NCBI RefSeq assembly: GCF_003417465.1
Contig: NZ_QVMV01000028.1
Span: 212,159-276,158 of the forward strand
DNA: 64,000 bases
From: Wenzhouxiangella sp. 15190
GTDB taxonomy: Bacteria; Pseudomonadota; Gammaproteobacteria; Xanthomonadales; Wenzhouxiangellaceae
Reading direction: 5' to 3'
The notes beneath the pieces were generated by a model that had not been told where the DNA came from, did no database searches, and saw only the letters and a program-made list of their open reading frames with translations. Below, one piece after another: positions 1-64,000 of this stretch. Position 1 is the stretch's first letter. Each line of letters begins with the position of its first letter. The position numbers and the translations under genes were made by a program.

Positions 1-71
1 TCACAGTCACCCTGGTGTTCAGCCGGTTTCTCGAGACTGGCCGGATACGCGGGGTGTGGGAATCGAAATGA
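1..71 (+). CDS. mrpF: MrpF/MnhF cation antiporter subunit, C-terminal end (partial)
   Basis: Only the last 22 codons lie in the window (reading frame starting at base 3, TGA at 69-71). The peptide reads TVTLVFSRFLETGRIRGVWE followed by SK and stop. This matches the hydrophobic end plus basic tail usual for MrpF, a small three-helix subunit of Mrp antiporters. The next gene is mrpG, with its ATG overlapping this stop (ATGA), the standard F-G order. The assignment rests mainly on that order and the C-terminal pattern. Confidence 0.7.
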   Translation, partial: TVTLVFSRFLETGRIRGVWESK

Positions 72-394
72 TGGCGGCGATTCAAGCGACCCTGGCCGGC
101 CTTCTCATCGTGGCGGGCGCGGCGTTTTTCTTCATCGGCACCATTGGATTGCTACGCCTGCCCGATTTCTACACCCGGGTGCATGCGGTGACCAAGTGCG
201 ATGCACTGGGTGCCGGACTGGTGCTTCTCGGTTTGGCAATCCTGGCTGGCTTCGACGGTAGCGGCATTCGCATCATCGCCCTGATCGCGCTGGTGCTGCT
301 GTCGAGCCCCACCGCCGGCCATGCACTGGCACGCGCCGCGTGGCGGGCCGGTCTTGAACCCTGGTACAGGAAATCCGGTCATGTCGGTCAGTGA
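68..394 (+). CDS. mrpG: Mrp antiporter subunit G (MnhG)
   Basis: A small membrane subunit of the Mrp multi-subunit Na+(K+)/H+ antiporter in the inner membrane. The 108-residue protein has the family signature near its N-terminus: a hydrophobic helix followed by GLLRLPDFYTRVHAVTK, then two further membrane segments. I chose ATG 68 because it overlaps the stop of the upstream mrpF fragment (ATGA); ATG 71 is equally possible and GTG 56 is less likely. The stop lies inside the next gene, so translational coupling along the operon is likely. Confidence 0.9.
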   Translation: MMAAIQATLAGLLIVAGAAFFFIGTIGLLRLPDFYTRVHAVTKCDALGAGLVLLGLAILAGFDGSGIRIIALIALVLLSSPTAGHALARAAWRAGLEPWYRKSGHVGQ

Positions 395-629
395 TCTTTT
401 CGATCTACTCATTCTCGCCCTGCTGATCACCTGCGTGCTCGGCATAGCCCGGGTCCGTGACCTGGCCACGGCAGTCACCCTCTTTGCCATCTACAGTTTC
501 GTGCTGTGCCTGCTGTGGGCCCATCGCGGCGCACCGGACGTGGCCATGACTGAGGCGGCGGTCGGCGCCGGCATCACCGCCGTGCTGTTCTTCACGGCGA
601 TCGCGAAAATCGGGCGGCGCGAAAAATGA
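381..629 (+). CDS. DUF4040/MbhD-like Mrp subunit
   Basis: An 82-residue, three-helix protein with the core APDVAMTEAAVGAGI, characteristic of the DUF4040 segment that forms part of the C-terminal region of full-length MrpA and is MbhD in membrane-bound hydrogenases. It starts 14 bases inside mrpG and overlaps the next gene by 4 bases. Here the segment is a separate small gene, whereas in the second Mrp operon of this window (36140-37111) it is fused to the MnhB domain. The role is structural or part of ion conduction in the antiporter. Confidence 0.85.
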   Translation: MSVSDLFDLLILALLITCVLGIARVRDLATAVTLFAIYSFVLCLLWAHRGAPDVAMTEAAVGAGITAVLFFTAIAKIGRREK

Positions 630-1348
630 GGAAATTCCTTGCCCTGGTCCTTATCGCAGCCCTCGGCGCAGTCCTGATCGCCGCCGTCGTTAACCTGCCG
701 GAACCGGGCACTACCGATTCGCCGGTTCATACTCATGTCAGCGCCGGCTACATCAAGGGCGGACACGAAGCCGGCGGCGCCGATAACCTGGTGACAGCCG
801 TCCTGCTCAACTACCGCGCAATCGACACCTTCGGCGAAGTGACGGTGATCTTCACCGCGCTGATCGCCGTCCTGGCAGCCACTTCGCTGGCGGGTCCGAC
901 CGAACGCTCCGGCACCCAAAATATCGATCTTAAGACTACCCGGGTACCGGTCAGTCCGGTGGTTTCGTTCGTCGTCAGACTGATGGCCCCCTTCATCGCG
1001 ACCTTCGCGCTGTTCGTGATGCTCAAGGGCCACGAGTTGCCCGGCGGCGGCTTCCAGGGCGGCGTGGTCCTCGGCGCGATGTTGATCCTGCTGGCCTTGT
1101 TCAGCGGCCGGACCGACAAGACCGACGACGAAGAGTTACCGCCCGGTTTGCGCAACTGGATCCGTGCCGCCGGTCCGTTGGTATTCGGTGCGCTGGGGCT
1201 CACCGGGCTGGTATTTTCCGGATGGCTGTTCTCGCTTCCCGACCACCCATTCTGGCGCGAGATGGTGATGATCGGCCTGGAACTCGGTATCGGGATCGGC
1301 GGCGCGGCGGTTCTGGTCGGATTGTTCCGGGCGCTCAGGGAGGGGTGA
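626..1348 (+). CDS. mrpB: MbhE-MnhB fusion, Mrp antiporter subunit B-like
   Basis: A 240-residue membrane protein. Residues about 1-95 resemble MbhE (the end of the MrpA C-terminal region; one helix, a periplasmic stretch, then NYRAIDTFGEVTVIFTALIA). Residues about 110-240 are MnhB, with the signature GHELPGGGFQGGVVLGA. It overlaps the preceding gene by ATGA and is followed one base later by mrpC, so it is part of one operon. Function: membrane subunit of the Mrp antiporter. The domain split is assigned from known family order. Confidence 0.87.
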   Translation: MRKFLALVLIAALGAVLIAAVVNLPEPGTTDSPVHTHVSAGYIKGGHEAGGADNLVTAVLLNYRAIDTFGEVTVIFTALIAVLAATSLAGPTERSGTQNIDLKTTRVPVSPVVSFVVRLMAPFIATFALFVMLKGHELPGGGFQGGVVLGAMLILLALFSGRTDKTDDEELPPGLRNWIRAAGPLVFGALGLTGLVFSGWLFSLPDHPFWREMVMIGLELGIGIGGAAVLVGLFRALREG

Positions 1349-1349
1349 A

Positions 1350-1700
1350 ATGAATGTACTTCTGACCCATGTCGATTACATCGCCGCCGTAGCCATATTC
1401 CTGGTCGGGCTCTACATTCTTCTGGTCAAGCAGAACCTGCTAAAGAAGATCCTCGGCCTCAACATCATGGAAACGGCCGTATTCGCGTTCATTGTCACTG
1501 CCGGCATGACCGACAACGGCGTGCCGCCCCTGCTGGGCCCGGACGCGGTCGGCCCTTTCGCCAGCCCGCTGCCGCATGCGCTGGTACTGACCGGAATCGT
1601 CGTGGCCGTCAGCATCACCGCACTCGCACTCGCGCTAATCGTCCGGGTCAAGCGCGAATGCGGGAGCGTGGAACTGAACGAACTGGGCAAAGTCGAGTAA
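1350..1700 (+). CDS. mrpC: Mrp antiporter subunit C (MnhC/NuoK-like)
   Basis: A 116-residue protein with three membrane helices, homologous to NuoK of respiratory complex I. It contains the typical segment VGLYILLVKQNLLKKILGLNIMETAVFAF in the first half and DAVGPFASPLPHALVLTGIVV, where the PHALVLTGIVV stretch is diagnostic for MnhC. It stops directly before the ATG of the mrpD homologue (TAA at 1698-1700, ATG at 1701). Confidence 0.92.
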   Translation: MNVLLTHVDYIAAVAIFLVGLYILLVKQNLLKKILGLNIMETAVFAFIVTAGMTDNGVPPLLGPDAVGPFASPLPHALVLTGIVVAVSITALALALIVRVKRECGSVELNELGKVE

Positions 1701-3185
1701 ATGAGCGCCGCGGCCCACGGCCTGGCGCTGGTGGTGCTGGTTCCCATCGTGGGCGGCGCCCTGATTCCGGCCCTGTTCCGGCGCTTTCCGACTGCGGCAT
1801 GGGGGTTCGCGCTGGCTTCGAGTGCGCTCACCCTGGCCATCAGCATTTCACTGATCCGGCGACTGCTCGCTGAAGGCCCGTTCTCATACGCGGCGGGTGG
1901 CTGGCCGCCCCCCTACGGCGTGGCATTGCATTTCGACCGCTTCGGCGCCGCCATCGCCGTTTTCAGCATGATCACCCTGCTCGTTCTGATCTTCTCCCGA
2001 CGCTACATTCCGGCGGTTGTGCCGATTGCCCGCATTCCGCTCTACTACGCGCTGGTGATGATCAACCTGGGCGGCATGAACGGTTTTCTGGTCACCGGGG
2101 ATCTGTTCAATTTGTTCGTGTTCATGGAAGTGTTTTCGGTATCAGCCTACGCCCTGGTGGCCATGGCGCGCGGGCCCCAGGCCGGCCTGGCCGCTATCAA
2201 GTACCTGCTGCTGGGTGCAGTATCGTCGCTACTGGTGCTGTTCGCCATCGGCCTGATCTTCGCCCAGACCGGCACGCTCAACATGGCCGACGCTGCCGGC
2301 CGTCTGGACGCCGCGGCGTCGATCGTGCCCACCGCCCTGGCACTGGGAGCGCTGACTATCGGCTTCATGGTCAAGGCGGCACTGTTCCCGCTGCATGTGT
2401 GGCTCCCGGATGCCCACGCCAGCGCGCCCGCTCCGGTCAGCGCACTACTCTCCGCGGTGGTCGTGAAGGCAGGCGTAATCGGCATTATCCGCACCCTGCA
2501 GACCTTCAGCGATCACGGGTCGCTCCAATTGATGCCACTCCAATCTCTCCTGATATGGCTAGGCGCCATCGCGGTGCTTTGGGGTGCAGTCGCAGCCCTC
2601 GTCCAGAGCGACCTCAAGCGTTTGCTGGCCTATTCGACCGTCACCAACATCGGTTATATCTTCATCGGTCTCGGCATCGGCTCGGCCACTGCCGCCAGTG
2701 GCGCCGCGGTGCATATAATCAACCATGCCGTGATCAAGGCCGCCCTCTTTCTGGCCGCCGGCGCCCTCATCCACCAGAGCGGGCTCCGTCATATCGACGA
2801 CCTGCGCGGTCTGGGCGAGCGCATGCCGCTCTCGGCCCTGGCGCTCGGTGTCGCGCTGCTGGCAGTGGCCGGCGTACCGCCGACGGCCGGCTTCGTGGGC
2901 AAGTGGCAGATTGGCCTCGGCGCGCTGGAGACCGGGCGTCCGTTACTCATGGGGGTCGTCATCGTCGGTGGTCTGCTTGTACTGACCTACGGCGTGCGTA
3001 TCATCAACACCCTGTTCTTCCGGCCGCCGCTGCATGTCCGCGTGGTCACCTCCCGGGAAGCTCCGCCCTCCATGCTGGCAGCGATACTGCTCCTGGCCGC
3101 CAGCAGCTTCCTGCTCGGTCTGGCCGGCAAACCGATGCTCGATTTCGTCGCCCCGGCGATCCTGCCCCTGACCGACACCGGCTGA
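1701..3185 (+). CDS. mrpD: Mrp antiporter subunit D (NuoM/N-like)
   Basis: A 494-residue polytopic proton-translocating-type subunit (Proton_antipo_M family). The key TM5 glutamate is present in LFVFMEVFSVSAYAL and the TM7 lysine in SALLSAVVVKAGVIG. The segment LPDAHASAPAPVSALL precedes it, as in MrpD and NuoM/N. The end RIINTLFFRPP is typical of MrpD. It directly follows mrpC and precedes three more paralogous subunits. Confidence 0.92.
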   Translation: MSAAAHGLALVVLVPIVGGALIPALFRRFPTAAWGFALASSALTLAISISLIRRLLAEGPFSYAAGGWPPPYGVALHFDRFGAAIAVFSMITLLVLIFSRRYIPAVVPIARIPLYYALVMINLGGMNGFLVTGDLFNLFVFMEVFSVSAYALVAMARGPQAGLAAIKYLLLGAVSSLLVLFAIGLIFAQTGTLNMADAAGRLDAAASIVPTALALGALTIGFMVKAALFPLHVWLPDAHASAPAPVSALLSAVVVKAGVIGIIRTLQTFSDHGSLQLMPLQSLLIWLGAIAVLWGAVAALVQSDLKRLLAYSTVTNIGYIFIGLGIGSATAASGAAVHIINHAVIKAALFLAAGALIHQSGLRHIDDLRGLGERMPLSALALGVALLAVAGVPPTAGFVGKWQIGLGALETGRPLLMGVVIVGGLLVLTYGVRIINTLFFRPPLHVRVVTSREAPPSMLAAILLLAASSFLLGLAGKPMLDFVAPAILPLTDTG

Positions 3186-3188
3186 GCC

Positions 3189-4682
3189 ATGCCGATCGAA
3201 CTGCATGATCTTCGCCCCGTTCTCGCGCCCCTCATCTCGGCACTGTGCGCCGGCGGCGTGTTCGTCATGGGGACGAGCGGGCGCTGGCGCGCCATCTGGA
3301 GCCTGGCGGCAGCCGGACTCAAGTTCGTCATCGTATGGTCCATGCTGCCGGGCACTCTGGCGGGTTCGGTCTACATCTTCCGGGTCGGTGAAATCCTACC
3401 CGGGCTGTCAATCGCCTTCCGGGTCGATGCATTCGGCCTCTTTTATGCCCTGGTCACTGCCACGCTGTGGGTGCTGACCACGGTCTACGCGCTCGCCTAC
3501 ATGAAAGGCAGCCATGCGCTCAAGCGCTTTTTCGGCTTCTTCGCGCTGTGCATCTCGACCACCGTGGCAATCGCCTTCGCCGAAAACCTCTTCACCCTGT
3601 TTCTTTTCTACGAACTGCTTACCGTCTGCACCTATCCCCTGGTCATTCACGACCAGGATGCCGAAGCGCGCCGGGCCGGCCGCAAGTACCTTGCCTATAC
3701 CCTTTGCGGCGGCGCCGTGATTCTGGCCGGCATGCTGCTGGTCTTCCATTCCGCCGGCACACTCAGCCTGGCCGAAGGCGGCATCCTCGGCGATGTCGAC
3801 GACCATCGTGTGTTGCTCCTGATCTTCCTCACCCTGGTCGGGGGGTTCGGCGTCAAGGCGGCGATCATGCCGTTGCATGCCTGGTTGCCCGCCGCCATGG
3901 TGGCGCCGACGCCGGTCAGTGCATTGCTGCATGCTGTCGCCGTGGTCAAGGCCGGGGCATTCGGCGTGGTGCGGGTCCTCTATGACGTGTTCGGCGTGAA
4001 TCTGCTCAAGAGCCTGGGATTCGCCACCTGGCTGGGCTACCTGGCCGGCTTCACGATCATTGCCGGCTCCATCATGGCCCTGCGCCAGAACCGGCTCAAG
4101 GCCAGGCTGGCGTGGTCGACCATCAGCCAGCTGTCCTACATCCTTCTGGCCGCTTCCCTGCTGACCCCGGCTGCGGCACTGGCGGCCATCATCCACCTGG
4201 CCAACCAGGCCTTCACCAAGATCACCATGTTCTTCGTCGCCGGCGCCATCGAGCACAACACCGGCAAAACACACATCGACCAACTCGACGGAATCGGCTA
4301 CCGCATGCCGTGGACCATGGCCGCGTTCACCATCGCCGGACTGAGCTTCATGGGCGTGCCCCTGCTGGCCGGCTTCATTACCAAATGGTATCTCTCGCTG
4401 GGTGCCCTTGCGGCCGACAGCGGCGGATTCGTCGCGCTGATGGCACTCAGCGGTCTACTCAATGCCGCCTACTGGCTGCCGATTATCTATCGCGCCTACT
4501 TCCGTGAAACCGGCATTCCGCAACTGCGTGAGGAAACACCCTGGATGCTGCTGGCACCGATCGGAATCTGCGCCGGTTACGTCATTCTGCTCGGAACAGG
4601 CGCGCAGGCCCCGCTGATGCCATTTTCACTGGCCGAATCGGCTGTGCGCCTCGCCTTCGGCTTGGAAGGAGGCATCCCATGA
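3189..4682 (+). CDS. NuoL/MrpD-like antiporter subunit
   Basis: A second 497-residue member of the proton-conducting antiporter-like family. It has the TM5 glutamate (LFLFYELLTVCTYPL), the TM7 lysine (SALLHAVAVVKAGAFG), and the LHAWLPAAMVAPTPVSALLH motif. The nearest relative in this window is the 38908-40383 protein of the second operon, which shares the VVKxGxFGVxR and GIGWRMPWTMGAFT-like stretches. It starts three bases after mrpD stops and overlaps the next gene by ATGA. It is an integral part of the Mrp-like complex rather than complex I, since no nuo core genes are present. Confidence 0.88.
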   Translation: MPIELHDLRPVLAPLISALCAGGVFVMGTSGRWRAIWSLAAAGLKFVIVWSMLPGTLAGSVYIFRVGEILPGLSIAFRVDAFGLFYALVTATLWVLTTVYALAYMKGSHALKRFFGFFALCISTTVAIAFAENLFTLFLFYELLTVCTYPLVIHDQDAEARRAGRKYLAYTLCGGAVILAGMLLVFHSAGTLSLAEGGILGDVDDHRVLLLIFLTLVGGFGVKAAIMPLHAWLPAAMVAPTPVSALLHAVAVVKAGAFGVVRVLYDVFGVNLLKSLGFATWLGYLAGFTIIAGSIMALRQNRLKARLAWSTISQLSYILLAASLLTPAAALAAIIHLANQAFTKITMFFVAGAIEHNTGKTHIDQLDGIGYRMPWTMAAFTIAGLSFMGVPLLAGFITKWYLSLGALAADSGGFVALMALSGLLNAAYWLPIIYRAYFRETGIPQLREETPWMLLAPIGICAGYVILLGTGAQAPLMPFSLAESAVRLAFGLEGGIP

Positions 4683-6169
4683 CCCTGACCTCGCTGCTGC
4701 CACTGATCGCGTTGGCACTGCCGATTATCGGTGGTCTGGCGGCCCTGGGAGCCGGTCGACGCAACCGGCGTCTGGGCATTGCCGTGGTTGCCGGGACGGC
4801 CGTTACGACATTCCTGATCACCGCGCTCCTGGCGCTGGCGGCAAAAGACGGCCTCCTCAGAGAAATGACGCTGGTCCAGATCGCACCGCCGGTGTGGATC
4901 GTTTTCCGGATCGACCCGCTCGGCACCCTGTTCGCGGCCACCGTCTCGGGACTTTTCCTCCTCGCCCTGATCTACGCCTTCGGCTATCTGCCGGATGACC
5001 GCAGGCAGTGGCGGTTTCATGCCTTCGCCATGGCCTGCCAGGGCTGCATGATCGGGGTAGCCTTCGCCGGCAACCTGGTCACGCTGCTCGTCTTCTATGA
5101 GCTGTTCTCGCTCCTCAGCTATCCCCTGATCACGCACGATCGGACACGGGTGGCCGTCGCTGCCGGCCTGAAGTACCTGGTCTACATCATCACCGGTGGC
5201 GCCTTTGTATGGGCCGGCATCATTCTGGTCTTTCACCTCGGCGGCGAGATCCGGTTCCTTCCGGGCGGCCTGGCGGATATCAACGGTTCGCCCGGCCTCG
5301 TGCTCGCCACTTTCGCCTGCCTGGTCACAGGCTTCGGCGTCAAGGCGGCGCTGATGCCGCTGCACGGCTGGGTGCCGGATGCACATCCGGCCGCCCCGGC
5401 CCCGTTCTCGGCCGTGCTTTCCGGGGTGATGGTGGCCACCGGCGTCTTCGGCATCCTGCGGGTGATGTTTGAAATCTTCGGCGTGTCGCGCCTGATTGAG
5501 ATGGGGGTACTGCCGTGGCTGGGTGGAATCGCCGGCGCAAGCGTTCTTCTGGCCGCGGCACGAGCCGTCGGCGAGGACGATCTCAAACGCCGACTGGCCT
5601 GGTCGACCATCAGCCAGATGGCCTATGTGCTCATGGCCGTTTCGACAATCGGCGGCCAGGCGGTGACCGGCGCGTTCGTCCACATTACCCATCATGCCTT
5701 TCTCAAGGGCGGGCTGTTCTTCTGCGCCGGGCTGGTCGCGACCGTCACCGGTGCAACCCGGATCAGCCAGCTCCGGGGGCTGGCACAACGCATGCCGGTA
5801 ACCTCCCTGGCGCTGACCGTTCTGGCCCTCGGCCTGGTGGGTATTCCACCCCTGTCGGGATTCATCAGCAAGTGGCTGCTCGGCCTGGGACTGGCCGACG
5901 CCGGCGCCATGGTCCGGCTGGGTGTAATGCTTGCCGGCGCCCTGCTCGCGGCCGTCTACCTGTGGCCGATCATCTACCGGATCTGGCTGCCCACCGATGA
6001 TCCGCGGTTCGCCCATAGCCACAGCCGCGAAGCTTCCGGGTGGATGCTGGGCATACTGATCGCAACCGGAATGCTGGCCGTAATCCTGGGAACGGCGGCC
6101 ACCCTGCCGGGCTTCCCCCTCGACCTGGCGAAGAACGCTGCACAGTGGCTCGTGGAGCCGCCGCCATGA
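4679..6169 (+). CDS. MrpD-like antiporter subunit lacking the TM7 lysine
   Basis: A 496-residue paralogue of the preceding two proteins, with TM5 glutamate in LLVFYELFSLLSYPL. The TM7 segment reads SAVLSGVMVATGVFG, so residue 253 is Ala where the active paralogues carry Lys (VKAG/IKTG). In complex I and Mrp subunits this lysine is part of the proton path, so this subunit may be structural or altered in conduction. The overlap with the next gene (ATGATG over TGA at 6166-6169) shows tight operon packing. Confidence 0.87.
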   Translation: MTLTSLLPLIALALPIIGGLAALGAGRRNRRLGIAVVAGTAVTTFLITALLALAAKDGLLREMTLVQIAPPVWIVFRIDPLGTLFAATVSGLFLLALIYAFGYLPDDRRQWRFHAFAMACQGCMIGVAFAGNLVTLLVFYELFSLLSYPLITHDRTRVAVAAGLKYLVYIITGGAFVWAGIILVFHLGGEIRFLPGGLADINGSPGLVLATFACLVTGFGVKAALMPLHGWVPDAHPAAPAPFSAVLSGVMVATGVFGILRVMFEIFGVSRLIEMGVLPWLGGIAGASVLLAAARAVGEDDLKRRLAWSTISQMAYVLMAVSTIGGQAVTGAFVHITHHAFLKGGLFFCAGLVATVTGATRISQLRGLAQRMPVTSLALTVLALGLVGIPPLSGFISKWLLGLGLADAGAMVRLGVMLAGALLAAVYLWPIIYRIWLPTDDPRFAHSHSREASGWMLGILIATGMLAVILGTAATLPGFPLDLAKNAAQWLVEPPP

Positions 6170-8616
6170 TGTTTTCCACCGAACTCCTTCTGCCCCTGGT
6201 GGTTCTGCTGCCACTGGTCGCGGCACTGACGCTGGCCTGCGTCCGCATCGGGAAACGCCGTCTGGCGATGGTAGCGGTCACTACTTCCGGGCTGACCCTG
6301 GCAGGCGTGATCGTGCTGGTTCCGGATGTGCTGGCGTCCGGGCGCCTGACCTGGTCGCTGCCGGCCCTGACCGGACGATTCGAACTGACCGCCGATGCCA
6401 TCAGCCTGCTGTTTGCCCTGAGCGGCGCCTTCGTATGGTTCTGCGCCACTGTCTACGCGACCGCTTACCTGTCCGACGACACTGGCCGGAAACGCTTCCA
6501 GGCGACCAGCCTGTTCGTGCTCTCGGCCAATCTCGGCGTCGTGCTCGCCGGCAACCTGCCGACCCTGTATGTCTGCTTCGAATTGCTCGGGCTCGCCGCC
6601 CTGCTCCTGGTCATTCATGATGGCAGCGAGAAAGCGCGCAAGGCCGGCATCAAGTACTTCTGGATGACCCTGATCGGAGGGTTCTTTCTGCTGGCCGGGA
6701 TCCTGCTGGTCCGCGCCATGGCCGGCTCCGATAGCATCGAACCGCTCCCGCCCGGCGCCGGATCGCCCGTGATGCTGTGGACGGCCTTCGTCCTGCTCCT
6801 GATCGGGTTCGGAGTCAAGGCTGGCATGGTGCCGTTGCACACCTGGCTTCCCGACGCACATCCCGCGGCACCGGCCCCGGCCAGCGCACTTTTATCCGGC
6901 GTCATGATCAAGACAGGCGCCTACGGCATATTCCGCATGGTGCATGTCATCTTCCGCCCCGAAGGTGGTGTGGAATCGGCGCTCTCGGCCTGGGCGCTGA
7001 ATGCCCGATTGGGCCTCATCGTGCTATGGCTGGGTATCGCCACAATGCTTGTCGGGGTGATTCTCGCGCTCGGCCAGCATCATGCCAAACGCATGCTGGC
7101 CTGGCACAGCGTCAGCCAGATGGGATTCGTCCTGACCGGAATCGGCGCCGGTGTCTGGCTGGGAAGCGAGGGCGCCATGGGCACCGCCGGCGGCCTGCTG
7201 CATGTAGTCAACCACGCGCTGTTCAAGGCCAGCCTGTTTCTCGGCGCCGGGGTCGTGGCGCTCCATGCCGGCACCGCCGACATGTACCGGCTGGGCGGGC
7301 TGTGGCGGAGGATGCCGGTAACCTTCACCTGCATGCTCGTGGCCGCGGCCGGCATCACCGGCATTCCCCTGTTCAACGGCTTCGTCAGCAAGTGCCTGAT
7401 TCACCATGCCCTGGTGGAGGGAGCCGCCCGGGAAGGCGGTGATTGGCTCGTGGTCGCAGAGTGGATTTTCCTGGCCACCTGTGCCGGCACGGTGGCTTCC
7501 TTCGTCAAACTGATCGGGCTGGTCTTCGTCCGTGCATCCCGACAGCCCCCGCCCCAACCCGTGCGTGACGCCACCGGTCCGATGTCGACGGCCATGATCC
7601 TGCTCACCATCCCGATCATTGTCATCGGACTGCAGCCCGGCATCGTCCTCGAGGGGCTGATCGTTCCGGGACTGAAGACGCTTGCCATTCCGGCCGAGCC
7701 GGTCGGACATTACCTCGACACCTACTACCTCGGCCCATCGGACCTGCGCTCATTCGGCACCGTGCTGGTCGGTGGCATCGCGCTGTTTGCCGTCGGCACC
7801 CGACTGGGGCTGTTCAAACTGGCCGCGCCGGCCTGGTTCGGGGTCGACATCTGGTATCGCCGGGCCGCCGTGACTTTCGTGATCCTCTGCCGTCATGGGG
7901 GAAAACGTGCCGCCGGCCTCCGGGTCACACGCCCCCAACCGAAACGAATCAAACGCACGCGCTCCCTGCCCGGACAAATGCTGACCGTTCTTGACGAGCG
8001 CCTTTCGGCGATTGATGGAACACGTGCCAGGCGCAATACTCTTTACGCCCGACTCGACGAACTGCGCGACAGTATCGTTCGCGCCGCTGTCGACGAATCC
8101 CGCCTGCGTACGCGGGGGCAGAGAAAAGCCGAATCGGTGCGCGCCGACCGTCACCTTAACGCCACCCGGATGATGGCCGGCCTGATCGCTACCCGCCTGC
8201 TCGAACGGACCATGGCGCTCACCGCCGATGACAATGCTGACCGGTCGGTATCCACGGCAATCGAGAAAATCGGGACAGAACGCGACGACTTCGCCCGCAT
8301 GGCTGCCGACGCCGCCGAAACCTGGCTCGAAGGCGGAGATCCCGGAAAGTTGCTTGAAGCCGGCAGGGTGGACCCGGAGCGGGATGCCGGACCCCGCCCG
8401 TCCACTGCCGCCAATCGGGATTGGTGGACCGAACTGTGCGAGTTCATCTTCCGCCCCGCTGTGCGCCACTGGCCAGCAACCGAGCGCTCGGATGACGCTT
8501 CATTGACAAGAGCGATACGTGCCCTGCTCGAACGCACCACGCGCGATCCGAGTTTGGGACTGGGCCTGGCCTTCCTTCTCCTGCTGGCCCTGAGTGCAAG
8601 CTCCATTTTGATCTGA
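6166..8616 (+). CDS. NuoL/MrpD-like subunit with long C-terminal cytoplasmic-type extension
   Basis: An 816-residue protein. Residues about 1-560 are a full antiporter-like domain with the TM5 glutamate (YVCFELLGLAALLL) and TM7 lysine (SALLSGVMIKTGAYG). Residues about 575-795 are charged and helical (Arg/Asp/Glu-rich, with two long predicted helices), and a single hydrophobic helix ends the protein (LGLGLAFLLLLALSASSILI). Ordinary MrpD or NuoL proteins are about 500-620 residues. ATG 6166 is chosen because it overlaps the upstream stop; longer upstream starts would lie inside the previous gene. It is the last gene of the operon. Confidence 0.85.
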   Translation: MMFSTELLLPLVVLLPLVAALTLACVRIGKRRLAMVAVTTSGLTLAGVIVLVPDVLASGRLTWSLPALTGRFELTADAISLLFALSGAFVWFCATVYATAYLSDDTGRKRFQATSLFVLSANLGVVLAGNLPTLYVCFELLGLAALLLVIHDGSEKARKAGIKYFWMTLIGGFFLLAGILLVRAMAGSDSIEPLPPGAGSPVMLWTAFVLLLIGFGVKAGMVPLHTWLPDAHPAAPAPASALLSGVMIKTGAYGIFRMVHVIFRPEGGVESALSAWALNARLGLIVLWLGIATMLVGVILALGQHHAKRMLAWHSVSQMGFVLTGIGAGVWLGSEGAMGTAGGLLHVVNHALFKASLFLGAGVVALHAGTADMYRLGGLWRRMPVTFTCMLVAAAGITGIPLFNGFVSKCLIHHALVEGAAREGGDWLVVAEWIFLATCAGTVASFVKLIGLVFVRASRQPPPQPVRDATGPMSTAMILLTIPIIVIGLQPGIVLEGLIVPGLKTLAIPAEPVGHYLDTYYLGPSDLRSFGTVLVGGIALFAVGTRLGLFKLAAPAWFGVDIWYRRAAVTFVILCRHGGKRAAGLRVTRPQPKRIKRTRSLPGQMLTVLDERLSAIDGTRARRNTLYARLDELRDSIVRAAVDESRLRTRGQRKAESVRADRHLNATRMMAGLIATRLLERTMALTADDNADRSVSTAIEKIGTERDDFARMAADAAETWLEGGDPGKLLEAGRVDPERDAGPRPSTAANRDWWTELCEFIFRPAVRHWPATERSDDASLTRAIRALLERTTRDPSLGLGLAFLLLLALSASSILI

Positions 8617-8884
8617 CCGGATTTCAATTTGATGCAGTTGCTCCGCTTACAACGATCGAGTATCAAGCCCTGGAGCTCATGGCTGTTGATCTTTTCAGAA
8701 ATGCCCGATCAGTACGTGATTTACGGTGGTGCTTCATTCCTGCTTTCCGGCTCCTGGCTGACTCGGGGAATAGGCAAAGGGGAGGAACATGCACCCGCTC
8801 ACGCCTGTCAAAATAAATGACGATCGAAATTGCAGACGCATGGCCTGTATTCCATCCACAACCAAGCCCGAAGGAGATCGAATC

Positions 8885-9325
8885 ATGAGAAACCTGATCA
8901 TTATCACGACAATATCGCTTTTCCTGGCCCAACCCGTCGCTCTGGCTGGTGACGAAGACCAACCGAAAGACGACGAAGGCATGCAAGAAATGAGCATGCA
9001 GGACAAGATGAACAAGGGCATGATGAGCGGCGACGGCATGCAAAAACGCATGAAGAAAATGCGCGAAACCATGCAGCAAATCCACAACACGGAAGATCCG
9101 GATGAGCGCCGGAAGCTCATGCAGGAACACATGCGCCAGATGCACGAGGCCATGGGCCAAATGCAGGGCATGAGTCAGCACCGCAAGGAGATGCATCAGA
9201 AGATGAAGGAGATGGATGGCGAGCGCTGCCAGAAAATGATGAAAATGCACTCAAAGATGCACCAGGGCATGATGCAACAAATGGAAGCCCACATGAAAGC
9301 GCACGAAAACCACAAGGAAAACTAA
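8885..9325 (+). CDS. Secreted methionine/histidine-rich protein
   Basis: A 146-residue protein with a cleavable signal peptide (MRNLIIITTISLFLAQPVALA). The mature part is strikingly rich in Met, His, Lys and Glu, with repeated MxxM, HxxM and MHxxM patterns (for example MRQMHEAMGQMQGMSQH), and is predicted to be one long helix or coiled coil. Such composition is typical of periplasmic copper-handling or metal-buffering proteins, but no family is recognised. The start at 8885 is supported by the ribosome-binding site AAGGAG at 8871-8876 and by the signal peptide; an in-frame ATG at 8789 would mask it. There is one Cys in the mature chain. Confidence 0.75.
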   Translation: MRNLIIITTISLFLAQPVALAGDEDQPKDDEGMQEMSMQDKMNKGMMSGDGMQKRMKKMRETMQQIHNTEDPDERRKLMQEHMRQMHEAMGQMQGMSQHRKEMHQKMKEMDGERCQKMMKMHSKMHQGMMQQMEAHMKAHENHKEN

Positions 9326-9510
9326 GCACTTTGCGCAGTCCTGCGCATTCCGATGTTACCGGAATGTGCAGGACTCCTGCATGCCATCGACACAACCATT
9401 CCCTCCAGCCGGCTTCTGTCCAACCAACCGGCACCTGCCACCCCGGCAAATTTCGATCTCTCGAGTCCCTTGCTCGCCTGACCCGTCCGATTCGGCGATA
9501 ATCTGCAGGC

Positions 9511-10974
9511 ATGGAGAAATCAAAGCCTGCCCGCTCCTGGACCTTGAAGCGAACGCTCACACTTGCGATTGCAGCACTCGTCCTCGGCTATCTGGCCACG
9601 GCTGTCTGGCACCTCCACAAACCGTTGCCGAAAGGCGTGAATATGGCCGCCCCCTGGCGCCCTGCCACCTCGGTTCGCTTTCATGCCGATTCGACCTGGC
9701 TGGATGCCGAGGGTCAGCAACACAACGAGCGAGAGATTTTCGATGCGGCCTTCGCCATGATCGAGCGGGCCGAAACGCTCGTGATCAGCGACTTCTTCCT
9801 GCTCAACCAGTTCGCCGGCCGGGCCGGTGACGGATACCGCCCGCTGTCGACACAACTGGTCAATGCCCTGGTCACCGAACGCCAAACGCACGATTCGCTG
9901 CGTGCGGTGCTGATCACCGACCCTTTCAACGACCTCTACGACGGCGTCGACCAGCCGCTGTTCGCCGAACTCGAGCGGGCGGGCGTCGAGGTCATCGAGA
10001 CGGACCTGAAGCGACTGCGCGATCCCAATCCGATCTGGTCGGCAGCGTGGCGCATCTGCTGCCAGTGGTTCGGCAACGGTCATCGCGGCGGCTGGCTGCC
10101 CAATCCGGTCGGTGAGGGGAAAGTCACGCTCAGAACCTACCTGACCATGCTCAATTTCAAGGCCAATCATCGCAAGACCCTGGTTGTCGACAGCGAGAAC
10201 GGAGCGGAGGGCCTGGTCACCTCAGCCAACCCGCACGACGCCAGCAGCCGGCACGACAACATTGCCGTCACCTTCGACGGGCCAGCAGTGGGCGACCTGC
10301 TCGAGACCGAACGTGCCGTCGTACGCTTCTCGACCGGGCGCGAACCCGACTGGCCGACGCTGGCCTTCGAGACCTCCAGGCCCGCCATGGCCGAAGTGCG
10401 CGTCCTGACCGAAGCGGCCATTCGCGAGGCTGCGCTTGCCATGATCGATTCGGCAGAAGCTGGGGATTCGCTGGACTTGCTGATGTTCTATCTTTCTCAC
10501 CGTGAAATCATCGAGTCACTGATCGAGGCCCATGAACGGGGCGCGACCCTACGCGTTCTGCTCGACCCCAACGAGGACGCCTTCGGACGCAAAAAGAACG
10601 GCGTACCCAACCGGCAGGTTGCCTGGGAACTGCACGAGGCCGGCATTCCCATACGCTGGTGCAATACCCGGGGCGAACAGTGCCACGGCAAGATGCTGAT
10701 CTTGCGTCCGGGCAGCGGACCCGATCGGGTGCTTGCCGGTTCGGCCAATTTCACGCGGCGAAACCTCGATAACTACAATCTGGAAACCAATATCGAATTG
10801 CGCATGGACACCGATGTGGAAGCCATGCAAGCCATCATCGTGTTCTTCGAGGAGCGCTGGTCGAATCAGCCCGATCGTATCCACAGCCTGCCCTATGAGC
10901 GTTACGCCGACCACTCCCACATGCGTTACTGGCAATATAGGATCATGGAAGCGACGGGGCTATCGACGTTCTGA
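9511..10974 (+). CDS. Phospholipase D / cardiolipin synthase-like protein
   Basis: A 487-residue protein anchored by an N-terminal helix (TLTLAIAALVLGYLATAVWHL). It carries two PLD repeats. The first has the full HKD motif (HRKTLVVD, His about residue 220). The second reads HGKMLILR (His about 392), followed by GSANFTRRNLDNYN, so the motif's final Asp is replaced by Arg while His, Lys and the GSANF block are kept. Likely role: phosphatidyltransferase or phosphodiesterase at the periplasmic face of the inner membrane. The substrate cannot be told. The TAG-free gap to the next gene is 16 bases, so co-transcription is likely. Confidence 0.82.
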   Translation: MEKSKPARSWTLKRTLTLAIAALVLGYLATAVWHLHKPLPKGVNMAAPWRPATSVRFHADSTWLDAEGQQHNEREIFDAAFAMIERAETLVISDFFLLNQFAGRAGDGYRPLSTQLVNALVTERQTHDSLRAVLITDPFNDLYDGVDQPLFAELERAGVEVIETDLKRLRDPNPIWSAAWRICCQWFGNGHRGGWLPNPVGEGKVTLRTYLTMLNFKANHRKTLVVDSENGAEGLVTSANPHDASSRHDNIAVTFDGPAVGDLLETERAVVRFSTGREPDWPTLAFETSRPAMAEVRVLTEAAIREAALAMIDSAEAGDSLDLLMFYLSHREIIESLIEAHERGATLRVLLDPNEDAFGRKKNGVPNRQVAWELHEAGIPIRWCNTRGEQCHGKMLILRPGSGPDRVLAGSANFTRRNLDNYNLETNIELRMDTDVEAMQAIIVFFEERWSNQPDRIHSLPYERYADHSHMRYWQYRIMEATGLSTF

Positions 10975-10990
10975 GGGAGATCGAGAGCAA

Positions 10991-11659
10991 ATGCAATCCG
11001 TAGAACAAGACTTGAAATGGGTCACCCATGCAAGACTCGCATTCGCGATCATTGCCGCGACCTACTGGCTTACGTTATGGCTGCCCCCTCTGCCCGGAAG
11101 CTGGATACTGAAATTTACACCGATGCTGATCGCCGCTGCCGCGCTGGCGATATTGCTAAAGCCGGCCGCGGCCGTTCCGATGGCCATCGGATTCGTCGCT
11201 GCAGCCGGTGGAGACATCTTCCTGGCATTTGATCGCAACCACTACTTCACCTCCGGCCTGGCTTGCTTCCTGGTCACCCAAATCGCCTACTCGATGGCGT
11301 TCGTCCGGCATCGCAGGACATTCATGCAGCGGTGGCCATGGTGGCTACCGGTGATCGCCTTCGGCCTGACCGTGCTCGCCTTGATGTGGCCGTCCCTGGG
11401 AAACGACCGCATACCGGTCGCTGTCTATGTCGCTGCATTGGTCTTCATGGCCGTATCAGCCACAACCGTGGAGAAGCGGCCCGGTCGATTGTTCGCTGGC
11501 GCGGCCCTGTTCGTGGTGTCGGATGCACTGATCGGAATCACCCGTTTCGTGGCCGATTTCTCCTACTCGGTGCAGATCATCATTGCCATCTACGCACTCG
11601 CGCAATACCTCATATTCACGGGTGCGATCGAGGCCATGCCGAAACGTCTAGAGCGCTGA
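10991..11659 (+). CDS. YhhN family membrane protein (lysoplasmalogenase-like)
   Basis: A 222-residue protein of about eight hydrophobic segments with the family landmarks GFVAAAGGDIFLAF and LFVVSDALIGITRF, including conserved acidic residues in GDxxLxF and SD. YhhN/TMEM86 proteins hydrolyse the vinyl-ether bond of lysoplasmalogens in animals; the bacterial substrate is often unknown. It begins 16 bases after a phospholipase-D-like gene, suggesting a shared role in membrane lipid turnover. ATG 10991 follows an AG-rich sequence (GGGAGATCGAGAGC). Confidence 0.8.
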   Translation: MQSVEQDLKWVTHARLAFAIIAATYWLTLWLPPLPGSWILKFTPMLIAAAALAILLKPAAAVPMAIGFVAAAGGDIFLAFDRNHYFTSGLACFLVTQIAYSMAFVRHRRTFMQRWPWWLPVIAFGLTVLALMWPSLGNDRIPVAVYVAALVFMAVSATTVEKRPGRLFAGAALFVVSDALIGITRFVADFSYSVQIIIAIYALAQYLIFTGAIEAMPKRLER

Positions 11660-11678
11660 GGCGCTATCCTCTGGACCC

Positions 11679-13148
11679 GTGAACGTCGTCCCCAACCACA
11701 TGAAGTTCCTGCGGCCGCGCATCGGCCTGATCGCCGGGCTTGCAGCTTTCGTGGCGATACTGCTGCTGCCGGCGCCGGATGGTATGCCCGACACCGCCTG
11801 GCAGGTTGCAGCTGTCGCCGCACTGATGGTGGTGTGGTGGATCAGCGAGGCACTGCCCATTGCCGCCACCGCCCTGTTGCCGATCGTTCTGTTTCCGGTG
11901 CTCGGCGTAACCGATATCGCCGGGGCGACGACGCCTTTCGCCAATCCCCTGATCTACCTTTTCCTCGGCGGCTTCATCATTGCCCTGGGGATGGAGCGAT
12001 CGGGCCTGCACAGGCGCATCGCGATCAACATCATCCGCGGCGTCGGCACGAAGCCGACGGCGATCATTGCCGGCTTCATGCTGGCCGCGGCCTTCCTGAG
12101 CATGTGGGTGTCGAATACGGCCACGGCCATGATGATGCTGCCCATCGCGCTTTCGGTCACTGACCTGGCCGACATCGACAAGGATCGGGACCATCGCTCC
12201 GCATTCGCCCTGGTATTGCTGCTCGCACTGGCTTACGCCTGCAATATCGGTGGCCTCGGCACCCTGATCGGTACACCGCCCAATGCCCTGCTGGCCGCCT
12301 GGCTGCTCGACAACCACGGCGTCGAGATCGGCTTTTCCCAGTGGATGCTGGTCGGCCTGCCCCTGGTGATCGTCGCCCTTCCCCTCGTCTTCCTGCTGCT
12401 GACCCGCGTGCTTTTTCCGTTGCGCGTCTACCAGTTTCCGGGGGGCGATGAATTGATCCGCAACGAACTGGCCCGATCCGGGCGCACGGACCGCGCCGAG
12501 AAGCAGGTCGCTGTCATCTTCGTGCTCACTGCCGGACTGTGGATTGGTCGCCCGCTTCTCGAGACTTTTCTTCCCGGCCTGTCGGATACCGGCATCGCCA
12601 TCTTCGGCGCCCTGCTACTGTTCATCGTGCCGATCGACTGGCGCGAGTGGCGTTTCGTGCTCTCCTGGCGGGACACCGCTCGCCTGCCCTGGGAAGTGTT
12701 GATTCTGTTCGGCGGGGGCTTGAGCCTGGCGGCCGGCATCAGCGATTCGGGCCTGGCCGAATGGATCGGACAAGTCTTCCAGCAGCTGGATGGCCTGTCC
12801 GTTGTGGTGCTGATCGGGCTAGTCGTCGGCGCGGTCATCCTCCTGACGGAAGTGACCAGCAACACGGCCACTGCCGCGGCTTTCCTGCCGATCCTCGGCT
12901 CCGTCGCCGTAGGCATGGGACTCGACCCGATCGTACTCGCCGCACCCGCGGCGGTCGCCGCCAGCTGTGCATTCATGCTGCCGGTCGCCACGCCACCGAA
13001 TGCCATCGTCTACGGCAGCGGTCTGGTGACGATCCCGCAAATGGCGCGCGCCGGCCTGGTCATCAATCTGGTGATGGTCATTGTGGTCACAGGGCTGATG
13101 TACGCGTTGCTGGGCCGGGTATTCGCCGCCGACCTCATTCCGGGTTGA
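11679..13148 (+). CDS. SLC13/DASS family sodium:anion (dicarboxylate) symporter
   Basis: A 489-residue inner-membrane transporter. Both halves carry the SNT sodium/substrate motif (VSNTATAMMMLP and TSNTATAAAFLP) and the paired TP motifs (LIGTPPNALLA and PVATPPNAIVYGSG). These place it in the divalent anion:Na+ symporter family, which moves succinate, fumarate, malate or sulfate with sodium. The substrate is not decidable here. The start is GTG 11679 or ATG 11700; neither has a strong ribosome-binding site. Na+ coupling fits the sodium-antiporter content of the window. Confidence 0.9.
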   Translation: MNVVPNHMKFLRPRIGLIAGLAAFVAILLLPAPDGMPDTAWQVAAVAALMVVWWISEALPIAATALLPIVLFPVLGVTDIAGATTPFANPLIYLFLGGFIIALGMERSGLHRRIAINIIRGVGTKPTAIIAGFMLAAAFLSMWVSNTATAMMMLPIALSVTDLADIDKDRDHRSAFALVLLLALAYACNIGGLGTLIGTPPNALLAAWLLDNHGVEIGFSQWMLVGLPLVIVALPLVFLLLTRVLFPLRVYQFPGGDELIRNELARSGRTDRAEKQVAVIFVLTAGLWIGRPLLETFLPGLSDTGIAIFGALLLFIVPIDWREWRFVLSWRDTARLPWEVLILFGGGLSLAAGISDSGLAEWIGQVFQQLDGLSVVVLIGLVVGAVILLTEVTSNTATAAAFLPILGSVAVGMGLDPIVLAAPAAVAASCAFMLPVATPPNAIVYGSGLVTIPQMARAGLVINLVMVIVVTGLMYALLGRVFAADLIPG

Positions 13149-13237
13149 ACCCGAGCGCCGGGCCGTTGTCTTTCACTCTTTGAACTGCCGCTGGAGCCGG
13201 CAGCATCGTTTTACAATCCACCAACCGGGGAAACCGC

Positions 13238-15295
13238 ATGAGAAAACTGAATCAGTGCCTGACGGCCGCCGCCCTGCTGGGCCTGGTCGGCGCGCACGCA
13301 AACGCCGACGACCGGGGCACCACCTCGCCCGAGGCCACACTGGGCGACTGGGGTATCGCCACGGCCAATATCAGCGAATCGGTCGAACCCGGCGACGACT
13401 TCTTCACCTGGGTCAACGCCGGCTGGCTGGAATCGACGGAAATTCCGAAGGGCTTCTCGCGCTGGGGCGCCTTCAACGAACTGCGCATCCTCTCCGAGGA
13501 ACGCGTCGAGGACATCATCAGCGACCTGGGCGACAACGACCCGCAGCCGGGCAGCCCGTCACAGCAGGTTGGTGATCTCTACGCCAGCTACATGAACACC
13601 GATCGCATCGAAGCGCTGGGCCTGGCGCCGATCCGCGAAACCCTGGACAAGCTGCTGGCCATCGATTCGCACGAGGCCGCCGCCCGCTGGATGGGACGAC
13701 AGGGCACGGATTCCATCGTGGCGTCTTTCGTCACCCTGGACCAGGGCAACCCCAATCGCTACCTGGCCTATCTCTACCAGGGCGGCCTGGGCCTGCCCGA
13801 CCGCGACTACTACACGCGCGAGGATGATCCCTTCCCGGGTCATCGCCAGGCCTACCGCGATTATATCGCCGCCACCTTCAAGCGCGCCGGCATCGACCAG
13901 GCCCAGGAGCGGGCCGACGCCGTGCTGGCGCTGGAAATGAAGCTGGCGGAGAACCACTGGACCCGGGTCGAGGCCCGCGATCGCCAGGCCAACTACAATC
14001 TCATGAGCCCGGCCGAACTGGCCGAGAACGCACCGGAATTCCCCTGGCAGGCCTTCCTGGCCGAACGCAATCTCGACGGCATCGAGGAGGCGGTCGTGGC
14101 CACCAACACGGCCATTTACGCCAACAGCGAAGTATTCGCCGCCACCCCGGCTGAAGACTGGGCGTCCTGGCACGCTTTCCACTGGATCAACAACCACGCA
14201 CCGTTGCTGTCGAGCGAGTACCAGCAGGCCCACTTCGATCTGTTCGAACAGCGCCTCGATGGCGTCGATGAACAGCGCGAGCGCGAAAAACGCGGCATCA
14301 ACTTCGTCAGCTCTCGCCTGGGCGAACTGGTCGGCCGGGTCTACGTCGAGCGCCACTTCCCGCCGGATTACCGCGAACAGATGATGGAACTGGTCGAGTA
14401 CCTGCGCCGGGCTTTCGCCGAGCGCCTGGACACCCTGGCCTGGATGGACGATGAAACACGCAAGGAGGCTCACCGCAAGCTCGAGGCCTTCCTGCCCAAG
14501 ATCGGCTATCCGGAAAAGTGGCGCGACTACTCCGACGTGGCCATTAACGCAGACGAGCTGATCGGCAACAGCCATCGGATCAGCGAATGGTCCTGGAACG
14601 ATCAACTCGCCAAGCTCGACGAGCCGGTACGTGAATGGGAGTGGGGCATGACGCCGCAGACGGTCAACGCCTACTATCACCCCACCCGCAACGAAATCGT
14701 CTTTCCGGCCGCCATCCTGCAGCCGCCGTTCTTTGATCCCAACGCCGATCCGGCCGTCAACTTCGGCGCCGTCGGCGGCGTCATCGGCCATGAAATGGGC
14801 CACGGTTTCGACGACCAGGGCTCACGCTCAGATGCCGACGGCGTGCTACGCAACTGGTGGACCGACACCGCTCGCGAGCAGTTCGAGCAGCGCACCGGCA
14901 AGCTCGTCGAGCAATACAACGGCTTCGAACCGATCGAAGGCATGAACATCAACGGTGAACTGACCCTGGGCGAAAACATCGGCGACCTCGGCGGCCTGTC
15001 GATCGCCCACCACGCCTACAGGATGTATCTCGATGATCACGCCGACGGCGAGACGCCGGTACTCGACGGCTTCACCGGCAACCAGCGATTCTTCATGGCC
15101 TGGGCGCAGGTCTGGCGCAACCTGTGGGCCAGCGAGGAATCCCTCCGCAACCGGCTGATCAATGATTCACACAGCCCGGCCGAGTACCGCGTCAACGGCA
15201 TCGTTCGCAATCTCGACGCCTGGTACAAAGCTTTCGGGGTCGATTCGGACGCCGAACTCTATCTGGCGCCGGAAGACCGCATCAGCATCTGGTAA
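13238..15295 (+). CDS. M13 family (neprilysin-like) zinc metallopeptidase
   Basis: A 685-residue secreted or periplasmic endopeptidase, PepO/neprilysin type. The signal peptide is residues about 1-23 (MRKLNQCLTAAALLGLVGAHA). The zinc site is HEMGH (His518, Glu519, His522) within VIGHEMGHGFDDQGS, and the third ligand Glu is in GENIGDLGGL. The N-terminal M13 domain begins at the DFFTWVNAGWLE block, and the protein ends with the conserved Trp (ISIW). Length matches bacterial M13 enzymes. It is monocistronic, with a TACAAT sequence 24 bases before the start as a possible -10 element. It likely degrades peptides outside the cytoplasm. Confidence 0.93.
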   Translation: MRKLNQCLTAAALLGLVGAHANADDRGTTSPEATLGDWGIATANISESVEPGDDFFTWVNAGWLESTEIPKGFSRWGAFNELRILSEERVEDIISDLGDNDPQPGSPSQQVGDLYASYMNTDRIEALGLAPIRETLDKLLAIDSHEAAARWMGRQGTDSIVASFVTLDQGNPNRYLAYLYQGGLGLPDRDYYTREDDPFPGHRQAYRDYIAATFKRAGIDQAQERADAVLALEMKLAENHWTRVEARDRQANYNLMSPAELAENAPEFPWQAFLAERNLDGIEEAVVATNTAIYANSEVFAATPAEDWASWHAFHWINNHAPLLSSEYQQAHFDLFEQRLDGVDEQREREKRGINFVSSRLGELVGRVYVERHFPPDYREQMMELVEYLRRAFAERLDTLAWMDDETRKEAHRKLEAFLPKIGYPEKWRDYSDVAINADELIGNSHRISEWSWNDQLAKLDEPVREWEWGMTPQTVNAYYHPTRNEIVFPAAILQPPFFDPNADPAVNFGAVGGVIGHEMGHGFDDQGSRSDADGVLRNWWTDTAREQFEQRTGKLVEQYNGFEPIEGMNINGELTLGENIGDLGGLSIAHHAYRMYLDDHADGETPVLDGFTGNQRFFMAWAQVWRNLWASEESLRNRLINDSHSPAEYRVNGIVRNLDAWYKAFGVDSDAELYLAPEDRISIW

Positions 15296-15310
15296 TCAAG
15301 ACCTTTCAAC

Positions 15311-15420
15311 CACGGAATACACGGATGTACACGGAAAGACTAACGAGAACGCCCAGCACCCCCCAATAGGCGGATTTGCTGCTAACCGATCGTTGTTCCG
15401 TGAACTCCGTGTTTTCCGTG
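15311..15420. repeat. Inverted repeat built of CACGGA units
   Basis: Three CACGGA units (15311-15316, 15320-15325, 15330-15335) face three TCCGTG units (15397-15402, 15406-15411, 15415-15420) across a 61-base spacer. Unit spacing is 9-10 bases on both arms. It lies between the convergent M13 peptidase and decarboxylase genes and could form a long imperfect hairpin. It is not followed by a T-run on either strand, so it is not a standard terminator. Confidence 0.65.
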
Positions 15421-15441
15421 GCTTCCGGGTTTTGCAGTGCT

Positions 15442-16872
15442 TCAGTCGACTGCGAGATTCCTGGCCGTTTCCTCGATCAGGGCCCAGGCTGCTTCGATGT
15501 GAAAGCGCTCGACGCGCGTCTGGCCCGGAACGATACGCAGCGCGTAGCGGCCATCCAGGCGGGTATGCGTCAGATACAATTTGCCGCTGTCCTGGATGTT
15601 GGCCAACAAGCGCTGGTTGGCTTTCTCGATCACAGCCTCGTCCGCACCTCCCGGCGGCAGCCAGCGAAAGCATACGCAGTTGAGCGGCGCCGGAGCCAGG
15701 CGCTCGAAGCCTGGATGGGTGTCGATGGTCTCGGCCAGCCACTGGCCGTATTCGATATGCCGGCGCAGCATGGCCTGCAGACCATCGAGGCCGAACGAGC
15801 GCATCACGAACCAGAGCTTGAGCGCACGGAAGCGCCGGCCGAGCTGGATGCCCCAATCGCGATAATTGCGCACCTGATCATCTGCGCGGGTCCTGAGGTA
15901 TTCCGGCTGGATCTCGAAAGTTCGCACCAGGGCGTCGACATCACGCACGTAGTAAGCCGTGCAATCGAAATTCGTGGCCATCCACTTGTGCGGATTGACA
16001 ACGAAGGAATCGACGTTCCCGGCCGAGCCCAGCATCCATCGAAATTCGGGCAGCAGCAATGCCGTACCGGCATAGGCCGCATCCACGTGAAACCAGGTGC
16101 CGTGTTCGGCACAGATCACGCCGATGGCGTCGATCGGATCGATCGCGGTGGAACTGGTCGTGCCCAGGGCAGCAATCACACACAGTGGAACCACTCCTTC
16201 AGCAAGATCGGACTCGATCCGTTCGGCCAATACTTCCGGGCGCATGGCGAAATCGGTATCGACCGGAATCTTTCTGAGTGCCGCTGAACCGAAACCGGCG
16301 ATCTTGACGTCCTTCTCGACCGACGAGTGTGCCTCGGTCGAACAGTAGATGGCAAAGCGCCGCTCATCCAGGTCGGCAAAGCCGTGCTCGTTGACGAGAA
16401 ATCCGGTCGCCCGCTCGCGGGCGCTTAACAACGCGCATAGAGTCGCCGTCGAGGCCGTATCCTGGATCACGCCCTCGAAGTCCGCCGGCAGCCCAAGCCA
16501 GTCACGTAGCCATTCCATGACTCGGCCTTCCAGCTCGGCGGCAGCCGGGGAAGTCTCCCAGCTCATGCACTGCGCACCCAGGGTGGCGGTCAACATCTCC
16601 GCCAGCACGGAAGGGTAGGAACTGTTGGCCGGAAAATAGCCCATGAACATGGGATGCTGCCAATGCGTCATCCCGGGCAGGACGAGCTCGCGGAAGTCCG
16701 CGAGGATGGCAGCCATGTCTTCGCCCGCTTGCGGACCCTTGGTCGGAAGCTGTTCGGCGATCTCTCCCGGTGCGACACGCGCCTTGACGGGATGCTCCTC
16801 GATGGTGTCGATGTAGTCGGCCATCCAGTCGACCAGCGCATGGGCATGACGACGAAACTCGTTGCTGTCCAT
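15442..16872 (-). CDS. PLP-dependent aromatic-L-amino-acid-type decarboxylase
   Basis: A 476-residue group II amino acid decarboxylase. The PLP lysine is Lys296 in VVNPHKWMATNF. The cofactor-binding Asp264 is in FHVDAAYAG and the ring-stacking His182 in TEAHSSVEK. The N-terminal block HPMFMGYFPANSSYPS and length match the DOPA/tryptophan/tyrosine decarboxylase branch rather than glutamate decarboxylase. It is cytoplasmic. Substrate specificity cannot be read safely. It is a single gene, with 37 bases to the stop of the gene upstream on the same strand. Confidence 0.9.
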   Translation of the reverse strand: MDSNEFRRHAHALVDWMADYIDTIEEHPVKARVAPGEIAEQLPTKGPQAGEDMAAILADFRELVLPGMTHWQHPMFMGYFPANSSYPSVLAEMLTATLGAQCMSWETSPAAAELEGRVMEWLRDWLGLPADFEGVIQDTASTATLCALLSARERATGFLVNEHGFADLDERRFAIYCSTEAHSSVEKDVKIAGFGSAALRKIPVDTDFAMRPEVLAERIESDLAEGVVPLCVIAALGTTSSTAIDPIDAIGVICAEHGTWFHVDAAYAGTALLLPEFRWMLGSAGNVDSFVVNPHKWMATNFDCTAYYVRDVDALVRTFEIQPEYLRTRADDQVRNYRDWGIQLGRRFRALKLWFVMRSFGLDGLQAMLRRHIEYGQWLAETIDTHPGFERLAPAPLNCVCFRWLPPGGADEAVIEKANQRLLANIQDSGKLYLTHTRLDGRYALRIVPGQTRVERFHIEAAWALIEETARNLAVD

Positions 16873-16909
16873 TGATTCCTGAGTCCGTGGTTCTCTGAAT
16901 ATAAACCGG

Positions 16910-18607
16910 CTACGGTGAGGCCGCCGTTCGCCACCACCAGGGTCGACTCGCCAGGCGTGGGTGACCGGACTGCAGGTAGCGGACCACGTCGGGATCGACC
17001 GCTACCGCCCAGATCAGTTCTGCCGAGTGCGGAGTGCCGCAAAACAAAATGCGGTCACCCATGGCCAGAGGCTCGTCCTCATCCGGCAATAGGAGCACAT
17101 GGTCTTCGCGCCCGATCATCAGAACCAGGGCATCCAGCTTTTCATTTCGGTCTCGAGGATCGAGCGTCAGCATCCCGACCGTAAATTCTCCACCGGATTC
17201 GATAATTTCAGCCAACGGTGGCGTACGCTTTTCACTGACTCTGCTACTCCAGTATTGCACGCGTTCTTCACCGATCCGATCATGAATCCGCTTCAGGCAG
17301 TCGCGACTCCAGCCTTCGTCACGCCCGAGCATGGCCTCGAAGAAAGCCGGCACCATCGGGGCTTCCAGTACCGGGCGTATCGCCGAGGCGACGATACCGC
17401 TGACCGAACACGTCAGATGCGTTCCGGCTTCCTCGAACAATTGGCGATTGTGAAGATGGTTCTCACGTGCAATCACCAGCAATTCGGGATTGAGCATCAA
17501 TGCCGTCATGATCGTCGACAGGTTTTCGGCGTCGTTGGCATGGGTGGTGATCAATCCGGTCACCTCGCCAATGCCGGCCTGCTCCAGTGTATCGCCCTCC
17601 GAACTGGGCCCGAAAATGCTGCCGCGGGGCCAGCCGGCTTGATCACCGTCTTCGGCAATGATGCGTGTAGCCACCCCTTCCCGCTCAAGCTGCTCGGCCA
17701 GCAAGCGGCCAAAATCGTCCTGGCCGCAGATCAGCCAGATGCCGTCCAGACGGGCATCCGATTCCCACTTCTGCCGTGCGCCGGCCTCCGACAGCCGCTC
17801 ATAGAGCTGATAGGCCTGCGGGCGCGTAACCGCCAGCGTGGCCCGTTGCGCGAACTCCTCCGCCGGTCGGATAACGAATCCGGTCTCGAAAGAAATCATG
17901 TTCCGGCTCGTGGCGGCCGAGTCGGCCCGAGCGGCGACCGATACTTTTTGATTGAGCAGGCGACCGGCCAGCGCGATCTTGAGGTTGGTTTCGTCGCTAT
18001 CGGTCAGGGCCAGTAGCCCGGCACACCAGCGGTTCTGCAGGCCAGCCTTGATCAGGCTCTCAGGCACGGAAGCATCGAGCCTGAAGCCCGGCACCTGCAC
18101 GTTGTAGTCTTGCAACTGGAGATCGCGAATGGCGTCTGCCGAACGGTCAACCACCACTACACGACGACTGCTTTTGACCAGATTGTCGACAAGCATGCTG
18201 CCGGCGCCGCCATAACCGCAAATGAGGTAGAACGGAGCGCGAATGCCGCGAATGGTCCGCTGCAGTTGGCGCCGTCCCAGGGCTTCATGAAAAGCATCGT
18301 CACGGACGAGGCCCACAAGGCTGCCGATGGCGAACAGCCAGGCGAAAACCGTCATGTAGATGCAGAGCAGCGCCCACATGCGCTGGCCATCGCTGAACTC
18401 GGCCGGAATTTCACCGAATCCGATGGTGCTCCCGGTATAGCTGACGACGTAGAAAGCGTGAAGGAAATTCATGGTCCACGGCTCGCCGCTGTCGTCGTAG
18501 CCGGGAATGAGGGTGAAACCGAGCGTAGCGACGGCATAGGCACCGATCAGAACGACCAGCGGAACCCGCATGCGCTGGAACAGGAGTGACAGCGGTGTAT
18601 TCATCAC
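16910..18607 (-). CDS. Potassium channel with tandem NAD-binding (RCK/TrkA-N) domains
   Basis: A 565-residue protein. Two N-terminal helices flank a pore loop with a K+-type selectivity filter (TGSTIGFGE, filter residues 61-66). They are followed by a TrkA-N Rossmann domain starting at FYLICGYGGAGSMLVDNL (about residue 125). A second TrkA-N-like domain starts at IWLICGQDDFGRLLAEQL, and a TrkA-C-type C-terminus follows. The architecture matches ligand-gated 2TM K+ channels. ATG 18607 and 18604 are both possible starts. A small membrane protein gene lies 12 bases upstream in the same direction and is probably co-transcribed. Confidence 0.88.
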   Translation of the reverse strand: MMNTPLSLLFQRMRVPLVVLIGAYAVATLGFTLIPGYDDSGEPWTMNFLHAFYVVSYTGSTIGFGEIPAEFSDGQRMWALLCIYMTVFAWLFAIGSLVGLVRDDAFHEALGRRQLQRTIRGIRAPFYLICGYGGAGSMLVDNLVKSSRRVVVVDRSADAIRDLQLQDYNVQVPGFRLDASVPESLIKAGLQNRWCAGLLALTDSDETNLKIALAGRLLNQKVSVAARADSAATSRNMISFETGFVIRPAEEFAQRATLAVTRPQAYQLYERLSEAGARQKWESDARLDGIWLICGQDDFGRLLAEQLEREGVATRIIAEDGDQAGWPRGSIFGPSSEGDTLEQAGIGEVTGLITTHANDAENLSTIMTALMLNPELLVIARENHLHNRQLFEEAGTHLTCSVSGIVASAIRPVLEAPMVPAFFEAMLGRDEGWSRDCLKRIHDRIGEERVQYWSSRVSEKRTPPLAEIIESGGEFTVGMLTLDPRDRNEKLDALVLMIGREDHVLLLPDEDEPLAMGDRILFCGTPHSAELIWAVAVDPDVVRYLQSGHPRLASRPWWWRTAASP

Positions 18608-18619
18608 CGGCGCTCCGAT

Positions 18620-19003
18620 TCAGCGGCGGAAGCGGTTGGTTTCGATTAACACCACCACCGTGGACACTATGTTGGCCAACAATGCGCCACCGGAAAGCGA
18701 AACCACCGAGGCCATCACAGCCGGCGTAAGCCCGGCATCAGTGACGTGGACGGCCACACCCCAGACCAGAGCGGCAGCGAGAAGCTGCAAGTCGGCCACA
18801 AGGCTGGAGGCCAGCAGCACTGCACCGATATGCGTACGTTCACCCATTTTCATCACCGTGGCGATCAGGCTGACGGCAATGGCGGCGAACAATTCGTAGG
18901 CGTTGTGATGGTCGGGATTGTCCATCTCGCCGATAAAGAAGCCGAAGTTGAGCGTCAGTGCCAGCAGGATGAAAAATGCGAATACGACTTTCTCAGGATT
19001 CAT
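18620..19003 (-). CDS. Small integral membrane protein (DUF6394-like)
   Basis: A 127-residue protein with four hydrophobic segments and the stretch NPDHHNAYELFAAIAVSLIATVMKMGERTHIGAVLLASSLVADLQL. I associate it with the DUF6394 proteins found beside K+ channel genes in gammaproteobacteria; this is from memory and not certain. ATG 19003 is chosen because the protein then begins just before the first helix (MNPEKVVFAFFILLAL). Its position immediately upstream of the channel suggests an accessory role. No function is known. Confidence 0.7.
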   Translation of the reverse strand: MNPEKVVFAFFILLALTLNFGFFIGEMDNPDHHNAYELFAAIAVSLIATVMKMGERTHIGAVLLASSLVADLQLLAAALVWGVAVHVTDAGLTPAVMASVVSLSGGALLANIVSTVVVLIETNRFRR

Positions 19004-19081
19004 GGGCGATCCCCAACCAATCAGCGAGTACAGTCTGCACGTTAGCCGACCCAACCCGGACGGTCAATTCATAGGGAGCCT

Positions 19082-20779
19082 CTAATCCTTGCCGCTCCGC
19101 CAGATCGACACCAGCAACCAGACACCGCCGAGCGCAGCCCCGACGAATCCCAGCAAGCCCAGAAGTGGCAGCCCGAAGGCCTGCTGGCCCGCCTGCACGT
19201 TCATCACGATGGCCGAACCGATGATCAGTGCCGCCGTCACGATGCCCAGCGTCAGGCGGCTGGCCGCCTGATCAAGCTGGTTGCTGACCTCCTTGAGCGA
19301 ACGGATGTCAACGTGCACCTCGATGCGGCCCTTGCTTGCATTGCGCAACAAGCGACTGAGATCGGCCGGCAGGTCCCCGAGCAGGCGCAGCGTCTGCATC
19401 GCGCTCTTGCGCATGCGCCGCGCCAGGTTGGCGGGCGAGTAGTGGCGCTGCAGCACTTCCTCGATGATGGGAGCGGCTTCACCGGCCATGTCGAACTCCG
19501 GCTCCAGGCGCCGGCCCATGCCTTCGAGTGTGAGAAAGGCCTTGAACATAAGCACCAGGTCAGGCGGCAGGATCAAATGGTGCTGGCGCAGCACCCCCGT
19601 GATATCACCGATCATCGCCGACAGGTCCAGCTGCTGTAGTGGAACGCCGTGGTAGTGCTCGATGAATTCCTCCACGTCCTCGCCGAGCCTCGCCTCGGAG
19701 ACCTTGTCATCCTCGCTCCACGCCAGCAGGATGCCAGCCGCACCTTCCGCATCGCGTGAAACCAGGCCGTGCAGCAGTTCGGCGACCTCGTGGCGGCGTT
19801 GCTCCGAAAGGCGCCCGACCATGCCGAAATCGAGCAGGCCGATATGGTTGTCCGGCAGGTACAGGATATTGCCGGGATGCGGATCGGCATGGAAGAACCC
19901 TTCTTCGAGGATCATCAGCAGAATCGCCCGCGTGCCGCGCACGGCGATCTCGTGACGGTCGAGACCAGCCTCGTCGACCGCTTCGAGATCCCGGCCGGGT
20001 ATGCCTTCCAGGCAGTCCTGTACATTCAGCCGCTCGCCGCTCCATTCCCAGAAAACATTGGGAACGACGATGCCGGAATCCGGCTCGAGCGTGTCCGCGA
20101 TGCGCTCGGCGTTGCGGCACTCGGCCACGAAATCCAGTTCCAGGCGCAGGGAACGTGCGAACTGCCGCAGCAACAGACGCGGACGGTAATGCCTCAGTTC
20201 GTTCGTCTCCGACTCGAGAATCTCCGCCAGCCGCCTGAGCAGTCGCAGATCCGCCTCGATCACCGACTTGATGCCGGGCCGCCGAACTTTCAGGACAACG
20301 GGCGTGCCGTCCTCGAGCCAGGCACGATGCACCTGGGCGAGCGAAGCCGCCGCCAACGGCTCACGCTCGATATTCTTGAAGACTTCCTCGGGTGGCGCGC
20401 CGAGATCCTCGATGAGCTGGGCCTCGATCTTCTCCCATTCGACTGCCGGTGCATGATCCTGGAGCTTGCCGAATTCGTTCAGCCATTCCGGTGCGAACAG
20501 GTCGACTCGAGTGGCCAGCACCTGGCCGAGCTTGACGAAAGTGGGCCCGAGTTCCTCCAGCACGCGACGGACCCGCTCGGGCGGGCTCAGGCGCGCCAGC
20601 TCCTCGCCTTCCTTCCAATGCAGCACCTTGCCGGCACGTCTCAGCGCGCCGGCCATGCCGACGCGCTGCACGATGTCGCCGAAACCGTAGCGAATCAGGA
20701 CGGATGCAATATCCTGCATCCGTCCGATGTCACGTGCTGCGCTCAATGCCTGCCAGAGCATGTTGTCCACTCGATTCAA
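19082..20779 (-). CDS. UbiB/ABC1/AarF-type atypical kinase
   Basis: A 565-residue protein of the ABC1 family, members of which support ubiquinone biosynthesis or lipid homeostasis. The KxGQ motif that defines the family is at Lys83-Gln86 (FVKLGQVLATR). The Ala-rich nucleotide loop reads LAAASLAQVH, and the catalytic-type block is FFHADPHPGNI with LLDFGMVG for metal binding. Two C-terminal helices anchor it in the membrane. No ubi genes adjoin it, so whether it is the UbiB of this organism or a paralogue is open. Confidence 0.88.
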   Translation of the reverse strand: MNRVDNMLWQALSAARDIGRMQDIASVLIRYGFGDIVQRVGMAGALRRAGKVLHWKEGEELARLSPPERVRRVLEELGPTFVKLGQVLATRVDLFAPEWLNEFGKLQDHAPAVEWEKIEAQLIEDLGAPPEEVFKNIEREPLAAASLAQVHRAWLEDGTPVVLKVRRPGIKSVIEADLRLLRRLAEILESETNELRHYRPRLLLRQFARSLRLELDFVAECRNAERIADTLEPDSGIVVPNVFWEWSGERLNVQDCLEGIPGRDLEAVDEAGLDRHEIAVRGTRAILLMILEEGFFHADPHPGNILYLPDNHIGLLDFGMVGRLSEQRRHEVAELLHGLVSRDAEGAAGILLAWSEDDKVSEARLGEDVEEFIEHYHGVPLQQLDLSAMIGDITGVLRQHHLILPPDLVLMFKAFLTLEGMGRRLEPEFDMAGEAAPIIEEVLQRHYSPANLARRMRKSAMQTLRLLGDLPADLSRLLRNASKGRIEVHVDIRSLKEVSNQLDQAASRLTLGIVTAALIIGSAIVMNVQAGQQAFGLPLLGLLGFVGAALGGVWLLVSIWRSGKD

Positions 20780-20856
20780 GTAGGCACTCAGAATAGCGCA
20801 TCAAAACGATACTCGTCTTGCTGACTCGGATTCCCTGTCCGAGTAGAATCAGACGC

Positions 20857-21489
20857 ATGAATTTGCTCGCCCGACTTGTGCTGATCGCCGTTTCGGCATA
20901 TGTCCTCTCCGGATGTGCGACGACGCCACCCCAGAAGCAGAACAACCTGTGCGAGATCTTCGAGCAGGAACCGGGCTGGTACGATCATGCCTACAAAAGC
21001 GAGCGCCGCTGGGGGGTGCCGATCGCCGTGCAGATGGCCATTGTCCAGCGCGAGTCGTCATTCAGGGCGCGGGTAAAACCGGCACGCACGAAACTACTGG
21101 GCTTCATTCCCTGGCGACGACCCTCCTCGGCATCCGGCTATGCCCAGGCCCAGGATCCGGCCTGGCAGGAATATCTCGAAATGACGGGCCGCTCGTCCTG
21201 GTTCACCAGTCGTGCCGACATGGCCGATGCGCTTGATTTCATCGGGTGGTACAACTACACCAGCCACCGGCAGCTCGGCATCCGCCGAAACGACGCGTAC
21301 AAGCTCTATCTCGCCTATCACGAGGGCCGAACCGGCTACGAACGCGGCAGCTGGCGCGACAAGCCCAAGGTTCGGAAAACCGCCCGCGAAGTCGCCGAAC
21401 GCTCCGAGCGTTATGCCCGGCAACTGCCCGCGTGCGAAGAGAAGTTCCGCTGTTCGGCCTGGTGGAAGGTCTGGCCCTTCTGCCGCTGA
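20857..21489 (+). CDS. Lipoprotein with lysozyme/SLT-like domain
   Basis: A 210-residue lipoprotein. The signal ends with the lipobox LSGC (residues about 18-21), giving an acylated Cys in the periplasm, probably outer membrane. The mature domain begins PGWYDHAYKSERRWGVPIAVQMAIVQRESSF, where the Glu of QRESSF fits the catalytic Glu of SLT-type lytic transglycosylases. It continues with a YNYTSHRQLGI block. Likely role: murein cleavage or remodelling. It is transcribed divergently from the UbiB gene with a 77-base gap, in which ACTCGGA-N7-TCCGAGT (20824-20844) could form a small hairpin. Confidence 0.8.
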   Translation: MNLLARLVLIAVSAYVLSGCATTPPQKQNNLCEIFEQEPGWYDHAYKSERRWGVPIAVQMAIVQRESSFRARVKPARTKLLGFIPWRRPSSASGYAQAQDPAWQEYLEMTGRSSWFTSRADMADALDFIGWYNYTSHRQLGIRRNDAYKLYLAYHEGRTGYERGSWRDKPKVRKTAREVAERSERYARQLPACEEKFRCSAWWKVWPFCR

Positions 21490-21525
21490 GCGTCCAGGTG
21501 CACGCAGACGGCGGAATGACCACTT

Positions 21526-22563
21526 TTAATCGCTGATACAAGCGGATACGAGCGATTCAAAAGCCTGCCCACCCCGCACTGGATCAGCGACCGCCAACCC
21601 GAGGCGGTTGCTTTCGGCCGCCAGCAGTCGATACGCCGCGTCCTCGCTCAGTGCTGACGTATTCATCGCCACACCGGCACAGCGAATGGCCGGATTGGTG
21701 TATCGCCCCAGACGCACGGTCAGGTCGATAATCTCCTCGATCGTCGGGGTCGGAAAGTCGGGATAACCAACCAGATGCTTGCGGCCGGGCTCGTGGCAGA
21801 TCACGAACACATCGGGCTGACTGCCATGCAGCAACCCCATGGATACCGCGGCAAAGGCCGGGTGGACCAGCGTGCCCTGCCCTTCGATCACGTCCCAGTG
21901 TTCGTCGGGTGCATCCGGGCTGAGCGTTTCCGCCGCACCGGAGATGAAATCCGAAACGACCGCGTCCACGGGAATGCCACTGCCGGCAATCATGATGCCG
22001 GTCTGCCCCGTCGCACGAAAATCGACCAACATGCCACGACGCGACATGGCCTGCGCAAGGGAAAGCGCGGTGTATTTTTTTCCAATGGCGCAATCGGTAC
22101 CGACGGTCAACAATCGCTTGCCACCGCGCCGGGTGCCGGTGCCGGACGGAATACCCTCCGGCGGCCGGCGCAATTCGATCAACCGTCGGCCGTGATCTTG
22201 CGCGGCGGAGTGCAGTTTCGGAACGGATGACAGCTTCGTGTGCAGGCCATTGACAATATCCAGCCCGGCGTCGAGCGCATCGAACAGGGCCGGATACCAG
22301 CTTGCCGGTATGATCCCGCCCGGACTGGCCACACCGATCAGAAGGGATCTTGCTCCCTGCGAGGCGGCCTGGGCCGGCGTCATCGGCTGCAGACCCGTAC
22401 TCACCTTTCCGCCAGGCAGTACATACTCCCCGGTACATGAATCCGGCGCCCAGTCACGCAGCGCGAATGCCGTCTTGGCAAATCCCGTTTCGGTCACATC
22501 GCCCAGAAACAGCAGATAGGGTGTGGGCAGCGCATTCGGGGCGGCTGGCTTGGTGTCGATCAT
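21526..22563 (-). CDS. DUF1611 family P-loop protein (DgcN-like)
   Basis: A 345-residue cytoplasmic protein with an N-terminal Rossmann-like domain (residues about 15-125). The C-terminal P-loop domain contains GTDCAIGKKYTA (Gly155-Lys163 region) and the acidic block HWDVIEGQGTLVHPAFA. DUF1611 includes DgcN, a D-glutamate N-acetyltransferase that works with the racemase DgcA in D-glutamate use. DgcA is not adjacent here, so the assignment is by family only. The ATG at 22563 overlaps the stop of a tiny upstream ORF (22560-22646). Confidence 0.75.
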   Translation of the reverse strand: MIDTKPAAPNALPTPYLLFLGDVTETGFAKTAFALRDWAPDSCTGEYVLPGGKVSTGLQPMTPAQAASQGARSLLIGVASPGGIIPASWYPALFDALDAGLDIVNGLHTKLSSVPKLHSAAQDHGRRLIELRRPPEGIPSGTGTRRGGKRLLTVGTDCAIGKKYTALSLAQAMSRRGMLVDFRATGQTGIMIAGSGIPVDAVVSDFISGAAETLSPDAPDEHWDVIEGQGTLVHPAFAAVSMGLLHGSQPDVFVICHEPGRKHLVGYPDFPTPTIEEIIDLTVRLGRYTNPAIRCAGVAMNTSALSEDAAYRLLAAESNRLGLAVADPVRGGQAFESLVSACISD

Positions 22564-22646
22564 GCCGATCTTCTCCTGACGATACGAAACAGCCCCACGG
22601 TCATGAGCGGCAAGGCGAACATTGCGATTACAGATACCCCATCCAT
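22560..22646 (-). CDS. Possible 28-residue membrane microprotein
   Basis: A short ORF reads MDGVSVIAMFALPLMTVGLF followed by RIVRRRSA: one hydrophobic helix and a strongly basic tail. Its TGA overlaps the ATG of the DUF1611 gene, the arrangement seen for translationally coupled genes. A TACAAT hexamer about 15 bases upstream of its ATG (on the minus strand) could be a -10 element, which would make the transcript nearly leaderless. No ribosome-binding site is visible, so it may instead be leader sequence by chance. Confidence 0.3.
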   Translation of the reverse strand: MDGVSVIAMFALPLMTVGLFRIVRRRSA

Positions 22647-22936
22647 GAATACAGCAAGATTGTAGCCAACCTAGATTGTCCCCGCGAACATGGCGTTACC
22701 CGCTGCCGATCAGCACCGACTGCAGGAAAATACCGGGCAACAAGAGGCGACCGAAGGGGCCTTTCGTCATGCGCCGATCTGCGGTCCGGATGCAGGCTTG
22801 AAGCCCTGAAACCAGGTCGGATCCATGGCGCCAGTCCCGTCAACGAATCAATGTCGCCCCACCCCACACGGCACGACCGGACAACGCCGACTCTGATACA
22901 TTGACCGAGTCTCGGATTGTTCTCGTGAGGGGATTC
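22647..22936. other. Intergenic stretch between divergent genes
   Basis: I see no gene, RNA structure or repeat that I can defend in this stretch. It separates the minus-strand DUF1611 unit from the plus-strand flavin reductase gene and presumably holds both promoters. The last bases carry the ribosome-binding site GAGGGG for the reductase start at 22937. Confidence 0.5.
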
Positions 22937-24247
22937 ATGTCAGCTGGAACCGCGCACCGCCTCGTCTGGCTGGTCGCCCTGCTACCGTCGCTTTTGTTCC
23001 TGGCGACGCTTGCCCCCGGGGATCTCTCATCGATGGGGTCGGCCCTCAATACCATCGGCCGACTGGCGGGCGTGGCGGGCCTGGCGATGCTGTTGATGGC
23101 GGCGATACTGAGCGCGCGCATCCCGGGTGTCGATCGGCCATTCGGCGGACTCACGCGCCTTTGGCGCACTCATCACTTCCTCGGGGCAGGGTCGCTCATT
23201 CTGCTGCTGGCTCATCCCCTCCTGCTGGCTTTCTCGGCGGGCACTACCAGCCTGTACGCCGCCAGAACAATGCTCTTCCCGCCCCTGTCCGACCTGGCCA
23301 GCTGGAGCGGCTGGGCAGCACTGATTCTGATGATGCTCTTTCTTGCCCCTAGCTTCTCGTTCTTCGGCCACCCCCGTTTCGAACGCTGGAAGAAGCTTCA
23401 TCGCCTGGCCGGGCCGGCCGTGGCGCTGGCACTGATCCACGGCTTCTGGCTCTCGCGCGGCCTTCCCCAATGGCTCAACATCACGGTCTGGTCGGTATTC
23501 GCGATGGTGGCCCTCGGCGCCGTGACGTGGCGCTTCGTGTTTTCGCGCCGAATCGGGCGACGGGGCTGCCGGGTCAGCAAAGTCGAGCGGGTGGCCAATA
23601 ACGTCGTCGAACTGACACTGAGCCCCGAACACGGCAAGTTCGCACACGAGGCGGGCAATTTCGTCTACCTAGCCCCATACGACCCCGGTCTCGAAGCCGG
23701 GTATGGCGAGGAGCATCCCTATACGCTTTCCTCGTCGCCCCTGGAGCCCGCATTGCGCATCGCGATCAAGGACCTGGGAGACGCCAGCCGGGCGATCCAG
23801 TCGATCCGGGAAGGTGCGCATGCAACGATCGAGGGTCCGTACGGCCGCTTTTTTCCCAATCCGCGCGCCGTGACGGATCCGGAATTGTGGGTCGCTGGCG
23901 GCATCGGGATCACCCCGTTCCTGGCCCGCATGCGTCTTCTGAAGCAACTTGGGAAGCCTGCCGATGCATGCCTGATTTTCTGTGTCCAGGACGAGGCGCG
24001 TGAATTGTACGGGCAGGAGTTGCGCTCCCTGGCATCCAGCCTGTCGGGATTCAGGCTGAATTTCCATCACTTCTACCGCGAGGGCCCCATCACGCGCGAA
24101 TACATCGAAAAAGTCTGTCCGGACATGGCACAGCGGTTGCTGCATGTGTGCGGTCCGCGACCGCTCAAGGACCTCGTCGTCCAGCATGCCCGAGCGGCCG
24201 GGATACCGGTCTCGAGTATTCACTCCGAAGAGTTCGAACTGCTATGA
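22937..24247 (+). CDS. Ferric reductase-like membrane flavoprotein (FAD/NAD(P)H oxidoreductase)
   Basis: A 436-residue protein. The N-terminal half (residues about 1-215) has six or so helices of the ferric-reductase/NOX heme b type, with paired histidines (RTHHFLGAG and LLLAHPLLL; LHRLAG and LIHGFWLS). The C-terminal half has an FAD-binding barrel (EEHPYTLSSSP) and an NAD(P)-binding domain (GGIGITPFLARM, LHVCGPRPL). It moves electrons from NAD(P)H across the membrane. ATG 22937 has the strong site GAGGGG eight bases upstream; an earlier TTG at 22901 has none. It overlaps the cytochrome b5 gene by ATGA. Confidence 0.87.
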   Translation: MSAGTAHRLVWLVALLPSLLFLATLAPGDLSSMGSALNTIGRLAGVAGLAMLLMAAILSARIPGVDRPFGGLTRLWRTHHFLGAGSLILLLAHPLLLAFSAGTTSLYAARTMLFPPLSDLASWSGWAALILMMLFLAPSFSFFGHPRFERWKKLHRLAGPAVALALIHGFWLSRGLPQWLNITVWSVFAMVALGAVTWRFVFSRRIGRRGCRVSKVERVANNVVELTLSPEHGKFAHEAGNFVYLAPYDPGLEAGYGEEHPYTLSSSPLEPALRIAIKDLGDASRAIQSIREGAHATIEGPYGRFFPNPRAVTDPELWVAGGIGITPFLARMRLLKQLGKPADACLIFCVQDEARELYGQELRSLASSLSGFRLNFHHFYREGPITREYIEKVCPDMAQRLLHVCGPRPLKDLVVQHARAAGIPVSSIHSEEFELL

Positions 24248-24621
24248 GCCTGAAAAAACCGGTCTATACCGCCTTCGTGGCATTCTGGGCATGCGTGTTC
24301 ACGATCGTGCTGCTCGATTCACTGTCCGGTACCGATTCCGGACACCCGCCCCCGCAGGCACACTCCCCAGACACCTACACCCTCGCTGAAGTGGCGCGCC
24401 ACGACACACTCGATGATTGCTGGATGGCGATCGAGGGCAAGGTCTATGACTTCACCGATTACATCGAGCGCCATCCGACCGAACCTTCAGTCCTCGAACC
24501 CTGGTGCGGCAGCGAAGCCACCGAGGGCATGAAGACCAAGGGTTATGGCAGAAATCACTCTCAGCGTGCCTGGCGCGCCATGGAGGACTATCTGATCGGG
24601 GAGCTTTCCGAAGAAGAATGA
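24244..24621 (+). CDS. Membrane-anchored cytochrome b5-like protein
   Basis: A 125-residue protein with an N-terminal helix (residues about 7-27, VYTAFVAFWACVFTIVLLDSL) and a cytochrome b5 heme domain (residues about 43-120). The domain starts TYTLAEVARHDTLDDCWMAI. Heme ligands are the His of ERHPTEPS (replacing the usual HPGG) and the His of GYGRNHS. The start codon overlaps the stop of the flavin reductase, so the two are almost certainly one electron-transfer pair: NAD(P)H to FAD to membrane heme b to b5. Confidence 0.85.
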   Translation: MSLKKPVYTAFVAFWACVFTIVLLDSLSGTDSGHPPPQAHSPDTYTLAEVARHDTLDDCWMAIEGKVYDFTDYIERHPTEPSVLEPWCGSEATEGMKTKGYGRNHSQRAWRAMEDYLIGELSEEE

Positions 24622-24628
24622 AATGCAA

Positions 24629-24660
24629 ACCGCCCGGCCGCAAAAGAGCGACCGGGCGGT
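24629..24660 (+). terminator. Hairpin after the cytochrome b5 gene
   Basis: A perfect 9-bp stem ACCGCCCGG/CCGGGCGGT encloses a 14-base loop, 7 bases after the cytochrome b5 stop. The following bases (CTGTTCACC) are only weakly T-rich. It is probably the 3' end of the reductase-b5 transcript, although intrinsic termination may be inefficient. Confidence 0.5.
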
Positions 24661-24748
24661 CTGTTCACCATTGGGCCCGTGGCGTAATGCGGGCTTGGAT
24701 GACGGTCGACGGCGGACTGGCCGCCGATTCCAGGGAGTCCTTACGGCC

Positions 24749-25381
24749 TCAATCGAAGCGCTTGGGACCCTCGCTGGCATAGTATTCCGCCAGCGCCTTC
24801 ATATCCTCGTCACTGAGATCCGCCATTTCGGGCGCCATCTTTTCCGGCTGCCAGCGCTCTTCATCACGGTAGTACTTGAACTGATGCATCAGGTAGTGCT
24901 TCCACTGGCCGGCCAGAATTCCGGCATCGTCAAGTGCCAGAGCCCCGGCATCGGTATGGCAACGATCACATTTGGCCTCGTGAATGGAAGCGCCCTGGCT
25001 CACCAGTTCCTCGTCGACTTCCTGTTCGGCCGGAGAGAAAGGCTGGGACGCATAGTGGCCGGCGGCCTCGATCTGCTCATCCTCCGACATTGCGTCGGCC
25101 AGCGCACAGTGGTTTTCGGCGCCATCCTCGGCCTCTTCCTCGAAGTAGGAATCAGCACACGGCCTGGCTTCGGCCGCAAAAATCGCAAGCTGGTTCTCCA
25201 GAAAATAATCCGAGGCCCCGGCAATGATCGGAACCGTGCTGTCATCGCTGATGCCATCCTTGCCATGACAGGAAGTACAGGATTCCACTGAATCCGGCGC
25301 TTCGGCCATGGTTACGCCTGCTCCGGCGAGGAAAACCGTAGCGAGGGCGAACTTCACTGAATGACTGAACATGCTTCTCAT
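24749..25381 (-). CDS. Periplasmic diheme cytochrome c (c4/c553 type)
   Basis: A 210-residue secreted protein. After a signal peptide (FALATVFLAGAGVTMA) there are two c-type heme sites, CTSCH and CDRCH, each in a class I cytochrome domain. Likely sixth ligands are the Met residues in later segments (EKMAPEMADL in the second). The first domain carries an additional Cys pair. ATG 25381 is preceded by GGAGGAGGT, a very strong ribosome-binding site. The gene is the last of the electron-conduit block, 82 bases after the MtrB-like gene. It probably shuttles electrons in the periplasm. Confidence 0.87.
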   Translation of the reverse strand: MRSMFSHSVKFALATVFLAGAGVTMAEAPDSVESCTSCHGKDGISDDSTVPIIAGASDYFLENQLAIFAAEARPCADSYFEEEAEDGAENHCALADAMSEDEQIEAAGHYASQPFSPAEQEVDEELVSQGASIHEAKCDRCHTDAGALALDDAGILAGQWKHYLMHQFKYYRDEERWQPEKMAPEMADLSDEDMKALAEYYASEGPKRFD

Positions 25382-25463
25382 GAGACCTCCTCCAAATTTT
25401 GGGTCACACGCCATATCGGAGTGTGTAAGACTTATTTTACCACTGAAAGCCGTGGGGCTTTAC

Positions 25464-27611
25464 TCAATCAGCCGAAAACCGGTAGCGCAGCATCACGTTG
25501 AAAACATGCACTGTGCCGTCCAGCGGTCGCTGCCCCAGACTCAACAGGGTCGGCACCGTATCCGGCGCAACGTCATCGCGGAAGAAATCGTCTTCAGTGA
25601 GTTTGCCGACAAGATAGCCGAAACGCAGGTTAAGGCGTTCTCCGAGCTCACGCTCTGCAGAAGCTTCCAGTGTCATGCGGCTGGTTTCCAGCGTCGGAAA
25701 CGGGGGTGCCGAACCGCGCTTTTGGACCTCGATATCTCCATCGGCCGATGCGTAGGTGAAATCCAGCCTGCCTTCCACCCACTTGCCCGGGAGATCGCCG
25801 AAATTCAAGCCAATGCCGGCCGTGCGGAAGTCGTCACTCTGCCGGGCTTCCCAGGGGGCGTCTTCGATGTTGTCGGCCCCGAGAATAGTCGCGTCCAGCG
25901 ACTCGAAGGCCACGAACGCATGCGCGGTGATGTCACTGGAAAAGGTGGCTGAAACGTCCAGGCCATAGCTTCTGGCCCGTCCGTCACTGAGACCGATTTC
26001 GGTATCGGAAAATTCCTCGTCGGCAAACTCGGCGAACAGGCTGGCAGCCACGTTCTCGCGCAGGGCATAGTCAGCGACGAAGCGCAGTGCATCCCGGTCC
26101 TTTTCCGCGAAATGGAAGCGTCGCAGGCTGGGATTGACCTGCGGGCCGAGACGAGCCGGATCGAGATCGTTGTTGCGCTCCTCACGACTGGCTTTCACAT
26201 TCACGTTCAGGCGGGACACGGGCGTCGCCCGTATCTTGAAGGAATAGAGATTGGTATCCGTGTTCTCGACCTCCTGCAGACTACGCTCCATTCCCTTGTG
26301 TGTCGCCGAGGCTGTTACCTTCAAGTCCGAGGCCACGCGATAGTCGAGCGTTGCATTCATGCTGGTCCGTTCGTAACTGTACGGCTCGTAGGCACGTTCG
26401 TCCATCACGAACGTGTCCGAAACGACCTGGACGAATGAATCGACAGGGGTCTTGTTGTCGCGCTCATCGTAGCGGAACTGCAGCTTGGCCCGGAGCCGGT
26501 CGGTCAGGTTGCTCGTGGCCCGCAAGTTCGCTATCTGCGTATCCACACGCCCGTCGAGATCGCTTCGGGGCAAACTCGGGTTTGCCAGGCTCGTATTGAG
26601 TGTCGGCGCCAGGAACTGCTCGTCCTGCTCGCTTCGGCCGACAGCCACGTGCCCGGAAAGCATCAACCACTTCGAATAACGCCAGGACCCGGAAAGCATG
26701 AACTGGTGAAACTGGTTCTCGGGTGGCTGCGCCAGTTCGCCCAGATCGGCCCCATTGATTCCGGCAAAGGGATTCTGCCAACGCACCGACCGGTTGTCAT
26801 TGTCGAAACGCGAGAGGTGATAGGCCGCTTCCAGCTGCCAGCGGTCCCTGACATAGCCGACCGCCGCCTCAACCCGGGTGGTTTCGTAATCGACGGGTGA
26901 TGCCAGTTCGGCGGCCCGAAAGATAAAGCTCCCACCCCGAATCAGGTTGCCTTCCTTGCGGGTCTGCTGCACATCCACGCGATACCGCCACGGGCTCTTG
27001 CGGTTCACTTCCAAAGCCAGCCCGAGCGTTTTCCGCTTGTGCCGGATATCGACGCCGTGCAGGCTGCCGGCGAGTGCCGTCATTTCATCCGTCGTGCCGC
27101 CGCGGACCCAGTCGGCGGGCAACGTCTGATTCGCCGTGCCTGCCCCCTCGAATATCGTCCGGGTATCACTCGTATCGAGATAGGGCGTTTCGTCGTAATC
27201 GAGACTCACACTGTAGCTGCCCTGCCGTCCGCCCTCGACCGACAGCGTGCGGCTATCGAGGCCGAGCCGTTCTCCATATAAATCCAGGTAGCGAGCATCC
27301 TCCGTGCGATAGCGTAAATCGACGCCGGCCGCTCCATAGACACCCTCCTGTTCCAGGCCACGATAGTTGCCGAAATCGAACAGGTCATCGGAGACATAGC
27401 CGGCTCCCAGCAGCACGGAACCGCTCAGGCCATAAACGAACGGACAATCCTCACAAATCCACTCACTGGTATCGGGTCCAGTCGACTCCGACTCCTCTTC
27501 TTCCTGCGACGTAGCCCGGTCCTGGCCCGAAACCGACATACCCATCAGAAGGAAACCGATGAAGGCGACGGCCCTGACTTGAAACCTCCGATGGCGTTGA
27601 CTGGCTGTCAT
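25464..27611 (-). CDS. mtrB: MtrB/PioB family outer-membrane beta-barrel
   Basis: A 715-residue protein with an N-terminal signal. The mature N-terminus carries a CxxC (WICEDCPF), a feature of MtrB proteins. The rest is a long series of alternating aromatic/polar strands (for example GSYSVSLDYDETPYLDT and LNLRFGYLVGKL) of a barrel of about 26-28 strands, ending YRFSAD. In Shewanella, MtrB is the sheath through which MtrA passes electrons to the surface cytochrome. It begins 20 bases after the MtrA/DmsE gene, in one operon with it. Confidence 0.88.
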   Translation of the reverse strand: MTASQRHRRFQVRAVAFIGFLLMGMSVSGQDRATSQEEEESESTGPDTSEWICEDCPFVYGLSGSVLLGAGYVSDDLFDFGNYRGLEQEGVYGAAGVDLRYRTEDARYLDLYGERLGLDSRTLSVEGGRQGSYSVSLDYDETPYLDTSDTRTIFEGAGTANQTLPADWVRGGTTDEMTALAGSLHGVDIRHKRKTLGLALEVNRKSPWRYRVDVQQTRKEGNLIRGGSFIFRAAELASPVDYETTRVEAAVGYVRDRWQLEAAYHLSRFDNDNRSVRWQNPFAGINGADLGELAQPPENQFHQFMLSGSWRYSKWLMLSGHVAVGRSEQDEQFLAPTLNTSLANPSLPRSDLDGRVDTQIANLRATSNLTDRLRAKLQFRYDERDNKTPVDSFVQVVSDTFVMDERAYEPYSYERTSMNATLDYRVASDLKVTASATHKGMERSLQEVENTDTNLYSFKIRATPVSRLNVNVKASREERNNDLDPARLGPQVNPSLRRFHFAEKDRDALRFVADYALRENVAASLFAEFADEEFSDTEIGLSDGRARSYGLDVSATFSSDITAHAFVAFESLDATILGADNIEDAPWEARQSDDFRTAGIGLNFGDLPGKWVEGRLDFTYASADGDIEVQKRGSAPPFPTLETSRMTLEASAERELGERLNLRFGYLVGKLTEDDFFRDDVAPDTVPTLLSLGQRPLDGTVHVFNVMLRYRFSAD

Positions 27612-27631
27612 GACTGCTCTCCACGCTCCGG

Positions 27632-28606
27632 TTAACGGTTCAGGATGGCTCCTGAAGGATGATTCGATCCGTGCACCTGTGAATGGCAGCTCAGGCAGCT
27701 GCCCGACATCAGGAAGTTGGACGGCTGGCCGGACGGAAGGTCATCGCCCGTTCGCCCGATGCTGGGGTGACCCATTCGCGAGTGGCACTGCTGACAGAGC
27801 AGCGGTGCACGCCGCGTCAGCAGATCCGGATTGTTCGAGCCATGCGGCTGATGGCAGGTCGTGCAGTCCTCGGTAACCGGGGCATGCTCCCACAGAAACG
27901 GTCCGCGCATTTCCGCGTGACACTGGAAGCAATTCTGGTTGATCGTCGGGCTGTCCAGCATGGCTTCGTTGAGGCCCCCGTGAGGTTCGTGACAGTCGGT
28001 GCAAGCCATTTCGCCAAAGCGAATCGGATGCCCGTATGCACGGTGGACTTCGGCACGCTGTTCGACATGGCAGTCCATGCATACCTGGGGCTGGCTCGAT
28101 GTCACGGTTACCGGATCGCGTCGCGTGTGAACGCTGTGGCAATCGGTGCAAGCCAGTTTCTGCGATTCGTGTACGCCTCCGTCCCAATCGTGTTGCTGTT
28201 CGCGGTGGCATCCAAGGCAGGTCTCGTTCTCGCGCGCTTGCGACCACGGAGAATTGGGCCCGAAAGCGGGCATCGGTGGCCGTTCCTGGCCAAAGCGCAC
28301 ACGGCCGGCATGGTCGCCGCCGGGGCCGTGGCACGCCTCGCACTGGTTGCCTCCGAACGGTGTCCGCTCATCGGCCTCGACGCCGTGCGGCCCTTCGAAG
28401 ATGGCCATCAAATGAGCGCTTTCCTCGTCCCCGTGGCAGCTCAGGCAGGAGTCCGCACCATCGCTGGTATAGGCGGGAAGAGGTTCTGCATCATCCTCCC
28501 CCTCCTCGGCCGCTCCAACCGGACCGAACATCGCCAGGCCGACGACACCCGCCAGCAAGATGACGCCGGCAAAGGCAAACTCAAAAAATCTCCGGCAATT
28601 AGCCAA
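27632..28606 (-). CDS. mtrA: DmsE/MtrA family periplasmic decaheme cytochrome c
   Basis: A 324-residue protein with ten CxxCH heme sites (CLSCH, CEACH, CLGCH, CTDCH, CMDCH, CTDCH, CFQCH, CTTCH, CQQCH, CLSCH). It is the MtrA-type wire that inserts into the MtrB barrel. I propose the TTG at 28606 as start: AGGAGA lies seven bases upstream, and translation then begins ANCRRFFEFAFAGVILLAGV, a proper signal peptide. The longer ATG start at 28687 would place a 13-bp hairpin (28650-28680) inside the coding region. Confidence 0.85.
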   Translation of the reverse strand: MANCRRFFEFAFAGVILLAGVVGLAMFGPVGAAEEGEDDAEPLPAYTSDGADSCLSCHGDEESAHLMAIFEGPHGVEADERTPFGGNQCEACHGPGGDHAGRVRFGQERPPMPAFGPNSPWSQARENETCLGCHREQQHDWDGGVHESQKLACTDCHSVHTRRDPVTVTSSQPQVCMDCHVEQRAEVHRAYGHPIRFGEMACTDCHEPHGGLNEAMLDSPTINQNCFQCHAEMRGPFLWEHAPVTEDCTTCHQPHGSNNPDLLTRRAPLLCQQCHSRMGHPSIGRTGDDLPSGQPSNFLMSGSCLSCHSQVHGSNHPSGAILNR

Positions 28607-28649
28607 TCCCTGTCTCCTGAATATCGACGGTTTGCCCGCTCTTGAACAT

Positions 28650-28680
28650 CCGACCTGCCGGCTCGAGGCCGGCAGGTCGG
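28650..28680 (-). terminator. 13-bp hairpin between omcA-like and mtrA-like genes
   Basis: A perfect inverted repeat: CCGACCTGCCGGC, loop TCGAG, GCCGGCAGGTCGG. On the minus strand it lies 18 bases after the OmcA/MtrC-like stop and 44 bases before the proposed TTG start of the decaheme gene. No T-run follows it, so an attenuator or an mRNA-stabilising/processing hairpin that sets subunit ratios is more likely than full termination. Confidence 0.6.
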
Positions 28681-28697
28681 CAGTCACGCTCTATCCG

Positions 28698-31160
28698 TTA
28701 GTCGTCCAGACCGTGTGCTTCTTCCACCGAAACGAACCCGTCAGCGCCGTGGCAGAAGCTGCAGTTCTCCGGGCCGGCCATGTCGATTTTTGCCTGCGTA
28801 TCCGGATCGGAGAACGGATCGGGGTTCAGCAGGAACGCATTGCCGAAGGAGAACCCGCTGTCACTGCGCACGGACATGTGGGTCGTCGCCACTTCGGAGT
28901 CATGGCAAGACGAGCACACCGCTGCCGCCGCACTAGCGTTATTGTCGATGGTCGGGTCGGACGCGGCCGCATCATCCGGCGCATATCCCGTGGCACCGAA
29001 GCGGCTTCCCGCGATGACCGTGGCATTGGAACTCAGCGTCGTCGCCAGCACGTTGTCGCCGAGCGGAAGGTTGTAGGTATCTTCCATGTGGCAGGCCTGG
29101 CATTCGGCCGGCGAGCGCGGATAGCCGACATGGCCGTAGTCGTGCGGTGTACCACCAAAACCGTACGCGACATACGGCATCTCGCGCGCCGCGCTACCGT
29201 GAATGGCATGAATCATGTACTTGAAGTCGACGGTGTTGTCTTCGAGAAAATCTGCAGCTTCAAGGTTCTCGCCATTGACCATTCCGTCGGGATCGATCGG
29301 TCGCCTGAACAGATCGGTCGCGTTCGGGTTGTGGCAGGCCACGCAGGCTTGCGGATTGTCGGTGCGGTTGCCGCCGTGGAAAGCCAGCCCGTCGTTTTCA
29401 CCGTGACAGTCCTGGCACTTGGCCATATCGACGACCATGCGCCGGGGCATCGCTTCGGCATCGTTGATCGCAAATGCCTTCGTGGCCGAGGTCACCGGAA
29501 TGTTGTCGTCATAGGCACCATCGTGGTCGAAGTCACCGGCCGGATGACCCTCAAGGACCACCGTGCCGGAACCCAGACCGTCAGTAGTGATGGGAATACT
29601 CACTGGCGAAGCAATCGCCGACGTGTCGACCGTGTAGGTGCCGTCACCGTTGTCGGTCACACCCATTGGCAGCGTACCGCTACCATCGGACAGGGGGACA
29701 CTGGCCGGTTGGGCAACCGGCCGACCGGTCACGCTCGTACCCTGGCCGTCGGCGACATTGGTGTAGTCGGCATTCGGCCAGGCGATATCCATGTTGACAC
29801 TGGTGGCACTGCCGGTGAACTCGGGATCGCTGGCGATATCGTACGGTGCATCGTCGTTGGTCGGATCGGTAATCGAGAATGTCACCACCGGTGATTGACC
29901 TTCGGCCGTGTTGGAGATGTCCAGAATGTTGTAGGCGATCCGCCGGGCGGCCGCCTGGGAATCGATCACGTGATAGGCGAGATTGCCCTGCAGGAATCCG
30001 GTCTCGGAATGGCATGCGACACAGGTGTCGTTCGGCTGGGCCAGACCGATGTGGTTGCGGTTGGCATTGGTCAAGCCGCTTTCATCAAACGCCAGATCAT
30101 CGTGGCAGGAAGCGCAGACTTCGGCGGTCGCCCGATTGTCGACCCAGTCGGCCTGCGGCGTTTCGGGATTGTCGGGATCATGGCAGCTCGCGCAGTTACG
30201 CACATCCTGCGGAAACGCCACATGGCTGAAGTCCTGCGGCGGCGAACCGAAATTCTCGCAGCCGTAACCACAGAACTCATAGGGCTGGGTGAGATTCTCG
30301 CCGAAGTGAATCTTGTGAATCATCACCGAGAATTCCATGTTACTGCCGGTGCCACCGTCGAACGAATCCGGCTGGTGACAGGAAACGCACTGGTCGACGT
30401 GCTGCCGAGGCCCGCCGTGAAAGGCGAACTCCTCGCTGCCGTGACAGGATGCGCAGTCTTCCTGCGTGATGAGCTTGCGCTGCTCGATGCCGCTTGTATC
30501 GCCGGTCGATGGCTGAATGTCAAAAGTGGTATCGCTGCCCGCCACCTCTTCACCGAAGACCTCGGCGTCGCGAATTTCCATACCCACTCGATGCGTCAGC
30601 GTGGGTTCAAACACCACCTCGGATATGCTCTCGAGATCCTGGTCGAAGGTGAACCGATAGTCACCATCGCCCAGATCTTCGAGCATGCCGTTCGAATAGG
30701 TGCTCCCCTGCACGGCTTCCACACCTTCATCATCGGCACGCACATAAGTCGACCAGTTCCGGGTCTCTCCGTTGCTGCCGGGGATCAGTTTGTTGACGGT
30801 AAAGCTGAAACTGACGTTTTCACCCTGCTCCAGCCCGTCAATGCCCAGGCCGAATTCGTCGACAACCCGGAAGTCGATGACCGGCTCTCCATCCAGACTC
30901 GCGCCCGTAATGACCGGAAAGAGGTGCTCCGGCGCCGGTCTTGTCTTCACTTCATGCGATTCGAGCTCGCTGTTTCCAATACTGTTCCCATTACCGAATC
31001 TCTCGGCAATTTCGGGCGGCATCGATTCAAAGAACCTGCTTAGATCTTCATCACTCTTGTCAGCAGCGAAGGAGGCGGGCACAAGAAGAGCCCCCAGCAT
31101 CAACCCCGCAAGAATCACGCCGCAACGTCGTGCGGTTCTCAAATTCGGATAGTCGTGCAT
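28698..31160 (-). CDS. OmcA/MtrC family decaheme surface cytochrome c
   Basis: An 820-residue secreted protein with ten CxxCH sites in two pentaheme groups (CASCH, CVSCH, CASCH, CASCH, CVACH; then CQDCH, CVACH, CQACH, CSSCH, CSFCH). Beta-rich domains precede each group, as in MtrC/OmcA. The signal peptide (GVILAGLMLGALLVPASFA) ends in an AxA-type site with no lipobox Cys, unlike the Shewanella proteins. ATG 31160 has GGAGAGCGAAG just upstream. It is the predicted terminal reductase for an extracellular acceptor. It lies 42 bases after the NapC-like gene in the same direction. Confidence 0.88.
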   Translation of the reverse strand: MHDYPNLRTARRCGVILAGLMLGALLVPASFAADKSDEDLSRFFESMPPEIAERFGNGNSIGNSELESHEVKTRPAPEHLFPVITGASLDGEPVIDFRVVDEFGLGIDGLEQGENVSFSFTVNKLIPGSNGETRNWSTYVRADDEGVEAVQGSTYSNGMLEDLGDGDYRFTFDQDLESISEVVFEPTLTHRVGMEIRDAEVFGEEVAGSDTTFDIQPSTGDTSGIEQRKLITQEDCASCHGSEEFAFHGGPRQHVDQCVSCHQPDSFDGGTGSNMEFSVMIHKIHFGENLTQPYEFCGYGCENFGSPPQDFSHVAFPQDVRNCASCHDPDNPETPQADWVDNRATAEVCASCHDDLAFDESGLTNANRNHIGLAQPNDTCVACHSETGFLQGNLAYHVIDSQAAARRIAYNILDISNTAEGQSPVVTFSITDPTNDDAPYDIASDPEFTGSATSVNMDIAWPNADYTNVADGQGTSVTGRPVAQPASVPLSDGSGTLPMGVTDNGDGTYTVDTSAIASPVSIPITTDGLGSGTVVLEGHPAGDFDHDGAYDDNIPVTSATKAFAINDAEAMPRRMVVDMAKCQDCHGENDGLAFHGGNRTDNPQACVACHNPNATDLFRRPIDPDGMVNGENLEAADFLEDNTVDFKYMIHAIHGSAAREMPYVAYGFGGTPHDYGHVGYPRSPAECQACHMEDTYNLPLGDNVLATTLSSNATVIAGSRFGATGYAPDDAAASDPTIDNNASAAAAVCSSCHDSEVATTHMSVRSDSGFSFGNAFLLNPDPFSDPDTQAKIDMAGPENCSFCHGADGFVSVEEAHGLDD

Positions 31161-31202
31161 CTTCGCTCTCCTTCCTTCCATTAAAGTTGTTTCAACCACC
31201 GA

Positions 31203-31808
31203 TCACATATCCTCGGGCAGCTCGTGGGCAACGCCCTTGTGGCAATTGATGCAGGTCCTGCCCGTTGCTTCCCGGTATTCGGCCGAATGTCGGCGCTGGG
31301 CCTGGCGATCCTGCAGGTCTTCCGACATCGCCTCGTAGCTGTGGCAGCTGCGGCATTCACGCGAATCGCTTTCTTCCAGACGCGCCCACACCCGTTCGGC
31401 CATCTCGAGCTTGTGTGCGTCGAACTTTTCCTGGGTATCGATCTTGCCCATCAGGTGTCCGGGCACCTCGACCAGACCGGCGCGGATCTTGGTCGCCATC
31501 TTGGGGAAGAAGGCCTTGGGAATGTGGCAGTCCTTGCACTTGGCGCGCACGCCACTGCGATTGGAGAAATGGTGGGATTCGGTGTAGTCGGGGTAGACGA
31601 ACGATTCCATTTCGTGGCAGGCAGTACTACAGAATTCGTTGGTGCTGGTATACGCGATGACGGAATTGAAACCCGACCAGGCGATTATGCCGATGATGAT
31701 CCCGCCGATCAGAAGTGTGCCGAAGGCGTAACGGCTGCTCGGGCTACTGAACGCCCGCCATGTACGTCGAAATATCCCCGGGCGGTCGTTATTCTCGTTG
31801 TCTGGCAT
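31203..31808 (-). CDS. NapC/NirT/CymA-like tetraheme quinol dehydrogenase
   Basis: A 201-residue inner-membrane cytochrome. One N-terminal helix (residues about 29-50) is followed by four heme sites: Cys60-Cys64-His65 (CSTACH), Cys91-His95 (CKDCH), Cys152-His156 (CRSCH) and Cys186-His190 (CINCH). The first site has three residues between the cysteines instead of two. The family oxidises menaquinol or ubiquinol and feeds periplasmic redox partners. It is first in the conduit operon, 131 bases downstream of an FNR box, and its start is preceded by AGGAGACCTAC. Confidence 0.88.
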   Translation of the reverse strand: MPDNENNDRPGIFRRTWRAFSSPSSRYAFGTLLIGGIIIGIIAWSGFNSVIAYTSTNEFCSTACHEMESFVYPDYTESHHFSNRSGVRAKCKDCHIPKAFFPKMATKIRAGLVEVPGHLMGKIDTQEKFDAHKLEMAERVWARLEESDSRECRSCHSYEAMSEDLQDRQAQRRHSAEYREATGRTCINCHKGVAHELPEDM

Positions 31809-31932
31809 GTAGGTCTCCTGGTCCCTGGTGCCCCGCTGGCCGGCATCTGTCGATCCAGTGGACCGATCGCAGGCTCAATCAAGGTGATTTCCGCTCTGGA
31901 TCACAGCCTGCCAAGTCTGCAGGTGATGCATG

Positions 31933-31946
31933 TTGATATAGATCAA
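31933..31946 (-). promoter_or_regulatory. FNR/ANR box upstream of the electron-conduit operon
   Basis: The sequence TTGATATAGATCAA is a perfect match to the FNR half-sites TTGAT-N4-ATCAA. It lies in the 288-base gap between the prenyltransferase gene and the NapC-like gene, centred about 131 bases before the latter's ATG. No good -10 hexamer is seen at class II spacing (32 bases from the centre), so a class I position or a repressing role is possible. It predicts oxygen-controlled expression of 31808-24749. Confidence 0.8.
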
Positions 31947-32096
31947 AATATCTCGATTTAGGCATGGCCGTATCCCTGCTTCTCGGACCAGTTACACAGC
32001 CAGCGTCCGATTCCCCTACCGGACTGCGGGTGCCTGGCCCCTGTGCCACTTTACACACAAGGATTATTCGTGGCAAGGCGTTGAGGAGCCGGCCCC

Positions 32097-33026
32097 TCAG
32101 GCGGCGATGATCAGTCCGAGAGAGATCGCCAGACCGCCGGCCAGTGCCGCAGCGATGGTGTTCTGGACGGCCGCCTTGAGCTGCGCGCTGTCGTGCCCGG
32201 CCCACAGCGAACGCAGCGCCAGCAGCGAGAACACACCGGCCGGCAGAGCGATCAGGACAAGCGCCGGCATCGCCGACAAACCGACCATGGCCATCAGACT
32301 GGTCCAGGCCAGCACGACCACGGCAAGGTAGAGCACACGGCCCTTCTCCGGACCGAGCCGAACGATCCAGTTGCGCTTGCCGGAGCGCTCATCCGCCAAA
32401 CGGTCGGGAAACTGCGCCGCGATCAGAACCGCCGAGATCAACAGGGCATATGGCAGACCGGCCGCAACCGCTGTCCAGGCCGCCTCACCGGTCATGACCA
32501 TGTAGCTGCCCAACGGGACCAGGATGCCGAAAGCTGCCCCCACGGTCAGTTCACCCAGACCGCGCGCGCTCAGCCGCAACGGTGGCGCCGAATAAGCCCA
32601 GGCGAGAAACATTCCGCCGGCACCGAGCCAGAGCAGGCCGGCACCAGCCGCCCGCAGGAGCCACAATCCGCAAAGCGCCCCCAGGGCGAGCAGCACAAGG
32701 GCAAGAACTCGCTGTTGAGGCAGGCTCAGGAGACCACGCTGAAGCACGCGGCTGCCGCCACTGAACGGCGAGATATGGTCGCGGTTGATACTGTCGCTGC
32801 CCAGATCGTGACAATCGTTGAAGGCATTGGCGCCGGCGTGGATGGCCATGACACCGATAATCGTCAATGTTCCGGCGACCGGATCGTAGGAGGCGCCATC
32901 GTAAACGGCCGTGCCCTGTCCGATCAGGGCTGGCACCACACTGGCCAGAACGAACTGTGGCCGGGTCGCCAGCCATGCCCCCTGCAACCGTTCCCGGCCC
33001 ATCACGTCGGTTCCTCCGTTCGCCAT
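32097..33026 (-). CDS. UbiA family prenyltransferase (MenA-like)
   Basis: A 309-residue protein with about nine helices. The first Asp-rich site is NDCHDLGSDSINRD, followed by SPFSGGSRVL, and the second is FPDRLADERSGKRNW. These features match 1,4-dihydroxy-2-naphthoate prenyltransferases and related UbiA enzymes that attach the isoprenoid tail of quinones. It starts 3 bases after arcA ends and lies upstream, same strand, of a quinol-oxidising cytochrome operon. A role in making a low-potential quinone for that pathway is plausible but inferred. An inner start at 33002 is possible. Confidence 0.78.
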   Translation of the reverse strand: MANGGTDVMGRERLQGAWLATRPQFVLASVVPALIGQGTAVYDGASYDPVAGTLTIIGVMAIHAGANAFNDCHDLGSDSINRDHISPFSGGSRVLQRGLLSLPQQRVLALVLLALGALCGLWLLRAAGAGLLWLGAGGMFLAWAYSAPPLRLSARGLGELTVGAAFGILVPLGSYMVMTGEAAWTAVAAGLPYALLISAVLIAAQFPDRLADERSGKRNWIVRLGPEKGRVLYLAVVVLAWTSLMAMVGLSAMPALVLIALPAGVFSLLALRSLWAGHDSAQLKAAVQNTIAAALAGGLAISLGLIIAA

Positions 33027-33029
33027 CCG

Positions 33030-34274
33030 TTACAGATCCTGCCGGCACACCGGCATCGTCATGCAACGGCAGCCGCCGCCGCCGCGCGAGAGTTCGGCGC
33101 CACCGATGGTCACGACCACGCGATCGTCGGCTTCGATGCGACGTCCGCCCTCGATCAGTTCGGGGGCATCGATCACGCTGAAACCGGCCCGGTCGAGCGC
33201 CTCGAGGGTATAGCGATTATGCCGGTAACCCAGGATCTGGCCCGGGCCGAAGGCGAAGAAGTTGGCGCCGCTCGCCCACTGCTCGCGCTCCTGATGGAAT
33301 TCCTGCTCGCCACCGCAATTGATCGGCGCCAGATCGATGCCCAGGGCCGACAACGCGCCAAGCACGTCGCGATACTCGGTAATCGTCGCGTCCGGGCCGC
33401 CGTTGAACGCACAGTGAAAGGCACGCGAGCGGCTGGGCCCGGTAATCAGCGGCGGAAAGACCACGCACTTGTCGTGGTCGACCATGGTGAAGATCATGTC
33501 GAGATGGATCGTCGCCCGCGTCTTGGGAATCTCGACGACGATGAAATTGCTGATCGGCCCCTGCGAGGCGATCGATCGCATCAGCTGATCGATGCCGGCC
33601 AGGGAGGTTCGCTCGCTGCAGCCGATGACGGCGAGATCCTTGCGGATCACCAGCAGGTCGCCGCCCTCGATCGTGACTTCCGAGTTGCGGTTTTCGGTGC
33701 CGTCGAAATAGAACCCGGAGGAATGAAAGTCCGGGTGATACTTGAAAACGGCCTTGAGCAGCAGCGCCTCGGCGGTGCGCGCACGAAAAGCCATGGAGCC
33801 GATGATGATGCGATCATTGACGCACATCGTCGCGTCACGCGTGAAAAAGGTATTGGGCAGCGGCGGAATGGCCCAGCGCGACGGACTGAGGTACTTTTCG
33901 AGACTGATCGGCTTCTTGGGGGTGCCCTCGACAAGCTGCCGGGCCAGGGCCTCGGCCGGCAGCGCCAGCAGTTCGTCGCGCACCTCGGGGGAGTCGAACA
34001 GATCGCACATGGCCTGCACCAGGGCCTCGCACACCCGGCCGTCCTCGAGCACCTCCACCAGCAGGTCGTGCAACTCGATCGTGTGGCACACCTTTTCAAG
34101 CACACCCTTGAGTTGCCGGTGCTCGCCGGTAGCCAGCTCGAGATTGAGAATATCGTCGTAGAGCACTTCGGCCGCCGTCTGCGGCGTCATGTTCTCGATT
34201 TCCTGGCCCGGCGAGTGGACAACCACGCTCTTGAGCGGACCGATCTCGGAATTGACGTTGATATCAATGGACAT
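33030..34274 (-). CDS. arcA: Arginine deiminase
   Basis: A 414-residue cytoplasmic enzyme converting arginine to citrulline and ammonia. The N-terminus shows SEIGPLKSVVVHSPGQEIENMTP, and the guanidino-binding region is present. The catalytic cysteine is Cys404 in the C-terminal CRCMTMP, with the FTRDATMCVND and HLDMIFTMVD blocks that supply the Asp and His residues. The deiminase pathway normally needs arcB and arcC for ATP; neither is nearby. It is joined by a 3-base gap to a prenyltransferase gene. Confidence 0.92.
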   Translation of the reverse strand: MSIDINVNSEIGPLKSVVVHSPGQEIENMTPQTAAEVLYDDILNLELATGEHRQLKGVLEKVCHTIELHDLLVEVLEDGRVCEALVQAMCDLFDSPEVRDELLALPAEALARQLVEGTPKKPISLEKYLSPSRWAIPPLPNTFFTRDATMCVNDRIIIGSMAFRARTAEALLLKAVFKYHPDFHSSGFYFDGTENRNSEVTIEGGDLLVIRKDLAVIGCSERTSLAGIDQLMRSIASQGPISNFIVVEIPKTRATIHLDMIFTMVDHDKCVVFPPLITGPSRSRAFHCAFNGGPDATITEYRDVLGALSALGIDLAPINCGGEQEFHQEREQWASGANFFAFGPGQILGYRHNRYTLEALDRAGFSVIDAPELIEGGRRIEADDRVVVTIGGAELSRGGGGCRCMTMPVCRQDL

Positions 34275-34480
34275 GAACTGGCCGGTATTTCGAAAGAGGC
34301 CCGATTATACGCAACCGATCCATGGCTCAAGTGGGAATCCCTGGTCCTCGAAGCGAATGTCGACGGATACTTCGAGTGTTTGCCAATGCGGACAATCGCC
34401 TGATGACGCCACAGCACGCTCGCGCTATGCTGAGAGAAATGAAGTTTACGGTTGGAGCGGGACTCTGACAGGGAGGGAGC

Positions 34481-35014
34481 ATGCCGGGCTATCACCAACG
34501 ACTCATCAAATTTCTTGGCGACATCGTCGAACGCACGCCGATCATCCGGTTGTCCGTATTGCTGGTCGGACTGTGGCTGCTGTCGAGCATCGCCCTGTGG
34601 TGGGTCGAACACGATGTCTCCGGGACCCCCGTCACGGACATCGGCGCGGCCCTGTACTGGTCGGTCGCGGCATTCTCCACCGCCGGTATCGCAAACTCTC
34701 CCGTCACCAATCCCGGTCGCCTGATCGGGGGCACGTGGATCGTGGTCGGCTCGGTCATTTATTTCGGCGCCATCATTGCCGCCGTGACCGGCTATTTCAT
34801 GCGCCCGGTTCAGCGCCCTGTACGCAATCTCATCGACACCATCGAGGACAACCTGGAACATATCGAGGATCTGTCTTTGGAGGAACTGGAACTGCTTCGG
34901 GAAACCGCCGACGGGCTGATCGAGCACATGGAAAAAATCAAGGCTCGCAGCAATAAGGTGCGCGAGTCGCGACAAGGGACCCAGCGGAATGACGACGGAC
35001 CGCATCAATCCTGA
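34481..35014 (+). CDS. 2TM ion-channel-like protein with non-canonical filter
   Basis: A 177-residue protein. Two helices (residues about 22-43 and 88-108) flank a pore helix and loop resembling K+ channels (ALYWSVAAFSTAGIANSPVTNPGRLIGG). At the filter position it reads TAGIAN instead of TVGYGD, so K+ selectivity is not expected. A C-terminal acidic coiled coil follows (TIEDNLEHIEDLSLEELELL). The ribosome-binding site is GGGAGGGA just before ATG 34481. It immediately precedes the second Mrp operon by 81 bases and may regulate or accompany cation flux. Confidence 0.75.
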   Translation: MPGYHQRLIKFLGDIVERTPIIRLSVLLVGLWLLSSIALWWVEHDVSGTPVTDIGAALYWSVAAFSTAGIANSPVTNPGRLIGGTWIVVGSVIYFGAIIAAVTGYFMRPVQRPVRNLIDTIEDNLEHIEDLSLEELELLRETADGLIEHMEKIKARSNKVRESRQGTQRNDDGPHQS

Positions 35015-35095
35015 CAGCACCGACATGGACCGGCCACGAGTTTTCACCCGCCCGGGAATCGGTCTGGCGCAGCCGACGGCAAGGGCGACCGCATC

Positions 35096-35599
35096 GTGAC
35101 CACAAGGGCGCGGCGAATCCGGGACACGCTCCGCTATGGCTGGCATCTCGCGCTCGTCCTGGCCCTGCTCTGGATCGGCCTGACCGGTGGGCGTGACTGG
35201 CTCTTCGGGGCCGCCGTAGTCGCCCTGGCCGTATTCGTCAGCCGCAGCCTGGCCCCCATGGAACGGCCGCACTTTTCCCTGAGCGGCCTGCTGCGCTTCC
35301 TCGGTCACTTCCTCTTCGCATCCTTGCAAGGGGGCATCGATATCGCCCGCCGGGCCTTCGATCCCCGGCTCCCGCTCGAGATCACCAACTGGAAACATCA
35401 TTTCCGGATACCGCCGGGCCAGCCGCGGACCGTCTTGGTCGCCACCATCAGCCTGCTGCCGGGGACCCTGTCGCGGGGGCTCGGCAGCGACTGGGTGCTG
35501 GTCAATTCGATCGCCGGCGACCGCCGGCACGAAGTCGAGAAACTCGAACGGCTCACCGCGGCCATGTTCAGGATCGATCTGGAGGAAGACCATGAATAG
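35096..35599 (+). CDS. mrpE: Mrp antiporter subunit E (MnhE)
   Basis: A 167-residue protein with two or three N-terminal helices and a soluble C-terminal part. Family signatures are the GGIDIARRAFDPRLPLE block and TISLLPGTLSRGLGSDWVLVNSI, which match MnhE. It starts at GTG 35096 and overlaps mrpF by 8 bases. It is the first gene of the second Mrp operon (E-F-G-AB-C-D-D-D). The subunit is needed for antiporter assembly or activity in studied systems. Confidence 0.9.
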   Translation: MTTRARRIRDTLRYGWHLALVLALLWIGLTGGRDWLFGAAVVALAVFVSRSLAPMERPHFSLSGLLRFLGHFLFASLQGGIDIARRAFDPRLPLEITNWKHHFRIPPGQPRTVLVATISLLPGTLSRGLGSDWVLVNSIAGDRRHEVEKLERLTAAMFRIDLEEDHE

Positions 35600-35855
35600 C
35601 TTCCTAATGAGCGCCGGGCTGTTTCTGCTCATCAACCTCGCCGTCGGCCTGCTGCGACTCTATCGGGGTCCCGGTCCGGCTGATCGCATTCAGGCGCTGT
35701 TGCTGTTCGGTACCACGACCGTGGCGGTTCTCTTGTTGCTCGCCTACGCCGAAGCCCTGCCAGCCCTGGTCCACGTGGCCCTGGTCTTCGTCATGCTGGC
35801 CGCCATCGCCAGTATCGCATTCGTGCAACTCCCCCACAGGACGGGAAAGGACTAG
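35592..35855 (+). CDS. mrpF: Mrp antiporter subunit F (MnhF)
   Basis: An 87-residue protein with three helices and the MnhF landmark RLYRGPGPADRIQALLLFGTTTV (the GPxxxDRIxAL core). The C-terminus, IAFVQLPHRTGKD, is basic. It overlaps mrpE by 8 bases and is followed 6 bases later by mrpG, in the usual E-F-G order. Confidence 0.92.
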   Translation: MNSFLMSAGLFLLINLAVGLLRLYRGPGPADRIQALLLFGTTTVAVLLLLAYAEALPALVHVALVFVMLAAIASIAFVQLPHRTGKD

Positions 35856-35861
35856 ATACCG

Positions 35862-36143
35862 ATGAGCACCTGGCTGGCCATTGCGCTGATCCTGATCGGA
35901 TGCAGCTTCTTCCTCGCGGGCACCGTCGGTCTGCTGCGCTTTCCCGACACCCACTCGCGCCTGCACGCACTGACCAAGGCCGACAACCTCGGGCTGGGGT
36001 TCATCTGCGCCGGCCTGGCTGTGCATGACGGCAGCCTGACCGGGACCATCCACCTGCTGTTCGTGTGGGCCCTGGCGATGATGGCCGCGACGGTGTCGGC
36101 CTTCCTGATTGCGCGCTGGGCCGACGAGGAGCCCGAGCATTGA
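35862..36143 (+). CDS. mrpG: Mrp antiporter subunit G (MnhG)
   Basis: A 93-residue, three-helix protein with the family core GTVGLLRFPDTHSRLHALTKADNLGLG, clearly paralogous to the mrpG at 68-394. The stop TGA overlaps the TTG start of the next gene. It is slightly shorter than the first-operon copy, ending RWADEEPEH. Confidence 0.92.
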   Translation: MSTWLAIALILIGCSFFLAGTVGLLRFPDTHSRLHALTKADNLGLGFICAGLAVHDGSLTGTIHLLFVWALAMMAATVSAFLIARWADEEPEH

Positions 36144-37111
36144 GCCTGCTGTCACTGATCTTCGATGCCCTGCTGGGCCTGGGCCTGCTCTGGCTGGCCT
36201 GGCGTGCGGTGTCCTCACCGGGACTGTTTGCCAGCGTGGTTCTTTTCATGGTTTTTGGCTTCGTCATGGCGATCACATGGGCGCGGCTCGGCGCCCCGGA
36301 TCTGGCACTGGCCGAGGCGGCCATCAGCGCCGGGCTGACCGGCGCGTTATTGCTCAGTGCCTGCAAGGCGGCATTGACCGACACCGGCAACGACAATGAG
36401 CTTCCCGACGAACCCTCCACGGTCCGCCGCCGCTGGCCGGCCGCGCTGATCTGTACCGGGCTCGGCGCCGTGCTGAGCATCGTCATGATCCAGGTCGCCG
36501 CCAACCGCGCCGCCGTGCCCCCCGCGCTGGCCGAAGCGGTTACCACCCATCCGCTCGACAACCCCATTACCGTCATGCTGCTCGACTTGCGCGGCTACGA
36601 CACGCTGCTCGAGGTGACCGTGCTGCTGACCGCGTTCCTGGGCGTGAGGATCCTGCTGGAGCAAACCGAACTGCCCCGGCTGCACGCACCGAGAGCGACC
36701 ACGCCGCTGATGGTCGATCCCCTGCTTGCCATGGCCACACCGGTGCTGCTGATGACGGCCCTGTACCTGTTCTGGACGGGCATGGAAGCGCCGGGCGGCG
36801 CCTTCCAGGCCGGTGCCCTCCTGGGTGCACTGGGCGTCATGTACACGCTGACCGGGCGTTTCGAACCGCTGGATCGAACGCCCGTGCTCCTGAGGCTCGG
36901 GCTGATCCTGGGCCCGGGCATGTTCGCGATCTTCGCCTGCCTGGCGCTCACCTGGAGCGAGTGGCCGCTGGCCTATCCCGCCGGGGCCACCGGCGCCGCG
37001 GCGGTGGCGATCGAATTCACCCTGATGATTTCGATCGCCGTGACCCTGACACTCCTGTTTTCGGCCACGCCCGGACTGCATGCCCGACACATGGGGGTTC
37101 GGCATCCATGA
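36140..37111 (+). CDS. mrpB: Fused DUF4040-MbhE-MnhB subunit of Mrp antiporter
   Basis: A 323-residue membrane protein. The DUF4040/MbhD segment is at residues about 25-80 (GAPDLALAEAAISAGL), an MbhE-like segment at about 100-190 (DLRGYDTLLEVTVLLTAFLGV), and MnhB at about 195-323 (MEAPGGAFQAGALLGAL). In the first operon the same domains are two genes (381-629 and 626-1348). I choose the TTG at 36140, which overlaps the mrpG stop and has GAGGAG nine bases upstream. No ATG in this frame fits before the DUF4040 domain. Confidence 0.85.
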   Translation: MSLLSLIFDALLGLGLLWLAWRAVSSPGLFASVVLFMVFGFVMAITWARLGAPDLALAEAAISAGLTGALLLSACKAALTDTGNDNELPDEPSTVRRRWPAALICTGLGAVLSIVMIQVAANRAAVPPALAEAVTTHPLDNPITVMLLDLRGYDTLLEVTVLLTAFLGVRILLEQTELPRLHAPRATTPLMVDPLLAMATPVLLMTALYLFWTGMEAPGGAFQAGALLGALGVMYTLTGRFEPLDRTPVLLRLGLILGPGMFAIFACLALTWSEWPLAYPAGATGAAAVAIEFTLMISIAVTLTLLFSATPGLHARHMGVRHP

Positions 37112-37440
37112 GCGGGATCCTTGCGTTTTCGCTCACAGCCGGCTTGCTGTTCGCCTTGGGCCTGTACGGCATGCTCACGCGCACCGGACTGATTCACCGC
37201 CTGCTCGGCGCCAACATCATGGCCGCGGCCGTCTTTCTGTTCCTGGTCGTGCTGTCCACGCGCGCCACCGAGGCAGGCGCCGACCCGGTTCCCGAGGTCA
37301 TGGTACTGACCGGCATCGTCATCTCGATCAGCCTGACAGCGTTCGGGCTTGTCCTGATTCGCTATCTGCGCGCCATGACCGGTCAGGCGACGCTGCCGCG
37401 TTCAGGACGCGAAGGAGACGGCCATTCGGGCGATGACTGA
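37108..37440 (+). CDS. mrpC: Mrp antiporter subunit C (MnhC/NuoK-like)
   Basis: A 110-residue, three-helix NuoK homologue (LYGMLTRTGLIHRLLGANIMAAAVFLFLVV; PVPEVMVLTGIVISISLTAF). The PEVMVLTGIVI stretch is the MnhC hallmark. ATG 37108 overlaps the stop of the fused B subunit (ATGA), and the gene overlaps mrpD by 8 bases. Confidence 0.9.
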   Translation: MSGILAFSLTAGLLFALGLYGMLTRTGLIHRLLGANIMAAAVFLFLVVLSTRATEAGADPVPEVMVLTGIVISISLTAFGLVLIRYLRAMTGQATLPRSGREGDGHSGDD

Positions 37441-38911
37441 GCCAACCCCCATGCTCATGGCCGCTGTCACGGCGTTGCTGTTCGGTCCCTTGCTGACCGG
37501 GCTTGTGGTCTATCTGTTGCCTTCGCGCAGGCTGCGGGATATCGGGCCCGTCGTGCTGGCCATCGGGTTGCTGGGCCCGCTGTGGCATCTCGGCACGGAA
37601 GTGGTCGGCGCCGGACCGCTCGTCCTGGCGCTGGGCGGGCATTTCGCCCCGCTGGGCATCGAGCTGCATGTCGACGGCCTGGCCCTGGCCATGCTCTGGC
37701 TGACCGGCATCGTGGCGCTCGCGGTCAACGTGTATGTATCGGCTTCGCTGCCGGTGGACGCGCACTTTCCGGCGACCGGCTTCCGGGCGCTGTGGCTGAT
37801 TCTGTGGAGCGGACTCAATGCCCTGTTTATGGCTGCGGACCTGTTCAACATCTACGTGATGCTGGAATTGACGGCCCTGGCGGCCGTATCGCTGGTTGTC
37901 GTCAGCCGGGGCCCGGAAGCGGTATCGGCCGCCACCCGCTATTTCCTCTTCGCGCTGGCCGGCTCACTTTTCTATCTGCTGGGTGTTGCGCTGGTCTATG
38001 GCCAGACCGGACTGTTGAGTCTGCGCGTTCTGGAGACGTCGAGCTGGGGCGGTCCGGTTTCACTGCTTGCCCTGGGGCTGATGACCGGCGGATTGGCCAT
38101 GAAAGCCGCGCTGTTTCCGGTCCACGCCTGGCTGCCCAGGGCCCATGCCGTCGCCCCGAGCGCCGCCAGCGCGGCGCTGTCAGCCCTGGTGGCCATGGCC
38201 GGCGCCTATCTGATCATCCGCCTGTGGCTGGGCCCGTTCGCCGGCCACTGGCCCCAGGCGCTGGCCCAGGGCATGGCCGCCCTCGGCACGGCCGGTATCG
38301 TGTACGGGTCGATCCAGGCACTGCGCCAGTCCCGATTGAAGCTCGTCATCGCCTATTCCACCGTCGCCCAGCTGGGTTATCTCCTGCTGATCTTTCCCAT
38401 TGCCTCCCTGCTGGCATGGCAGGGCGTCGTCTATCACGCCCTCAGCCACGGCCTGGCCAAGGCCGCCTTCTTTCTTGCCGCCGGCAATATCATTCACCTG
38501 CTCGGCAACGACCGGCTCACGTCGCTGAGCCGCCGGGATCATCGCCTCGCCGGCAGCGTCATGGTCATGGCCCTGTCCGGCATCAGTCTCTCCGGACTAC
38601 CGCCGAGCGGCGGGTTTCTCGGCAAGTGGTGGCTGATCAATGCCGCACTTGAATCCGGGCAATGGTGGTGGGCGCTGGCCGCGGCTGCCGGCGGTCTGCT
38701 GGCCGCTGCCTACGTATTCCGGGTATTGCGCCACGCCCTGGCCGAGCCGCACCCCGACGCGGCTCGCGATGCGCCGATAGCGGACAACCTGCCGCGGCGC
38801 ATGTTCTGGCCACCCATGCTGCTGGCGCTTGGCGCCGTCGCACTGGGTTTTGCCGGACAGCTGCTCTCGCCCGTCATCCGGATCGGCTTGCCCACGGGAG
38901 TCGGCGGATGA
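37433..38911 (+). CDS. mrpD: Mrp antiporter subunit D paralogue lacking the TM7 lysine
   Basis: A 492-residue antiporter-like subunit. The TM5 glutamate is kept (LFNIYVMLELTALAAVSL). In TM7 the segment is SAALSALVAMAGAYL, with Met255 where the related subunits have Lys (VVKAG). The preceding helix-loop also departs from the family (LPRAHAVAPSAASAAL). It is positioned as mrpD directly after mrpC. The substitution suggests that this subunit may not translocate protons by the usual route. Confidence 0.87.
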   Translation: MTEPTPMLMAAVTALLFGPLLTGLVVYLLPSRRLRDIGPVVLAIGLLGPLWHLGTEVVGAGPLVLALGGHFAPLGIELHVDGLALAMLWLTGIVALAVNVYVSASLPVDAHFPATGFRALWLILWSGLNALFMAADLFNIYVMLELTALAAVSLVVVSRGPEAVSAATRYFLFALAGSLFYLLGVALVYGQTGLLSLRVLETSSWGGPVSLLALGLMTGGLAMKAALFPVHAWLPRAHAVAPSAASAALSALVAMAGAYLIIRLWLGPFAGHWPQALAQGMAALGTAGIVYGSIQALRQSRLKLVIAYSTVAQLGYLLLIFPIASLLAWQGVVYHALSHGLAKAAFFLAAGNIIHLLGNDRLTSLSRRDHRLAGSVMVMALSGISLSGLPPSGGFLGKWWLINAALESGQWWWALAAAAGGLLAAAYVFRVLRHALAEPHPDAARDAPIADNLPRRMFWPPMLLALGAVALGFAGQLLSPVIRIGLPTGVGG

Positions 38912-40383
38912 GCCTCTATGCCGCCATGCCGTTGTGGGTGGTGCTCAGTTCCATGCTGGCATCGGTGATCATTTTCGCGCTGGGTGAAGACCGACGCCGC
39001 ATGCGGACCTTCATCAACCTGGCCGCCGCCGTAATCAAGCTGATACTGGTCGGCATCATGCTCGCCGGCGTCGCCCGCGGCGACCAATTCGGCGTTCGCT
39101 TCGCCCTCGCACCGGGACTCGAGTTCGCGCTGCATGCCGACTCACTCACCATGCTGCTGATCACGCTCTCGGCCATCCTGTGGCTGGTCACCACGATCTA
39201 TGCCATCGGCTATCTCGAGGACTCGCCCAACCGGGCGCGCTTCTTCGGTTTCTTCAGCCTCTGCGTGGCCGCCACCATGGGCGTGGCCTCGGCGGCCAAC
39301 CTGTTCACTTTCTTTATTTTCTACGAACTGCTTACGCTTTCGACCTGGCCGCTGGTGGTTCACCGCGGCACCCCTAAAGCCATGCGTGCCGGCAGCAAAT
39401 ACCTGGCCTATACGCTTTCCGGCGGCACGGTCCTGCTGATCGGGATCATCGGTTTGCATGTGATCGCCGGTCCGCTCGACTTCGTCCACGGCGGGTTCGT
39501 CACAGCGGACATGGCGCCACGGTCGGTGCTTGTCGCGCTGTTCGTCCTGATGCTGGCCGGGACCGGCGTCAAGGCCGCGTTCTTCCCGCTGCACTCCTGG
39601 CTCCCGGCGGCCATGGTGGCGCCGGCACCGGTCAGCGCGCTCTTGCATGCGGTCGCCGTGGTCAAGGTCGGCATCTTCGGCGTGGCGCGCCTGGTCTTCG
39701 ACGTCTACGGGCTGGAACTGACCGCGGCACTGGGTATGGACCATCTGCTCGCCGGGATAGCGGCGTTCACCATCCTCTACGGTTCGGTACGCGCACTCGG
39801 CGCTGTCAACATCAAACAGCGTCTGGCCTGGTCAACGGTCAGCCAGGTCTCCTACATCGGCCTGGGAATCGGCATCGGCGGGCCGCTGGCCATCGTCGGC
39901 GGCCTGGCGCACCTGGTCCACCAGGGCCTGATGAAGATCACGCTGTTCTTCTGCGCCGGCAACCTGTCCGAAATCCACGAGGTCAAGAATGTCGACCAGA
40001 TGGATGGCATCGGTTGGCGCATGCCCTGGACCATGGGCGCGTTCACCTTCGCGGCCCTGGGCATGATCGGCGTCCCGCCCATCGCCGGTTTCATCACCAA
40101 GTGGTACCTGGGGCTGGGCGGGGCCACAACCGGTGCCTGGTGGGTCATTGGCGTACTGGTGGCAAGCACGTTGCTCAACGCCGCCTACTTCCTGCCGATG
40201 CTGCGCCGGGCCTGGTTCGTGGCGCCCGCCGGGGGCCACACTGACCGGCGCGAGGCACCGCCGAGCCTGCTGGTGCCGGCCCTGGTGACAGTGCTGCTGG
40301 CCGTCGGTTCCGGGTTTCTCGCGGGTATGCCGATGAGCCCGCTGCAGTGGGTCATGCTGATCTCGGAGCGCTTTCTCCAATGA
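38908..40383 (+). CDS. NuoL/MrpD-like antiporter subunit
   Basis: A 491-residue polytopic protein with TM5 glutamate (FTFFIFYELLTLSTWPL) and TM7 lysine (SALLHAVAVVKVGIFG), i.e. a complete proton path. It is most like the 3189-4682 protein of the first operon: both have LPAAMVAPxPVSALLHAVAVVK and a GIGxRMPWTMxAFT stretch. It overlaps its neighbours by ATGA on each side. Confidence 0.88.
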   Translation: MSLYAAMPLWVVLSSMLASVIIFALGEDRRRMRTFINLAAAVIKLILVGIMLAGVARGDQFGVRFALAPGLEFALHADSLTMLLITLSAILWLVTTIYAIGYLEDSPNRARFFGFFSLCVAATMGVASAANLFTFFIFYELLTLSTWPLVVHRGTPKAMRAGSKYLAYTLSGGTVLLIGIIGLHVIAGPLDFVHGGFVTADMAPRSVLVALFVLMLAGTGVKAAFFPLHSWLPAAMVAPAPVSALLHAVAVVKVGIFGVARLVFDVYGLELTAALGMDHLLAGIAAFTILYGSVRALGAVNIKQRLAWSTVSQVSYIGLGIGIGGPLAIVGGLAHLVHQGLMKITLFFCAGNLSEIHEVKNVDQMDGIGWRMPWTMGAFTFAALGMIGVPPIAGFITKWYLGLGGATTGAWWVIGVLVASTLLNAAYFLPMLRRAWFVAPAGGHTDRREAPPSLLVPALVTVLLAVGSGFLAGMPMSPLQWVMLISERFLQ

Positions 40384-42038
40384 TGTCCGCTTATCCCGTC
40401 GTCGCCTTTGTCCTGCCGATCCTGCCGGTTATAGCCGCATTGCTGCTGTTCATTCCCGGAGTCTCCGGTCCGACGCAGCGCCTGGCGCCCTGGCTGCCCC
40501 TGACCGCCCTGGGCCTTTTGAGCCTGCATGGTCAGGTTGTCGAGTTGCCCTGGCTACTCCTGGGCGCGCGCATCGGTCTCGACTCGACCGCCCTGCCCCT
40601 TTTCATGCTCGCCGTGATCGTCTGGACCCTGGCCGGCCTGCATGCCCGGGGCAATCTGCCCGCCGAGAGGCGTTCCGTGTTCTTTTTCTTCTGGCTCATG
40701 ACCTGGACGGGCAACCTGTGCGTGTTCATCACGCTGGACGCGGCCAGCTTCTATGCCGCTTACGCCACGCTGACCTTTGCCGCCTACGGTCTCATCGTGT
40801 ACTGGTTGCGCCCGGCGGATTTCCGGGCGGGTCGCGTCTACCTGACCATGGCCGTGATCGGTGAAGGGATGCTCATCGCCGGCTTGCTGGCGCTGGGCGC
40901 AAGCTTTGGCAATATCGATCTGGAACGCGGCAGCGAATTCATGGCCATGCTGCCGCAGGGGTCCTGGGTCGCGCTGCTGTTCGCGCTCGGCTTCGGCATC
41001 AAGATGGGGCTAGTGCCCCTGCACATGTGGCTACCCCTGGCCCATCCCCAGGCACCCGTTCCGGCCAGCGCCGTGTTGAGCGGCGTGATCGTCAAGGCCG
41101 GGCTGATCGGCTGGTTGCGATTCCTGCCACTGGGCTACGACGGCGCCACGCTGACCGGTCTGGTGCTGCTCGTCGGCGGCGTGCTCACCACGTTCTACGG
41201 GGCGGTAGCCGGCGTGGCCCAGACTCGCCCCAAGACCGTGCTGGCGTATTCGACCGTCAGCCAGATGGGATTGATCGCAATCCTGGTCGGACTCGCTTTG
41301 CTGTATCCGGAGCAGGCGGCGATCCTCACCGCGGCGGCGGTACTGTTCGCCCTGCACCACGGTCTGGCCAAGGCCTCGCTTTTCATATCCGTCGACCTGG
41401 CCCACACCCGGACGACGCTTGCGCGCGCTTTGATGTGGCTGCCCGCGCTCGCCGTCGCCGGAGCCCCCCTGACGTCCGGGGCATTGGCCAAGACCCTGAT
41501 GAAAGGCGCCATTCCGGCAACCGAAAGCGGTTGGCTGGAGCCGGTGCTCCTGGCCGGCTCGGTGGCCACCACGCTCCTGATGACCCGTTTCCTGTTTCTC
41601 GCCTGGCCGCGGGAACACAAGTCCGAGCCCGGATGGGTCGCCCCCTGGATCATGATGGTCATCGCCGTGATCGCGGTGTCCTGGGTGGGCGTACTGATGG
41701 CGGATCCGGCGCTCGTATGGCGCCCGTTCAAGCCCGATTACCTGGTCTCGACGGCCGCACCGGTGGCGATCGGGATCCTCATCAGCCTGGCCGCCGCGAA
41801 ATGGCTGCGCCGCGACCACCTGCCCATCATTCCCGAAGGTGACCTGATCGCGCTGATGCCGGCGATGCCGCACATCGGGAAGATGCTGGCGGCGGAAGAA
41901 AGGCAACTTGAAAAGCCGGCCACGGTGTTTCTCGAACGGACCGAGGCCGCGCTCGGCGATCTGGCGATCGCGCTCGTGGCCTGGCTGATCATCCTGGTAC
42001 TGATGTTCGTTCCCTTCATGCCCGGACTGCTGGGCTGA
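40380..42038 (+). CDS. NuoL/MrpD-like antiporter subunit lacking the TM5 glutamate
   Basis: A 552-residue member of the same family, the last gene of the operon. The TM7 lysine is present (SAVLSGVIVKAGLIG). At the TM5 position the sequence is SFYAAYATLTFAAYGL, with Ala129 where the others have Glu (FYELL). The two C-terminal helices are joined by a longer charged linker (GKMLAAEERQLEKPATVFLERTEAALGDL). Start ATG 40380 overlaps the upstream stop. The stop is 39 bases from the end of the convergent hydrogenase operon. Confidence 0.86.
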   Translation: MMSAYPVVAFVLPILPVIAALLLFIPGVSGPTQRLAPWLPLTALGLLSLHGQVVELPWLLLGARIGLDSTALPLFMLAVIVWTLAGLHARGNLPAERRSVFFFFWLMTWTGNLCVFITLDAASFYAAYATLTFAAYGLIVYWLRPADFRAGRVYLTMAVIGEGMLIAGLLALGASFGNIDLERGSEFMAMLPQGSWVALLFALGFGIKMGLVPLHMWLPLAHPQAPVPASAVLSGVIVKAGLIGWLRFLPLGYDGATLTGLVLLVGGVLTTFYGAVAGVAQTRPKTVLAYSTVSQMGLIAILVGLALLYPEQAAILTAAAVLFALHHGLAKASLFISVDLAHTRTTLARALMWLPALAVAGAPLTSGALAKTLMKGAIPATESGWLEPVLLAGSVATTLLMTRFLFLAWPREHKSEPGWVAPWIMMVIAVIAVSWVGVLMADPALVWRPFKPDYLVSTAAPVAIGILISLAAAKWLRRDHLPIIPEGDLIALMPAMPHIGKMLAAEERQLEKPATVFLERTEAALGDLAIALVAWLIILVLMFVPFMPGLLG

Positions 42039-42077
42039 TCAGCCCCGAGGTCGCCGGCAGCCTAAGGAACCTAAGGT

Positions 42078-42320
42078 TCAGCCCTCTTTCGGAGCCGGTC
42101 GGGCGACCGACCCACGTCCTGCCTTCGCGAGCCATCGGGACGCCAGGCGGGCAGCAACCACAACCGCCAGCGAACCCAGGACCCAGCCGGTCAGCGGATG
42201 TGTCAGTCCGGCCCACAAACTGAACCCGTGGCCGTGAGGTACCGGATCCGCATGGGCCAGTGCGGTAAGGCTCAGGGTTGCCAGCAAGAAGCCGGCAATC
42301 AGTCTCGTTGTAATGCTCAT
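42078..42320 (-). CDS. Short HupE/UreJ-like membrane protein
   Basis: An 80-residue protein with a signal-like N-terminus (MSITTRLIAGFLLATLSLTALAHA). A segment HGHGFSLWAGLTHPLTG follows and resembles the first metal-binding helix region of HupE/UreJ nickel permeases, then one more helix and a basic tail. Full HupE proteins are about 190 residues with several more helices and a GxDHxL motif, which is missing. ATG 42320 has AGGAG nine bases upstream. It is the last gene of the hydrogenase operon, 22 bases after hynL. Function is unproven. Confidence 0.55.
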   Translation of the reverse strand: MSITTRLIAGFLLATLSLTALAHADPVPHGHGFSLWAGLTHPLTGWVLGSLAVVVAARLASRWLAKAGRGSVARPAPKEG

Positions 42321-42342
42321 CAAATGCTCCTCGACAAATGCT

Positions 42343-44088
42343 TCAGGTGATATTCACCTTGACCAGATCTTCACTTTCGGAATCCTGCACATGCACGGCA
42401 CAGGCCAGGCATGGATCAAAGCTGTGGATGGTGCGCAGGATCTCCAGGGGCTGCTCGGCATCATGCAGCGAATGCCCCTTGAGGGATGCTTCATAGGGGC
42501 CGCTCTGTCCCTCGGGATCCCGGGGACTGGCGTTCCAGGTCGACGGCACCACGGCCTGGTAGTTGGCAATCTTCTCGTTCTCGATCACCACCCAGTGCGC
42601 CAGCGCGCCCCGCGGGGCTTCCATGAACCCGACGCCGCGGGCCTGCTTGGGCCAGGAACCCGGCTCCCACAAACGATCGTTGAAGGTGGATACATCGCCG
42701 GAATTGATATTACCCATCAGGTTGTCGAACCAGGTCGGCATCATGTCGGCAAAGATCTTGGTCTCCAGCGTTCGGGCCGCGACCCGCCCCATGGTCGAGA
42801 ACATGGCCTCGATCGGCAGGTCGAGCTTCCCGAGCGCCATCCCGGCCAGATCACGGGTCTGTTCATGGCCGGAGGCATAGAGCATCAGTACCCGGGCAAG
42901 CGGGCCGACCTCCATGGCCTTGCCGCGCCAGCGTGGCGCCTTCAGCCAGGAATAGGTCGATGCCGGATCGAGGTGATCGAAGGGGGGCTCGGGGCCGTCA
43001 TAGGCAAGCTCGGTTTCGCCCGCGTAGGGATGCAGACCGGCGTCCTTGCCGGCCGAATAGTTGTACCAGGAATGGGACACGAACTCCTGGATCTCGTCTT
43101 CGGCATCGAGGTCCATCGGATGGATCTGGGAGAGATCGCGGTCGAGAATGACTCCGCGCGGCACCAGGAGCTTGCTCACGTCATCGGTGCCGTCTTCCGG
43201 AAAATCGCCATAACACATGAAATTGCCGATGCCCTCGCCGTGACCGGGCTTGAACCAGTCCTTGTAGAACGAGGCGATCGCCAGGGTATCGGGTACATAG
43301 ACCTGATCGACGAACTGCTGCATCTTCCCGATGATCTCGCGCACTTTTTCCAGCCCGCCCCGATTGACGGCCGTGGCGCCGCCGCCACCAGCGCCTTCAT
43401 TCACGCTGATGCCCACCGGCGCACCGCCCACCAGGAAGTTGGGATGCGGATTCTTGCCGCCGAAGATCGTGTGCAGCTTGGCAACCTCGCGCTGCCATTC
43501 GAGCGCGTCGAGATAATGAGCCACGGCCATCAGGTTGGCCTCGGCGGGCAGCTTGTAGCCCGGATGCCCCCAGTAGCCCTTGGCGAAAATGCCCAGTTGG
43601 CCGGATTCCACCAGCTCGCGCACGCGGCGCTGGACGTCCCGGAAATGACCGGGCGACGAGCGTCGATAATCCGAGATCGACTGGGCCAGTTCGGATGTAC
43701 CCACCGGGTCGGCATCGAGTGCCGAGACCACATCGACCCAATCGAGCGCATGCAGGTGGTAGAAGTGCATGACGTGATCGTGGACGAACTGGGCGCCGAT
43801 CATCAGGTTGCGGATGAGCTGTGCATTGGCCGGAATTTCGTAGGACAGCGCATTTTCCACCGCGCGAACCGATGCGATGCCGTGCACAAGGGTGCACACG
43901 CCACAGATTCTTTGCGCGAAAGCCCACGCATCACGCGGGTCACGGTCCTTCAGGATGATCTCCAGGCCCCGCACCATGGTGCCGGAACTCAGCGCCTGAG
44001 TAATCTGCCCGTTTTCGGTTTCCGCTTCGATCCGCAGATGACCCTCGATACGGGTGACGGGATCAACAACGACGGTCTCGCTAGACAT
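42343..44088 (-). CDS. hynL: [NiFe]-hydrogenase large subunit (Isp type)
   Basis: A 581-residue catalytic subunit that splits or makes H2. The two Ni-ligand pairs are in RICGVC (Cys62, Cys65) and DPCLACAVH (Cys560, Cys563). The protein continues 15 residues past His566 (VQDSESEDLVKVNIT), the expected peptide removed by the maturation protease. The order small subunit-isp1-isp2-large subunit is that of the Isp-type group 1 enzymes of purple sulfur bacteria such as Thiocapsa. Export is by the small subunit's Tat signal. Confidence 0.93.
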   Translation of the reverse strand: MSSETVVVDPVTRIEGHLRIEAETENGQITQALSSGTMVRGLEIILKDRDPRDAWAFAQRICGVCTLVHGIASVRAVENALSYEIPANAQLIRNLMIGAQFVHDHVMHFYHLHALDWVDVVSALDADPVGTSELAQSISDYRRSSPGHFRDVQRRVRELVESGQLGIFAKGYWGHPGYKLPAEANLMAVAHYLDALEWQREVAKLHTIFGGKNPHPNFLVGGAPVGISVNEGAGGGGATAVNRGGLEKVREIIGKMQQFVDQVYVPDTLAIASFYKDWFKPGHGEGIGNFMCYGDFPEDGTDDVSKLLVPRGVILDRDLSQIHPMDLDAEDEIQEFVSHSWYNYSAGKDAGLHPYAGETELAYDGPEPPFDHLDPASTYSWLKAPRWRGKAMEVGPLARVLMLYASGHEQTRDLAGMALGKLDLPIEAMFSTMGRVAARTLETKIFADMMPTWFDNLMGNINSGDVSTFNDRLWEPGSWPKQARGVGFMEAPRGALAHWVVIENEKIANYQAVVPSTWNASPRDPEGQSGPYEASLKGHSLHDAEQPLEILRTIHSFDPCLACAVHVQDSESEDLVKVNIT

Positions 44089-44091
44089 GAA

Positions 44092-45393
44092 TTACTCCTT
44101 GATGTTGGCCGCGACCAGTTCCAGCAGGCTTTCCGGCCGCTTGTCCCAGTCGAAATGTTCGCTGGCGTCGGTAAAAGCCAGGCGGCAGTCTGAACAGCTG
44201 GTCAGAAAACGCTTGGCACCGGTGCCGTCGACTTCCCGGAGCTTGAGCTCCTGGGCCCGGTAGCGCAGCGGACGGGCGCGCTCGATGTCGTTGACCCCGC
44301 CACCACCGGCACAACAGAAGCTGAAGCCCTTCTTGTTGGGCAGCTCCTCCAGATTGACGCCGAGCTCGCGCATCAGGGTTCTCGGCGCATCCATCACGCC
44401 GCCCTTGCGGACCAGCTGGCAGGGGTCGTGGAAAGCCGTGGCCTCGTCGTCGACCTGGTTGAGCCGGAGCCGGCCATCGGCGACCTGCTCGGCCAGGAAT
44501 TCGGTGACGTGGCGGACCCGGAACGGCAATTCTTCCCCGGCAAGCTCGGCCGCCTGCCAGCGCAGCGCGGTGTAGGCATGGCCGCACTCGGGCACCAGTA
44601 CCAGTTTCGCCCCGATCTCGCGGGCCTGGTCGATGATGCGCATACTGATCTTTCGCTGCCAGTCGCGGCTGCCGGCGTAGTAACCGTAGTTCTCGGCCAC
44701 CAGCGACTCGCTGCGGAAAGTGTAGTCGGCGCCGAGGTGCTTGAGCGTTTTCGCCAGCGCCACGACCGCCTCGGGATACTGCTCGAGGTCGGTACGCGGG
44801 ACACAGGCCAGTACTTCGGCCGAGTCCCGGTCAATCGGGATGTCGATGCCATGCTCGCGCCCGATCGCCGCGATGCGGTCGGAATAGCCTTCCTCGCTCT
44901 TTTCCGGCTGCCCCGAATCGGCCTGCTCGCGGGCACGCTGATAGAGTTCGTCGGGCGCCAGCCCGGCCTCGAACATGGCCCGGCGGGCATTCTCGATCAG
45001 CGTGGCGATATCGATACCCATTGGGCAGATCAGGCTGCAGCGACCGCACATGTTGCAACTGTCGAACAAGAGTTCCTGCCATTCCTGCAACTCGTCGGCG
45101 CTCACCTCCTTTTTCAGACCCAGCAGGCGGTAGAAGGGAGCGAAAGCGCTCGACTCACGCTTGTAGGCCTGCTTGAACGGCTCGACCTTGAGGATCGGCG
45201 TGTACTTGGGATCCTCGGTCGCGAGAAAGTAGTGGCAGGCATCGGCACACATGCCGCAATGGATGCAGGCTTCGATTTGCAGCGCACTGACTGCCCCGAA
45301 ATCCTGCGCGAAACTCTTCATTGCATGCGCCTGCCGGCTTTCATCCGGCATGTCGACGCTTGCTGTGGAATAAGTCTGGGTCGTAGTGCTCAT
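44092..45393 (-). CDS. isp2: Isp2, HdrD-like iron-sulfur protein of the hydrogenase
   Basis: A 433-residue cytoplasmic-type iron-sulfur protein. Two [4Fe-4S] ferredoxin motifs lie at Cys43-Cys53 (CIHCGMCADAC) and Cys113-Cys123 (CNMCGRCSLIC). The C-terminal half has heterodisulfide-reductase CCG-type blocks (DPCQLVRKGG, FCCAGGGG, SCSDCRLAF). In Isp-type hydrogenases Isp2 links the enzyme to Isp1 and on to quinone or cytoplasmic partners. It overlaps isp1 by 4 bases and ends 3 bases before hynL. Confidence 0.9.
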   Translation of the reverse strand: MSTTTQTYSTASVDMPDESRQAHAMKSFAQDFGAVSALQIEACIHCGMCADACHYFLATEDPKYTPILKVEPFKQAYKRESSAFAPFYRLLGLKKEVSADELQEWQELLFDSCNMCGRCSLICPMGIDIATLIENARRAMFEAGLAPDELYQRAREQADSGQPEKSEEGYSDRIAAIGREHGIDIPIDRDSAEVLACVPRTDLEQYPEAVVALAKTLKHLGADYTFRSESLVAENYGYYAGSRDWQRKISMRIIDQAREIGAKLVLVPECGHAYTALRWQAAELAGEELPFRVRHVTEFLAEQVADGRLRLNQVDDEATAFHDPCQLVRKGGVMDAPRTLMRELGVNLEELPNKKGFSFCCAGGGGVNDIERARPLRYRAQELKLREVDGTGAKRFLTSCSDCRLAFTDASEHFDWDKRPESLLELVAANIKE

Positions 45394-46058
45394 GTCGCCG
45401 CTCCCTTGCGTGATTGCAGATAGCCGACAACCGCCCGCGTCGGGAAGATGAAGAACGCGTGCATCAGCTTGCCGAACGGGAACCAGATCAACAGGACGTT
45501 GAAGCTGATGATGTGCCAGGCCAGTATCGTTTCGTAGCGGCCACCCAGGCCGAACACCGCCATCACACCGGTCACCATCACGGTGAAGGTGATGAACCAG
45601 CTGAAGTAGTCATCGAAATTCGACAGCCGGCGCAGTACCGGGTGAGAGATCCGCCGAATGAGCACGATCAGCAACAGTGTGACGGTCAGGATGGACAGCA
45701 CATGAACCACCCCGCCCGGCAGGGTCGGCCACCAGCCCGCGCTCACGCCGAACAGGTTCTTCCAGAACACCACGTGCGGTGTGCCGAGCAGAACGATGAT
45801 GAAAAGGCCGATGTGATAACCGTACCCGATCGCTTCCCCGGCGCCGGTGCGACCGATGAATTCCTTGTGCGGCCAGGACCGCGATCCGGTCACCGTCATG
45901 CCGCCGATCAGGGATTTCACCAGCCCGTTGCGGGGCTCGCTGTGGTAACGCTTGAAACCCAGAAACAGGATCGTGACGATGCGCCAGATGACCCCGAGCA
46001 CGAATACCGCCAGCGCGAAATGCAGCATCGGGCCGCGGGCAAATTCCAGTATGGTCAT
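45390..46058 (-). CDS. isp1: Isp1, NarI-like cytochrome b subunit of the hydrogenase
   Basis: A 222-residue inner-membrane protein with five helices, similar to NarI/DsrM-type cytochrome b. Histidines suited to heme b binding are in GYHIGLFIIVLLGTPHVVF and LAWHIISFNVLLIWFPFGKLMHAFF. It carries electrons between the hydrogenase/Isp2 and the quinone pool. It overlaps hynS and isp2 by 4 bases each. Confidence 0.9.
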   Translation of the reverse strand: MTILEFARGPMLHFALAVFVLGVIWRIVTILFLGFKRYHSEPRNGLVKSLIGGMTVTGSRSWPHKEFIGRTGAGEAIGYGYHIGLFIIVLLGTPHVVFWKNLFGVSAGWWPTLPGGVVHVLSILTVTLLLIVLIRRISHPVLRRLSNFDDYFSWFITFTVMVTGVMAVFGLGGRYETILAWHIISFNVLLIWFPFGKLMHAFFIFPTRAVVGYLQSRKGAAT

Positions 46059-47152
46059 GATGATTCCTCCTCACCGGCCGTCTCGGACCGCTTCTTCTTG
46101 CGCCGGCTCGCGGCATAGGCCGAGGCCGCGCCCAGGGCCACGCCGGCCGCAGCCGCGCCCCCGATCTGGCCGCGATCCTCGAACAGTTTGGATGTGACCG
46201 GCTCGTAGAAGCCGCCCTGATCCCAGAAATTGGGTTCGGAACAACCAATGCAGCCGTGGCCGGACTCGATCGGAAAACTGGTGCCTTCGTTCCACTTGAC
46301 CGTGGCGCAGGCGTTGTAGGTGGTCGGCCCGCGGCAACCCAGTTCGTACAGGCACCAGCCATTGCGCGCGCCCTCGTCGTCGAAGCTCTTGGCAAACTTG
46401 CCCTCGTCGTAGAAGCGGCGACGATAGCAACGGTCGTGAATCGACTGACCGTAGAACACCGACGGCCGGCCGTACTTGTCCAGATCCGGGACGCCGCCGG
46501 TGGTCAGGTAATGGACGATGGTGCCGGTCATCACCGCCGGGATCGGCGGGCAGCCGGACACGTTGATGATCGGCCGGTCGTGGATGATTTCGGAAACCGG
46601 CACGGCCCCGGTCGGATTGGGGTTGGCATAGGGTATGCCGCCGAACGACGCGCAGGTGCCCACACAGAGGATGGCCGCGGCACCGTCGGCCGCGTGGCGG
46701 AGCTGGTCGACGAAGCTCTCGCCGGCGCTGGTGCCGTAGACACCGCCCGCGCCCTGCGGAATCGAGCCGTCGACAATGAGAATGTACTCGCCCCAGTTCG
46801 CCTCCATCGCCTCGTGCCGGGCCGCCTCGGCGGCCGTGCCCGCGGCCGCGAACAGCGTGTGGTTGTAATCGAGCGATATGGTGTCGAACAACAGGTTCTC
46901 GATCGACGGCGAGAACGAGCGCGTCAATGATTCGAGACAGCCGGTGCATTCCTGAAACGGCATGTAGATCACCGACGGCCGGCGCGCTTGGCGGAGATTC
47001 TGGGCCAATGCGGAAGTCATCATGGGCGGCATCGCCATCAACGATGCCATCGCGGTGCAGAATTTCATGAAACGCCTTCGGCTGACGCCGCGTTCATCGA
47101 GGACTTGGCCGATCGTCGGTTGACTGGAGCGATTGTTGTCGGATTGGGTCAT
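46055..47152 (-). CDS. hynS: [NiFe]-hydrogenase small subunit with Tat signal (Isp type)
   Basis: A 365-residue electron-transfer subunit. The Tat signal contains SRRRFMKF (residues 24-31). The proximal cluster site is ECTGCLES (Cys69, Cys72), with GTCASFGG and VSGCPP supplying the others. Distal and medial cluster ligands appear in IHDRC, GWC..GC, NACATVKWN and HGCIGCSEP. The proximal site has the standard CTGC, not the CTCC of oxygen-tolerant enzymes. A Gly/Ala-rich helix and KKKR tail end the protein. Confidence 0.93.
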   Translation of the reverse strand: MTQSDNNRSSQPTIGQVLDERGVSRRRFMKFCTAMASLMAMPPMMTSALAQNLRQARRPSVIYMPFQECTGCLESLTRSFSPSIENLLFDTISLDYNHTLFAAAGTAAEAARHEAMEANWGEYILIVDGSIPQGAGGVYGTSAGESFVDQLRHAADGAAAILCVGTCASFGGIPYANPNPTGAVPVSEIIHDRPIINVSGCPPIPAVMTGTIVHYLTTGGVPDLDKYGRPSVFYGQSIHDRCYRRRFYDEGKFAKSFDDEGARNGWCLYELGCRGPTTYNACATVKWNEGTSFPIESGHGCIGCSEPNFWDQGGFYEPVTSKLFEDRGQIGGAAAAGVALGAASAYAASRRKKKRSETAGEEESS

Positions 47153-47584
47153 TTACGTTTCTCCGTTGAGTCTTGCGCGCAACGCGTCGGCGGCCTGACC
47201 GATCTCCTCGGCCTGCGCCCGCAACAGGTCCGGCACGTGGTTGATCTCGATATGCTCGGCCACGACCTGGCCTTCGGGATCCTTGTGCTGTATCCACCAA
47301 ACGCCTGGAAAGGCGGTCTCGCGAATGCGGGTCTGCCCATCGAGCTCGAGGGTGAAATCCACCTCGCCCTGGCCGAGCATCTGGCGGAACGATTCGAATT
47401 CGGCGGCGGCCATGGGAATCGACTTGATGTCGATGGCACCCGACTCGCCGGTCTCGTGCAGCGTCTCCAGCCGCGCGGCGATCTCGTAGCCGAGGGCGCG
47501 AACGCCACCACCGAGAATATCGTCACCCGGCGCCGGCGGCGGCTCGGTCTTGACGCGCAGGGGAAGGAGTTGACCGGTATTCAT
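47153..47584 (-). CDS. HupH/HyaF-like hydrogenase expression protein (short form)
   Basis: A 143-residue protein matching the C-terminal domain of HupH/HyaF. The diagnostic block is GEGEV-like GQGEVDFTLELDGQTRIRETAFPGVWW, followed by VVAEHIEINHVPDLL. Full HupH has about 280 residues, so the N-terminal half is absent. In other hydrogenase operons this protein acts in small-subunit or FeS maturation. It overlaps the protease gene by ATGA and abuts hynS. Confidence 0.78.
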   Translation of the reverse strand: MNTGQLLPLRVKTEPPPAPGDDILGGGVRALGYEIAARLETLHETGESGAIDIKSIPMAAAEFESFRQMLGQGEVDFTLELDGQTRIRETAFPGVWWIQHKDPEGQVVAEHIEINHVPDLLRAQAEEIGQAADALRARLNGET

Positions 47585-48174
47585 GGCAATGCCGCCTCGA
47601 TCAGTTCGGTAACCCGCTCACTCGCCTCTTCGACGGCAGGAGCCACCGCGGGCGAGGGTTGAGAAGACCAGTCGACGACGCCCGGCTCGATCGCCACCAG
47701 GGCGTATTCGGCCGGCAGTCGGCCGCGTAGCCGCGCCGCACCGAGTACGTCGAGCAAGTTGACTTCGTGCACGCTGGGCCGGCGACTGGTGGTCAGGAAA
47801 TGTTCCAGTTCGGCATTGCGGAAGACCGCGACCGTGCCCGGCGGGGAATCGAGATAGGCGGCATCGACGATGATCAGCCGGTCGGCCGATTCGATGTGCT
47901 CGAGCAAGCTGAAGCTCAGGGTGCCGCCGTCGAAGAAAGCGATCGGCTTGTCCAGGTTGCGCTCGCGCAGCTGTTCGACCACGTGCACCCCGACACCGTC
48001 GTCGCCGAGCAGGGTATTGCCGATACCGATGACCACGATGCTCGGCGGTGCTTCCTGCGCCGGCCGGTCGACCGTGCCGATCGCACCGGAATCCGCCGTG
48101 ACATCGGCGAAACCGGCCGGATCGCTATCCGGGCGATCCTGTGCCTGGTGGATTCGTGGGGACGTATCCTGCAT
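47581..48174 (-). CDS. hynD: Hydrogenase maturation protease
   Basis: A 197-residue HyaD/HoxM-type endopeptidase that removes the C-terminal peptide of the large subunit after Ni insertion. The core begins VIGIGNTLLGDDGVGVHVVEQL, where the GNxLxxDDG Asp/Glu and later Asp (IIVDAAYLD) and His (SVHEVNLLD) bind nickel. About 40 residues of low-complexity N-terminal extension precede it. I choose ATG 48174, with GGGAGG upstream; it places an FNR box 67 bases before the start. First gene of the operon. Confidence 0.87.
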   Translation of the reverse strand: MQDTSPRIHQAQDRPDSDPAGFADVTADSGAIGTVDRPAQEAPPSIVVIGIGNTLLGDDGVGVHVVEQLRERNLDKPIAFFDGGTLSFSLLEHIESADRLIIVDAAYLDSPPGTVAVFRNAELEHFLTTSRRPSVHEVNLLDVLGAARLRGRLPAEYALVAIEPGVVDWSSQPSPAVAPAVEEASERVTELIEAALP

Positions 48175-48212
48175 CGTGGTCCAACCTCCCTTGACCCATT
48201 TTGACGCTTTCC

Positions 48213-48254
48213 ATTCAACCACCGCCGCGGCTGCCAGGTATTGATTTGTATCAA
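48213..48254 (-). promoter_or_regulatory. FNR-type promoter of the hydrogenase operon
   Basis: TTGATTTGTATCAA at 48241-48254 is a perfect FNR/ANR box, extended by one more A:T pair on each side. On the minus strand a TTGAAT hexamer (48213-48218) sits with its centre 32 bases downstream of the box centre, the class II spacing (-41.5 box, -10 element). The predicted transcript start is near 48206, about 32 bases before the protease ATG. Confidence 0.75.
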
Positions 48255-48331
48255 TTGACGCGTTTTTGTGTCGGCCGATTGCCGGGGATGACCTTGGCCC
48301 CGTATCATCCGGGGCATCATCTGGCACCGGC

Positions 48332-48374
48332 TTGACCCAGATCAACACGACTGCCCCGGGCCGGAGTCCAGAAT
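48332..48374 (+). promoter_or_regulatory. FNR-type promoter of the hyp operon
   Basis: TTGACCCAGATCAA at 48332-48345 matches the FNR box with one deviation in the left half (TTGAC for TTGAT). On the plus strand CAGAAT (48369-48374) lies 33 bases from the box centre, close to class II spacing, giving a start near 48381 and a 26-base leader before hypA. The two divergent operons thus each have their own box. Confidence 0.6.
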
Positions 48375-48406
48375 CGTGGCTGCAAGATTACAACCGGTGA
48401 GGTCGC

Positions 48407-48799
48407 ATGCATGAACTGAGCGTCTGCCAGTCACTGCTGGCGCAGGTCGCCGAGGTCGCCGCTGGACACGACAGTTCGCGAGTTTCGAGCGTCACGGTGC
48501 GCGTCGGTGCGCTTTCCGGGGTCGAACCGGATCTGCTGCGGCAGGCATTCATCGTGGCCCGGGCCGGCGGTGTTGCCGCCGAAGCCGATCTGATCATCGA
48601 GCCCGATCCGGTGCGCATCCATTGCCTGGAATGCGAAACCGAACACGGCGTGGCGCCGAACCGGCTACTCTGCCCCGCCTGCGGGAACTACCGCGTGCGG
48701 CTCGTCGGTGGCGAGGATTTGATACTCGCCAGCGTGGCACTGGAGACCGCGAACACCAGGACATCGCCGACCACTGAAAACGGAGAAGCACATGTGTGA
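48407..48799 (+). CDS. hypA: Hydrogenase nickel-insertion protein HypA
   Basis: A 130-residue metallochaperone. The N-terminal MHEL provides the nickel-binding His2. The zinc site is CLEC...CPAC (Cys73, Cys76, Cys89, Cys92). It delivers Ni to the large subunit with HypB. The C-terminal tail after SVALE is longer than usual by about 15 residues. It overlaps hypB by 8 bases. Confidence 0.93.
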   Translation: MHELSVCQSLLAQVAEVAAGHDSSRVSSVTVRVGALSGVEPDLLRQAFIVARAGGVAAEADLIIEPDPVRIHCLECETEHGVAPNRLLCPACGNYRVRLVGGEDLILASVALETANTRTSPTTENGEAHV

Positions 48800-49565
48800 A
48801 GACTGCGGCTGCACCCTCAACGATACGACGCACGATCACGGTCACCACACCGAGGAATCGGTGCGCGTCATGCGCGGGCTGATGGAAAGCAACGACCACC
48901 AGGCAGCGCACAATCGCGAGCACTTCGATCGCCACGGCGTGTTGTGCATCAACCTGATGTCCTCGCCCGGCGCCGGCAAGACCCGCCTGCTCGAGGCCAC
49001 GGCCGAAGCGCTCGGCGGGCGCATGGGTATGGCGGTGATCGAGGGCGACCTGGAAACCGAGAACGATGCCCGGCGGCTGCGCGACAAGGGTGTGCCGGCG
49101 GTGCAGATCACCACCGGCAGCGCCTGTCACCTCGATGCCGGCATGGTTCACGCTGCCCTGCACGAGTTGCCGCTCGATGAGATCGATGTGGTGTTCGTCG
49201 AAAACGTCGGCAATCTGGTCTGCCCGGCCAGTTTCGACCTCGGCCAGCACGCCAATGTTGTACTGCTGTCGGTCACCGAAGGCGATGACAAGCCGGCCAA
49301 GTATCCGGTCATGTTCCGCGCCGCCGACCTGGTGGTGCTGAGCAAGACCGACCTGCTCGAATTCATGGACGACTTCGATCCCGACAACGCCGCCCGCTAT
49401 CTGAACGATCTCGGCATGGAAGCGGCCATGGTCCGGACCGCGGCCGGTCGTCGCGCGGCCATCGGCGACTGGACGGCCTGGCTCGAAGCTCGGCTGGCCG
49501 CTCACCGTAGTACCCAGCGTGAATCCCGGCCGGCGGCTCGGGACATGACGACCGTCGGGGCCTGA
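48792..49565 (+). CDS. hypB: Hydrogenase nickel-insertion GTPase HypB
   Basis: A 257-residue GTPase. The N-terminal MCEDCGC carries the CxxCGC high-affinity Ni motif, followed by a short His stretch (HDHGHH). The P-loop is SPGAGKT (residues 58-64). The metal site in the G domain includes the Cys-His of TGSACHLDAGMV. GTP hydrolysis drives nickel delivery with HypA. There is no long His-rich storage region. Confidence 0.95.
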   Translation: MCEDCGCTLNDTTHDHGHHTEESVRVMRGLMESNDHQAAHNREHFDRHGVLCINLMSSPGAGKTRLLEATAEALGGRMGMAVIEGDLETENDARRLRDKGVPAVQITTGSACHLDAGMVHAALHELPLDEIDVVFVENVGNLVCPASFDLGQHANVVLLSVTEGDDKPAKYPVMFRAADLVVLSKTDLLEFMDDFDPDNAARYLNDLGMEAAMVRTAAGRRAAIGDWTAWLEARLAAHRSTQRESRPAARDMTTVGA

Positions 49566-49569
49566 TCCC

Positions 49570-49818
49570 ATGTGCCTCGCCGTACCGGTCGAAGTCATCG
49601 AACTGCTCGAGCACGACCAGGCCCTGGTCGATATCGGCGGCGTCAGGAGCCGCGTGTCGCTGGCCTTCGTCGACGATGTCGAGGTGGGTGATTACGTCAT
49701 CGTTCATGTCGGACACGCCATCACCCGGCTTGACGTGGAAGAGGCCGAGCGCACACTCGAACTGTTCCGTGAAATCACCGATCACCTGGCTGCCGAGAAC
49801 AATGCGCTACGTCAGTGA
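49570..49818 (+). CDS. hypC: Hydrogenase maturation chaperone HypC
   Basis: An 82-residue protein starting MCLAVPVEVIE; Cys2 binds the Fe(CN)2CO precursor. It is a small OB-fold-like chaperone that carries the Fe group from HypD to the large subunit. It ends 17 bases inside hypD. Confidence 0.95.
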   Translation: MCLAVPVEVIELLEHDQALVDIGGVRSRVSLAFVDDVEVGDYVIVHVGHAITRLDVEEAERTLELFREITDHLAAENNALRQ

Positions 49819-50926
49819 ATTCCGCGACGGTCGCACGGGCCGGGGCCTGGCCGAACTGATCCGGCGCCGGGCCGACCCGGAGCGCAAGTATCACCTGATG
49901 GAATTCTGCGGGGGCCACACCCATGCGGTGTTCCGCCACGGGCTGCCGGATCTGCTGCCGGAAAACGTCGAGCTGGTGCACGGCCCGGGCTGCCCGGTCT
50001 GCGTGCTGGCCATCAGCCGCCTCGATCAGGCCATCGAATTGGCCACCGAAAACGATGTCATCCTGGCCAGCTACGGCGACATGCTGCGCGTGCCGGGTTC
50101 GCGCCGGCGCAGCTTGCTCAAGGCGCGCTCACAGGGCGCCGATATCCGCATCATTCAGTCCACGGCCGAGGCGGTGGAACTGGCCCGCGCCCATCCCGAG
50201 CGCGAGGTGGTGCTGTTCGCCATCGGTTTCGAGACGACCACGCCGCCGACGGCACTGGCCATTCGCGAGGCAGCGGCGCTGGGCCTGAAGAATTTTTCCG
50301 TGCTGTGCAATCACGTGCTCACGCCCTCGGCCATCCAGAGCATTCTCGACTCACCCGACGTACGCGAACTCGGCCGGGTACGGGTCGACGGCTTCATCGG
50401 CCCGTCACACGTGAGCACGATTATCGGCAGCCGGCCCTACGAATTTTTCGCCGAGGAATACCAGAAGCCGGTCGTGATCTCGGGGTTCGAGCCGCTCGAT
50501 GTGCTCGCCGGCATCGCCATGCTCATCGACCAACTCAACGAGGGCCGGGCCGAGGTCGAGAACCAGTTCGTGCGCGGTGTCTCCCGGGCGGGTAACGTCA
50601 AGGCACAGAAACTGGTCGCCGAGACCTTCGAGTTACGCCCGGAATTCGAGTGGCGCGGCCTCGGCAACGTCCCCTACAGCGGCCTGCGGATCAAGACCGA
50701 ATTCGCCGAATACGACGCCGAGCGGCGCTTCCGGGTCACCGAGAAGCCGGTGCGCGAGAACAAGGCCTGCGAATGCCCGGCCATCATCCGGGGGGTTAAA
50801 AAGCCGACCGACTGCAAAATCTTCGGCACCGTGTGCACGCCGCGTAACCCGATCGGCTCGTGCATGGTCTCTTCCGAGGGCGCCTGCGCCGCCTATTACC
50901 GCTATCGCCATCGTCGCGCCGGTTAG
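49802..50926 (+). CDS. hypD: Hydrogenase Fe(CN)2CO assembly protein HypD
   Basis: A 374-residue iron-sulfur scaffold. The active Cys motifs are FCGGHTHAVFRHGL and GPGCPVCVL. The C-terminal [4Fe-4S] site is made by the cysteines in ACECPAI, TDCKIFG, TVCTP and GACAAYY. It holds the iron while cyanide and CO are attached. ATG 49802 overlaps the hypC end by 17 bases; longer starts are within hypC. Confidence 0.94.
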   Translation: MRYVSEFRDGRTGRGLAELIRRRADPERKYHLMEFCGGHTHAVFRHGLPDLLPENVELVHGPGCPVCVLAISRLDQAIELATENDVILASYGDMLRVPGSRRRSLLKARSQGADIRIIQSTAEAVELARAHPEREVVLFAIGFETTTPPTALAIREAAALGLKNFSVLCNHVLTPSAIQSILDSPDVRELGRVRVDGFIGPSHVSTIIGSRPYEFFAEEYQKPVVISGFEPLDVLAGIAMLIDQLNEGRAEVENQFVRGVSRAGNVKAQKLVAETFELRPEFEWRGLGNVPYSGLRIKTEFAEYDAERRFRVTEKPVRENKACECPAIIRGVKKPTDCKIFGTVCTPRNPIGSCMVSSEGACAAYYRYRHRRAG

Positions 50927-50933
50927 GTTGCCG

Positions 50934-52652
50934 ATGCGAATTCTCCTGCTGACCCACAGTTTCAACGGCCTGACCCAGCGCCTGCACGTCGAGTTGTCGC
51001 GGGCCGGCCACGAACTGGCCGTGGAACTCGACATCAACGACGACACCACCGCCGAAGCGGTCGAACTGTTCCGGCCGGACGTGATTCTCGCGCCCTTCCT
51101 CAAGCGCCGGATACCGGAGTCGATCTGGCAGGCCGTCCCGTGCCTCATCGTCCATCCCGGCCCGCCCGGAGACCGCGGCCCGGCCGCCCTCGACTGGGCG
51201 GTTCTCGATGACCGGCCGGACTGGGGCGTGACGGTACTGCAGGCCGACGCCGAACTCGATGCCGGACCGGTCTGGGCATGGCGAACGTTTGCAATGCGTC
51301 CCGCCCGCAAGTCCGCCCTCTACCGCTTCGAGGTGACCGAGGCGGCCGTGGCGGCCGTATTCGATGCCGTCGACCGGCTCGAAAAGGCCGCCGGTCCGCT
51401 CCCCGAACAACAGGTTCCGGCTGCCGCGGCCGGCTGGCGCGGTCCGGTGCGAGCACAAGACCGACGCATCGACTGGCAGCATGATTCGACCGCGACCATC
51501 CTGCGCAAGATCCATTCGGCGGACGGCCATCCGGGCGTGTCCGACGAGATCCTCGGCCTGCGCTGTCGTCTGTTCAACGCTCACCCGGAGCCGGTGCTGG
51601 CCGGCCGCGCCGGACAGGTCATCGCCCGGCGCGGCGAAGCGATCTGCCGGGCGACGATCGATGGCGCGATCTGGATCTCGCACCTGCGACCCGAGGGTCC
51701 GGACGGCTTCAAGCGACCGGCCACCGACGTTCTCGTCGAGCGCCTCGACGACGTGCCTGAATCCGAGGCGGACCCGACCCAGCAGCCGGAGAGCGGCGGC
51801 TATCAGCCCGTACGCTACCGGGAGGACGGCGACGTCGGCTACCTGCACTTCGATTTCTACAACGGCGCCATGGGCACCGAACAGTGCCATCAACTACGCG
51901 CGGCCTTCGAACAGGCCGCGGCCAGGCCGACGCGCGTCATCGTGCTCGCCGGCGGCGAGGATTTCTGGTCCAACGGACTCGATCTCAACCGGATCGAGGC
52001 CGCTGCGAGTCCGGCCGACGAGTCGTGGCGCAACATCCAGGCGATGGACGACCTGTGCGAAGCGATCATCACCGCCACCGACCACCTCGTCATCGCCGCG
52101 ATCGGCGGCAACGCCGGGGCCGGCGGGGTTTTTCTGGCGCTCGGGGCCGACCGCGTCATCGCCCGCGCCGGAGTGGTGCTCAATCCGCACTATCGCAACA
52201 TGGGCAACCTCTACGGTTCCGAATACTGGACCTACCTGCTGCCCGGGCGCGTGGGCGCCGCCGGCGCCGAAGCCGTGATGGCGCACCGCCTGCCGCTGGG
52301 CGCACAGGAAGCTGCCGATATCGGCCTGGTCGATGCCGTCGGCCCGTCGGACCGCGACGATTTCGACCGTGCCATCGAGCGTCACGCCGGTGAGCTGAGC
52401 AACGATTTCGCCGAGCGCATCGAGGCCAAACGCCTGCGGCGCGATGCCGACGAAGCGGCCCGGCCGCTGGCCGACTATCGCGCCGAAGAACTCGAACGCA
52501 TGCGCCTGAACTTCTACGGCTTCGACCCCAGTTATCACGTGGCCCGTTACCGTTTCGTCCATCGCTCGCCGCACGCCTGGACCCCGCTCTACCTGGCCCC
52601 GCATCGGCGCCTGGGGTGGAAGATCCCGGCCAAGCGCCAAGCACGGGCCTGA
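50934..52652 (+). CDS. hypX: HypX/HoxX, CO-ligand-forming hydrogenase maturation enzyme
   Basis: A 572-residue two-domain enzyme. The N-terminal half (about 1-280) resembles formyl-tetrahydrofolate hydrolases/transferases (CLIVHPGPPGDRGPAALDWA). The C-terminal half (about 300-560) is an enoyl-CoA-hydratase fold (IAAIGGNAGAGGVFLALGADRVIA). In the known pathway HypX turns the formyl group of formyl-THF into CO via formyl-CoA for the active site under oxic conditions. It lies between hypD (7-base gap) and hypF. Confidence 0.9.
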   Translation: MRILLLTHSFNGLTQRLHVELSRAGHELAVELDINDDTTAEAVELFRPDVILAPFLKRRIPESIWQAVPCLIVHPGPPGDRGPAALDWAVLDDRPDWGVTVLQADAELDAGPVWAWRTFAMRPARKSALYRFEVTEAAVAAVFDAVDRLEKAAGPLPEQQVPAAAAGWRGPVRAQDRRIDWQHDSTATILRKIHSADGHPGVSDEILGLRCRLFNAHPEPVLAGRAGQVIARRGEAICRATIDGAIWISHLRPEGPDGFKRPATDVLVERLDDVPESEADPTQQPESGGYQPVRYREDGDVGYLHFDFYNGAMGTEQCHQLRAAFEQAAARPTRVIVLAGGEDFWSNGLDLNRIEAAASPADESWRNIQAMDDLCEAIITATDHLVIAAIGGNAGAGGVFLALGADRVIARAGVVLNPHYRNMGNLYGSEYWTYLLPGRVGAAGAEAVMAHRLPLGAQEAADIGLVDAVGPSDRDDFDRAIERHAGELSNDFAERIEAKRLRRDADEAARPLADYRAEELERMRLNFYGFDPSYHVARYRFVHRSPHAWTPLYLAPHRRLGWKIPAKRQARA

Positions 52653-52664
52653 ACCCGCTCTGTC

Positions 52665-54965
52665 ATGCAGCGCGTTCCGGATGCCGCTTCTCCGGCCAAC
52701 CATGATCGACAGGCCCGCCGGCTGACCATCGGCGGCCGGGTTCAGGCCGTCGGTTATCGCCCGTTCGTCTATCGCCTGGCGCATCGACTGGGCATAACCG
52801 GCTGGGTCTACAACGCCACCGGCGAAGTCGAGATCGCCGCCGAAGGGTCGGCCGAGCAACTCGACCGATTCGCCCGGGACCTGGTCGAGGCGGCGCCGCC
52901 GCTGGCCCGCCCGAAACTGCTGGCGGCACGACCGGCCGACGTCGAGGCCTTCGATGCCTTCCGGATCCGCAAGAGCCACGGTGGCGGCAAGCCGCGCATC
53001 CATGTTCCCCCCGACCAGTTCGCCTGCGCCGATTGCCTGGCCGAGATGCGCGACCCCGCCGAGCGTCGCCATCGCTATCCGTTCATCAACTGCACCCAGT
53101 GCGGGCCGCGCTACACCATTATCCGGGCCATGCCCTACGACCGACCCAACACCACGCTGGCCGATTTTCCGCTGTGTCCCGACTGCCACGCCGAATACAC
53201 CGACCCCCTCGACCGGCGTTTCCACGCCCAGCCGCTGGCCTGCGCCGAGTGCGGACCGCATCTGAGCTTTCACCAGGGGACCGAACGGGTCGCGGGCAAC
53301 GACCCGGCGCTGGCCGCTTGCGTGGCCGAGATCGAAGCCGGCGGGATCGTCGCCATACGCGGCATCGGCGGCTACCACCTGGTTTGCGACGCGGCCAACG
53401 AAACGGCCGTAGGCGAGTTGCGCAAGCGCAAGCACCGGCCCGACAAGCCGCTGGCGCTGATGGTGCCGGCGACCGGCGGGGACGGACTCGATGCCGTGCG
53501 CGAGCTGGCCCGACCCGATGCCCAACAGGCCGAATGCCTGACCGACCCGACCCGCCCGATCGTGCTCATCCCGCTACGGCCCGACGCGCCGCTGGCACCC
53601 TCGGTGGCCCCGGGGCTCGACGAGATCGGCCTGATGCTGCCCTACGCGCCACTGCACGAATTGCTGCTCGAGTCGCTCGGGCGGGCACTGGTGGCGACCT
53701 CGGGCAATATCAGCGGCGAACCGGTCATCACCGACGTCTCCGAAGCCGAATCGCGCCTGGGCGCCGTGGCCGACGCCTTCCTGCACCATAACCGGCCCAT
53801 CGAGCGTCCGGCCGACGATCCGGTCATTCGCCAGGTGGCCGGCCGGCCGAGGCCGATCCGCCTCGGTCGTGGCACGGCCCCGATGGAGCTCGAACTGCCG
53901 GTACGTCTCGAGCAGCCGTTGCTGGCCACCGGCGCTTTTCTCAAGAACACCGTGGCCCTGGCCTGGGACGAGCGGGTCGTGATTTCACCGCATGTCGGCG
54001 ACCTGGGTTCGCGTCGTTCGCGCGATGTCTTCGAACGCCTCGCCGCCGACCTGCAGTCGCTCTACGGTGTCGAAGCCGAGCACATCGCCTGCGATGCCCA
54101 TCCCGACTTTCCCAACAGTCGCTGGGCGCGCGAATCGGGCCTGCCGGTCACGCCAATCCAGCATCACGCCGCCCACGCCGGCGCCCTGGCCGGTGAATTC
54201 TCGCTCACCGAGCCGATCGTGGTGTTCGCCTGGGACGGTGTCGGCTACGGCGAAGACGGCAGTCTCTGGGGCGGCGAGGCGCTGCTGGGCGCGCCGGGCG
54301 ACTGGCGGCGTGTGGCCAGTTTCCGGCGCTTCCGGCTTCCCGGCGGCGACCGCGTGACGCATCAACCCTGGCGCACGGCCCTGTCGCTGGTCTGGCACGC
54401 CGGTATCGACTGGTCCGATGCACCGCCATACGACGACCTGCTGCGCCAGGCCTGGACGCGCGGATTCAACAGTCCGCCGACCAGCGCCGTGGGCCGGCTG
54501 TTCGATGCCGCCGCCGTATTCGCCGGCGTGGTCGGGGACGCCAGCCACGAGGGGCAGGGCCCGATGCGCCTGGAAGCGGTATGCAGCCCGGACCAGGTCG
54601 AGCCAGTGGACTTGCCGCTCGAGCGCGACGACGAGGGCTTGTGGCGCAGCGACTGGGCGCCGCTGATCCAGCACCTGGCCCGAGGCGGTTCTCGCGAGCA
54701 CCTGGCATCGATCTTCCATGAAAGCATGGCCCTCAACTTGCTCCGGCAGGCCGAAATACTGCGTCGCGAGTACGATATCGAGACCGTCGGACTGACCGGG
54801 GGCGTGTTCCAGAATCGCCGCCTGGCCGCCTCGGCCATCGCGCGACTGGAAAACGCGGGCTTCAAGGTCCTGTTGCCCGAAACCGTGCCGGTCAACGATG
54901 CCGGTATCAGCTTCGGCCAGGTGATCGAGACCGCGGCACGACTAATGACGCCACACAAGGGATAG
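52665..54965 (+). CDS. hypF: Carbamoyltransferase HypF
   Basis: A 766-residue enzyme making the cyanide precursor from carbamoyl phosphate. The order is: acylphosphatase domain (GGRVQAVGYRPFVYRLA), two zinc fingers (CADC..CTQCGPR and CPDC..CAECGPH), a YrdC domain (RKHRPDKPLALMV and TSGNISGEP), and a Kae1-like domain (IQHHAAHAGALAGEF and GLTGGVFQNRRLA). The start at 52665 is 12 bases after hypX, and hypE follows after 2 bases. Confidence 0.94.
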   Translation: MQRVPDAASPANHDRQARRLTIGGRVQAVGYRPFVYRLAHRLGITGWVYNATGEVEIAAEGSAEQLDRFARDLVEAAPPLARPKLLAARPADVEAFDAFRIRKSHGGGKPRIHVPPDQFACADCLAEMRDPAERRHRYPFINCTQCGPRYTIIRAMPYDRPNTTLADFPLCPDCHAEYTDPLDRRFHAQPLACAECGPHLSFHQGTERVAGNDPALAACVAEIEAGGIVAIRGIGGYHLVCDAANETAVGELRKRKHRPDKPLALMVPATGGDGLDAVRELARPDAQQAECLTDPTRPIVLIPLRPDAPLAPSVAPGLDEIGLMLPYAPLHELLLESLGRALVATSGNISGEPVITDVSEAESRLGAVADAFLHHNRPIERPADDPVIRQVAGRPRPIRLGRGTAPMELELPVRLEQPLLATGAFLKNTVALAWDERVVISPHVGDLGSRRSRDVFERLAADLQSLYGVEAEHIACDAHPDFPNSRWARESGLPVTPIQHHAAHAGALAGEFSLTEPIVVFAWDGVGYGEDGSLWGGEALLGAPGDWRRVASFRRFRLPGGDRVTHQPWRTALSLVWHAGIDWSDAPPYDDLLRQAWTRGFNSPPTSAVGRLFDAAAVFAGVVGDASHEGQGPMRLEAVCSPDQVEPVDLPLERDDEGLWRSDWAPLIQHLARGGSREHLASIFHESMALNLLRQAEILRREYDIETVGLTGGVFQNRRLAASAIARLENAGFKVLLPETVPVNDAGISFGQVIETAARLMTPHKG

Positions 54966-54967
54966 AA

Positions 54968-55975
54968 ATGGAAAAACCCGACACCCACATCGGCCTGGCC
55001 CACGGCAACGGCGGTCGCCTGATGCGCCAGTTGATCAATGATGTCTTCGCGCGCCATCTCGGCAACCCGCATCTCGACACCAGCCTGGATTCGGCCTTCG
55101 TGCCCTTCGACGGCAACGGGACGCTGGCGATCACCACCGACGGCTTCACCGTGCAACCGCTCGAGTATCCCGGCGGCAACATCGGTTCGCTCGCCATCCA
55201 CGGCACGGTCAACGATCTGGCCGTCGCCGGGGCCCGGCCGCGTTATCTGTCGCTCAATGCATTCATCGAGGAAGGGACCGAACTGGCACTGCTCGAGCGC
55301 CTGGTCGAGGCCATGGCCGAAGCGGCCCGGGATTCGGGCGTCGAAATCGTCACCGGCGATACCAAGGTGGTCGGACGCGGCGAATGCGGCGGCGTGTTCT
55401 TTGCGACCACCGGCGTGGGCGTGCGCGAACCCGGCGTGGAACTCGACAGCCGCTCGATCCGGCCCGGCGACCGGATCCTGGTCAGCGGTCCGGTCGGCGA
55501 CCACGGGGCCGCCGTCATGCTCGCCCGCGGCGAGTTCGGCCTGACCGGCGACCTGGCCTCGGACTCGGCCAGCGTCATTCCGGTCGCCCGGGCACTGATG
55601 GGCATCGAGGGGTTGCGTTTCATGCGTGACCCCACGCGTGGCGGCCTGGCGACCGTGGCCCATGAACTCACGCGCCTTTCGGGCCGCGGCGTGCGGCTGC
55701 TCGAGGAAGCCATTCCCGTGCGCGATGCCGTCGCGAGCGTCTGTGAAGTGCTCGGTTTCGATCCGCTCTACCTGGCCTGCGAGGGCCGGGTGGTCGCCGT
55801 CGTCGCCGCGGAGGCGGCCGAAGCGGCCCTGGCGGCCGTATCGGAGGCGGCACCCGATGCGCGACTCATCGGCACGATCGAGGACGAGCCCGGTCCGGTG
55901 GTGATGGAAACCGGACTCGGCGGCGAACGCATTCTCGACGAACTCGAGGACGACCCGCTGCCGAGAATTTGCTGA
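54968..55975 (+). CDS. hypE: Hydrogenase cyanide-forming protein HypE
   Basis: A 335-residue AIR-synthase-like protein. The C-terminal PRIC ends with the Cys that receives the carbamoyl group from HypF and is dehydrated to thiocyanate. ATP-binding blocks GNGGRLMRQLI, TDGFTVQPLEYPGGNIG and GDTKVVGRGECGGVF are present. It is the last gene of the hyp operon. Confidence 0.95.
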   Translation: MEKPDTHIGLAHGNGGRLMRQLINDVFARHLGNPHLDTSLDSAFVPFDGNGTLAITTDGFTVQPLEYPGGNIGSLAIHGTVNDLAVAGARPRYLSLNAFIEEGTELALLERLVEAMAEAARDSGVEIVTGDTKVVGRGECGGVFFATTGVGVREPGVELDSRSIRPGDRILVSGPVGDHGAAVMLARGEFGLTGDLASDSASVIPVARALMGIEGLRFMRDPTRGGLATVAHELTRLSGRGVRLLEEAIPVRDAVASVCEVLGFDPLYLACEGRVVAVVAAEAAEAALAAVSEAAPDARLIGTIEDEPGPVVMETGLGGERILDELEDDPLPRIC

Positions 55976-56005
55976 GCGCCCGGCCCGGACTTTCCTTCAG
56001 ACGCG

Positions 56006-56746
56006 ATGCCCGCCCAACCCGGAACACCTCGCCGCTTCGAACGAAGCCTCAACGCCGCCGCCGCGCTGGCCGCGGCCGTGGCGCTGTCGCCGCTCATGCT
56101 TGCGATCGCCCTGGCCGTCCGCTTCGACAGCCGCGGACCGATCATCTACAGCGAACCCCGCCTCGGCCGGAACGGGCGGCCGTTCACCATTTACAAGTTC
56201 CGCACCCTGGGCGACGGCGATGGCCACCGCGATCCGGTCGCGCCGATCGACGATCCCCGGATCACGCGCGTCGGCGCCTGGCTGCGACCACGGCATCTCG
56301 ACGAGTTGCCGCAGCTTTTCAACATCCTGCGCGGCGACATGCAATTCGTCGGCCCCCGCGCGGCCAAGCCGGAATTCTGGCGGGAAGTCGACCCGGCGCT
56401 TCGTCGTCGCGCGCTGGCCTTCGTCCCGGGACTGACCAGCCCGGCGACCGTTCGCTTCATCTGCGAGGATGCAGTGCTGGCCGAGCTCGATGGCGCCACT
56501 TCGATCTATCGCGATATCATCTTTCCGGCCAAGGTGGCCTGGGACGTGCGTCACTTCGAGCAGGCCGGGCGATGGAGCGACCTGAAGGTCCTCGCGGCGA
56601 CCCTGGCCGCTGTTGCCCGCCGGCGTGACGATACCCGCTGCCGCCGACGACTCGAGCACCTGCTGGCGACGGCATCAGCCGACCGGCACGGCCCGACGGA
56701 GACGAGACCGAAATGGTTTCATGCAAGGAGCCCGACCAATGAGTGA
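56006..56746 (+). CDS. Bacterial sugar transferase (undecaprenyl-phosphate glycosyl-1-phosphate transferase type)
   Basis: A 246-residue membrane enzyme. One N-terminal helix (residues about 14-37) precedes the catalytic domain, with YKFRTL, DPRITRVGAWLRPRHLDELPQ (acidic DE pair) and GDMQFVGPRA motifs of the PglC/WbaP family. Its length matches the short monotopic form. It starts surface-polysaccharide or glycan synthesis by loading a sugar phosphate on the lipid carrier. No other glycan genes adjoin it. It is 30 bases after hypE and overlaps the next gene by 8 bases. Confidence 0.85.
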   Translation: MPAQPGTPRRFERSLNAAAALAAAVALSPLMLAIALAVRFDSRGPIIYSEPRLGRNGRPFTIYKFRTLGDGDGHRDPVAPIDDPRITRVGAWLRPRHLDELPQLFNILRGDMQFVGPRAAKPEFWREVDPALRRRALAFVPGLTSPATVRFICEDAVLAELDGATSIYRDIIFPAKVAWDVRHFEQAGRWSDLKVLAATLAAVARRRDDTRCRRRLEHLLATASADRHGPTETRPKWFHARSPTNE

Positions 56747-57650
56747 AAGCCGTTTCTGGACCGGATTCTGGCGGCTGGCCGATCCCAAGATCAGCCTGAC
56801 CTCGGTCGCCGCGGTCTACCTCGGTGCTTCCGTGGCGGCCGCTGATGCGCCGTTCAGCTGGCTCTGGGTGATCGTGCTCTTGCTCGCGCTGTTCGCCATC
56901 GAGGTCGCCAAGAATGCCTGGGGCGACATTTTCGACTACGACTCGGGTACCGACCTGGCCGTCGCCCCCGAGGACCGCACGACATTTTCCGGCGGCAAGC
57001 GGGTGATGGTCGATGGTCTGCTCACGCGTAACCAGACCTGGGCGATGGCGGCCGGCTTCACCCTGGCCGGTTTCGTGCTCGGCGCGATGATCGTGTTTTT
57101 CCGCGAACCGGCCGCGCTGTGGATCGGGGTCATCGGCATGATCCTGGGCTGGTCCTATCACGGACCGCCGCTGCACCTGATCTACCGCGGCTTCGGCGAG
57201 CTCGACGTCGTCATCTGCTACGGGCCGCTGATCACGTTGGCCGCCTACCTCGTCCAGACTCACGAATTGAGTTGGCAGGTGTTCTGGCTTTCCATTCCGC
57301 TCGGGCTGGTCATTGCCGCCTTCCTGTGGGTCAACCAGTTTCCCGATTACCGGGCCGATCGCGACCATGGCAAGCGCAACCTGGTCGTGCGCCTGGGCAA
57401 GCACAAGGCCAGCCGGATCCTGCCGCTGATCTACCTGGCGGCTTTCGCGATATTGACCGCCGCGCCACTGACCGGCCTGCCCGCGACGGTCTGGCTCGGC
57501 TGGCTGGCGGCGATTCCGGCAGCCTACGCTTCGGTCGAGGTCTGGCGCGACCCGGAGACCTTTTACCGCTCCAAACCCGTGCAGCCGGCCGCCCTGATCA
57601 CGTTCCTGGCGTACTCGGCCGGCGCCGGCACCGGTGTACTCATCGGCTGA
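56739..57650 (+). CDS. UbiA family prenyltransferase
   Basis: A 303-residue membrane enzyme with about eight helices. Asp-rich site one is KNAWGDIFDYDSGTD followed by TTFSGGKRVM, and site two is NQFPDYRADRDHGKRNLVVRLG. It is the second UbiA-type enzyme in the window; both share the SGG and FPDxxAD blocks of MenA-like proteins. ATG 56739 has AAGGAG upstream. Substrates cannot be told; quinone or another isoprenoid-lipid role is possible. Confidence 0.8.
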   Translation: MSESRFWTGFWRLADPKISLTSVAAVYLGASVAAADAPFSWLWVIVLLLALFAIEVAKNAWGDIFDYDSGTDLAVAPEDRTTFSGGKRVMVDGLLTRNQTWAMAAGFTLAGFVLGAMIVFFREPAALWIGVIGMILGWSYHGPPLHLIYRGFGELDVVICYGPLITLAAYLVQTHELSWQVFWLSIPLGLVIAAFLWVNQFPDYRADRDHGKRNLVVRLGKHKASRILPLIYLAAFAILTAAPLTGLPATVWLGWLAAIPAAYASVEVWRDPETFYRSKPVQPAALITFLAYSAGAGTGVLIG

Positions 57651-57673
57651 CAGCAAACGGCTGCTTGAAAGTC

Positions 57674-57689
57674 TCGCAGGGCCCTGCGA
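57674..57689. repeat. 16-base perfect palindrome
   Basis: TCGCAGGGCCCTGCGA reads the same on both strands, in the 81-base gap before the AI-2E family gene. It could be an operator for a dimeric regulator or a short hairpin. No flanking T-run is present. Confidence 0.4.
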
Positions 57690-57731
57690 CTATGGCGACC
57701 GCCGCCACGCCGCGTCAACGGGACTTCGCGC

Positions 57732-58877
57732 ATGAACGAATCGTCAGCGGATACATTTCCGGAAATCGGCCGGAATCAGATCCTTTGGTTTCTCGCCGCC
57801 CTGCTCGTCACCGGCTGGTTGATCTGGCTGCTTGGGCCGGTACTGACGCCGTTTTTCATCAGCGTGCTCATCGCCTACATGGTCAATCCGATCGTCGGCT
57901 GGCTCGAGGACTTGAGAATGCGCCGCGACGTCGCGGTTTCGCTGGTCTTTCTGCTGGCATTTCTGTTGCTCGTCGTGGTCCTGCTGATCGTCATCCCCGT
58001 GCTGATCCGCGAAGTGGCCGACTTTCTCGGCCGGCTACCGGGGTACCTGGACACCTTCCAGCGCACCGTACTGCCCTGGATCGAGGCCCAGCTCGGCGTG
58101 GCAATCGATCTCGAGTCCTTCGACGTCGAGCGTGCCCGCAGCCTGATTCAGGAATACTTCTCCAACATCGCCGGCGCTGCCGGAAACGTGGTCAGCGTCA
58201 TGACCCAGTCGGGCGGCCGCTTCCTGGTATGGATCACCTCGATGGTGCTCGTCCCGCTTGTCACCTTTTACCTGTTGCGAGACTGGCGCCTGCTCATGGA
58301 CACGCTGCGAGACATCCTGCCGCGTAATCTCGAGCCGACGGTCGTCAAGCTGACCGAAGACTGTGACGAGGCGCTGGGCGGCTTTCTGCGCGGCCAGTTG
58401 ATGGTCATGATCAGTCTCGGCCTGATTTATGCGATCGGCCTGTGGCTGGTCGGCCTCAACAACGCCATTGCCATCGGCATGATCGCCGGGCTGGTCAGTT
58501 TTGTCCCGTATCTGGGCGCCATCATCGGGGTTCTGCTGGCCGGTATCACGGCCGTCATCCAGGACTTCAGCTTCCTGTTCCTGCTTTCGGTGGGTATTGT
58601 CTTCGTCGTCGGCCAGTTGATCGAGAGCTTCGTGCTCACCCCCAAGCTGGTCGGCGATCGCATCGGACTGCACCCGGTGCTGGTCATCTTCGCCGTCATG
58701 GCCGGTGGCCAATTATTCGGATTTGCCGGCGTCTTACTCGCCCTGCCGGCGGCTGCAGCCGGCACTGTCATCGTTCGATTCGCCTACAACAACTACAAGC
58801 GCAGCGAGGTTTACCGCGCTAACCACACGGTGGGGGACGACGAAGGTAAAAGGGATGCACTCGACAACAAAGATTAG
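57732..58877 (+). CDS. AI-2E transporter family permease (PerM/YdgG-like)
   Basis: A 381-residue membrane protein with about eight helices. Family landmarks are the early FISVLIAYMVNPIVGWLE, the middle LVPLVTFYLLRDW, and GMIAGLVSFVPYLGAIIGVLLA with LVGDRIGLHPVLVIFAVMAGGQLFGFAGVLLALP. Members have been linked to autoinducer-2 export, Na+/H+ exchange or unknown transport, so the substrate is open. Confidence 0.87.
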   Translation: MNESSADTFPEIGRNQILWFLAALLVTGWLIWLLGPVLTPFFISVLIAYMVNPIVGWLEDLRMRRDVAVSLVFLLAFLLLVVVLLIVIPVLIREVADFLGRLPGYLDTFQRTVLPWIEAQLGVAIDLESFDVERARSLIQEYFSNIAGAAGNVVSVMTQSGGRFLVWITSMVLVPLVTFYLLRDWRLLMDTLRDILPRNLEPTVVKLTEDCDEALGGFLRGQLMVMISLGLIYAIGLWLVGLNNAIAIGMIAGLVSFVPYLGAIIGVLLAGITAVIQDFSFLFLLSVGIVFVVGQLIESFVLTPKLVGDRIGLHPVLVIFAVMAGGQLFGFAGVLLALPAAAAGTVIVRFAYNNYKRSEVYRANHTVGDDEGKRDALDNKD

Positions 58878-58881
58878 AAAG

Positions 58882-58912
58882 AAAAAGCCCGGCGGAATAC
58901 TCCGCCAGGCTT
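58882..58912 (-). terminator. Intrinsic terminator of the DUF4397 gene
   Basis: On the minus strand the stem AAGCC-T-GGCGGA / TCCGCC-G-GGCTT (one internal mismatch) with a 4-base loop is followed by TTTTTCTTTCT. It lies 22 bases after the minus-strand stop at 58935. It may also stop plus-strand transcripts from the permease gene, though the T-run on that side is poor. Confidence 0.75.
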
Positions 58913-58934
58913 CAGAGTGGAGTGTCTTTCAGGA

Positions 58935-60026
58935 TTATTCAGTTTGCTCACTCAGGCCGCAATCGACACTCTGAACCAGGCGATCAAGCGTCCAGGTCGC
59001 CTCAGCCCCACCGTCGAGCATTACGGTCGCGATCGCTTCGGTGCAGGAGACGAACTCGATCCCGAATGAACCAACCGACTCCAGGTCGGCATTCTCATCG
59101 CCGGCCAGAGTTGCACCAGTCGCCGTGTAGACGGTGCCCATAGCTTCGCGCCCGTCGAAACCGGCTTCGTCTGAGTCTATCGTGAACCAGCGTTGCTCTC
59201 CGGAACTGTCCGGGGCATAGGTGTAGATAGCGCCGACCAATCGATTGCCGGATGGAATCGGCTGGAGCAGGACACCTTCCTCGGCGGCATTGGCGGACTC
59301 CCACCAGCCGTTGACGCTGTTGTCGACCGGCGCGCGGCTCTCGAGCAGGCCGACAGGCAGCGCCAGGATGCCCAGCGGCTGATTGATACCATCCCCGATC
59401 GCGACCAGAGTGATGTCGGCACCGGCCGGCAAATCCGCCGGCAGCGGATCGATGAGATTAACCGAACCGTCGTTCGAGGCAACTTTGAGATCATAAGTCC
59501 CCGACGGAATGGCGAAAAAACCACTCTCGACGAAATACGGGACGCCCACCAGGCCGTTGACCACATCACCACCGGCCGTGCGAATAGACACTTCCGTTTC
59601 CTCGGACGTGGCCGCGAAGGGTGCGGCATGAACAACCCGTACGTTCAGGTTGCCGTCGCCTGACGCATCGGCATCATCGACCAGCGGCCATAAAGCTAGA
59701 TCCTGGGTGCTGCCGTTTCCGGTGGCCAGGACGGTGTAATCCACGTCGTCAGACAGATCGACCGAAGCCGTTATCGCCGGGTCCTCTGAACCCGCCGGAA
59801 AAACAGCCAAGTCATAGATGCCGTCGGGAAGCTCGACATAGTCGGTGAAATCACCAAAGCGAAAATCTTCCAACAGTGTGTCTCCATTGACGGTGACCGT
59901 TACGGCCGTGCCTTCGTCAGTGTCGCTGAACGGCGCGGCGTGCACGACGCGAATGCGCGCGTCCGCCACGACCGAAGACACCGCGACCGTTGCCGCAAGA
60001 CCAATCAATATTCCGAACTTATGCAT
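58935..60026 (-). CDS. Secreted DUF4397 repeat protein
   Basis: A 363-residue protein with a signal peptide (FGILIGLAATVAVSSVVADA). Two tandem DUF4397 domains each start with a RVVHAAPF block (RIRVVHAAPFSDTDEG and NVRVVHAAPFAATSEE). A C-terminal domain of about 110 residues with a WWESANAAEEGVLLQPIPSGNRLVG stretch and two Cys near the end follows. The family is beta-sandwich and cell-surface or periplasmic, of unknown role. ATG 60026 is chosen because it places the signal peptide at the N-terminus. Confidence 0.82.
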   Translation of the reverse strand: MHKFGILIGLAATVAVSSVVADARIRVVHAAPFSDTDEGTAVTVTVNGDTLLEDFRFGDFTDYVELPDGIYDLAVFPAGSEDPAITASVDLSDDVDYTVLATGNGSTQDLALWPLVDDADASGDGNLNVRVVHAAPFAATSEETEVSIRTAGGDVVNGLVGVPYFVESGFFAIPSGTYDLKVASNDGSVNLIDPLPADLPAGADITLVAIGDGINQPLGILALPVGLLESRAPVDNSVNGWWESANAAEEGVLLQPIPSGNRLVGAIYTYAPDSSGEQRWFTIDSDEAGFDGREAMGTVYTATGATLAGDENADLESVGSFGIEFVSCTEAIATVMLDGGAEATWTLDRLVQSVDCGLSEQTE

Positions 60027-60126
60027 GGGGAAACCCTTTACGTGTGAGTGCAGTTCGAAAATTACGCGCACGATGTGCACGAGCTGTCGATGAAATGTCG
60101 CGGAAACGTGAAGCGTTCGAAGAAAA

Positions 60127-60213
60127 TGGTGCCCGGAGCCGGACTCGAACCGGCACGGAGTTTCCTCCGAGGGATTTTAAGTCCCTTGCGTCTACCAATT
60201 TCGCCATCCGGGC
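60127..60213 (-). tRNA. tRNA-Leu (anticodon UAA)
   Basis: An 87-base tRNA on the minus strand with acceptor stem GCCCGGA/TCCGGGC, A73 and an encoded CCA end. It has a long variable arm (CGGAGGAAACTCCG-like) and anticodon TAA in the loop CTTAAAA. The T-arm GGTTCGAGTCC is present. All features fit leucine-UAA. Confidence 0.95.
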
Positions 60214-60358
60214 CTAGACCGCGCATACTAGCAAGAAGCGACTGTTGGCGGGTATTCAAGGTCTTTCCCGGATGCTTTAAGATGCCGGGAAGTCGCGATC
60301 CGGGTCCGCAGCCATCAGCAATTCATTTGCCCTCATCACCATTGCCAGCATCCTCGTC

Positions 60359-61519
60359 GTGCTGATCCTCTTGGGGCTGGTCGAGATCCTGCTGCACCGT
60401 CGGGTGCTCCGGCAGCTCCCGATCCGTATTCATGTCAACGGCACCCGGGGGAAGACCAGCGTCGTGCGGTTGATCACCGCAGGATTGCACGCCGGTGGCA
60501 AACGCGTGTGCTCCAAGACCACCGGCTCGTTCGCGGCCGTGACCGGACCCGACGGCGAAGACTACCCGCTTCACCGGCCCAACCAGCCCAACATCATCGA
60601 GCAGATGCGGGTCATGCGTCGCGTGGTGGCTTTCCGTCCGGAGGTCGTCGTCATGGAGTGCATGGCCCTGCAGCCGCACTTCCAGGCCCTGACCGAACGC
60701 CAGATGGTGCGCTCTACGCACGGCGTGATCACCAATGCACGCGCCGATCATCTGGATGTCATGGGGCCACAGGCCTCGGATGTCGCCCTGGCACTGGCCG
60801 GAACCGTGCCCTTCGGCGCTGATCTTTTCACCGCCGAGCGCGAATTTCTCGACACCTTCCGGATGGCGGCCGAAGACCGCGGCAGCAGCTTGCATGCCAC
60901 AACGGCCGAGGACGTCGCCGCCGTCACCGACGACGAAATGGCCGGCTTCCGCTACGCCGAACACGCCGAGAACGTCGCCCTGGCCCTGAATGTCTGCGAG
61001 GCCCTGGGCGTGGACCGCGCTGCCGCCCTGAAAGGCATGCAGGGCCTGGCACCAGAAGTCGGCGCCACGCGTGTGCAGAGCGTGGACTTCTTCGGCCGGG
61101 ACATCATTTTCGTCAACGCCTTCGCCGCCAACGACCCCGATTCCACCGAGCTGATCTGGGAAAAGGTGATCGACCACTACGGTGAAAATCGCTTCAAGCT
61201 GGCCGTGGTCAACTGCCGCTTTGATCGCCCCCAGCGCTCACAGCAGCTTGCCGAGGTCGCCGGACGATGGACCCCGGCGGATCACTACGTACTGATGGGC
61301 TCCGGAACCTTGCTGTTCGCCAGGGCCGCGGTACACGCCGGCCTTCGGCCGAGCCGCATGACGGTGGCCGAAGGTCTGGATCAGCATGAGCTGTTCGAGA
61401 CGGTGATCGAACACACCGAGGGCGCTGCGTTGATCGTCGGCATGTGTAACGTGCACGGCGGCGGCGCCGAGCTGGCAAGGCAGTTCAACAATCGGGCAAC
61501 ACGGAGCCAACCCCTATGA
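60359..61519 (+). CDS. pgsB: Poly-gamma-glutamate synthase PgsB/CapB
   Basis: A 386-residue Mur-ligase-like amide ligase. The P-loop is NGTRGKT (residues 27-33); further family blocks are NIIEQMRVMRRVV, GVITNARADHLDVMGP, VNAFAANDPDST and GMCNVHGG. It joins glutamates through the gamma-carboxyl, using ATP, at the membrane. The first available start is GTG 60359, which leaves a short helix (MLILLGLVEILL). The open frame continues back to 60281 with hydrophobic residues (FALITIASILVV) but no ATG, GTG or TTG. It overlaps pgsC by ATGA. Confidence 0.88.
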   Translation: MLILLGLVEILLHRRVLRQLPIRIHVNGTRGKTSVVRLITAGLHAGGKRVCSKTTGSFAAVTGPDGEDYPLHRPNQPNIIEQMRVMRRVVAFRPEVVVMECMALQPHFQALTERQMVRSTHGVITNARADHLDVMGPQASDVALALAGTVPFGADLFTAEREFLDTFRMAAEDRGSSLHATTAEDVAAVTDDEMAGFRYAEHAENVALALNVCEALGVDRAAALKGMQGLAPEVGATRVQSVDFFGRDIIFVNAFAANDPDSTELIWEKVIDHYGENRFKLAVVNCRFDRPQRSQQLAEVAGRWTPADHYVLMGSGTLLFARAAVHAGLRPSRMTVAEGLDQHELFETVIEHTEGAALIVGMCNVHGGGAELARQFNNRATRSQPL

Positions 61520-62079
61520 TCCTGCTCAACCTGCTGGCGGTGTCGATCGGCATCGGCCTTCTGGTCACCTTGTTGCTTGTCGAGGTGTTCGGCCTGGCCG
61601 CCGGCGGCCTGGTCGTACCGGGTTACGTGGCGCTTAAACTGCTGCAGCCCTGGAGCGTGGCCATGACCCTGCTGGCCGCTTACCTGACTTTCATCGTCGT
61701 GCGCACCCTGTCGAGCTTCATGGTCGTTTACGGGCGCCGCAAGACCGCCCTGATGATTCTGTTCGGTTATCTGTCCGGATCGCTGATCGACCTGAGCATG
61801 GGCGGTGTGCTGAGCTTTCCGTCCACCGATACCGGCGGTAGTGCCACGCAATTCACCTATTTCGAGATGAGCGTGATCGGCTACATCATTCCCGGCCTGA
61901 TCGCCATCTGGTTCGAGCGCCAGGGCGTGGTCAAGACCCTGGTCGGCCTGATCGTTTCGGCCGTACTGGTGCGACTGATCCTGGTGCTCATCATGCCGGA
62001 AATCCTGATGACCTATGAGGCCGAGCAGGCGCTCAACCGCGCCGATCTGACCACCGTTCTGCAGGAGTTCTTCGAATGA
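61516..62079 (+). CDS. pgsC: Poly-gamma-glutamate system membrane protein PgsC/CapC
   Basis: A 187-residue protein with five or six helices. The N-terminal GLAAGGLVVPGYVAL and the middle RTLSSFMVVYGRRKTALMILFGYL match CapC/PgsC, the membrane partner of the PgsB ligase. It overlaps both neighbours by 4 bases (ATGA), so it is translationally coupled. Confidence 0.9.
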   Translation: MILLNLLAVSIGIGLLVTLLLVEVFGLAAGGLVVPGYVALKLLQPWSVAMTLLAAYLTFIVVRTLSSFMVVYGRRKTALMILFGYLSGSLIDLSMGGVLSFPSTDTGGSATQFTYFEMSVIGYIIPGLIAIWFERQGVVKTLVGLIVSAVLVRLILVLIMPEILMTYEAEQALNRADLTTVLQEFFE

Positions 62080-63257
62080 CCCCGTCGCGCCTGCGCAAAA
62101 TGCTTCCGAGATTCCCTCAGAGCCAAAAACTTTACTGGCGCCCTTCCGAAATTCCAACCAGTGCCCTGCTCTTGCTGGCGGTGGCCGCTGTCGCCGCCCT
62201 GGTTGTCGTCGAGACATTCAAGCGCGAGGAAGCCTCGGACTACTACGACGAAATGCTCGACGCATCGCGCCTGGTCCAGCAGAGCATCGAGACGCTGCGC
62301 CCCATCCGGGGTCGGATTGAACCGATCAACCCGGATGTCGATCCCCTGCGCTCCGGCCTGATCGGAATCGCGTCGTCTCCCATTACCTCCAACAGTGGTG
62401 ACCTGGAATCCAAGCAGGCGACCATCAATCCGAACTGGGCCGCGGTCGTCATCCGGCTGCTGGCCGAAGCCGACGTCCAACCCGGCGATCACGTAGCAGT
62501 CGCCGTATCGGGTTCGTTTCCAGCACTGAACCTGGCGGTTTATGCCGCCCTTGAATCGATGGGCGTGGAGCCGGTGGTCGTTGTTTCCGGCTCGGCCTCC
62601 CAGTGGGGCGCAAACGTACCGAACTTCGCCTGGATGGACATCGCCAGGGAACTGCGAGACGCCGAGCTGATCGACATGCAAGCCGAGGCGGCCACACTGG
62701 GTGGAATCGAGGATCGCGGTATCGGTCTGGACGAAGCCGGGCAGAACATGATCCGCCAGGCAGCGGAGCAAGCCAATATCGAGCTGATCGTACCTGATAG
62801 CTACGAGGCTGCAGTCACGGAACGCATTCGCATCTATAACGAAGGCGCCGACGGCGAACCCATCGTCGCACTGGTCAATGTCGGCGGCGGCACGGCCACG
62901 ACCGGACCCAACAGCATCGACCACTACTTCGGTAGCGGCCTGATCCGGACCGCACCCTCGGGGGCATTCCGCATTCCTTCGGTGATGGGCCACTTCCTGC
63001 AACAGGGCACGCCGGTCATCAACTTCTCCGGAATCCGCAACCTCGCCACCCAGCACGACCTGCCCTACCCGCCACAACGCATGGAAAGCGTCGGATCCGG
63101 CGGCGTCTACAGAGCCGAGTCCTACCAGCGCTGGCTGGCTGCCCTGATGATCATTCTCTTGCTGGGGCTGACCGCCCTGATCATGCGTTCGGCCAATATC
63201 GCGCTTTCCACCGGGCGTTCCGGCCGGAGCAAGGATGCAATGAAGCCGAAGGTCTAG
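62076..63257 (+). CDS. pgsW: Poly-gamma-glutamate system protein PgsW
   Basis: A 393-residue protein anchored by an N-terminal helix (residues about 29-47) and a C-terminal helix (LAALMIILLLGLTALIM). The body contains GDHVAVAVSGSFPALNLAV, VVVVSGSASQWGANVPNF and VNVGGGTATTG. It fits the family annotated as poly-gamma-glutamate system protein that follows capB-capC in proteobacteria; the exact function is unknown. No pgsA/capA follows; the operon ends at a hairpin. Confidence 0.8.
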   Translation: MTPSRLRKMLPRFPQSQKLYWRPSEIPTSALLLLAVAAVAALVVVETFKREEASDYYDEMLDASRLVQQSIETLRPIRGRIEPINPDVDPLRSGLIGIASSPITSNSGDLESKQATINPNWAAVVIRLLAEADVQPGDHVAVAVSGSFPALNLAVYAALESMGVEPVVVVSGSASQWGANVPNFAWMDIARELRDAELIDMQAEAATLGGIEDRGIGLDEAGQNMIRQAAEQANIELIVPDSYEAAVTERIRIYNEGADGEPIVALVNVGGGTATTGPNSIDHYFGSGLIRTAPSGAFRIPSVMGHFLQQGTPVINFSGIRNLATQHDLPYPPQRMESVGSGGVYRAESYQRWLAALMIILLLGLTALIMRSANIALSTGRSGRSKDAMKPKV

Positions 63258-63271
63258 ACCGGCGATCGACA

Positions 63272-63301
63272 TGAAAAAGCCGGCTTGACGCCGGCCTTTT
63301 C
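63272..63301. terminator. Bidirectional terminator between pgsW and tRNA-Cys
   Basis: A GCCGGC-TTGAC-GCCGGC stem (63279-63295) is flanked by AAAAA before and CTTTT after. It can therefore stop plus-strand pgs transcripts and, with TTTTT on the minus strand, the tRNA-Cys transcript. It lies 21 bases after the pgsW stop. Confidence 0.75.
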
Positions 63302-63314
63302 AGAGAGAATCAAT

Positions 63315-63388
63315 TGGAGGCCAGGCCCGGAATCGAACCGAGGTACGCGGCTTTGCAGGCCGCTGCATCACCACTCTGCCACCTGGCC
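63315..63388 (-). tRNA. tRNA-Cys (anticodon GCA)
   Basis: A 74-base tRNA with acceptor GGCCAGG/CCTGGCC, discriminator T73 as required for cysteine, an encoded CCA, and anticodon GCA (GGCCTGCAAAGCC arm). A TACAAT hexamer lies 14 bases upstream on the minus strand (63402-63407) as a possible -10 of its own promoter. Confidence 0.95.
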
Positions 63389-63427
63389 GGATGCGCATCG
63401 GATTGTAACCCAACTACATACCCGACG

Positions 63428-63456
63428 AAAAAGGCCCGGGCGCGACCCGGGCCTTC
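63428..63456 (-). terminator. Terminator between tRNA-Gly and tRNA-Cys
   Basis: On the minus strand AAGGCCCGGG-TCGCG-CCCGGGCCTT is a perfect 10-bp stem running into TTTTT. It lies just after tRNA-Gly, so the two tRNAs are likely separate units, or tRNA-Cys receives read-through. Confidence 0.8.
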
Positions 63457-63464
63457 TCTGAAAC

Positions 63465-63540
63465 TGGAGCGGGAAACCGGACTCGAACCGGCGACCCCAA
63501 CCTTGGCAAGGTTGTGCTCTACCAACTGAGCTATTCCCGC
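63465..63540 (-). tRNA. tRNA-Gly (anticodon GCC)
   Basis: A 76-base tRNA with acceptor GCGGGAA/TTCCCGC, discriminator T73, an encoded CCA, D-arm AGCTCAGTTGGTAGAGC, and anticodon GCC in the arm ACCTTGCCAAGGT. It is a complete canonical cloverleaf. Confidence 0.96.
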
Positions 63541-63551
63541 GGAAGATGGGC

Positions 63552-63579
63552 ATTTTAGCCGTACAGGATTTCCTGTCAA
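63552..63579 (-). promoter_or_regulatory. Sigma-70 promoter of tRNA-Gly
   Basis: On the minus strand: TTGACA, 16-base spacer, TAAAAT, then a GC-rich discriminator GCCC and about 11 bases to the mature tRNA 5' end. This is a near-consensus promoter; the GC-rich discriminator is the type subject to stringent control. Confidence 0.8.
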
Positions 63580-63692
63580 CCCCTTCACTATGGTTTTACC
63601 GGCCCACGCAGATTGAGAATTTCGGCTTTTCGGCTTGCGTCTGGCTGAGAAGCTGTCAAAATAACGCGGTTTTAATACTTCGCACAGGGATT

Positions 63693-63911
63693 ATGGCCAA
63701 GGACGAACAGATCGAAATGGAAGGCAAGGTTCTCGAAACCCTGCCGAATACGATGTTCCGCGTCGAACTCGACAACGGACACGTCATCACCGCCCACATC
63801 TCCGGGCGCATGCGCAAGCACTACATCCGCATCCTGACCGGCGACCGCGTCAAGGTGGAGATGACGCCCTATGACCTTTCCAAGGGCCGCATCACCTACC
63901 GCATGAAATAA
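63693..63911 (+). CDS. infA: Translation initiation factor IF-1
   Basis: A 72-residue S1/OB-fold protein that binds the ribosomal A site during initiation. The sequence is canonical: [39 protein letters not shown], and [20 protein letters not shown], ending TYRMK. ATG 63693 gives the usual length. A possible promoter TTGCGT-N16-CAAAAT (63635-63662) lies upstream. It is oriented away from tRNA-Gly. Confidence 0.97.
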
Positions 63912-64000
63912 TTTCGGCCGCCCGAGAAAACCTTTGAAAAACGTAGCGAGCGGGTGGCTGACGGTGGCCGCCGGAGCGCAGGAACCGCAGTGTATGTGCG

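Follow-up and report, generated by a model that had tools for sequence, protein, structure and literature searches.

The window analysed here, a stretch of 64,000 nucleotides from Wenzhouxiangella sp. 15190, carries on its minus strand, between positions 24749 and 31808, five genes coding for a NapC/CymA-like protein, an OmcA/MtrC-like protein, an MtrA-like protein, an MtrB protein and a PdsA-like protein; positions, strand and Pfam/NCBIfam matches bear out the preliminary description of the locus, which had proposed five same-strand genes for NapC, OmcA, MtrA, MtrB and a diheme cytochrome. The intergenic gaps amount to 3, 10, 20 and 49 bp, and the operon is therefore likely to be read as a single transcript. 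These genes and the features that surround them are as follows.

22901–24247, plus strand: FRE, a ferric-reductase/NOX-like flavocytochrome b with Ferric_reduct, FAD and NAD domains (PF01794, PF08022, PF00175)
24247–24621, plus strand: membrane-anchored cytochrome b5 domain protein (PF00173, 68.1 bits)
24622–33030, no strand: occupied slot between the b5 gene and an arginine-deiminase-like gene (33030–34274), from blastn of the flanks
24749–25414, minus strand: PdsA-like periplasmic diheme cytochrome c (NF049874, 132 bits, E 2.3e-38, cut-off 330)
25464–27611, minus strand: MtrB/PioB outer-membrane barrel (TIGR03509, 446.7 bits, cut-off 240.05)
27632–28687, minus strand: MtrA/DmsE-family decaheme cytochrome (TIGR03508, 292 bits, cut-off 192.2)
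28698–31157, minus strand: OmcA/MtrC-family decaheme surface cytochrome with a plain signal peptide (TIGR03507, 456 bits, cut-off 209.3)
31203–31808, minus strand: NapC/CymA-like tetraheme cytochrome anchored in the membrane, predicted to act as quinol dehydrogenase (PF03264, 218.7 bits)
32097–33026, minus strand: UbiA1, a MenA-like UbiA-family prenyltransferase (PF01040, 105.9 bits; TIGR00751 menA, 64.7 bits, cut-off 102.15)
42343–47152, minus strand: [NiFe] hydrogenase, a possible electron source, with genes which we take to be HynS-Isp1-Isp2-HynL (PF00374, 761 bits; PF14720, 110 bits)

The total of 26 c-type heme sites previously counted in the operon stands, but only 25 of them are CXXCH motifs (three in NapC, ten in OmcA, ten in MtrA, none in MtrB and two in the PdsA-like protein), the remaining one being a CX3CH in NapC. 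As a DNA pattern, CXXCH occurs 29 times in the window, compared to 4.28 expected and to a maximum of 12 across 100 shuffles; 25 of the 29 matches lie on the minus strand within the operon. The host encodes CcmF and type II secretin genes, and its genus agrees with the salt-adapted gammaproteobacterium that had been suggested from the sequence.

The assignment to an MtrCAB-type conduit is supported by the family models, by AlphaFold models and by the alignment to the solved Mtr complex, to which MtrA and MtrB both align over almost their entire length. The MtrA homologue is a decaheme protein (residues 73–351 align with residues 59–333 of 6R2Q chain A, E 9.9e-85), and its cluster also contains the OmcA/MtrC-family decaheme cytochrome, recognized by TIGR03507 and by its fold. 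The structure prediction that had been proposed as a check was carried out on single chains, and the models of MtrB and OmcA match Mtr-family structures: the former (pLDDT 83) gives, against 6R2Q_B, a TM score of 0.85 by query and 0.94 by target and displays 27 strands of at least 8 residues, barrels of the MtrB/PioB type having about 26, while the best PDB matches of the latter (pLDDT 87) are OmcA, MtrC, UndA and MtrF. MtrB also carries an N-terminal CXXC (residues 53–56), a presumed mark of metal-reducing gammaproteobacteria, for which no confirmation was met in the portions of the literature available to the search.

The surface cytochrome deserves a closer description. Its reading frame is also open from a GTG at 31199, but the ATG at 31157, where the homologue P0001 begins, is the more probable start. 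All ten CXXCH motifs are kept in 52 of the 52 aligned rows. By pattern, no lipobox is found in its plain signal peptide, so that the protein does not appear as a Shewanella-style, lipid-anchored MtrC; the same absence holds for the nine full-length family OmcA sequences read (9/9) and for all 69 members of the MtrC clade to which the window protein belongs (0/69), among 120 listed of 325 homologues. This count rests on a pattern applied to the first 60 residues, rather than on SignalP, and leaves aside 8 of 122 sequences that are fragments or signal-less; in total 81 homologues are without a lipobox, 12 of them outside the clade and some of these with cut N-termini. A looser pattern is positive in 30 of the 120 listed homologues, including a single clade member (P0042), whose cysteine sits where the hydrophobic stretch begins; a cysteine at residues 19–45 occurs in 6/69 clade members, in none of them at a site accepted by the stricter rule. 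The basal support of the clade of 69 is low (0.394), that of an inner clade of 62 being 0.999. Given the missing lipid-anchor signal, the cytochrome is likely held at the surface through docking on MtrAB alone; indeed, according to the part of PMC8415449 available, soluble MtrC devoid of its anchor binds MtrAB and conducts like the native complex. The surface cytochromes of this clade look like a natural experiment on whether MtrC needs a lipid anchor to function on MtrAB, a question answered in vitro in the literature searched. The lipobox-free clade is unmentioned in the literature searched, the main text of PMC8805035 included.

NapC combines an N-terminal membrane segment with four c-heme sites, the first of which (residue 60) is the CX3CH, unique to the window among ten NapC proteins compared. 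At the other end of the operon, beside mtrCAB, the diheme cytochrome of the preliminary description is present with its two c-heme sites and can now be given a family name; it is called PdsA-like because it scores under the NF049874 cut-off. Which quinol feeds NapC is less simple. CymA is a menaquinol enzyme, and Shewanella makes menaquinone; the host is without the known menaquinone genes, rendering the point of electron entry uncertain. A menaquinone supply could be read from the MenA-like gene UbiA1, which adjoins NapC, but it is the less likely reading: the host shows no MenD or MenB above cut-off and no MqnA/D match, and neither of the two MenA-like genes that it carries reaches the menA cut-off. 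In particular, MenD exceeds its cut-off in 5 of 101 genomes, not including the host (two matches far below cut-off), and MenB in 4 of 43 family genomes, again not including the host (G025 is just under, with a match at a contig end), while MqnA/D was matched in none of the 101 genomes and in 4 of 14 control genomes. The menD/menB count is 4 among the 12 genomes with MtrCAB (p 0.017). Since the host has UbiA and lacks MenD, MenB and MqnA/D above cut-off, the quinol is probably ubiquinol rather than menaquinol; in the search on Wenzhouxiangella quinones (quinone, Q-8), the text portions available held no report, ubiquinone being met only within the name of the Nqr enzyme.

This kind of system has already been published: in the survey of Baker et al. 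2022 (PMC8805035), Wenzhouxiangella is assigned to MtrCAB Group 3, accompanied by pdsA, and the MtrC of strain XN201 serves as one of the queries. In that survey Group 3 was without an experimentally validated member (PMC8805035), and Wenzhouxiangella isolates such as XN201 and W. limi, the latter with a hydrogenase adjoining its MtrCAB genes, are therefore suited for testing. XN201 (taken to be genome G024) shares with the window the genus, the five genes, their order (NapC first, PdsA last) and the chromosomal slot, with identities of 67% for NapC, 77–78% for OmcA, 84% for MtrA, 76% for MtrB and 62% for PdsA; the window differs by the MenA-like gene beside NapC, which has no match in the XN201 locus (L044), by the hydrogenase 10.5 kb away and by the CX3CH of NapC. 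A further genome, G042, holds the same five-gene conduit over two contigs, so that the synteny search which had been proposed did find the order elsewhere; the order noted as unlike that of Shewanella is thus real, yet common to XN201. Photobacterium sp. DA100 (NZ_CP119424.1), with a Vibrionaceae MtrCAB-PdsA-CymA system, possesses all five components and an MtrB with CXXC, as in the window; unlike the window, its cymA-pdsA genes are divergent from mtrCAB and its MtrC carries the lipobox LAAC. The identity to the window proteins is only 22% for MtrC, 35% for the PdsA-like protein and 42% for the CymA-like protein. The Shewanella structures 6R2Q, 4LMH and 6QYC display the same MtrA, MtrB and MtrC/OmcA folds as the window; there, unlike here, cymA lies apart from mtrCAB, the periplasmic carriers are FccA/CctA (PMC8805035), and MtrC is a lipoprotein, as stated in the accessible part of PMC8415449. 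A plasmid location of the operon was considered and rejected: a tblastn search with OmcA through 72,556 plasmid records returned one weak match, on a 2.1 Mb Photobacterium replicon.

The hydrogenase cluster also contains an Fe-S/CCG protein and a Nitrate_red_gam-like protein just under cut-off, and hyp genes follow on the plus strand at about 48792–55975. Within the family, MtrCAB and hydrogenase co-occur, often in physical linkage: HynL is found in 8 of the 12 genomes with MtrCAB-type conduits compared to 2 of the 31 others (p 1.2e-4), and lies directly upstream of OmcA in G012, G014 and G017. HynL has no match in XN201 (97% complete) or in G042 (83%), both having the window's five-gene arrangement, and H2 is therefore not a required donor.

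Taken together, sequence and models make it probable that the operon encodes an MtrCAB conduit of the CymA-plus-PdsA form, in which a quinol, probably ubiquinol, would be oxidized by NapC, the PdsA-like protein would act as the likely periplasmic carrier from NapC to MtrA, and electrons would cross the outer membrane via the MtrA-in-MtrB wire to the anchor-free surface decaheme, itself presumably exported by type II secretion. The flow would be outward rather than inward. H2 may be one important source, along a route from HynSL through Isp1/2 and quinone to NapC, and the extracellular acceptor could be of fairly high potential, such as Mn(IV), soluble Fe(III), oxidized organics or an electrode. 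Points that weigh against this overall reading are the unusual CX3CH at heme 1 of NapC, the score of the PdsA-like protein under its cut-off and the uncertain electron entry.

The slot occupied by the operon offers a second line of comparison. In close relatives it is either empty or filled by a different MtrAB pair, whereas here it holds MtrCAB; in G002 and G014 the b5 and arginine-deiminase-like genes are only 20–50 bp apart. The fixed neighbour of the slot is FRE, present in 28 of the 43 family genomes and so close to the b5 gene that the start codon of the latter overlaps or abuts its stop (ATGA); an MtrAB pair follows b5 in 12 of these 28 genomes, and 8, G014 included, keep FRE-b5 beside an empty slot. 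The MtrA-MtrB pairs of other Wenzhouxiangella (AB-CW3, G018; W. marina, G026) stand beside b5-FRE, several with the window's outer flank, but the stretches fetched have no MtrC, NapC or PdsA match, and their MtrB proteins are 27–30% identical to that of the window and lack the N-terminal CXXC. In the rest of the order, a FRE homologue adjoins MtrAB in 5 of the 6 genomes having one, with no b5 match. Class-wide the link is weak: among 369 genomes, MtrB (E up to 1e-20) occurs in 28, FRE (E up to 1e-15) in 23 and both in 4, compared to 1.7 expected, side by side only in the host and in G385; the proposal that FRE may be a partner of the conduit therefore rests on the Wenzhouxiangella family, on the five genomes of the same order (no b5 match) and on G385.

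These neighbours, and the Ferric_reduct domain of FRE, could be taken to mean that conduit and FRE-b5 together reduce extracellular Fe(III) for uptake, electrons passing from NAD(P)H through FRE and b5 to MtrAB. Such an assimilatory role is unlikely: FRE-b5 is retained where the slot is empty, the window conduit, convergent to FRE-b5, comes with a quinol dehydrogenase and a PdsA-like protein of its own, and the hydrogenase linkage suits respiration better.

An inward flow, from Fe(II) or a cathode through the conduit to NapC and ubiquinone, as proposed for the Mto pathway, is very unlikely. The CXXC of MtrB and the linked hydrogenase, which suggests a supply of reducing power, argue for the outward direction, as does the membership of MtrC and PdsA in characterized reductive chains (PMC8805035). 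The apparent restriction of the host to ubiquinone, reported also for the Mto-bearing Sideroxydans ES-1 in the part of PMC13390432 available, and the ability of Shewanella MtrCAB to run backwards (PMC8805035) speak for inward flow. That the NCBIfam model names the MtrA gene as DmsE family lends barely any credibility to a DmsEFAB-like system, in which the MtrA and MtrB homologues would feed an extracellular terminal reductase instead of minerals, as no molybdopterin reductase (DmsA/DmsB) was found among the five operon and five flanking genes scanned, and the place of the reductase is occupied by the OmcA/MtrC decaheme.

Besides the respiratory, outward-directed conduit favoured here, FRE and b5, the latter predicted from its N-terminal anchor to face the periplasm, may form a quinone-independent inner-membrane feed, from NAD(P)H via FAD, two b hemes and b5 to MtrA, with the conduits swapped in the slot (none, MtrAB, or anchor-free MtrCAB, which brings a quinol supply of its own and often one of H2) and one wire driven by either NAD(P)H or quinol. 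This idea is tentative and, on balance, doubtful; if true, electrons would enter outer-membrane conduits by a way distinct from CymA, NetBCD and MtoC. The slot variants (empty, MtrAB, MtrCAB) and the hydrogenase tie allow to ask, within one genus, what feeds the wire (ubiquinol, menaquinol, NAD(P)H or H2) and whether its electrons flow outward or inward, which PMC8805035 leaves open. The hydrogenase tie, the slot with FRE-b5 and the probable use of ubiquinol are unmentioned in the literature searched; in the main text of PMC8805035, lipoprotein, signal peptide, hydrogenase, ferric reductase and ubiquinone have no matches, and in the source portions available no report was found that pairs a ferric reductase or b5 with MtrAB. 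Related prior art for the FRE-b5 feed is to be seen in PMC5566968, where, in the part available, inner-membrane proteins of the porin-cytochrome clusters PCC3 and PCC4 are noted to show the same two-heme histidine pattern as ferric reductase domains.

The complete MtrCAB-type conduit that the preliminary description had claimed for positions 24749 to 31808 is real and was correctly described, the five genes receiving the following family assignments from NCBIfam and Pfam:

31808-31203, minus strand, NapC, NapC/NirT family
31199 (more likely 31157) to 28698, minus strand, decaheme cytochrome, OmcA/MtrC family
28687-27632, minus strand, MtrA, DmsE-family decaheme cytochrome
27611-25464, minus strand, MtrB, MtrB/PioB barrel
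25414-24749, minus strand, diheme cytochrome, nearest family PdsA

The intergenic gaps within this operon are 3, 10, 20 and 49 bp, and the 26 c-type heme sites counted beforehand are confirmed, as 25 CXXCH and one CX3CH; the CXXCH pattern in the DNA of the whole window occurs 29 times (4.28 expected), 25 of these occurrences belonging to the operon. Heme 1 of NapC, in this family the one closest to the quinol site, carries the CX3CH, which results from an in-frame extra codon (31614-31631, minus strand) and is unique to the NapC of the window, the other nine of the ten NapC proteins compared carrying four CXXCH. The host genome (G000 among the compared genomes, which bear G numbers as the stretches fetched from relatives bear L numbers) measures 3.13 Mb and is 99.8% complete.

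The conduit is a new member of a group already described and known in the genus Wenzhouxiangella. In the part of Baker et al. (2022; PMC8805035) available to us, the MtrCAB of Wenzhouxiangella is assigned to Group 3, for which the authors state that no case had been validated by experiment; pdsA is present in most gammaproteobacteria of Group 3, nearly all MtrCAB groups include a member with a cymA homologue in the cluster, and the MtrC of Wenzhouxiangella sp. XN201 (G024) served as a query. XN201 has the operon of the window in the same place and order, with proteins 62-84% identical. In a Photobacterium replicon the same five components are arranged differently, and G037 (L032) shows a third arrangement within the family, a single run OmcA-MtrA-MtrB-PdsA-NapC with NapC last. 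What makes the conduit a variant worth testing, its functional steps all being inferred, is an anchor-free MtrC clade combined with a hydrogenase link and an exchangeable slot beside a flavocytochrome-b5 pair.

A barrel unable to hold MtrA, the contrary case envisaged in the preliminary description, was not found in the structures predicted for single chains: the MtrB model (pLDDT 83.4, unreliable over its first 55 positions) contains 27 strands at least eight residues long and fits chain B of 6R2Q, the solved Mtr complex, with a TM score of 0.85 by query and 0.94 by target. Residues 48-711 of MtrB align with 37-694 of 695 in that chain, and residues 73-351 of MtrA with 59-333 of 333 in chain A. 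The structural matches of the OmcA model (pLDDT 87, pTM 0.81) are headed by OmcA, MtrC, UndA and MtrF, ahead of all else, with TM scores against full-length chains of 0.54-0.59 by query and 0.60-0.72 by target; all ten CXXCH are conserved in 52 of 52 aligned rows.

The OmcA/MtrC protein of the window begins with a hydrophobic signal ending without a lipobox Cys, and the lipobox is absent from all nine full-length OmcA that were read in family loci. Among the matches listed, 114 sequences were usable (the window protein, 120 homologues and Photobacterium, minus 8 dropped), and the lipobox was present by pattern in 33 and absent in 81. In a tree rooted on Photobacterium, loss of the lipobox in the clade of the window is the likely direction of change, since none of the 69 members of this clade (base support 0.394, an inner clade of 62 at 0.999) and 33 of the 45 sequences outside it have a lipobox, again by pattern and among the matches listed. 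A short N-terminal motif, FF..MPPE, occurs among these matches in 44 of the 81 proteins without lipobox versus none of the 33 with it, and may, as a guess, be a docking segment. Soluble MtrC lacking its anchor is reported in PMC8415449 to bind MtrAB, with conduction like that of the native complex. Type II secretins of the host score over cut-off, and type II secretion is a route cited for MtrC in the accessible part of PMC8415449, which makes a secreted MtrC docking on MtrAB plausible.

The operon occupies a slot between a cytochrome b5 gene, which follows a ferric-reductase/NOX-like flavocytochrome gene (FRE, 22901-24247), and an arginine-deiminase-like gene (ADI). Such an FRE is found in 28 of the 43 genomes of the family Wenzhouxiangellaceae, with b5 after it in the fetched stretches of sufficient length. 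What follows b5 varies: an MtrA-MtrB gene pair of a different type in 12 of the 28 (G003, G006, G011, G015, G016, G018, G021, G022, G026, G028, G029 and G030, the pair being split over contigs in G011 and G028); the MtrCAB-PdsA conduit in four (G000, G024, G042, where it is split over two contigs, and G041, where 4.4 kb intervene and a NapC search gave no match); ADI directly in eight (G001, G002, G005, G012, G013, G014, G017 and G025); and an undecided content, or none of these, in four (G008, G010, G035 and G040). The flanks are continuous in a nucleotide comparison, with b5 adjoining ADI in G002 and with 3.4 kb between them in G003 (MtrAB) and 8.4 kb in the window. The two barrel types differ in an N-terminal CXXC, found in the MtrCAB-type MtrB of 11 of 11 genomes read (G042 left out) versus 0 of 17 rows of the other type.

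Outside the family, six genomes of the order have an FRE homologue (28-32% identical), which adjoins MtrAB in five of them, a b5 search near it giving no match, and G385, of another order, shows MtrA-MtrB-b5-FRE. Against a link between FRE and MtrB count their joint occurrence in 4 of 369 genomes of the class, versus 1.7 expected, and three class genomes with FRE at 40-51% identity and no MtrB match. The FRE-b5 pair (22901-24621, plus strand), whose stop and start share one ATGA here and in L033, L034, L041 and L101, often adjoins MtrAB pairs; in several relatives b5 retains a pair of Cys (..CW.., ..WCG..), as would be fitting for a disulfide in the periplasm. G016 holds two MtrAB pairs (L064, L065), each beside an ADI gene, by duplication or mixed assembly. 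A DUF1611 protein similar to DgcN (21526-22563, minus strand; 435 bits, cut-off 480) lies between a small gene and FRE, with no match at the corresponding place in G024 or G003.

Genes for a [NiFe] hydrogenase lie on the same strand as the operon, under names that we take to apply:

42343-47152, minus strand, HynL, Isp2, Isp1 and HynS
48792-55975, plus strand, hyp genes, near the hydrogenase genes

HynL occurs in 10 of the 43 family genomes. When conduit genomes are defined by an MtrB at least 50% identical to that of the window (G000, G005, G012, G013, G014, G017, G024, G025, G037, G040, G041 and G042), it is present in 8 of these 12 (absent from G005, G024, G037 and G042) and in 2 of the 31 others (G002 and G030; Fisher p 1.2e-4 over 43 genomes, shared ancestry ignored). 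It stands directly upstream of OmcA in G012, G014 and G017 (gaps of 220-480 bp), 5.6 kb away in G013 and G025, 10.5 kb in the window, and on a separate contig in G041; its placement in G040 is undecided. By gene content H2 would be a frequent donor and not a necessary one, since G024 and G042, with the five-gene arrangement of the window, gave no HynL match. G012 has two different OmcA copies (L115 and L036, 73% identical DNA) on two contigs, one adjoining HynL.

Because of the ubi and men gene content, ubiquinol is the likely donor in the host, and some relatives may supply their conduit from menaquinol. The host UbiA, of the ubiquinone pathway, scores 294.7 bits (cut-off 275.45), searches for MenD, MenB and MqnA/D returned none over cut-off, and two MenA-like genes (32097-33026, minus strand; 56694-57650, plus strand) reach 64.7 and 75.3, where the cut-off for menA is 102.15. 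Together menD and menB occur in 4 of the 12 MtrCAB genomes (G013, G025, whose menB, slightly below cut-off and at the end of a contig, was counted, G040 and G041) versus 1 of the 31 others (G033; p 0.017); both G040 and G041 have hyp genes beside the men cluster. With ubiquinol, useful acceptors would be limited to those of fairly high potential. Sideroxydans ES-1, with the Mto pathway, is likewise reported without menaquinone genes in the accessible part of PMC13390432. MenA-like prenyltransferases also occur at L086:13262-15107 and L093:2379-4221, where the genomes likewise show no MenD, MenB or MqnA/D above the cut-off. G017 and G014 each have a MenA that exceeds its cut-off and overlaps a gene for a sodium/bile-acid-type symporter, an overlap that may point to import of a naphthoate precursor.

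Small CXXCH proteins, mutually alike by blast (L037:4005-4895, L045:4064-4945 and L086:15185-15514, the last matching Cytochrome_C7), adjoin NapC/OmcA or MenA in relatives, with no PdsA match in the stretch, and are possible substitute periplasmic carriers. Two Proton_antipo_M clusters of the window (about 782-7600 and 35096-42038, plus strand), by gene make-up apparently Mrp-type antiporters, fit a salt-adapted host. At 60359-63257 (plus strand) a Mur-ligase-like gene, its Pfam match weak, precedes one that matches no Pfam family, and the two resemble poly-gamma-glutamate synthesis genes.
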